Source: a virus. Taken from it: 25,756 bases of DNA. This document shows, in pieces, positions 1 to 25,756 of the stretch. The first letter of the stretch is position 1; each line of letters opens with the position of its first letter. The stretch spans positions 1 to 25,756 of the IMG/VR virus record IMGVR_UViG_3300042887_004507. One strand, given 5' to 3'. The translations under genes and the position numbers were made by a program. The notes under the pieces are model-generated. The model searched no databases and was not told the origin of the DNA. It worked only from the letters and a program-made list of their open reading frames with translations.

Positions 1-408
1 TACGGTGCTAGATCTGCATCAGGCGGGGCATTGCTGTCAATTAATACTAGCGGATCCACCTTTTACGCTACTTCTGCATATTGGAATAATGATTACACTC
101 CATCTACAGTAGTTGTAAATAAGGCAGCATGGAATATGGTTGCAATAACTACATTAGGGGACGGTGTTGTAAACAATACAACATTATACTGTGGTAATTC
201 ATCTGGTATAAATTCAGTAACTGGCAGTTCGTCAAGTTATGCTACTCCATTAAATCTTGCAAGTTCGCAGTTAACTATCGGATCTACTGATTACTTTGGT
301 AGATGGTTTAAAGGAAGTATTGGAGCAGCAATGATTTATAATAGACAGTTATCACTTGCAGAACTTAATCAAATTTTTTATGCAACTAAAGCGAGATATG
401 GATTATGA
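1..408 (+). CDS. LamG-type (concanavalin-like) phage adhesin, C-terminal part
   Basis: The frame is open to the left edge, so only the last 135 residues are seen and the true start lies outside the window. The segment reads as the C-terminal half of a LamG/concanavalin A-like jelly-roll. Alternating strands lead to a 'W..V...' strand (WNMVAITTLG) and a late 'FKGSIGAAMIYNRQLSLAEL' strand-helix ending, which is typical of Laminin_G_3 domains in phage tail proteins. The ending (MIYNR.LS.AEL...F.A...RYGL) closely parallels the end of the next gene (MYNRALTAAEVL..FNALRGRFGI), so the two are paralogues. The stop overlaps the next start as ATGA (405-408), indicating translational coupling. Inferred role: carbohydrate-binding virion or fibre component. 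The domain class is fairly secure; the exact role is not. Confidence 0.75.
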   Translation, partial: YGARSASGGALLSINTSGSTFYATSAYWNNDYTPSTVVVNKAAWNMVAITTLGDGVVNNTTLYCGNSSGINSVTGSSSSYATPLNLASSQLTIGSTDYFGRWFKGSIGAAMIYNRQLSLAELNQIFYATKARYGL

Positions 409-1622
409 GTTTAACACACAGCCCAAATATAGTTACTGATAGTTTACTGTTAAACTTAGATTTTAAAAATCCTAAGAAATTTTCTTCAACCTTAGGCACT
501 GGGAACTTAGCACAAGCATTTACGTGGACTAGATATTTTCCAGAAAACAACGTATACACTACTGGAATAGATGCACCGGATGGTAGTATGACCGCAGTTA
601 GAATGTCATGTAGAACTACTGGATCTAGCGTATTGCGGTGTACATTTACTACACCATTTACGCCAAATGGCACTGACACGTATGTTGTAAGTTTTTATGT
701 TAGAAAAATAAGTGGTACAGCCTCGACTAGTGGACAGCTAACTTATGACTTGGCAGATGCAACTCCAAGTGGTGACTACTTACCTCAACTAGTAACTGGA
801 AAATGGGTTAGAGTAGTAGTTTCTGCAGTTCCGACTGCGGTTGTTAAAAGTTTTTTTGATGTATTAAGTGATAATACTAATGATTATGTATTAGATTTTT
901 GGGGTGTAAAAGTAGAAAATCTTACATCTGTTGCGCCGATGCCATTTAAAGATACAGTTGGTGGTTATACTATGAATTTGTATCGTAATCAATTTACTAC
1001 AGTAAATGAAGATAGTATAACATTTACTAGAAGTGCATCTACTCCAAAAGATGGTCCGTGCATGTATTTAACTGCAACAGGTAATTTAACCGCTGCAAAC
1101 TTCATGTATAATAATTTTACATGGGAAGTATGGTTTAAAATAAATGATATTAACCCAGGTGTGTATGCAGGCAACGAAGCGTGGAGTAACCTTATAATGT
1201 ATAGAGGTTGGCATGCAGGATTTATGTATACTGCAACTGGTCTAGTATTTACAATGTTTACTGGTGCATCAACTTCGGTTACTACTGCATCATGGTCTGT
1301 AGGTACATCCGGATCTCATATAAATCAAGGAACCTGGTATCAAGTTTTACTTGTTAGAACAGGGGATGTTTTTACCCCTTATGTTAATGGTGCTCCATTA
1401 GGTACAGGATCTACAACTGCAACTTCAGTAACTGGTATTAATACCCAAAATGATATATTTTTAGGTGGAGTAGGTTATGGCGGCGGTTCCGGGGCCATTG
1501 CAACTGATTATAATTATTTCCCAAAAAACACAATTGCAAACTCAAAAATGTATAACCGTGCGCTAACTGCAGCAGAAGTATTACAAAATTTTAATGCCCT
1601 AAGAGGCAGATTTGGTATTTAA
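405..1622 (+). CDS. LamG-domain phage structural/adhesin protein
   Basis: 405 residues. The N-terminus (VTDSLLLNLDFKNPKKF) matches the first strand commonly seen in phage LamG proteins. A beta-rich carbohydrate-binding-module-like stretch follows at about residues 35-175. A second jelly-roll runs from about residue 220 to the end, with FTWEVWFKIND, WYQVLLVRTGD, PYVNGAPLG and the closing MYNRALTAAEVLQNF. No catalytic motif is evident. Translation is probably coupled to the upstream paralogue through ATGA. The stop codon (1620-1622) lies inside the promoter-containing repeat that precedes the giant fibre, so the gene ends exactly at a cassette boundary. Inferred role: glycan-binding component of the tail-fibre apparatus. 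Being directly upstream of the fibre supports this but does not prove it. Confidence 0.78.
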   Translation: MSLTHSPNIVTDSLLLNLDFKNPKKFSSTLGTGNLAQAFTWTRYFPENNVYTTGIDAPDGSMTAVRMSCRTTGSSVLRCTFTTPFTPNGTDTYVVSFYVRKISGTASTSGQLTYDLADATPSGDYLPQLVTGKWVRVVVSAVPTAVVKSFFDVLSDNTNDYVLDFWGVKVENLTSVAPMPFKDTVGGYTMNLYRNQFTTVNEDSITFTRSASTPKDGPCMYLTATGNLTAANFMYNNFTWEVWFKINDINPGVYAGNEAWSNLIMYRGWHAGFMYTATGLVFTMFTGASTSVTTASWSVGTSGSHINQGTWYQVLLVRTGDVFTPYVNGAPLGTGSTTATSVTGINTQNDIFLGGVGYGGGSGAIATDYNYFPKNTIANSKMYNRALTAAEVLQNFNALRGRFGI

Positions 1623-1987
1623 TAAATACATAATAATAAAAAGGACACACAATGGCATTAGCTGATAAAAATATAGTCATTACACCAAATATAAGCGCAG
1701 CAAGCGACCCTAAGATTGTATTTTCTGGGGCAGATTTAAGTACTACAGCTCAGAATATTACGTTAACTGCATACCCAACTTTAAATGGTATGCTTAGTTT
1801 TGATGGTTCAAATGGACAATTACTTTCCGTTACTAATAGTTTAACTGGAACTATATTTGCAGCAAATGACGTATCTGGTATCCCAAGTATAGAAGTTCTT
1901 GATACTGGTTTAGTAAAACTAGCACAATATGGCGGTAACGTATTAATTGGTACTGGTACAGATGACGGAATTAACAAGTTACAAGTA
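1616..1987 (+). repeat. Direct repeat copy A: promoter plus fibre N-terminus
   Basis: Aligns without gaps to 15549-15920 (constant offset 13,933). The 372 bp hold the AATAAATA element, RBS, start codon and the first 112 codons of a fibre. Only scattered substitutions separate the copies. Similarity stops abruptly after the LQV codons of both genes, as expected for an exchangeable fibre-attachment cassette or a substrate for homologous recombination. Confidence 0.92.
1621..1628 (+). promoter_or_regulatory. Late-promoter-like element AATAAATA before giant fibre
   Basis: AATAAATA differs from the T4 late consensus TATAAATA at the first base only and ends 23 nt before the ATG at 1652. An AAAAAGGA Shine-Dalgarno stretch lies between them. 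The same element with the same spacing precedes the second fibre (15554), is found 22 nt before the glycosyltransferase (8355), and occurs as GATAAATA 24 nt before gp14 (minus strand). The constant spacing is the main support, because such 8-mers are common in AT-rich DNA. Confidence 0.55.
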
Positions 1988-4900
1988 GCATCAGTAAAGA
2001 TTTCATCATCTTTAGTTTTACCAAATACAACAACGTTGCCCACATCTCCAGTTACTGGTAATTTACGATATAACACTACTTCAGATAAATTTGAAGGCTA
2101 CAGCTTGGCAGGATGGGGAGCAATTGGCGGTGGTGGTACTACATTAGATGCCAATAACAACTTAAAAATTGGTACTGGCGCACTTGGTGCTAATACCACT
2201 GGTGCTAATAACTTTGCCGTTGGAACTAGCGCACTTGGTGCTAATACCACTGGTGTTAATAACTTTGCCGTTGGAACTAGCGCACTTGCTGCTAATACCA
2301 CTGGTAAAAATAACTTTGCTCAAGGTTATTGCGCACTTAAATCTAATACTACTGGTTGTAATAACTTTGCTGTTGGAAATTACGCACTTTTTTCCAATAC
2401 TGGTATTAATAACTATGCTCAAGGATATAAAGCACTCTATTCCAATACTACCGGTATTAATAACTTTGCTAGTGGATTTTGTACACTGTATTCCAATACC
2501 ACTGGTGTGGATAACATTGCTATTGGAAAGCAATCACTTGCTAGCAATACTACCGGTTGGAGTAACTTTGCTCAAGGATATCGCGCACTTTATTCTAATA
2601 CCACTGGTTTTAATAACTTTGCTCAAGGAGGTTGCGCACTTTATTTCAATTCCACTGGTTGTCATAACACTGCGATTGGATATAAAGCACTTGGTGCTAA
2701 TACTACCGGTCAAAGTAACTTTGCTCAAGGATATAAAGCACTTGGTGCCAATACTACTGGTTCTAATAATTTTGCTCAAGGATATAACGCACTTGCTTCT
2801 AATACTACTGGTAATAATAACTTTGCTAGTGGATATCAAGCACTTTTTTACAATACTACTGGTTGTAATAACATTGCTAGTGGATATTGCGCACTTTTTG
2901 CTAATACCACTGGTAATAATAACTTTGCTGTTGGAAATGCTGCACTTCTTAATAATACTACTGGTTCTAATAATTTTGCTCAAGGATATCTAGCACTTTA
3001 TTCCAATACTACTGGTAAAAATAATATTGCTATTGGATATTATGCACTTCGTAATAATACCACCGGTTCTAATAATACTGCATTTGGATGTAACGCACTT
3101 TATTCTAATACTACTGGTAATCATAACTTTGCTAGTGGAGCTTGCACACTGTTTGTCAATACCACCGGTTGTAATAACTTTGCTCAAGGATATAACGCAC
3201 TTTATTCCAATACTACTGGTAAAAATAACTTTGCTAGTGGAGCTTGCACACTTAATGCCAATACCACCGGTTGTAATAACTTTGCTCAAGGATATTGCGC
3301 ACTTCGCAATAATACCACTGGTAATAACAACTTTGCAATTGGATATAACGCACTTTGTGGCAATACCACCGGTTGTAATAACTTTGCTAGTGGATATCAA
3401 GCACTGTTTTTCAATACCACTGGTAATAATAACATTGCTCAAGGATATTGCGCACTTCGCAATAATACCACTGGTTGTCATAACTTTGCTAGTGGATATT
3501 TTGCACTTTGTGCCAATACCACTGGTAATAATAACACTGCTATTGGAAATCAAACACTTTATGCCAATACCACTGGTAATAGTAACTTTGCTCAAGGATA
3601 TTGGGCACTTTGTGGCAATACCACTGGTTGTAATAACGTTGCTCACGGATATTACGCACTTCGCAATAATACCACTGGTTGTAATAACTCTGCTCAAGGA
3701 TATAAAGCACTTGTTTCCAATTCCACTGGTTGTAATAACTTTGCTCAAGGATATAAAGCACTTTTTTCTAATACCACTGGTAACAATAACATTGCAGTTG
3801 GGTGTTGTGCGTTATATAGCGCAAATGCTACTGGAAATAACATCGCAATTGGGGCTGATGCTGGTAAGTCGTTAACTACTGGGGTTAATAATACCATTAT
3901 TGGTCAATTAACTGGTACTGCTGGGCTAAGTGGTACAGTACTGATTGGTGCTGGTACAACAGAACGAATCAAAGTTGATGCTACTGGGTTATCAATTAAT
4001 GGTGTTGCGTTTAGTGGTGGCGGTGGTGGTACTACATTAGATGCAAATGGCAATTTAAAAATTGGTACAGGTTCACTTGCTGTTAATACTACTGGTACTA
4101 ATAACTTTGCTGTTGGATGTAGAACACTTTGTAGCAATACCATTGGTAATAATAACGTTGCTCAAGGATATTGGGCACTTGCTCTTAATACCACCGGTAA
4201 TAATAACGTTGCTGTTGGATATCGAGCACTTATGGCCAATACTAGCGGTAGTCATAACACCGCTTTTGGATGTGCAGCACTTTGTGGCAATACTACTGGT
4301 AATCAGAACTTTGCTAGTGGAACTTATGCACTTTTTGCCAATACCACTGGTTGTAATAACTTTGCTCAAGGATACCAAACACTTCGTTATAATACCACTG
4401 GTTGTAATAACTTTGCTAGTGGATATCAGGCACTTTGTGGCAATACCACTGGTTGTCATAACTTTGCTCAAGGATATCAGGCACTTCGTGGCAATACCAC
4501 TGGTTGTAATAACACTGCAATTGGATATTTTGCACTTGCTTCTAATACCACCGGTAAACATAACTTTGCTGGTGGATATTTTGCACTTTGTGGCAATACC
4601 ACTGGTAATAGTAACTTTGCTCAAGGATATTGCGCACTTGTTTCCAATACCACTGGTTGTTATAATATTGCGATTGGATATAACGCACTTTTTTCCAATA
4701 CCAGTGGTTGTAATAACACTGCGTTTGGAGTTCGATCACTTTATTTCAACACCACTGGTAATTATAACTATGCTCAAGGATATCAAGCACTTTATAAGAA
4801 TACAACTGGTACTAATAACTTTGCTCAAGGCTATAACGCACTTAACGCTAATACCACTGGTAATAATAACTTTGCTCATGGATATGTTGCACTTTGTAAA

Positions 4901-7774
4901 AATACCGGTGGTAAAAATAACTTTGCTAGTGGATATTTTGCACTTTGGAACAATACCACTGGTTCTAATAATTTTGCTCAAGGATATAACGCACTTTATA
5001 GTAATACCACTGGTTATAATAACTTTGCTCAAGGATATTGCGCACTTTATTCCAATACTACTGGTAGTAATAACACTGCTATTGGAACCGCTGCACTTCG
5101 TTATAATACCGCTGGTAGTAATAATGTTTCTCAAGGATATCTAGCACTTTATTGCAATTCTACTGGTTCTAATAACTTTGCAGTTGGACTTTGTACATCT
5201 TATTGCAATTCTACTGGTTCTAATAACATTGCTCAAGGAGCTTACGCACTTCGTAATAATACCACTGGTAACAATAACATTGCAGTTGGGTGTTGTGCGT
5301 TATATAGCGTAAATGCTACTGGAAATAACATCGCAATTGGGGCTAACGCTGGTCAATCGTTGACTACTGGGGTTAATAATACCATTATTGGTCAATTATC
5401 TGGTACCGCTGGTCTAAGTGATACAGTACTAATTGGTGCTGGTACAACAGAACGAATCAAAGTTGATGCTACTGGGTTATCAATTAACGGCACTGCATTT
5501 AGTGGTGGTGGCAGTACTACATTAGATGCAAATGGCAACTTAAAAATTGGAACTGGGGCACTTGTTGCTAATACCACCGGTGCTAATAACTTTGCTGTTG
5601 GATGTAGAACACTTTGTAGCAATACCATTGGTAATAATAACGTTGCTCAAGGATATTGGGCACTTGCTCTTAATACCACTGGTAATAATAACGTTGCTGT
5701 TGGATATCGAGCACTTATGGCCAATACCTCCGGTAATCATAACACCGCTTTTGGATGTGCAGCACTTTGTGGAAATACCACTGGTAGTCATAACTTTGCT
5801 AGTGGAACTTATGCACTTTTTGCCAATACTAATGGTTGTCATAACTTTGCTCAAGGATATCAAGCACTTCGCTACAATACCACTGGTTGTAATAACTTTG
5901 CTAGTGGATATACTGCACTTTGTGGCAATACCACTGGTTGTCATAACTTTGCTCAAGGATATCAGGCACTTCGTGGCAATACCACTGGTTGTAATAACAC
6001 TGCAATTGGAAATCAAACACTTTGTGCCAATACCACCGGTAAACATAACTTTGCTCAAGGATATTACGCACTTAAATCTAATACTACTGGTAATAATAAC
6101 TTTGCTAGTGGATATTTTGCACTTAATGCCAATACCACTGGTAATAATAACTTTGCTCAAGGATATCAAGCACTTGCTTCTAATACTACTGGTATTAATA
6201 ACATTGTAATTGGAAATCAAGCACTTTATAATAATACCACTGGTAGTTATAACTTTGCCAGTGGTTTTCAAACACTTCGTTTAAATACTACAGGTAGTCA
6301 TAACTTTGCTGTTGGAGCTTGCGCACTGTATGCCAATACCACTGGTAATAATAACTTTGCTCAAGGATATTGGGCACTTAAAGCAAATACCACTGGTTGT
6401 AATAACTTTGCTCAAGGATATCTAGCACTTAAATCCAATACTACTGGTTGTAATAACGTTGCTCACGGATATTACGCACTTGCTGCAAATACCACTGGTT
6501 CTAATAACACTGCGATTGGATATAACGCACTTTATTCCAATACCAATGGTAAGCATAACTTTGCTCAAGGATACAACGCACTTTATAATAATACCACTGG
6601 TTGGAATAACTTTGCTCAAGGATATTACGCACTTTATTCCAATACTACTGGTAATAATAACATTGCAGTTGGGTGTTGTGCGTTATACAACTCAAACGCT
6701 ACTGGTAATAACATTGCAATTGGGGCTGATGCTGGTAAGTCGTTAACTACTGGGGTTAATAATACTATTATTGGGCAATTAACAGCTAGTGCTGGTCTAA
6801 GTAATACAGTACTGATCGGTGCTGGTACAACAGAACGAATCAAAGTTGATTCTACTGGGTTATCGATTAATGGTGTTGCGGTTGGTAGTGCAACAAATTT
6901 TGGATTTAAAAATAGACTCATTAATGGTCAATTTAACATAAGCCAACGTGGTATTGCTGCACAAACTATAACTGCAGGAGTAACTGTACCAACAGTATCA
7001 ACTGGCTATCAATTAGATAGATGGTTTGGTTATAGTACTGGTGCTAATGTGACAATACAACCTGTTGTTGTTAGCGGTATAATTTCAGGTCAGGTAACTG
7101 GAGCAGCTAGTGTATTAACTGTCGGTATAGGGCAAAGAATTGAATCACTGAATTCACAAGACCTTGCTGGTAAGAATGTTACATTATCATTTTGGGCTAG
7201 TAATTCATTATTAACTACAATGAATGTTGCTATTTCTTATGCAACCACATCGGATACATTTGGAACAATCGGTACACCAACTAAAACATTGATTACAAAT
7301 ACAAATTTTGCAATAACAGCTACCTTGACCTCATATTCAATGACATTTTTAATGCCAAGTGCAGCATTAACTGGTGTAGAAATATTATTTACTGTTGGAG
7401 CGCAAACAAGTGGCACATGGAACATTGGACAAGCTCAATTTGAGCAGGGTAGTGCTGCAACCACTTTTGATTATAGACCTATTGGCGCAGAAATGTTGTT
7501 TTGTCAACGATACCTAGAAGTAATAGCAACAAATCTATTTAGATGGTCTGGTTATAACCCAACAGCAGCTTCTGCAAATAATTATGGAACTATACCAATG
7601 CAAGCAATTAAGCGAATAACGCCAACAACTGTAATGTCATTTGCTGCAAATAATGTAAGTGCTGTGAGTTTAGTGAGTAATCCCACTTCTCTAGCTTTTA
7701 CTGCAACAAATACAGCAGTTGGTTTTTGGCTTTTTTATAATTCAGCTGCTGCAACAATAAATGCGGAGCTTTAA
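1652..7774 (+). CDS. Giant repeat tail fibre/adhesin (about 80 x 17-residue repeats)
   Basis: 2040 residues. Residues 1-162 form an N-terminal attachment region (MALADKNIVITPNIS...) that is nearly identical to the start of the fibre at 15585. Residues 163 to about 1745 are three blocks beginning at residues 163, 794 and 1289. Each opens with TTLDAN.NLKIGTG, runs through tandem copies of NTTGxNNFAxGYxALxx, and closes with a cap (IAIGA.AG.SLTTGVNN, then LIGAGTTERIKVD, then GLSING). The N-x-A-x-G pattern resembles YadA/Hep_Hag trimeric beta-roll heads (TMF-type repeats), so a long trimeric shaft is likely. Residues from about 1749 (FKNRLINGQFNISQRG...LDRWF...FEQG...FDYRP...CQRY) match a common phage-fibre C-terminal carbohydrate-binding domain. 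No peptidase S74 chaperone domain follows. A good RBS (AAAAAGGA) supports the start. Inferred role: host receptor binding. Confidence 0.85.
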   Translation: MALADKNIVITPNISAASDPKIVFSGADLSTTAQNITLTAYPTLNGMLSFDGSNGQLLSVTNSLTGTIFAANDVSGIPSIEVLDTGLVKLAQYGGNVLIGTGTDDGINKLQVASVKISSSLVLPNTTTLPTSPVTGNLRYNTTSDKFEGYSLAGWGAIGGGGTTLDANNNLKIGTGALGANTTGANNFAVGTSALGANTTGVNNFAVGTSALAANTTGKNNFAQGYCALKSNTTGCNNFAVGNYALFSNTGINNYAQGYKALYSNTTGINNFASGFCTLYSNTTGVDNIAIGKQSLASNTTGWSNFAQGYRALYSNTTGFNNFAQGGCALYFNSTGCHNTAIGYKALGANTTGQSNFAQGYKALGANTTGSNNFAQGYNALASNTTGNNNFASGYQALFYNTTGCNNIASGYCALFANTTGNNNFAVGNAALLNNTTGSNNFAQGYLALYSNTTGKNNIAIGYYALRNNTTGSNNTAFGCNALYSNTTGNHNFASGACTLFVNTTGCNNFAQGYNALYSNTTGKNNFASGACTLNANTTGCNNFAQGYCALRNNTTGNNNFAIGYNALCGNTTGCNNFASGYQALFFNTTGNNNIAQGYCALRNNTTGCHNFASGYFALCANTTGNNNTAIGNQTLYANTTGNSNFAQGYWALCGNTTGCNNVAHGYYALRNNTTGCNNSAQGYKALVSNSTGCNNFAQGYKALFSNTTGNNNIAVGCCALYSANATGNNIAIGADAGKSLTTGVNNTIIGQLTGTAGLSGTVLIGAGTTERIKVDATGLSINGVAFSGGGGGTTLDANGNLKIGTGSLAVNTTGTNNFAVGCRTLCSNTIGNNNVAQGYWALALNTTGNNNVAVGYRALMANTSGSHNTAFGCAALCGNTTGNQNFASGTYALFANTTGCNNFAQGYQTLRYNTTGCNNFASGYQALCGNTTGCHNFAQGYQALRGNTTGCNNTAIGYFALASNTTGKHNFAGGYFALCGNTTGNSNFAQGYCALVSNTTGCYNIAIGYNALFSNTSGCNNTAFGVRSLYFNTTGNYNYAQGYQALYKNTTGTNNFAQGYNALNANTTGNNNFAHGYVALCKNTGGKNNFASGYFALWNNTTGSNNFAQGYNALYSNTTGYNNFAQGYCALYSNTTGSNNTAIGTAALRYNTAGSNNVSQGYLALYCNSTGSNNFAVGLCTSYCNSTGSNNIAQGAYALRNNTTGNNNIAVGCCALYSVNATGNNIAIGANAGQSLTTGVNNTIIGQLSGTAGLSDTVLIGAGTTERIKVDATGLSINGTAFSGGGSTTLDANGNLKIGTGALVANTTGANNFAVGCRTLCSNTIGNNNVAQGYWALALNTTGNNNVAVGYRALMANTSGNHNTAFGCAALCGNTTGSHNFASGTYALFANTNGCHNFAQGYQALRYNTTGCNNFASGYTALCGNTTGCHNFAQGYQALRGNTTGCNNTAIGNQTLCANTTGKHNFAQGYYALKSNTTGNNNFASGYFALNANTTGNNNFAQGYQALASNTTGINNIVIGNQALYNNTTGSYNFASGFQTLRLNTTGSHNFAVGACALYANTTGNNNFAQGYWALKANTTGCNNFAQGYLALKSNTTGCNNVAHGYYALAANTTGSNNTAIGYNALYSNTNGKHNFAQGYNALYNNTTGWNNFAQGYYALYSNTTGNNNIAVGCCALYNSNATGNNIAIGADAGKSLTTGVNNTIIGQLTASAGLSNTVLIGAGTTERIKVDSTGLSINGVAVGSATNFGFKNRLINGQFNISQRGIAAQTITAGVTVPTVSTGYQLDRWFGYSTGANVTIQPVVVSGIISGQVTGAASVLTVGIGQRIESLNSQDLAGKNVTLSFWASNSLLTTMNVAISYATTSDTFGTIGTPTKTLITNTNFAITATLTSYSMTFLMPSAALTGVEILFTVGAQTSGTWNIGQAQFEQGSAATTFDYRPIGAEMLFCQRYLEVIATNLFRWSGYNPTAASANNYGTIPMQAIKRITPTTVMSFAANNVSAVSLVSNPTSLAFTATNTAVGFWLFYNSAAATINAEL
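2138..4030 (+). repeat. Fibre repeat block 1 (about 33 units of 51 bp plus cap)
   Basis: Codons 163-793 of the giant fibre. After the TTLDANNNLKIGTGAL lead-in I count about 33 tandem 17-residue (51-bp) units, one of them a residue short (NTGINNYAQG...). The cap (about 3784-4030) ends in a Gly-rich linker. Positions 1-4, 6-7, 9, 11 and 15 of the unit are nearly fixed (N-T-T-G, N-N, A, G, L). Positions 5, 10, 13, 16 and 17 vary. Confidence 0.9.
4031..5515 (+). repeat. Fibre repeat block 2 (about 25 units plus cap)
   Basis: Codons 794-1288 of the giant fibre, with the same lead-in, 17-residue units and cap architecture as block 1. The first 495 bp (4031-4525) align without gaps to 5516-6010 in block 3, so these two blocks share a recent duplication or gene conversion. 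The later units differ in order and identity between the blocks. Confidence 0.9.
5516..6888 (+). repeat. Fibre repeat block 3 (about 23 units plus cap)
   Basis: Codons 1289 to about 1746 of the giant fibre. The opening nine units match block 2 in order and almost base for base. The following units are a different assortment. The cap ends at GLSINGVAVGSATN and runs directly into the C-terminal binding domain rather than a Gly-rich linker. Confidence 0.9.
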
Positions 7775-7824
7775 ATGCATACAACAGTACAATTTTAACA
7801 ATTAATTCGGAGATAATATAATTT

Positions 7825-8094
7825 ATGTATAAAACAATAATCAATTCGTTGTCAATATTACGAGTAGCTGATAACGCATTTATACCTGCGTCAGCTTCAA
7901 ATTTAGATTACATGCAATATATAGCATGGTTAGAAGAAGGGAATATTCCGGAGATGTCAACCGGAATAGCATGTGAAGAAATGTTAGCTGACACAATACT
8001 AGACCCTCCTGAGCATATTATGATCTATATACCTCAACCTAATAATGACCCTGTTGATTTTAGTAATACAACGTCGTTAAATTTAACTAACTAG
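7825..8094 (+). CDS. Small fibre-associated protein
   Basis: 89 residues. The core LRVADNAFIPASASNLDYMQYIAWLEEGN resembles a short module (ADNAFIP...N.DY..YLAWL.EGN.P) that is common just downstream of, or within, phage tail-fibre genes. Its exact function is not established; fibre assembly or capping is possible. The start is supported by a GGAG motif at 7809-7812 upstream of the ATG at 7825. The C-terminus (DFSNTTSLNLTN) looks ragged and the gene is followed by decayed coding sequence, so its 3' end may have been rebuilt by recombination. It has no membrane segment or signal peptide. Confidence 0.6.
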   Translation: MYKTIINSLSILRVADNAFIPASASNLDYMQYIAWLEEGNIPEMSTGIACEEMLADTILDPPEHIMIYIPQPNNDPVDFSNTTSLNLTN

Positions 8095-8315
8095 TAATAA
8101 TGCCAGCACATTTACTAATAATTTAATTGAATTAGATAATTCAAAATTTATAGTAAGTTAATACGAATAATCCAGGCAAACTATTACCAGTTGCAATTAA
8201 AGCTATTCAAGAATTATCTAAAAAACTTCAAGTGTTAACTAATCAAAATATCGAACTTCAAGTAGAAAAACAAAAAAATTGGTTAAAAATTAAGGCATAC
8301 TGCTTATTAAGTTAA
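8095..8315 (+). pseudogene. Relic of a tail-fibre C-terminus (S74-like terminal helix)
   Basis: No intact gene with a start codon is present. The frame open from 8157 to the TAA at 8313 reads NNPGKLLPVAIKAIQELSKK and continues with a Gln/Lys/Asn-rich helix to WLKIKAYCLLS. 'IKAIQELS.K...L' is the usual ending of fibre proteins carrying an intramolecular chaperone (peptidase S74). A short open stretch in another frame (about 8095-8158) may be further debris. I infer the leftover 3' end of a replaced fibre gene. Confidence 0.55.
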
Positions 8316-8332
8316 GTAGTATGCCTGTTTCT
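8294..8332 (+). terminator. Rho-independent-type terminator of fibre block
   Basis: A 13-bp stem is formed by GGCATACTGCTTA (8294-8306) and TAAGTAGTATGCC (8313-8325), with one G.U pair and a TTAAGT loop. It is followed by the T-rich TGTTTCTTC. It separates the fibre transcription unit from the glycan block, whose own promoter-like elements begin at 8355. Confidence 0.72.
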
Positions 8333-8354
8333 TCTGCACTACATCATTTCATTT

Positions 8355-8376
8355 AATAAATATGATAAAATAAATA
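8355..8376 (+). promoter_or_regulatory. Tandem late-promoter-like elements before glycan block
   Basis: Two AATAAATA octamers lie at 8355-8362 and 8369-8376. The first ends 22 nt before the ATG at 8385, matching the spacing seen before both fibres and gp14. They follow directly after the terminator, where an operon promoter is expected. No clear Shine-Dalgarno separates them from the start codon. Confidence 0.5.
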
Positions 8377-8384
8377 TTACTTAA

Positions 8385-9293
8385 ATGGCTATTATGAAAC
8401 CACTTGGCGGAACTGAAATTCTGTATAACAACTTATTAAAATACACAGATTTAAATTGGCAACAAAATGTTAACTTAATTCCAAGTTTTTGTAACCACTC
8501 AAACTTAGACCCAACTAGAAAAAATATAGTTTGGCAACATTTAATGACCGACCAACTAGCTACAGTTGGCATGAATGATGTTACATTTACTAATGCAGTT
8601 GACCAGTTTATATATGTTAGTAACTGGCAATTTAAACAATTTCAAGAATTATATCAACTTGATCATTTAAACAACATTGTAATAAAAAACGCAATAGACC
8701 CAATAGACTACATTCAAAAACCAACTGATAAACTTAGATTAATTTACACATCAATGCCATTTCGTGGACTTGATATATTACTAGATGCATTTAACCTAAT
8801 TAATAACCCTGATATTGAATTAGTAGTTTATTCATCTAATGTAATATATGGCACACAATATAGCAATAGTGTTGGTAACATGTATGACCATTTATTTAAT
8901 AGATGCAAATCTATGAAGAATGTTGTATATAAAGGGTATGCTATGAATAAAGCAATAAGAAAAGCATTGCAAACTTCCCATATATTAGCATATCCAAGTA
9001 CTTTTAAGGAAACTAGTTGTTTAGCTGCAATTGAAGCAGGTGCAGCTGGATGCAAAATTGTTACAACTAATTTAGGTGCATTACCGGAAACTTGTGATAA
9101 ATGGGCTACTTATGTAAATTATACTGAAAATAGAAATGAATTAGTAGAAAATTATGCAGAAACTTTAAAAAAGGAGATTGACAACTATACTAATACCAGT
9201 TATAATATACAAAGTAAATGGTTTAATGATAGTTATTCGTGGTTAAATCGTAAAGCTGAATGGGATACATTACTAAATGATAATCAAGTATGA
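8385..9293 (+). CDS. Glycosyltransferase, GT4/Glycos_transf_1-like
   Basis: 302 residues. It begins almost immediately with the GGTE motif (residues 8-11) that normally follows the first strand of GT-B enzymes, so the N-terminal lobe is short. The C-terminal lobe has the family's E-x7-E nucleotide-sugar signature at E209/E217 (KETSCLAAIEAGAAG), preceded by AYPSTF and followed by VTTNLGALPE. The expected reaction is transfer of a sugar from a nucleotide-sugar donor to a glycan in the cytoplasm. An in-frame stop directly before 8385 fixes the earliest start; ATG 8394 (MKPLGG) is an alternative, and neither has a clear RBS. It is the first gene of a coupled series and overlaps the next by 17 nt. 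Donor and acceptor are unknown. Confidence 0.8.
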   Translation: MAIMKPLGGTEILYNNLLKYTDLNWQQNVNLIPSFCNHSNLDPTRKNIVWQHLMTDQLATVGMNDVTFTNAVDQFIYVSNWQFKQFQELYQLDHLNNIVIKNAIDPIDYIQKPTDKLRLIYTSMPFRGLDILLDAFNLINNPDIELVVYSSNVIYGTQYSNSVGNMYDHLFNRCKSMKNVVYKGYAMNKAIRKALQTSHILAYPSTFKETSCLAAIEAGAAGCKIVTTNLGALPETCDKWATYVNYTENRNELVENYAETLKKEIDNYTNTSYNIQSKWFNDSYSWLNRKAEWDTLLNDNQV

Positions 9294-9927
9294 TACAGTT
9301 GAAAATAGTAGAGTTTATATCTCTGAAAAAATTAAAGCTGAAAAAATCAAAAATTCTAACTATACTGTAATAGACATTGGTGGAGTTACTAATGTGTGGA
9401 CGTTAGATATAATTGATTTATTAGTTGATATTAACACCACTGATACCCTTAACAGTTTATCAGTTGATATATGCTCAACAGAATCTCTCGTCAAGTTACA
9501 GACCTATGTTGAAGAACATGGTATGTTTGATTACGCAATATGCACACATACTCTTGAAGATATATTCAATCCAATTGATATATTAAAAATATTACCAACT
9601 ATAGCAAAACGCGGTGTTATTTCTATGCCAAGTGCTAATACTGAGTTTTCAAGATGTGAAAACCCTCATTGGTTAGGATATATTCATCATAGGTGGATTT
9701 TTGATCAGACTGGCACAACAATGTTGATTATTCCTAAAATAAGTGTATTAGAAGCATTATGCAGCAACCGGTTTTCATATAAAAAAGCTCAAGAAGAAAT
9801 CCGATATGAATGGGAAACATCAATTCCATACACCTTATTTATGGATAATTATTTAGGCCCATCTGCAGCTGCAGTAATTAATCATTATACAGCATTAATT
9901 GAAACAATTTATAATAGAAAAATATGA
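9277..9927 (+). CDS. Methyltransferase-like protein (class I SAM fold)
   Basis: 216 residues. Features of a small Rossmann-type SAM methyltransferase are visible. These are a glycine-rich first strand (YTVIDIGGVTNVW, about residues 30-42), an acidic second-strand end (LSVDIC), and the motif FDYAICTHTLEDIFNP. The last resembles the 'hDhhhxxxxLeHh' strand-helix of Methyltransf_11 enzymes. A late strand (KRGVISMPS) follows. The first loop lacks the usual GxGxG, so SAM binding is plausible but unproven. The distal half (NPHWLGYIHHRWIF...) is not recognised. It overlaps both neighbours (17 nt upstream, ATGA downstream), which fits translation as part of the glycan operon. Substrate unknown. Confidence 0.55.
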   Translation: MIIKYDTVENSRVYISEKIKAEKIKNSNYTVIDIGGVTNVWTLDIIDLLVDINTTDTLNSLSVDICSTESLVKLQTYVEEHGMFDYAICTHTLEDIFNPIDILKILPTIAKRGVISMPSANTEFSRCENPHWLGYIHHRWIFDQTGTTMLIIPKISVLEALCSNRFSYKKAQEEIRYEWETSIPYTLFMDNYLGPSAAAVINHYTALIETIYNRKI

Positions 9928-10604
9928 CAACAAAAGTAATGATAGGAACACCGTGTTACGATGGTAGGCTTGATGTTTGGTATACTAATAGCTTAATGAA
10001 TACCATTAAAGAAAGCGTTGAGCATGACGTTGAAATAATACCAATTTGGGTTAGCTTTGACGCGTTGCTACAACGAGCTAGAAACGATACAGTTCATCTA
10101 GCTATAGAAACAGATGTAGATTATTTAATATTTATTGATTCCGACATTGAATGGCAACCTTCTGATTTTTTTAAATTACTTAACTACCCAGAAGACATCG
10201 TCGGAGGAACTTATCGAAAAAAAGGCGATATTGAGGAATATGTAGTTAGATTACTAAAAGATAGTCCTCCAATGTCATCAACCTCAAACTTATTAGAAGT
10301 ATCTGGATTAGGAACAGGATTTTTGAAAATAAGTAAAGCAGCACTGCAATATTTATGGGATATTAGTGAACCATACATTGATACAAAAGATAACGCAGAA
10401 CATCGGATGATTTTTGATGTAGCAATTAAAAATCATAGCTTTCACAGCGAAGACATTGTTATGTGCGACAAACTCCGTAATGGCGGGTTTAAATTATGGT
10501 TAGATACTAGTATTACATGTAATCATATTGGACCATACAAATTCACAGGCAATTACGCCGTGTGGAATAATACCCCCCAACCACTTATTAAAAAACAATT
10601 ATGA
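9924..10604 (+). CDS. Glycosyltransferase, GT-A fold
   Basis: 226 residues. MIGTPCYDGRLDVWY at the N-terminus and a DxD metal/nucleotide-sugar motif (D72-S73-D74 in LIFIDSDIEW) mark a GT-A glycosyltransferase. The following VGGTYRKKG and the later GLGTGFLKISKAAL with a SEDIVMCDKL stretch resemble the Mnn9/Anp1-like or GT2-like enzymes often found in large phages. The expected role is addition of one sugar with a divalent-cation-dependent mechanism. Start and stop overlap the flanking genes through ATGA motifs (9924-9927, 10601-10604). Linkage and acceptor cannot be deduced. Confidence 0.78.
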   Translation: MTTKVMIGTPCYDGRLDVWYTNSLMNTIKESVEHDVEIIPIWVSFDALLQRARNDTVHLAIETDVDYLIFIDSDIEWQPSDFFKLLNYPEDIVGGTYRKKGDIEEYVVRLLKDSPPMSSTSNLLEVSGLGTGFLKISKAALQYLWDISEPYIDTKDNAEHRMIFDVAIKNHSFHSEDIVMCDKLRNGGFKLWLDTSITCNHIGPYKFTGNYAVWNNTPQPLIKKQL

Positions 10605-11401
10605 ATAAACAATTTGTTATGTTATCCGGATTACCTCGATCTGGGTCTACAGTTTTAGGATCTATGCTTAATCAACATCCGTTGATACACTCTTCTACAA
10701 CATCACCTGTTATTGATATGATTGAAGTATTAAACAATACCTGGCCTGCAATATCAGGAGCATTAACAAACACCTCTGAACATCAATATACAAATATGAT
10801 TAGAGGAGTCTGTGAAGGTGCGTATGAACATATTCAAAAACCAATAATTATTGATAAAAATCGCTTATGGCCTAGACACGGCAAACTAATGACGGCGGTT
10901 TTAGAACATAAACCTAAAATCATATGCACAGTGCGTAGTATTCCTGAAATATTAGCATCATACATTACATTGATTAACAAAAATCCAAATAAAATTACCT
11001 TTATTGATCAAGATTTGATAGACAATAAACTAGTAGTTAACAATAAAAATAGATGTAAATTACTATGGGAGAAATATATCAATGGACCTTATAATAGTGT
11101 AAGAATTGGGATTAATTCTCCCAATGTTGATTTATTAGTAGTAACATACGCTGATATAGTTGAGGATAGTCAAAATACAATGAACAAAATTTGTAACTTC
11201 ATTGGTATTGATTCGGTTAATATTGATCTGCAGAATATGCAACAAATGAATGAAAATGATATGTATCATGGCGGAATTACTGGATTGCATGATGTAAGGC
11301 CAATAATGCAGCGTGTTAGTTTACCACCCGAAATGATCATTGGCAACGAATTAACAGAACTGTATACTAATATGAAATTAGATTTTTGGAATAAACGATG
11401 A
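10601..11401 (+). CDS. Sulfotransferase (PAPS-dependent)
   Basis: 266 residues. The N-terminus carries the 5'-phosphosulfate-binding loop LSGLPRSGSTVLGSML (residues 8-23, R13-S14-G15-S16-T17). The second PAPS-binding element with the conserved Arg/Ser appears at residues 109-120 (CTVRSIPEILAS). IIIDKNRLWPRHG fits the substrate-side strand of the Sulfotransfer_1/3 families. The likely reaction is transfer of sulfate from PAPS to a hydroxyl or amine, most plausibly on a sugar given the neighbours. An APS kinase encoded 3.6 kb downstream on the same strand would make the donor. The gene is ATGA-coupled on both sides. Family assignment is firm; the substrate is inferred. Confidence 0.85.
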   Translation: MNKQFVMLSGLPRSGSTVLGSMLNQHPLIHSSTTSPVIDMIEVLNNTWPAISGALTNTSEHQYTNMIRGVCEGAYEHIQKPIIIDKNRLWPRHGKLMTAVLEHKPKIICTVRSIPEILASYITLINKNPNKITFIDQDLIDNKLVVNNKNRCKLLWEKYINGPYNSVRIGINSPNVDLLVVTYADIVEDSQNTMNKICNFIGIDSVNIDLQNMQQMNENDMYHGGITGLHDVRPIMQRVSLPPEMIIGNELTELYTNMKLDFWNKR

Positions 11402-12042
11402 TAATAGAATCATTTAGAAATCGTTTTATTCAAATGAAAAACAATGGTAATAATGTTCAATATGTTTTAGATATTGGAGCATATCGAGGTGATTTTACTG
11501 AAACTGTAAAATCAGTATGGCCAACTGCTATTGTTCGTCAATTTGAAGCCGACGAAAGACAAAAATCTTGGTTACAGGACAATGCTATTATAGCGTTACT
11601 TGGTGATCAAAATAATCAATCTGTTAACTATTATACATTACCTGATGATAAAATTACAACCGGTAGTTCGATCTTTAAGGAACAAACTATACATTATGCA
11701 TCACCTATTGTCATACAAAAAGAAATGAGAACGTTAGATAGTTTACATACTACTTACAATTTCTTTGGAGATTGGAAAAATCTTGGTTTAATAAAGTTAG
11801 ATACCCAAGGGTCTGAGTTATTAATACTAGAAGGTGCTCGCCAATTTTTACATAACAAACAACCACGGTATATTTTAATTGAATGTTCGTGGCAACAATA
11901 TAATCAAGGTTCACCACTTTTAGCAGAAGTAGTCGCACAACTTGATAAATTAGAGTATAAAGCAACTGACATTTTTGATACATCATACGATTTGCATAAT
12001 AATTTACTTCAAACTGATATTTTATTTGAAAGGAAACAATAA
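11398..12042 (+). CDS. FkbM-family methyltransferase
   Basis: 214 residues. The SAM-binding first motif is VLDIGAYRGDFTE (residues 23-35), the second-strand acidic motif is FEAD (49-52), and the family hallmark IKLDTQGSELLILEGA spans residues 132-147. This is a complete, normal-length FkbM domain. Such enzymes O-methylate sugars or other small hydroxyl-bearing molecules. In phages they often sit beside glycosyltransferases. It starts within the ATGA overlap of the sulfotransferase. Its TAA is followed immediately by the next ATG (zero spacing), with an AAAGGA RBS for that gene inside its last codons. Confidence 0.87.
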   Translation: MIIESFRNRFIQMKNNGNNVQYVLDIGAYRGDFTETVKSVWPTAIVRQFEADERQKSWLQDNAIIALLGDQNNQSVNYYTLPDDKITTGSSIFKEQTIHYASPIVIQKEMRTLDSLHTTYNFFGDWKNLGLIKLDTQGSELLILEGARQFLHNKQPRYILIECSWQQYNQGSPLLAEVVAQLDKLEYKATDIFDTSYDLHNNLLQTDILFERKQ

Positions 12043-12978
12043 ATGAAAAAAATATTTTTTATAGATGGCGGCGCAGGTCGAATAATTGCAGCAATTCCTG
12101 CACTGTTGAAATACAATCGATTAAACCCTAATACAGAATGGTCAATATTAGTTAGTATTTGGGATTTTTTGTTTTGGGGTATTCCTGAACTACAAGATCG
12201 AGCCTACAACTTAGATACTAAAGGGGTATTTGATAATGTAGTAAAACATGCTGACATTATAGTAACTCCAGAACCCTATCGAAATCCTGCATATTTCCGA
12301 CAAGAAATATCGTTAGTGCAAGCATTTGATAGAGAAATTAACGGAGTTACTGACCACAGTGATTTAGGTGCTCCTACACTAGTGTTTAATAAACAAGAAA
12401 CTGCAGTTGCAGTGAAAACGATTAATAATATTAAAGCTTCACAAAAGAAACAAAAAACGATTATTTTTCAACCATTTGGACGAGGTGCAAACATTGACCC
12501 CGACTCTAACCAAATTATTGATGAAGAATCGAGAAGTTTAAGTTCAACCGATTATGTTAAGTTGACTAAAAAGTTAGGAATGAAATATAATTTAATTTTC
12601 TTTGGTGAGCCCGATTTTCAGTTAAAAGAGGACACTATTTCGGCAAAATTCACATGTGAGTTGCGCCAATGGGGTGCTTTGATTAAAGCTGCTAATTATT
12701 TTATTGGCTGCGATAGCAGCGGTCAACATATAGCTAGAGCAGTCAGTACTCCTGGTACAGTTATTTTTGGATCTACATTTCCAATTAATACTTCTTACCC
12801 TGATTACTTTAACATAATTGAAAAAGCAGGTGCTAAGAAATATAGCCCAATTAGAATTACTGGATTGGATGTATCATTAGCAAACCGATTAAACGAAAAT
12901 TCTATGAACTTTACTGATAAAGAATTAAATGATATGTATCTAGCAATTGTTGCAGATATTGAGAAAAAGGTGAAATAA
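12043..12978 (+). CDS. Glycosyltransferase family 9-like (heptosyltransferase-like)
   Basis: 311 residues. The opening FFIDGGAGRIIAAIPALL matches the N-terminal strand and glycine loop of ADP-heptose:LPS heptosyltransferases. The C-terminal lobe has IIFQPFGRG and then FIGCDSSGQHIARAVSTPGT (about residues 220-239), corresponding to the GT9 'hIg.DtG..HlA.A...P' signature. S225/S226 replace the usual Thr. It probably adds a sugar to a host-derived or phage-built glycan. RBS AAAGGAAACA precedes the ATG. The stop and the next start overlap as TAATG (1 nt). The donor need not be ADP-heptose. Confidence 0.72.
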   Translation: MKKIFFIDGGAGRIIAAIPALLKYNRLNPNTEWSILVSIWDFLFWGIPELQDRAYNLDTKGVFDNVVKHADIIVTPEPYRNPAYFRQEISLVQAFDREINGVTDHSDLGAPTLVFNKQETAVAVKTINNIKASQKKQKTIIFQPFGRGANIDPDSNQIIDEESRSLSSTDYVKLTKKLGMKYNLIFFGEPDFQLKEDTISAKFTCELRQWGALIKAANYFIGCDSSGQHIARAVSTPGTVIFGSTFPINTSYPDYFNIIEKAGAKKYSPIRITGLDVSLANRLNENSMNFTDKELNDMYLAIVADIEKKVK

Positions 12979-14675
12979 TGGCATATAGTATTTTAGCAAT
13001 CAATCCAGGACATAACGGTTCTGCCGCATTAACAGTAGATGGCGAAGTTGTATATTACACAGAAGAAGAACGACTTACTAGATTTAAGCACGATGGTAAT
13101 CCATTTAGAGCAATGCTGCAAGTGTTATCAGTACACCCGATAGATGAATTAGTCATTGGCGGCACTTCCGAAGAATTTTCTACATTACCTTGGACAGGCG
13201 AAGATGCCTATTCGGCATTAGCAAGAAAATTCTATCCAAATATTAAAATAACAAAAATGGGTAACTTACATCACTTAGGACACGCAGCTGGTGCATTTTA
13301 TAATTCTGGATTTGAAACTGCTGCTGCTGTAATTATTGATGGAGCAGGGTCAAATCATAGCGACCAAATTGGCGAAAATGGGCCAATTGTAAATGGGTTT
13401 GAAACTGAAACTATCTATCATTGTTCATATCCAGGTGAATTTAATGCAGTATACAAACACTATTCTAACGGCATTCATGATAGCATGTACTACGATAACG
13501 GAATACAAGAATTTGATAATTCAGTAACGATAACTAAAGCATATGAAGCAGTATCGGAATATCTTGGTTTTGGTTTTATCGAAGCTGGTAAAACAATGGG
13601 GTTAGCACCGTACGGTAAATTTGATGAGTTTATTCCGGATTTTTTTATTAATGGTAAAGGTAATCGTAATTTATTGATTCCTCGCTATCCAGCCGGTGCG
13701 GTTATTGATGAAACATTAAACCCATACCTAAAACGGTACGTTGATCCGCAAGATTGGCATAATGATTTTACATTATGCACAGACCAATCTAAAAACTTAG
13801 CATTTAAAGTTCAACAAGAAGTTGAAGAACTACTGTTTAAGTTAGTAGAAAAAGCAGTTGATATTACCGGTGAAACTGATGTTGTTATTTCAGGCGGATT
13901 TGGGTTAAACTGTGTAGCTAACTATAAGTTAGTTAAACGATTTCCACAACTTAACATCTATGTTGACCCAATTGCTCACGACGGCGGAACTGCTATTGGC
14001 TTAGCTAGATACGCATGGTTTAAACATAGCGGAGACACTACTATTAAACCATTAAAGACAGTATGTTTAGGAGTATTGCCTGATTATAATCAGTTAGAAA
14101 ATGTAAAATTGCAACTTCCTGACTTAGTGTTTTCTGATACTTCTGCAGATCATATTGCTAAACTATTAGAGTCCGGTGAAATTGTTGCTATATTTCAAGG
14201 CCCGTCAGAAGGAGGACCAAGAGCATTAGGCAATAGAAGTATTGTGTTTGACCCGCGTAATCCGGATGGCAAAGAAATTATTAACTCAGTTAAAAATCGT
14301 GAATGGTTTAGACCATTTGCTGGTTCAGTAATGGAAGAACACGCAAGTGATTGGTTTGATATGGACAAGTTAGATAATTCGCCATTTATGATGTATGCAG
14401 TTAATGTATTACCTGAAAAAATCTCACAACTCCCTGCTATTACTCATGTAGACAATACGTGTCGTGTTCAAACCGTTAATGCAGATAATACACATTACTA
14501 TGAACTTATTTCAGAATTTAATAAGTTAACTGGTGTTCCGGTATTGTTTAATACAAGTTTTAACTTAGCTGGACAGCCATTAGTTGAAACTATCATAGAC
14601 GCAGTATTAACATTGATAAATAGTGATATTAAATATCTGTATTTGCCCGAAATTGGACAACTAATCAGTAAATAA
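12978..14675 (+). CDS. Carbamoyltransferase, NodU/TobZ family
   Basis: 565 residues, full length for the family. The N-terminal Kae1-like domain starts ILAINPGHNGSAAL, with metal-binding histidines in LHHLGHAAGAF (H98, H99, H102). VIIDGAGS, GKTMGLAPYGKF and VISGGFGLNCVANYK follow. The C-terminal Carbam_trans_C domain has EGGPRALGNRSI (residues 411-422), WFRPFAG and FNTSFNLAGQPLVE (524-537). The family transfers a carbamoyl group from carbamoyl phosphate, through carbamoyl-AMP, to a sugar hydroxyl (NodU on Nod factors, TobZ on tobramycin). Its position last in the overlapping glycan series suggests a sugar acceptor. All expected motifs are intact, so it is probably active. Confidence 0.92.
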   Translation: MAYSILAINPGHNGSAALTVDGEVVYYTEEERLTRFKHDGNPFRAMLQVLSVHPIDELVIGGTSEEFSTLPWTGEDAYSALARKFYPNIKITKMGNLHHLGHAAGAFYNSGFETAAAVIIDGAGSNHSDQIGENGPIVNGFETETIYHCSYPGEFNAVYKHYSNGIHDSMYYDNGIQEFDNSVTITKAYEAVSEYLGFGFIEAGKTMGLAPYGKFDEFIPDFFINGKGNRNLLIPRYPAGAVIDETLNPYLKRYVDPQDWHNDFTLCTDQSKNLAFKVQQEVEELLFKLVEKAVDITGETDVVISGGFGLNCVANYKLVKRFPQLNIYVDPIAHDGGTAIGLARYAWFKHSGDTTIKPLKTVCLGVLPDYNQLENVKLQLPDLVFSDTSADHIAKLLESGEIVAIFQGPSEGGPRALGNRSIVFDPRNPDGKEIINSVKNREWFRPFAGSVMEEHASDWFDMDKLDNSPFMMYAVNVLPEKISQLPAITHVDNTCRVQTVNADNTHYYELISEFNKLTGVPVLFNTSFNLAGQPLVETIIDAVLTLINSDIKYLYLPEIGQLISK

Positions 14676-14677
14676 GA

Positions 14678-14685
14678 TATAAGTA
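14678..14685 (+). promoter_or_regulatory. Possible late-promoter-like TATAAGTA
   Basis: TATAAGTA is one base from TATAAATA and lies in the only real gap of the glycan block, 33 nt before the ATG at 14719. The spacing is longer than the 22-24 nt seen elsewhere, so this is a weak candidate for a separate promoter for the small protein and APS kinase. Confidence 0.25.
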
Positions 14686-14718
14686 AATCTAAAAACATTT
14701 TAAGAAAAAGGAAATATT

Positions 14719-15030
14719 ATGACAGAAATTATCGAAATTCAACCAATTGAAGGTGAAATTGTAATCACCGAACGACGTGCAACTAGTGAATATTTCATCA
14801 CTGACATTCACGAGTCTATTACTAATAAATTTGTGCGTGTAGAAGTAGAATTAGGACCTTTTGAGGTAACTGAGCAGCCAAATGGTGAAACTACCACTCG
14901 TGGTTCATCTCGTAGAGGGTTAGTAGTATGGCAAAATGAAGATTATGTTGACATTATGAACACCTGGGACAATGCTATGTTATTAGCAAAAGTTTCTGAA
15001 TTGCTAGCGGCTGAAGCAACTCCGGTATAA
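14719..15030 (+). CDS. Small acidic protein of unknown function
   Basis: 103 residues. I do not recognise the family. Visible features are a Glu/Ile-rich N-terminus, alternating beta-type strands (YFITDIHES, FVRVEVELGPF), a charged Thr/Ser/Arg hinge (residues about 60-67), and a C-terminal helical part with WDNAMLLAKVSELL. There is no signal peptide or membrane segment. A strong AAAAAGGAAA RBS precedes the ATG. It lies between the carbamoyltransferase and the APS kinase on the same strand, so it may belong to the glycan block, but the larger gap upstream also allows an independent role. Confidence 0.7.
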   Translation: MTEIIEIQPIEGEIVITERRATSEYFITDIHESITNKFVRVEVELGPFEVTEQPNGETTTRGSSRRGLVVWQNEDYVDIMNTWDNAMLLAKVSELLAAEATPV

Positions 15031-15051
15031 CATTTTAATCTTTGGTTGTTA

Positions 15052-15507
15052 ATGAAAATATTAATTATGGGATTACCCGGATCTGGAAAAACAACACTAG
15101 CAAATGAACTAGTTAAACTTTTAGATTCAGTTGAATGGTTTAACGCAGATGATATACGAACACAGTATAATGATTGGGATTTTAGTAAAGAAGGACGAAT
15201 ACGACAAAGTAATAGGATGAAATACTTGGCAGAAAACTCATCCGCAACCTATGTTATATGTGATTTTGTAGCACCAACTAAAGAAATTAGAAAGTTGTTT
15301 AATGCAGATGTTACTGTATTTGTTGACACTATAGATAACAGCAAGTATAGTGATACTAATTCTGTATTTGAAAAACCTAGTAAATATGATATTAGAGTAG
15401 ACAGTAAACATAGTGTTTACTGGTCTACACAAATTATTAAATATTTACAAACTATTAATAATATTAATAACAGTTTGAATCAAAAGAAATCCATGTGTAT
15501 CTTGTAA
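15052..15507 (+). CDS. cysC: Adenylylsulfate (APS) kinase-like protein
   Basis: 151 residues from ATG 15052 (a TTG six bases upstream is the alternative; neither has a clear RBS). The Walker A loop is MGLPGSGKTTLA (G7 to K13-T14-T15). FNADDIR (30-36), DWDFS..GR (41-49), the ICDFVAP strand (69-75), FVDTI and the late DTNSVFEKP are all characteristic of APS kinases. The reaction is APS + ATP to PAPS + ADP, supplying the donor for the sulfotransferase at 10601. It is shorter than cellular CysC (about 200 residues). The last ten or so residues (LNQKKSMCIL) are not native: they are translated from antisense Nudix-relic DNA. The C-terminus was therefore rebuilt by recombination, and whether activity survives is open. 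Confidence 0.75.
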   Translation: MKILIMGLPGSGKTTLANELVKLLDSVEWFNADDIRTQYNDWDFSKEGRIRQSNRMKYLAENSSATYVICDFVAPTKEIRKLFNADVTVFVDTIDNSKYSDTNSVFEKPSKYDIRVDSKHSVYWSTQIIKYLQTINNINNSLNQKKSMCIL

Positions 15508-15548
15508 ATATATTAATATTAATGCACCACTGCATATTACGTAATTGA
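15478..15548 (-). pseudogene. Relic of the 5' end of a Nudix gene
   Basis: On the minus strand this reads ICSGALI....QDTHGFLLIQ, in frame with residues 11-29 of the intact Nudix protein (IICSGALIYSQATHRFLLIQ, gene at 21014-21463). At the DNA level it aligns to about 21379-21440 with a few substitutions and small in-frame indels. Only the segment for roughly residues 5-29 survives. It forms the 3' end of the APS kinase on one side and abuts the fibre cassette repeat (from 15549) on the other. Confidence 0.75.
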
Positions 15549-15920
15549 TATTTAATAAATACATAATAATAAGAAGGACACACAATGGCATTAGCTGATA
15601 AAAATATAGTCATTACACCAAATATAAGTTTAGCAAGCGACCCTAAGATTGTATTTTCTGGGGCAGACGCAATTACTGCAGCTCAGAATATTACGTTAAC
15701 TGCATACCCAACTTTAAATGGTATGCTTAGTTTTGATGGATCTGCTGGACAATTACTTTCCGTTACTAATAGTTTAACTGGAACTATATTTGCAGCTAAC
15801 GATGTATCTGGTATCCCAAGTATAGAAGTTCTTGATACCGGTTTGGTAAAACTAGCACAATATGGCGGTAACGTATTAATTGGTACTGGTACAGATGATG
15901 GATTATCTAAATTACAAGTA
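15549..15920 (+). repeat. Direct repeat copy B: promoter plus fibre N-terminus
   Basis: Gap-free partner of 1616-1987. It begins where the Nudix relic ends and stops after codon 112 of the second fibre. It carries its own AATAAATA element, RBS (AAGAAGGA) and start codon. Confidence 0.92.
15554..15561 (+). promoter_or_regulatory. Late-promoter-like element before second fibre
   Basis: AATAAATA ends 23 nt before the ATG at 15585. The spacing and flanks are identical to the element before the giant fibre because both lie in the duplicated segment. It probably also serves the adhesin at 16585, which follows after one base. Confidence 0.5.
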
Positions 15921-16583
15921 AGTGGTGGTATTAAAGCAACTAGCATTGGTATTACAAATATTAGTCCAACTACGGGGTTAGGCATATCGTTATATAATGG
16001 ACCGGCAACAGGGTCAATGGCAACTTTTGGTTTATCGTTTTCTGGCACTGGGACATATGGTACACACGGCGCAGTAACTGGTGATTGGGTAACATATTTT
16101 ACAGTAGATAATACTGCAAATAGAGGATGGATATTTAAAAATACCAATATCGGTATTGGCGGCAATGTTGCATCAATCTCTAATGCTGGAACTATTAGTA
16201 CAACAACTACAATGTATGTCGATTCTGCTAGTTCAAATTTAGAAGTTGGTTATAAAATTGTACCGCAAGTTAGCAAATCTGTAGATTATCCAACTGTATT
16301 AACTGATTCAGGAAAACATATTTTTCATCCAGCTGCCGACACTACTAGTAGAACGTATACAATTGACAATGCCGTTGCATACCCTATTGGAACTGTACTA
16401 ACATTTATTAATGAAGGCGGTGCAGGAGTAATTTCTATTACAATTTCAGGTGCAAGTGCGTTGTTAGCATTAGTAGGAACCGGTGCTACTACTGTTCCAA
16501 AGTCTCTAGCTGCAAACGGTATGGCTACTGCAATAAAAATTACATCAACCAAGTGGCTAATTTCGGGATCGGGGTTAACATAA
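15585..16583 (+). CDS. Short tail fibre sharing the giant fibre's N-terminus
   Basis: 332 residues. The first 112 are nearly identical to the 2040-residue fibre and presumably dock to the same baseplate or fibre site. A middle beta-rich region (SIGITNISPTTGLGISLYNG, then AVTGDWVTYFTVD, then NIGIGGNVASISNAGTIS) leads to a C-terminal knob-like segment. That segment (SGKHIFHP, YTIDNAVAYPIGTVLTFINE, then GVISITISGA and KWLISGSG) is a widespread phage fibre C-terminal pattern. There is no 17-residue repeat shaft and no S74 domain. The start is fixed by the RBS and by conservation between the two copies. It is followed after 1 nt by the FN3 adhesin, so the two are co-translated. Confidence 0.82.
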   Translation: MALADKNIVITPNISLASDPKIVFSGADAITAAQNITLTAYPTLNGMLSFDGSAGQLLSVTNSLTGTIFAANDVSGIPSIEVLDTGLVKLAQYGGNVLIGTGTDDGLSKLQVSGGIKATSIGITNISPTTGLGISLYNGPATGSMATFGLSFSGTGTYGTHGAVTGDWVTYFTVDNTANRGWIFKNTNIGIGGNVASISNAGTISTTTTMYVDSASSNLEVGYKIVPQVSKSVDYPTVLTDSGKHIFHPAADTTSRTYTIDNAVAYPIGTVLTFINEGGAGVISITISGASALLALVGTGATTVPKSLAANGMATAIKITSTKWLISGSGLT

Positions 16584-16584
16584 C

Positions 16585-19500
16585 ATGAGTGGAATTTTAA
16601 ATGTATTATTGGCTAGCAGTAATAGTGCATCACCGCCAGCTGCTCCATCCGGCATTAGTGGTGCTACATATACCTCTGGTTCTGTAACTTTTAATTATAC
16701 AGCCGGATCTAATGGCGGATCACCGATCACTAATTATCGAGCAGTATCCGGAGGTACTAATTATGCTGTAACATATACGGCATCAGTGATAACAGTTAGT
16801 GGTTTAACTAACGGAACTACCTATAATTTTTATTTACAAGCATTTAACTCATCAGGATGGGGTACGCTTAGTTCAACTAGTACTGGATCGATAACACCGT
16901 ATGCCGGAACATTAACTGCACCGTCTATAACAAGTTGGACTTCAAATACAACTAACACTACATTTAACTGGGGAACGGTTACTTTTGCAACTTCTTATCA
17001 GATTGATTTTCAAAATGCCGGAACGTTTGCCCTTAATACTGCTAGTTTAACAACTAACTATGCGTCAACTGCAGCATCAGTAGTTATTAAAATTTACGCA
17101 ATTGCTACAGGATGGATTAATTCGTCAACAACTACATATACTGCAACATATACTACTCCAGGGTCTCCGACTGGTGTAGCTGCTGCACTAGTTGCAACAT
17201 CGGGCACCTTATCTGTGTCGTTTACTCCGTCACCTATTATTGGTGGCGGGTCAACTACAACTAGTGGATTAATAAAACAATATAATGTATACGTTAATGG
17301 AGGGTTAACTGTATCTTATACCGGTTCGTCTAATCCTATATCTTGCGGTAGTTTAACAGTTGGTACTAGTTATACATTTCAAATAACTCAAGTTAACTAT
17401 GCAAATTTAGAAAGTGCAAAAAGTACTGCATCAAGTAGTGTAGCAGCACCCGGCGTTCCCGCTGCACCAACAATTGGTACAGCTACTGCAACTGGTACTC
17501 AAACTGCAACGTTGGCATTTACTGCTAATACAACAAACGGGTATCCAATTACATCATATCAAGCATTTACATCAGGCGGTACTTCGGTTAATATTGCATC
17601 AAGTACAGCATCTTTGTTATCATTAAATGGATTAACACAAGGCAATTCGTATCAATTTTATATGAAAGTAGTTAATGCAATTGGAACTAGCGCACAAAGT
17701 GGAACTAGTACACCGGCTATAACTACATGGACTACGCCAAGTGCTCCTACAATGGGTACTGTAACTGTATCAGGAACTACTATTACTATCCCATGGACTG
17801 CTCCTTCAAGTACCGGTGGCACTCCGATTGATTATTATTACTTATACACCGGTGCAACATTAATTTCATCTACGATTGCATCATCGGCAGTATCATATTC
17901 GTATACTGGTGTTAAAAATACCGCGTATACGTTTACAATTTATGCACATAATTCAGTTGGATTAAGTACTGTTAGTGCTACTAGTAATTCAGTAACTGCA
18001 ACTGGTGTACCGAATGCACCGTCGCTAACTAGTGCAACTTTTTCAGGAACTACAGTATATGCGTATTTTTCTGCGCCATTAAATACCGGCGGACTTCCTA
18101 TTGACGTATATCGAATAGATAACAATGGATCACCGTTAACTACTACACAAACTACATCGCCTTATACATTTACCGGTGCATATGGAACTACATACACGCT
18201 TACTGTGTATGCACACAATTCTGCAGGATGGAGTACTGTAAGTAACAGCGGATCCACAAAACCATATACTACCCCAGGTACTGCATCGAGTTTGTCATTT
18301 GCACAAACTGGTTTAAATACTGGAAACTTAACATTTACTAATCCGGCTAATAATGGCGAAGCAATTGATTACTACCATGTTTATATTGGCGGATCATATA
18401 ATCAAACAGTTAATGGTGCTGGATCTCCGCTTGCATTAACCAGCATATCTAACGGCAGTATTATTACAATTTATGCACATAATGCAGCAGGATTTGGAGG
18501 AGTTAGTACATCTACAACTGCATCAATGGTTGCAATACCTAGTACGCTTACGATATCATCGTCAAGTGTTACGTCATCAGGCGCTACAATTAGCTTTACG
18601 CAAACTGGTGGAGCTCCGACTAGCTGGATAATATGGAACTATCCAACATACAACTCGTATACTGGCGGTTCTCAATTATATAATGGTCCATCTGTACCGT
18701 CAGTTGCATTGTCGTTGTCATCTAGTACTACATATAACTTAGCTGCATACGGGTTAAACGTAGCAGGGCAGTCAACTAACTGGTCAACTATGATTCAAGT
18801 AATAACACCGGCAGCATCTTCAATACCGGGTGCTCCGACTATTACTAGCGGTGGGATAGGTAATGCTACTGGATACATATATTTTAATGCAGGATCGTCT
18901 GGAAATCTAACAATTACTGCATATCAAGCATATGATTCAAACTCGGCAACTTATTTTAATGCAACTGGTACTACAAGTCCAGTATCTGTTAGTTTATCAA
19001 ACGGCACAACTTACAGAATGTATTTGCGAGCATTTAACTCATTAGGATGGGGACCGTTAAGTTCAGGGTACGTTGATATTACTCCATATGCAGGTACATT
19101 AACAGCGCCTGCTATATCTAGTTGGACGTCTAATGCAACGTCTATATATTGGACATGGCCTGCAGTAACTAGTGCAACGTCATACCAAATGGATTTTCAA
19201 AATGCCGGTACATTTGCAACTAATACCGTTAGTCCACCATCCCCAGGGTTTGGCCCAATTGCACAAAATGCAGTGTTTAAAGTATATGCAAAAGCAGCTG
19301 GATGGTTAAATTCAAGTGTATCAACATCAACTGCAACGTTTACTACGCCTGGTGCTCCAACAGTTGGAACATTAACAGTTGACGGGACTGCTACGGTAAC
19401 ATTACCTGTTACTCCGTCTGCAAATATAGGAGGTGGCTCATCTACAGCTGCGGGTGTAATAAAACAATATAATATATACATGAACGGTAGTGCATCGCTT

Positions 19501-20946
19501 AGTTATACAACAACAACACTTCCTTGGACAAAAGCAATGGCTGCAAACACTAGTTACTATTTTCAAGTAACACAAGTTAACTATGCAAATTTAGAAAGTG
19601 CAAAAAGTGCCGTTTCAAATACTATAACCACACCAACATGGCCTAGTGCTCCTCCTGGACTGTATTACTCAGTAACTACTGCAGGAGTAGTTACGCTTGG
19701 ATGGGGTACAACTACAAATGGAGGATCGACCATTCTTGATTACACTACATACTTAAATGGTACGGGTTACAGTGTAGTTGCTAATCCTCCTGCAAACATA
19801 TCTGCAACAGCTGGTGCTGCTGTTAGTGTTGGGGTATCTGCACGTAACGCAATAGGAAGTAGTCCTACTTCTACATTAACTAACATTGCTGTACTAGTAG
19901 CACCGGTAATTACTACTTCGTTGTCTGGAACAACTCTCACTGTTTCTATGGCTTCCACAGGCGCAAGTGGATATACATGGGGTATGTTTACTACGGGGTA
20001 TGGCACTCCAAATACCGCTGGGTCCAACGGCATATCACAGTTTACTATAACTGTTCCAACTACTACTACTACTTATTATATATCAGCATGGGCAAGGACT
20101 GGAACAGCTGGCGTAGTTTCAGCAATTGGGTATAAAACTAGTACTATCACAGTTACTTCAAATACACTTAATTGGACAAGTACCTCCGGCTCAATAACTG
20201 TTGTACCTGGTTCAACAGTAACAGTAATGATGTACGGTGCAACAGGCGGTGGCGGCGGTCGTGATACTGCAAAGGGCGGTAACGGCGGCACATCGTCACA
20301 GTTAACTGGAACTATTACTGTACCTGCCAATCAGACTAGTATAGCATACTCAATTGGCGGTGGCGGTGGTGCAGGACAAGGTGGCACATCGTGGGCAAAC
20401 TCAAACTCTGGCGGTAATGGGGGGTCTGGAGACGCTTCTGGCGGTTATGGCGGTGACTGCCGAACGTCCGGTACTAGCGGAACTGGCGGCGGTGGTGGCG
20501 GATCCTCCCGTGCATGGTTTAGCCCAAGTGGAACTACAATATGCATTGCCGGGGGTAGCGGCGGTGGCGGTGGTGGTTCAGGGAGTAGAGCAGGCACTAT
20601 TGGTGGGTCAGTGTCTGCAACAAACGGAACTGCTACAACGTCAACGGCTGGCAGTCCCGGTTACAGTATACGTGGTACTAGCTCAACCGGCGACGGTGGT
20701 GGTGGTGGTGGTGGTGGTGGTGGCTCAACAGGCGGCGCCGGTGGCGCCCAGGGGTCAGATGCATCAGCAGCAGCAGGCGGAGGTGTTGCCGGCTCAAACT
20801 ATCTTGGTACAGGAATGACAGTATCAACTCTAGCATACGCATCTGGAGGAGCTGGTGGTGCAACAGGAACTGCCGCAGGAACACTTGCTACCGACGGCGG
20901 CGCTGGTGCAATACGTATAACGTATCCTTCGTATACATTGTCTTAA
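16585..20946 (+). CDS. Fibronectin-III repeat adhesin with polyglycine tip
   Basis: 1453 residues. After a short N-terminus, about a dozen fibronectin type III-like domains follow. They are marked by recurring APS/APT starts, 'GGSPITNYR', 'NGTTYNFYLQAFNSSGWG' and 'YTFTIYAHNS.G.S' strands, and reach to about residue 1185. The remainder begins like phage glycine-rich tips (WTSTSGSITVVPGSTVTVMMYGA) and becomes extremely Gly-rich, ending in DGGAGAIRITYPSYTLS. This resembles the polyglycine-sandwich tips of T4-like adhesins (gp38 of phage S16), an inference from composition. A three-domain stretch is duplicated inside the gene. No signal peptide or membrane segment is seen. Likely role: receptor-binding virion protein, co-expressed with the short fibre upstream. 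Confidence 0.85.
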   Translation: MSGILNVLLASSNSASPPAAPSGISGATYTSGSVTFNYTAGSNGGSPITNYRAVSGGTNYAVTYTASVITVSGLTNGTTYNFYLQAFNSSGWGTLSSTSTGSITPYAGTLTAPSITSWTSNTTNTTFNWGTVTFATSYQIDFQNAGTFALNTASLTTNYASTAASVVIKIYAIATGWINSSTTTYTATYTTPGSPTGVAAALVATSGTLSVSFTPSPIIGGGSTTTSGLIKQYNVYVNGGLTVSYTGSSNPISCGSLTVGTSYTFQITQVNYANLESAKSTASSSVAAPGVPAAPTIGTATATGTQTATLAFTANTTNGYPITSYQAFTSGGTSVNIASSTASLLSLNGLTQGNSYQFYMKVVNAIGTSAQSGTSTPAITTWTTPSAPTMGTVTVSGTTITIPWTAPSSTGGTPIDYYYLYTGATLISSTIASSAVSYSYTGVKNTAYTFTIYAHNSVGLSTVSATSNSVTATGVPNAPSLTSATFSGTTVYAYFSAPLNTGGLPIDVYRIDNNGSPLTTTQTTSPYTFTGAYGTTYTLTVYAHNSAGWSTVSNSGSTKPYTTPGTASSLSFAQTGLNTGNLTFTNPANNGEAIDYYHVYIGGSYNQTVNGAGSPLALTSISNGSIITIYAHNAAGFGGVSTSTTASMVAIPSTLTISSSSVTSSGATISFTQTGGAPTSWIIWNYPTYNSYTGGSQLYNGPSVPSVALSLSSSTTYNLAAYGLNVAGQSTNWSTMIQVITPAASSIPGAPTITSGGIGNATGYIYFNAGSSGNLTITAYQAYDSNSATYFNATGTTSPVSVSLSNGTTYRMYLRAFNSLGWGPLSSGYVDITPYAGTLTAPAISSWTSNATSIYWTWPAVTSATSYQMDFQNAGTFATNTVSPPSPGFGPIAQNAVFKVYAKAAGWLNSSVSTSTATFTTPGAPTVGTLTVDGTATVTLPVTPSANIGGGSSTAAGVIKQYNIYMNGSASLSYTTTTLPWTKAMAANTSYYFQVTQVNYANLESAKSAVSNTITTPTWPSAPPGLYYSVTTAGVVTLGWGTTTNGGSTILDYTTYLNGTGYSVVANPPANISATAGAAVSVGVSARNAIGSSPTSTLTNIAVLVAPVITTSLSGTTLTVSMASTGASGYTWGMFTTGYGTPNTAGSNGISQFTITVPTTTTTYYISAWARTGTAGVVSAIGYKTSTITVTSNTLNWTSTSGSITVVPGSTVTVMMYGATGGGGGRDTAKGGNGGTSSQLTGTITVPANQTSIAYSIGGGGGAGQGGTSWANSNSGGNGGSGDASGGYGGDCRTSGTSGTGGGGGGSSRAWFSPSGTTICIAGGSGGGGGGSGSRAGTIGGSVSATNGTATTSTAGSPGYSIRGTSSTGDGGGGGGGGGGSTGGAGGAQGSDASAAAGGGVAGSNYLGTGMTVSTLAYASGGAGGATGTAAGTLATDGGAGAIRITYPSYTLS
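16891..17430 (+). repeat. Intragenic FN3 duplication, copy 1
   Basis: Encodes TPYAGTLTAPSITSWTSN through QVNYANLESAKST. It pairs with 19081-19614, where the same domain order recurs with diverged sequence but nearly identical ends. Similarity weakly extends upstream into the preceding domain (NGTTYNFYLQAFNS). Confidence 0.82.
19081..19614 (+). repeat. Intragenic FN3 duplication, copy 2
   Basis: Encodes TPYAGTLTAPAISSWTSN through QVNYANLESAKSA, the diverged second copy of 16891-17430. About 1.65 kb of other FN3-type domains lies between the copies. Confidence 0.82.
20695..20724 (+). repeat. GGT microsatellite coding ten glycines
   Basis: Nine consecutive GGT codons followed by GGC lie in the polyglycine tip of the adhesin (after Asp, before Ser-Thr-Gly-Gly). 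Because the unit is one codon, slippage would change glycine number without shifting the frame. Confidence 0.95.
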
Positions 20947-20975
20947 AACTTACTACGCCAATTCTAACGCTAATT

Positions 20976-21003
20976 TAGTAACAGTAACTTACTATCAATT
21001 TTC
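20976..21003. terminator. Weak hairpin between convergent genes
   Basis: TAGTAA (20976-20981) and TTACTA (20989-20994) can pair around a 7-nt loop, followed by the T-rich TCAATTTTCA. It lies in the 67-bp gap between the adhesin and the Nudix gene, which converge. The 6-bp AT-rich stem makes this doubtful, and I see no better terminator in the gap. Confidence 0.25.
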
Positions 21004-21013
21004 AATAGCATAA

Positions 21014-21463
21014 TTATAAACTATCAATTATATCAATTAATGTTTGAATCTTAGTTTGAATAATTTTATTACGCAAACTAAGATTTAGTCCACGATGAAT
21101 AGGTTTAGGTAAAACATTTAAATCAAACCATCCCCAAGCAATGTGTTCATCACTTAACGTTGGTACAAATTCGTTCTCGACTAAACAAAAGTATGTGTGA
21201 AAATTAAAGACACTATCGTTAGATACAAACTTTTCTAACGGTAGTGTTTTTTTAATGTCTGGAAGAAATCCTATTTCTTCCTCTATCTCGCGGGTAAGAC
21301 CCTGCCATGGGTTTTCGTTAGCAAGGTTAGTACCGCCAACTAATCCCCAAGATCCTTGATGTTTACCTGAGGATTTTTGAATCAAAAGAAATCTATGTGT
21401 AGCTTGTGAGTAAATTAATGCACCACTGCAAATTATTTGATCTTTTATATTTCCAATCGCCAT
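21014..21463 (-). CDS. Nudix hydrolase
   Basis: 149 residues with a perfect Nudix box at residues 44-66 (G-x5-E-x7-REIEEEIGF), so the metal-binding glutamates and REUxEE core are present. The surrounding fold is typical: a first strand ICSGALIY, FLLIQKS, and SWGLVGG before the box. The late IAWGWFDLNVLP strand is typical of the nucleotide-sugar and mannosyl-hydrolase-like groups, but the substrate cannot be called. The start overlaps the end of the gp15 gene by 19 nt, so it is co-transcribed with the neck/tail-completion genes. A decayed fragment of a second copy lies at 15478-15548. Confidence 0.9.
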   Translation of the reverse strand: MAIGNIKDQIICSGALIYSQATHRFLLIQKSSGKHQGSWGLVGGTNLANENPWQGLTREIEEEIGFLPDIKKTLPLEKFVSNDSVFNFHTYFCLVENEFVPTLSDEHIAWGWFDLNVLPKPIHRGLNLSLRNKIIQTKIQTLIDIIDSL

Positions 21464-22920
21464 GCCCCAACCTTATATATACCTTCAAAACTTTTTACCC
21501 ATGCAACACCGTTCCATAAGTATTGTATACCGGTATACAAATTAGTTTGCCATATCATAGTATCATATTCGTTTTGAGAATCAAAAATTACAATCCACTT
21601 AGTACCGTTCCATTCAATTATATCATTTTCATGAGCAATTAACTCGCTATCATCTAATCCTTTCCAAGCATCTGCACCGTCTGCATTTAGCGCAGAACCA
21701 ATGTCTTCTATTAATAATAATCGCAAACCAGGTGCTAACGGTTGTTCAATATCTTGACTTATTGGATAACGTGGATCATATGTTAATGGATTTATAATTG
21801 CATCAAATGTTCCAGGACTATTTATTCTATTATTATTTGGATTCCACTCAAAATCTGTATCCAAATGGCCGTCACTGTCTATACCAGTATTAGAATTTAA
21901 CGTATCTACATCCCAGTTTACATGCAAAATTGTTTCGTCAATATCATCTGTTGTTACAGTCCCGTTAATTTCTGTTCTGTTATGTTGACTTAGGAATAAT
22001 CTACTTACACCGGATACAAACTTTTTAGGATATAAATCTAATACTTGATTCCAGTTAACTGGTAATGATGCAGGTTCCGGCATATCAAATGACAAATTGT
22101 TTTTTAAATTACTTTCAGTTGAATTAAGGAGTGTTACACGGTTGTTATATACTTCAATTGTATAATCTTCCATTACTGTAACAACTTCTGTTAACAATGT
22201 TGACGGCAGTGACTCCGGAACAATGTAATCAGATCCAAACCCTGAAATATAATTTGAATTTACATCGTGTATTCCTGAAATAACTTTTGTAATAACACCC
22301 ATTTGTTTAACTTTAATAGGAGGACTAATCCATATAGGCGTACTTAATGTTAATGTACCAATGTCTATTGGCGTGTCTGTACCAACAGGAATAGCCTTGC
22401 TTGACCATGTAACACTGTCTAAATTTAGCACAGTTATACTAGTCCAGTCTACGTAGTTATCAGTAGTTTGCAATTCTAAACTAGGATTAAACCACATTAA
22501 GATTTGTTCCATAATCTGTAGCTTTTGATCAGTACTTGCTGTCCATATGTCAACTTTCATAGTTAACTTAAATGGTGTTGGCATCAATCTTTCTATTGTA
22601 TAGTTACGTCCTGAATTATTAGTATACGCATTTCCGTTAATATCACGTTCTCTAATTTGTTTTTTGCTAACAAACGTAGAATCTGATAATCGTTCTCGAT
22701 CTAATTCTAAACCGTATATGTATACACTAATTCTTGGTATTGAGTTTACAGAATTTTCAGAATTTTGTCTAATAATAGTTGCAGCTTGTCTATCAGCATC
22801 ACCGTATGCAACTGGTACACGATGCAACGTGCCGTCGCTATATCGAACGGTAAATTCGCTTAAAACTCTTATTGTTTGCGTAACGTACCGTCTTATGGCG
22901 CCGTCGTAAAAATGTTGCAT
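21445..22920 (-). CDS. 15: Tail sheath stabiliser, T4 gp15-like
   Basis: 491 residues. The first about 220 follow the T4 gp15 pattern: FYDGAIRRYVTQ (T4 FYNSSFRRYAT), HRVPVAYGDADRQ, PRISVYIYGLE, LMPTPFKLTMKVDIWT, LQIMEQILMWFNPSLE and STPIWISPPIK. In T4, gp15 caps the finished tail and joins it to the head neck. The remaining about 270 residues have no clear T4 gp15 counterpart (272 residues in total); they are acidic and include WNGTKWIVIF and LWNGVAWVKSFEG, two related 'WNG..W' segments. The ATG is preceded by an AAAGGAGA RBS. The gap to the gp14 gene is only 22 bp, so the two form an operon. Confidence 0.82.
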   Translation of the reverse strand: MQHFYDGAIRRYVTQTIRVLSEFTVRYSDGTLHRVPVAYGDADRQAATIIRQNSENSVNSIPRISVYIYGLELDRERLSDSTFVSKKQIRERDINGNAYTNNSGRNYTIERLMPTPFKLTMKVDIWTASTDQKLQIMEQILMWFNPSLELQTTDNYVDWTSITVLNLDSVTWSSKAIPVGTDTPIDIGTLTLSTPIWISPPIKVKQMGVITKVISGIHDVNSNYISGFGSDYIVPESLPSTLLTEVVTVMEDYTIEVYNNRVTLLNSTESNLKNNLSFDMPEPASLPVNWNQVLDLYPKKFVSGVSRLFLSQHNRTEINGTVTTDDIDETILHVNWDVDTLNSNTGIDSDGHLDTDFEWNPNNNRINSPGTFDAIINPLTYDPRYPISQDIEQPLAPGLRLLLIEDIGSALNADGADAWKGLDDSELIAHENDIIEWNGTKWIVIFDSQNEYDTMIWQTNLYTGIQYLWNGVAWVKSFEGIYKVGAWRLEI

Positions 22921-22942
22921 ATAATCTCCTTTTACTTATATA

Positions 22943-24364
22943 TTATAAATCTGCCTTTGGTTTAAGTGCTTTTGATAAACTTTGACGTTCTGCTTCTCTA
23001 TGGTTATACATACTAACACGCCATGCACCGTCAAACGGAATAGTAACCTGTGTATCATCAATTATTGGCAATGTTACTTTAATTACAGAATCTTCAACTG
23101 TGCATAACAATTCATAGTCTGCAATTGCAAAATCTAAAATTGTAACTTCTAACTTAAGAACTAGATATAATCCAACAATATTTTCGTTAATTGCAGTAAC
23201 AAATTCTGTATCGCCTTTGAATAGTTTAACGTAATCTGTTGCAATTTCGTCAGTATACATAAACTTATTATTGTTAATAAATCCAGCTTTTAATGTTTGT
23301 CTTGAATCTGTATTTGTTAACGTCATACGTACATTATCCTCAACTTTTAACCATCGTTGGCCATTAAACATAAACAATCTATTTGGTAAGAAATCAAGCC
23401 TTAAAAAATAATCGTCCTTAGCTACCATTTCTGGGAAACGAATCCCTTGTCCAAATACATAGCCATTAGGCGGATATCCGTCACCAAATAAGTAACCTGT
23501 ATAACCGGTGCGTAACGGTATTGCATTAAGACTGGCTGCATTAATGTTTGAATTACCATCAACTAATTGACTAGCATAGCTAGTATCTATTTCATCAGAA
23601 TCAACTGTAGTTAACAATGTTTGTCCTGTAATAGGATCAGTTGCCAATGTATAAAAATGTCTAGTTTCAAAACCACTTAACGGCGAGTCAGCTTCGGCTT
23701 GTCTTACTATTGCATCGTTTATTTCTAGTTCTTTATTACGAGTACTTAATAAATCACGTAATGCATAATTAGAATCTTCACCTGCTGGTTTATCCAATAT
23801 ATCAGAAAATTGTTGACTATCTGTAAGTTTTTTAAGTTTAATTCTGTACAAATGCGGATACCATGTAGCACTATATCCTTCACTAGGTCGATCAACTTCT
23901 TCTATAACAAAGAATCTAGGCATACTTACATCAAAGTCGTTTAATGCAAAGTCGTCTTTTAAATGAGGTAATTCCATCACATCGCCCGCTAATGGTTTAC
24001 GACCGAGTGATGTAATAATATCGTTAAGGTGTACTGTCATGAATACAGTGTCGTTATCAATAAACAAACCAAACTGGCTTAAATTAAAATTAAGATTTTG
24101 AAGTTGATAATGCCCGCGAATTCGATAGATTTCTTCTTCATATTTGCGATCACGATTTTCTAAAAACAATAAATCTTGAATATTTGTTTCTTTAATTACA
24201 TCGTAAATTGGTTGATCAGCTGTTCCTTCTAAAGGATTTTTTGGTCCTAAATATTTGTGAACATAAACATCTGTACCTCCAACTTGAAACATCATTGATA
24301 TTTGACGATCAATGAATCTATAATTATTTCCTTTCTCAGGTTTGTATAAACTTAATCTGGGCAA
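22943..24364 (-). CDS. 14: Neck/head-completion protein, T4 gp14-like
   Basis: 473 residues. The start is TTG (24364-24362), with AAGGAGAA just upstream and no better ATG; the next Met is residue 24. The N-terminal region carries FQVGGTDVYVHKYLGPK (residues 26-42). The stretch from about 61 to 180 follows T4 gp14: a charged helix, FNLSQFGLFIDNDTVFMTV, GDVMELPHL (127-135), FFVIEEVDRP (151-160) and a late YRIKLKKL. gp14 forms part of the neck that closes the DNA-filled head and accepts the tail. At 473 versus about 256 residues it has a long C-terminal extension containing FNGQRWLKVED. The assignment rests on pattern and on adjacency to gp15 and gp13. Confidence 0.72.
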   Translation of the reverse strand: MPRLSLYKPEKGNNYRFIDRQISMMFQVGGTDVYVHKYLGPKNPLEGTADQPIYDVIKETNIQDLLFLENRDRKYEEEIYRIRGHYQLQNLNFNLSQFGLFIDNDTVFMTVHLNDIITSLGRKPLAGDVMELPHLKDDFALNDFDVSMPRFFVIEEVDRPSEGYSATWYPHLYRIKLKKLTDSQQFSDILDKPAGEDSNYALRDLLSTRNKELEINDAIVRQAEADSPLSGFETRHFYTLATDPITGQTLLTTVDSDEIDTSYASQLVDGNSNINAASLNAIPLRTGYTGYLFGDGYPPNGYVFGQGIRFPEMVAKDDYFLRLDFLPNRLFMFNGQRWLKVEDNVRMTLTNTDSRQTLKAGFINNNKFMYTDEIATDYVKLFKGDTEFVTAINENIVGLYLVLKLEVTILDFAIADYELLCTVEDSVIKVTLPIIDDTQVTIPFDGAWRVSMYNHREAERQSLSKALKPKADL

Positions 24365-24388
24365 AGTACTTCTCCTTGAGTGTTATCA

Positions 24389-24396
24389 TATTTATC
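24389..24396 (-). promoter_or_regulatory. Late-promoter-like GATAAATA before gp14
   Basis: Minus-strand GATAAATA lies 24 nt before the TTG start, the same spacing as the AATAAATA elements before the fibre and glycan genes. It overlaps the stop codon of the homing endonuclease (24392-24394), so that gene fits exactly up to the gp14 promoter. Confidence 0.5.
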
Positions 24397-25177
24397 TTAC
24401 GATAGATCTACAGTTATCTCCGTGCCATCTATTATAATTACATTTAACACATTCTACACCACAATGCTCACATTTATATTTTGTTCTTTGTAATGCTAGT
24501 TTTGACATTTTCTGTTTTACTTCATCAGTATGCGTAACACCTAGGTTCCATGGTGTTCTACCTTGTGCTTTTTCTGATATTTTCTTTCTAGCTTCTGCTG
24601 TATGAGTATTGCCATACATTGGGTTGTTTTTACCTGCTAATCTTCCTTTATTTGCTTTAGAGATTTTAGCTCGAGTTTCAGCTGAAACATTTTTTCCTTT
24701 ATTAGCAGCACTTAGTTTAGCTCGAATTTTGTCAGTAATTACATAATTTGAGTTTGCCCGTGAAATCGCAATTTTTGCTAACGTTTCTAGAGTATGGGTC
24801 TTTCCATACATGTGATTCTTATCACCTCTCTGTTGTTCGCTAAACATTTTTGAATAATTCTTTTTAAAACTTTCAAACTTTCTACTAGATACTTTATAAC
24901 GATCTTGCACCGGTGAAGTCATGTATAGCATACAATTAAATGCCTTACTTAATTGAAATTTTTCTCTAGTAGAATTTACCATTTTAGTAAGTAAGTGATG
25001 ACATATAAAATGTTCTCTAGCTGTTAGAATAACTAAATTATCTTTTTTATTAGATCCGCCTAAACATTTTGGTATAATATGATGACGTTCAGTATATCCT
25101 AATAATGATTCTCTTGTCTGCGCTGATTTGATTATATTAAAATAGATGTTGGTATATTTATTATTGATAAATATCAT
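24392..25177 (-). CDS. HNH homing endonuclease with NUMOD3 repeats
   Basis: 261 residues. The N-terminal HNH domain is complete: ERHHIIPKCLGGSN (H32, H33), NLVILTAREH (N47, H56) and HHLL (H60). The centre has NUMOD3-type DNA-binding repeats (HMYGKTHTLETLAKI; NPMYGNTHTAEARKKIS; GVTHTDEVKQKMS). The C-terminus is a Cys-rich finger (YKCEHCGVEC...NYNRWHGDNC), as in phage free-standing HNH nucleases. A strong AAAGGAGG RBS precedes the ATG. It sits between the divergent gp13 and gp14 genes and interrupts neither, so it is a free-standing intergenic homing gene. Its probable target is a homologous neck region in related phages that lack it. All key residues look intact. Confidence 0.92.
   Translation of the reverse strand: MIFINNKYTNIYFNIIKSAQTRESLLGYTERHHIIPKCLGGSNKKDNLVILTAREHFICHHLLTKMVNSTREKFQLSKAFNCMLYMTSPVQDRYKVSSRKFESFKKNYSKMFSEQQRGDKNHMYGKTHTLETLAKIAISRANSNYVITDKIRAKLSAANKGKNVSAETRAKISKANKGRLAGKNNPMYGNTHTAEARKKISEKAQGRTPWNLGVTHTDEVKQKMSKLALQRTKYKCEHCGVECVKCNYNRWHGDNCRSIVR
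25166..25173 (+). promoter_or_regulatory. Possible late-promoter-like GATAAATA for gp13
   Basis: Plus-strand GATAAATA lies within the first codons of the antisense endonuclease gene, 97 nt before the gp13 ATG. It is the only such motif seen on this strand near gp13. The long distance and location inside a gene make it weak. Confidence 0.2.
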
Positions 25178-25203
25178 TGTTGATGTCCTCCTTTGACATT
25201 AAG

Positions 25204-25233
25204 GTAGTTGGGAATTGCCGTTCCGCGAACTAC
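25204..25233 (-). promoter_or_regulatory. Hairpin in the leader of the homing endonuclease
   Basis: On the minus strand GTAGTT and AACTAC pair outside, GGAA and TTCC pair inside around a 6-nt loop, with a small asymmetric internal loop. It lies between a GATAAATA element (25239-25246) and the AAAGGAGG RBS. Phage homing-endonuclease genes are often controlled by leader hairpins; here the RBS itself is not inside the stem, so any role is speculative. Confidence 0.35.
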
Positions 25234-25238
25234 ATTTT

Positions 25239-25246
25239 TATTTATC
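25239..25246 (-). promoter_or_regulatory. Late-promoter-like GATAAATA upstream of homing endonuclease
   Basis: Same octamer as before gp14, but 61 nt from the ATG, leaving room for the leader hairpin. Chance occurrence is possible in this AT-rich gap. Confidence 0.35.
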
Positions 25247-25270
25247 ACAGAAATACTACGGAGTAAGATT

Positions 25271-25756
25271 ATGTCTGACGACACATCCTCGTTGATAGAA
25301 CGAAATAAAGTATTTGAATATGTTAGAACTCTACTTGGCGAAGGTATGATTGATCTGGACCTCGACCCTATTCATTACGAAACTGCATTAGACAGAGCAT
25401 TAACACGCTTTAGACAACGCAGTCCAAATGCTGTAGAAGAAAGTTACAGCTTTTTAGAATTAATACAAGATCAAAACGATTACAGATTGCCTGATGAGAT
25501 TATAGAAGTACAAAGTGTATTTAGACGTGCTATTGGTTCACGGTCTGGTATAGGTGCAGGCGGCACATTATTTGAACCATTTAACTTAGCATACACTAAC
25601 ACTTACTTAATGAGTGGAAGTATGATGGGCGGACTTGCAACTTACGAATTATTTGCAGGATATCAAAAATTAGTTGGTAAAATGTTTGGTAGTTATATTG
25701 AATTCAAATGGAAACCACAAAGCCATATCTTAACAATCTTACAACGACCATTTGCA
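25271..25756 (+). CDS. 13: Neck protein, T4 gp13-like (3' end outside window)
   Basis: 162 codons are visible and the frame runs off the right edge. The N-terminal part parallels T4 gp13. A helix NKVFEYVRTLLGEGMIDLDL is followed by PIHYETALDRALTRFRQRS, a strand region ESYSFLELIQDQNDYRLP, and then EIIEVQSVFRRAIGS with a Gly-rich loop. T4 shows the same order (LKDVILRRLG...VELTPDQIYDCIQRAL...VTRIVRTNIGS). gp13 is a neck component that acts with gp14 in sealing the packaged head. A GGAG motif (25259-25262) lies upstream of the ATG. It is divergent from gp14/gp15, unlike T4, where 13-14-15 run in one direction. Confidence 0.78.
   Translation, partial: MSDDTSSLIERNKVFEYVRTLLGEGMIDLDLDPIHYETALDRALTRFRQRSPNAVEESYSFLELIQDQNDYRLPDEIIEVQSVFRRAIGSRSGIGAGGTLFEPFNLAYTNTYLMSGSMMGGLATYELFAGYQKLVGKMFGSYIEFKWKPQSHILTILQRPFA

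Follow-up and report, generated by a model that had tools for sequence, protein, structure and literature searches.

We favour, at roughly even confidence, a reading in which the genes described here serve the late decoration of the virion, the fibres being the likeliest target, with a short glycan tagged by carbamoyl, methyl and sulfate groups, the sulfate being drawn from a PAPS supply that the phage itself boosts. The window, by which we mean the whole stretch of 25,756 nucleotides analysed, comes from a large T4-related, myovirus-type phage. Its relevant features are as follows.

1652..7774, + strand, long tail-fibre gene, 2040 aa, with NTTGxNNFAxGYxAL-type repeats (64 NTTG motifs); upstream flank of the cassette
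7825..8094, + strand, small ORF downstream of the fibre, from a phage family without assigned function (phrog_20370, 2e-7)
8292..8338, + strand, terminator-like hairpin followed by a T-rich stretch (region z-score -2.6), between fibre unit and cassette
8354..8362, + strand, late-promoter-like motif TAATAAATA preceding the cassette, present also before two fibre genes (1620, 15553)
8385..9293, + strand, GT4 glycosyltransferase (PF00534, 1.3e-11; phrog_2170, 1e-35)
9277..9927, + strand, putative MetW-like methyltransferase, weak (PF07021, 0.0033, below cut-off; conserved in L004-L006 and L113)
9924..10604, + strand, putative GT2/GT-A glycosyltransferase, weak (PF00535, 0.0038, below cut-off; phrog_1574, 1.8e-23)
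10601..11401, + strand, sulfotransferase, Sulfotransfer_3 family (PF13469, 1.5e-13; alignment; family profile against the PDB)
11398..12042, + strand, FkbM-type methyltransferase (PF05050, 4.3e-14; TIGR01444 above cut-off)
12043..12978, + strand, GT9 (heptosyltransferase-type) glycosyltransferase (PF01075, 5.9e-6; predicted fold matches WaaC, WaaF and TibC)
12978..14675, + strand, NodU/TobZ-type O-carbamoyltransferase (PF16861, 2.8e-58; phrog_1601, 1.6e-155; TobZ, 5e-55)
14719..15030, + strand, conserved 103-aa protein, function unknown, found alongside other copies of the cassette (homologues in contigs L004, L006, L115, L117 and L119)
15046..15507, + strand, APS-kinase-like P-loop kinase (PF01583, 2.8e-9, 37.6 bits against a cut-off of 21.1)
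15585..16583, + strand, second fibre gene (312 of its first 340 bases identical to the fibre at 1652)
16585..20946, + strand, third fibre/tail protein (ORF list)
21014..21463, - strand, Nudix hydrolase (phrog_1198, 3.9e-20), edge of the conserved tail region
21445..22920, - strand, gp15-like tail sheath stabiliser/completion protein (phrog_11196, 6.9e-69), with relatives in the PA5oct group and Phosso
22943..24364, - strand, virion structural protein (phrog_11591, 1.8e-83)

A preliminary description had proposed seven linked genes followed on the same strand by an APS-kinase-like gene, and this layout holds: every ORF was found again at the coordinates given there, and the seven from 8385 to 14675 follow one another at gaps of -17, -4, -4, -4, 0 and -1 nt. 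The kinase ORF is not contiguous with this run, being separated from it by the 103-aa ORF at gaps of 43 and 15 nt; its start is probably the ATG at 15052 rather than the TTG at 15046. The small ORF at 7825 probably lies outside the cassette. The near-identity of the fibre genes at 1652 and 15585 over their first 340 bp extends to their upstream motifs, and no genes for donor-sugar synthesis are present in the 25,756-nt window.

The proposed enzyme classes are sound for the most part. Pfam bears out the sulfotransferase and the NodU-type carbamoyltransferase, the latter in both its C-terminal (2.8e-58) and N-terminal (1.2e-23) domains. Among the three glycosyltransferases claimed, GT4 and GT9 are solid, with GT9 scoring 26.2 bits against a family cut-off of 22 and its top Foldseek matches being GT9 enzymes; the GT2-like protein is weak, its PHROG match being to a family of unknown function at 1.8e-23, compared with 2e-5 to glycosyltransferases. 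Likewise only the FkbM protein is a secure methyltransferase, the MetW-like one falling below cut-off. The carbamoyltransferase aligns with TobZ at the HxxxH motif (HHLGHA) and at GPRALGNRS, which places it among the O-carbamoyltransferases, but it lies far under the NodU equivalog cut-off (NF041651; 126.7 of 1000 bits). TobZ and GdmN, solved structures to which it is homologous across both domains, differ in having antibiotics as substrates.

The sulfotransferase has the sequence marks of a PAPS-dependent enzyme, with a PRxGxT/S-type loop (LPRSGST, residues 11-17) and the 3'-phosphate pair R112 and S120 invariant among 13 aligned sequences. When its family profile is compared with the PDB, the nearest structures are protein-tyrosine sulfotransferases, and in the smallest cassette found (L057), which comprises a sulfotransferase, a 176-aa protein and a kinase adjoining fibres, no glycosyltransferase was recognised in the interval between sulfotransferase and kinase. 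Both observations would suit an enzyme that acts directly on the fibre protein, in tyrosine-type fashion and independently of any glycan. We think this improbable. The catalytic glutamate of protein-tyrosine sulfotransferases sits in a CGEETRV segment, which is replaced by an ASxxSP-type sequence in the phage family, and in the window lineage the sulfotransferase is always accompanied by GT9 and the carbamoyltransferase.

Sequence and modelled structure support placing the kinase domain with the APS kinases. Beyond the PF01583 match, its P-loop (GxxGxGKT) is an invariant or nearly invariant GLPGSGKT, and the APS-pocket stretch (D-x-x-R, F, R, F-[IV]-[SA]-P) is recognisable as conserved NADxxR, WDF, GR and FVAP elements in alignment with 2yvu and PAPSS1. 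Its family profile matched mostly APS kinases in the PDB, human PAPSS1 among them, and the top 12 fold matches of a fused homologue are all APS kinases. Canonical APS kinases have a DPKGLYKKA-type lid segment; much of this C-terminal lid is missing from the phage protein, which has a shorter SKYxDTNxxF stretch instead, and its score lies under the APS kinase equivalog cut-off (TIGR00455; 31.1 of 138.7 bits). The kinase probably makes the sulfate donor.

Do the kinase and the sulfotransferase travel together, as the preliminary description expected if the two are linked? With the structural protein at 22943..24364 as a neutral anchor, unrelated to either gene, 45 relatives were sampled: the kinase occurs in 10 and the sulfotransferase in exactly the same 10, many of the records negative for both being fragments, and the joint pattern needs 5 changes on the tree of the structural gene, with only 4-5 of the changes seen being independent. 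A second lineage, sampled by its neck protein, gave six loci with both genes, none with a sulfotransferase without the kinase and 73 with neither; a seventh kinase locus is cut at a contig end, and its contig also contains a sulfotransferase, making the agreement seven of seven. The wider searches went the other way. Of 19 sulfotransferase records searched over their full length, 17 lack the kinase (12 of the 17 exceed 60 kb), and 31 of 33 kinase records lack a sulfotransferase above cut-off; the cassettes L112, L116, L119 and L004/L006 have a sulfotransferase with no kinase in their available sequence. Independent occurrence, which had been named as counting against the link, is thus found in part, in the wider searches only, and across phages generally the link is loose. 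The two genes lie no more than 700 bp apart in 19 of 36 sulfotransferase-positive kinase clusters. The kinase goes with different sulfotransferases: its partners share only 26-31% identity with the window enzyme.

The count of 31 in 33 kinase records favours a kinase that has nothing to do with PAPS, a nucleotide or NAD-related enzyme, with the cassette drawing on host PAPS. So too do the many relatives with an NMNAT-type C-terminal domain, and the kinase neighbours in other phages, which are NADAR, DHFR/thymidylate synthase or replication genes. We regard this as doubtful against the perfect co-occurrence in two lineages, the close spacing of the clustered genes, and APS kinases as the best matches by both profile and fold.

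The preliminary description had also called for a search for the same gene set beside fibres in related contigs, and the search succeeded. The order GT4-GT2-sulfotransferase-GT9-carbamoyltransferase recurs near fibres in about 12-13 contigs from several phage lineages, at 45-76% protein identity to the window; since the same order is found in other contigs, the cassette is more than a chance assembly. A GT9 gene stands directly upstream of 34 of 49 carbamoyltransferase genes (25 of 33 by clusters). NTTG-type fibre repeats are found in 8 of the 10 sulfotransferase-positive clade records, compared with none of the 35 negative ones, and a regular-expression search for this link over 10-kb flanks in the neck-protein sample gave no signal.

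The promoter-like motifs suggest that the cassette is expressed late, like the fibres. In relatives, the T4-type late motif [AT]ATAAATA stands ahead of a sheath, tube or gp15 gene, or of a gene of the cassette. Across the clade 20 of 33 copies of the canonical TATAAATA fall in the 60 bp preceding a gene start, where most permuted controls have 0-3, an overlapping one, ATAAATAAT, having 5 of its 7 copies there. The canonical form is absent from the window; TAATAAATA occurs four times against 2.35 expected, a count that by itself is not above chance, and all three + strand copies immediately precede the start of a fibre gene or of the cassette. These motifs, together with the place of the cassette among fibre genes, favour decoration of the virion over the exclusion of competitors, one of the purposes originally suggested for a glycan on fibres or host surface; the decorating cassette itself does adjoin the fibres.

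Both points also weigh against an acceptor in the host envelope, where an LPS core-like heptose, carbamoylated and sulfated, would block re-adsorption by the same or other phages. The case for that acceptor comes from GT9 and the carbamoyltransferase. The GT9 fold is nearest to LPS heptosyltransferases and TibC, with a weak RfaQ-type signal. In the Pseudomonas LPS inner core, HepII bears a carbamoyl group attributed to WapO (PMC8005017), a likeness in that heptosyltransferases are combined with a heptose-acting carbamoyltransferase; the difference is that here we have a two-gene phage pair adjoining fibres. In cyanophage S-CAM1, a related carbamoyltransferase adjoins heptose-synthesis genes. 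The protein heptosyltransferase TibC shares the GT9 fold, and its repeat-adhesin acceptor is by analogy comparable to a repeat fibre; fold scores do not separate it, or its role, from the LPS enzymes WaaC and WaaF. As the cassette, though swappable, stays by fibres and partly with one fibre-repeat type, we consider the envelope unlikely, if by no means negligible, as the acceptor.

Far less probable is that the carbamoyltransferase, perhaps with the glycosyltransferases, hypermodifies phage DNA. PMC8670742 describes a TobZ-type phage enzyme that carbamoylates 5-hydroxymethylcytosine, and also carbamoyltransferases outside modified contigs flanked by, for example, glycosyltransferases, as in the window. 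The thymidylate synthase/dCMP hydroxymethylase family expected of such a system is absent from the window, from two 372-kb relatives, which themselves have no carbamoyltransferase, and from six other large clade contigs. At TobZ positions W408, G421 and R423, which PMC8670742 gives as differing in DNA-modifying enzymes, the window enzyme aligns I, G and R, a pattern to which we give no weight either way.

For virion decoration, then, GT4 and GT9, probably with the GT2-like protein, would assemble a short glycan in which GT9 probably places a heptose-type sugar, and the carbamoyltransferase, FkbM methyltransferase and sulfotransferase would then modify it. The kinase would convert host-made APS to PAPS, making sulfation independent of the host's own PAPS. 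The acceptor would most likely be a virion part, the neighbouring long repeat fibre being the first candidate, whose charge and recognition would be altered.

The parallel first drawn, to rhizobial Nod-factor decoration (NodH with NodPQ, and NodU), is fair chemically, in that here too a PAPS supply, a sulfotransferase and an O-carbamoyltransferase would act on a short glycan. The window differs in lacking a chitin synthase, an acyl chain and an ATP sulfurylase gene, and in its low NodU score, and for the GT9-carbamoyltransferase pair the WapO-type carbamoyl-heptose is closer. The Xanthomonas Rax system (RaxST with RaxP/RaxQ) likewise joins a sulfotransferase to its own PAPS genes (PMC4216712), but no ATP sulfurylase such as RaxP was found in the window, and RaxST acts on a secreted peptide. 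By analogy, the closest chemistry is best read as the carbamoyl-heptose of the Pseudomonas LPS core combined with sulfation of NodPQ/NodH or Rax type.

Why should some phages carry APS-kinase-like genes at all? A mobile, late-type module of sulfotransferase and APS-kinase-like gene, kept by fibres, would offer a reason. The sulfotransferases of cyanophages and OM43 phages, whose function is described as unclear (PMC10580990), belong to the same family as the window enzyme and would gain a concrete job in virion or host-surface decoration; they differ in that no kinase partner is reported for them. Cyanophages S-SRM01 and S-SKS1 have sulfotransferases, and the kinase-query search matched no cyanophage. 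Our literature search for a phage sulfotransferase with an APS kinase or with a tail fibre found no paper. If the proposal is true, sulfate and carbamoyl groups extend the chemical repertoire with which phages may disguise or tune the parts that recognise the host.

A bolder version, which we hold only tentatively, is that phages sulfate their own tail fibres, either directly or by way of a carbamoylated glycan bound to them, with a dedicated PAPS supply, and that the NMNAT-fused kinase may be a compact PAPS synthetase built from an unrelated nucleotidyltransferase; a sulfurylase-type role for the NMNAT-like domain is speculative. When its profile was searched against the PDB, to see whether the domain derives from an ATP sulfurylase, the matches were NMNATs, pantothenate synthetases and PPATs and included no ATP sulfurylase, so such a derivation stays speculative. 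The wider kinase family is often fused to the NMNAT-like C-terminal domain and often occurs without a sulfotransferase; in the fused form, kinase and nucleotidyltransferase come in the same order as the domains of the animal PAPS synthetase.

The cassette of glycosyltransferase (GT), methyltransferase, sulfotransferase and carbamoyltransferase genes noted in the preliminary description is real, and the same order recurs in contigs of several lineages. Seven consecutive open reading frames (ORFs) in this 25.8-kb viral contig are joined with gaps of -17, -4, -4, -4, 0 and -1 nt. Five of the seven belong firmly to known families (GT4, sulfotransferase, FkbM methyltransferase, GT9 and O-carbamoyltransferase), while the GT2-like and MetW-like proteins score under curated cut-offs. 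Two further ORFs follow on the same strand, and the whole is flanked by two fibre genes, which match each other at 92% over their first 340 bases:

1615-1990 and 15548-15925: the stretch common to both flanking genes, promoter-like sequence just upstream plus the start of the fibre gene
8385-14675: the seven consecutive ORFs
14719-15030, same strand: 103-residue protein
15046-15507, same strand: APS-kinase-like protein

The 103-residue protein has no family match; it recurs with the cassette in five other contigs (L004, L006, L115, L117 and L119), the L006 copy having a late-promoter-like motif of its own.

In relatives the order GT4-(MetW-like)-GT2-sulfotransferase-(FkbM or an epimerase)-GT9-carbamoyltransferase is kept at 45-76% protein identity, across several phage lineages and often downstream of a fibre with NTTG-type repeats. 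The tightest pair is GT9 and carbamoyltransferase, with GT9 directly upstream of 34 of 49 carbamoyltransferase genes. Homologues are also paired in a marine single-cell virus and cyanophage S-CAM1, where heptose-synthesis and neck genes adjoin. This pairing suggests that the cassette product includes a carbamoylated heptose, a sugar found in the LPS core of Pseudomonas (PMC8005017). Two phage contigs carry carbamoyltransferase-GT9 cassettes lacking a sulfotransferase (L082:12675-19424 and L098:13297-19434); beside tail genes these encode a tryptophan-halogenase homologue together with 2OG-Fe(II) oxygenases (by Pfam, for L082), which suggests other virion or glycan modifications.

Does the kinase supply PAPS to the sulfotransferase, as had been proposed? 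Among 45 whole records sampled by a structural gene neutral towards both enzymes, the kinase profile exceeded its cut-off in 10, sulfotransferase profiles did so in exactly those 10, and 35 had neither. The ten represent about 5-6 different cassettes; the sulfotransferases of the cassettes other than that of the window share only 26-31% identity with the window enzyme. The joint pattern requires five changes on the structural-protein tree, and four independent contrasts on well-supported branches are all concordant, too few alone for significance. A second sample, drawn by the neck protein of another lineage, gave both genes at six loci, sulfotransferase alone at none and neither at 73; one further kinase locus is truncated by a contig end, with a sulfotransferase in the same contig. 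Support for the link is stronger in close relatives than could have been anticipated, but weaker in a wider view. Searches seeded by the genes themselves placed a sulfotransferase within about 10 kb of 36 of 72 kinase clusters (within 700 bp for 19 of these). Among 33 records with a kinase but no sulfotransferase close by, 31 had none over cut-off anywhere; of 19 records with a sulfotransferase but no kinase close by, 17 had no kinase at all, 12 of them exceeding 60 kb, and a search with the kinase did not match cyanophages that have sulfotransferases. The simplest account would be that the sulfotransferase requires PAPS, that only some hosts provide it, and that phages without a sulfotransferase put the kinase to a second, unrelated purpose. 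In three cassettes a 173-176-residue protein, with no Pfam match (tested for L057), lies between the two genes:

L042:10168-10698
L057:7605-8135
L060:14719-15240

By sequence the kinase family is closest to APS kinases, which make up most of the 31 PDB matches to its profile (human PAPSS1 among them); they are also the top 12 matches to the predicted fold of a fused homologue. The kinase keeps its P-loop, as well as the positions D-x-x-R, F, R and F-V-A-P; the canonical lid segment is absent, and the score is far under the APS-kinase equivalog cut-off. Members of the wider family are often joined to, or stand next to, an NMNAT-like nucleotidyltransferase; in several phages they are surrounded by nucleotide or replication genes. 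Judged by sequence alone, the substrate may therefore be APS or another compound. A kinase that does not make PAPS is a possibility, though we hold it the less probable reading; a PAPS supply is likely. One such fusion, phrog_10255, is widespread in phages and combines an APS-kinase-like domain with an NMNAT-like HxGH nucleotidyltransferase in which the motifs YGRDVGY and ISATKIR are conserved (also in L009 and L010):

L007:18359-19183
L170:5520-6362
L025:10001-10835

Throughout the clade, T4-late-promoter-like [AT]ATAAATA motifs are placed 16-36 bp ahead of genes for sheath, tube, gp15 or fibre, and they precede cassette genes too (GT4 of the window, the L057 sulfotransferase and the L074 GT9); a terminator-like hairpin stands upstream of the window cassette. 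Late expression alongside the fibres, as these motifs would imply, favours decoration of the virion over early exclusion of competitors. Modification of the host envelope by the same enzymes is a serious rival. DNA hypermodification is unlikely, as neither the window nor any of eight large relatives has a thymidylate-synthase-type gene, and the carbamoyltransferase context matches that of carbamoyltransferases from unmodified contigs in PMC8670742.

As to the acceptor on the virion, fibre-type repeats occur in 8 of the 10 clade records that have a sulfotransferase and in 0 of the 35 that lack one, many of these 35 being fragments; five other sulfotransferase-bearing records have such repeats as well. 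Because of those fragments, and because a stricter test, confined to 10-kb flanks, showed no such link in the neck-protein lineage, we regard the association as suggestive. In L057 the cassette is at its smallest and comprises sulfotransferase, 176-residue protein and kinase; no glycosyltransferase was recognised in the stretch from fibres to tail genes, so that a protein, or a glycan made by the host, may serve as acceptor in some phages. Protein-tyrosine sulfotransferases are the nearest PDB matches to the sulfotransferase profile; their catalytic segment is not conserved in the phage enzymes. The proposed toolkit is supported in part: it joins phage-borne genes for glycan and surface decoration, which are of a known kind, to a sulfation branch with its likely donor supply.

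The tail-completion gene is similar to ones seen in large myoviruses, among them the PA5oct group and Sinorhizobium phage Phosso, and the window shares the PA5oct grouping of sheath-completion, Nudix and structural genes. The shared fibre starts and upstream sequence are possible recombination handles, which would allow cassette exchange. Elsewhere, an HNH homing endonuclease (24392-25177) is 92% identical to its copy in the relative L022, compared with 61-72% for neighbouring structural genes, indicating recent mobility of the endonuclease; the Nudix gene (21014-21463) is 94% identical to its L022 copy, and the overlapping gp15-like gene only 61%.
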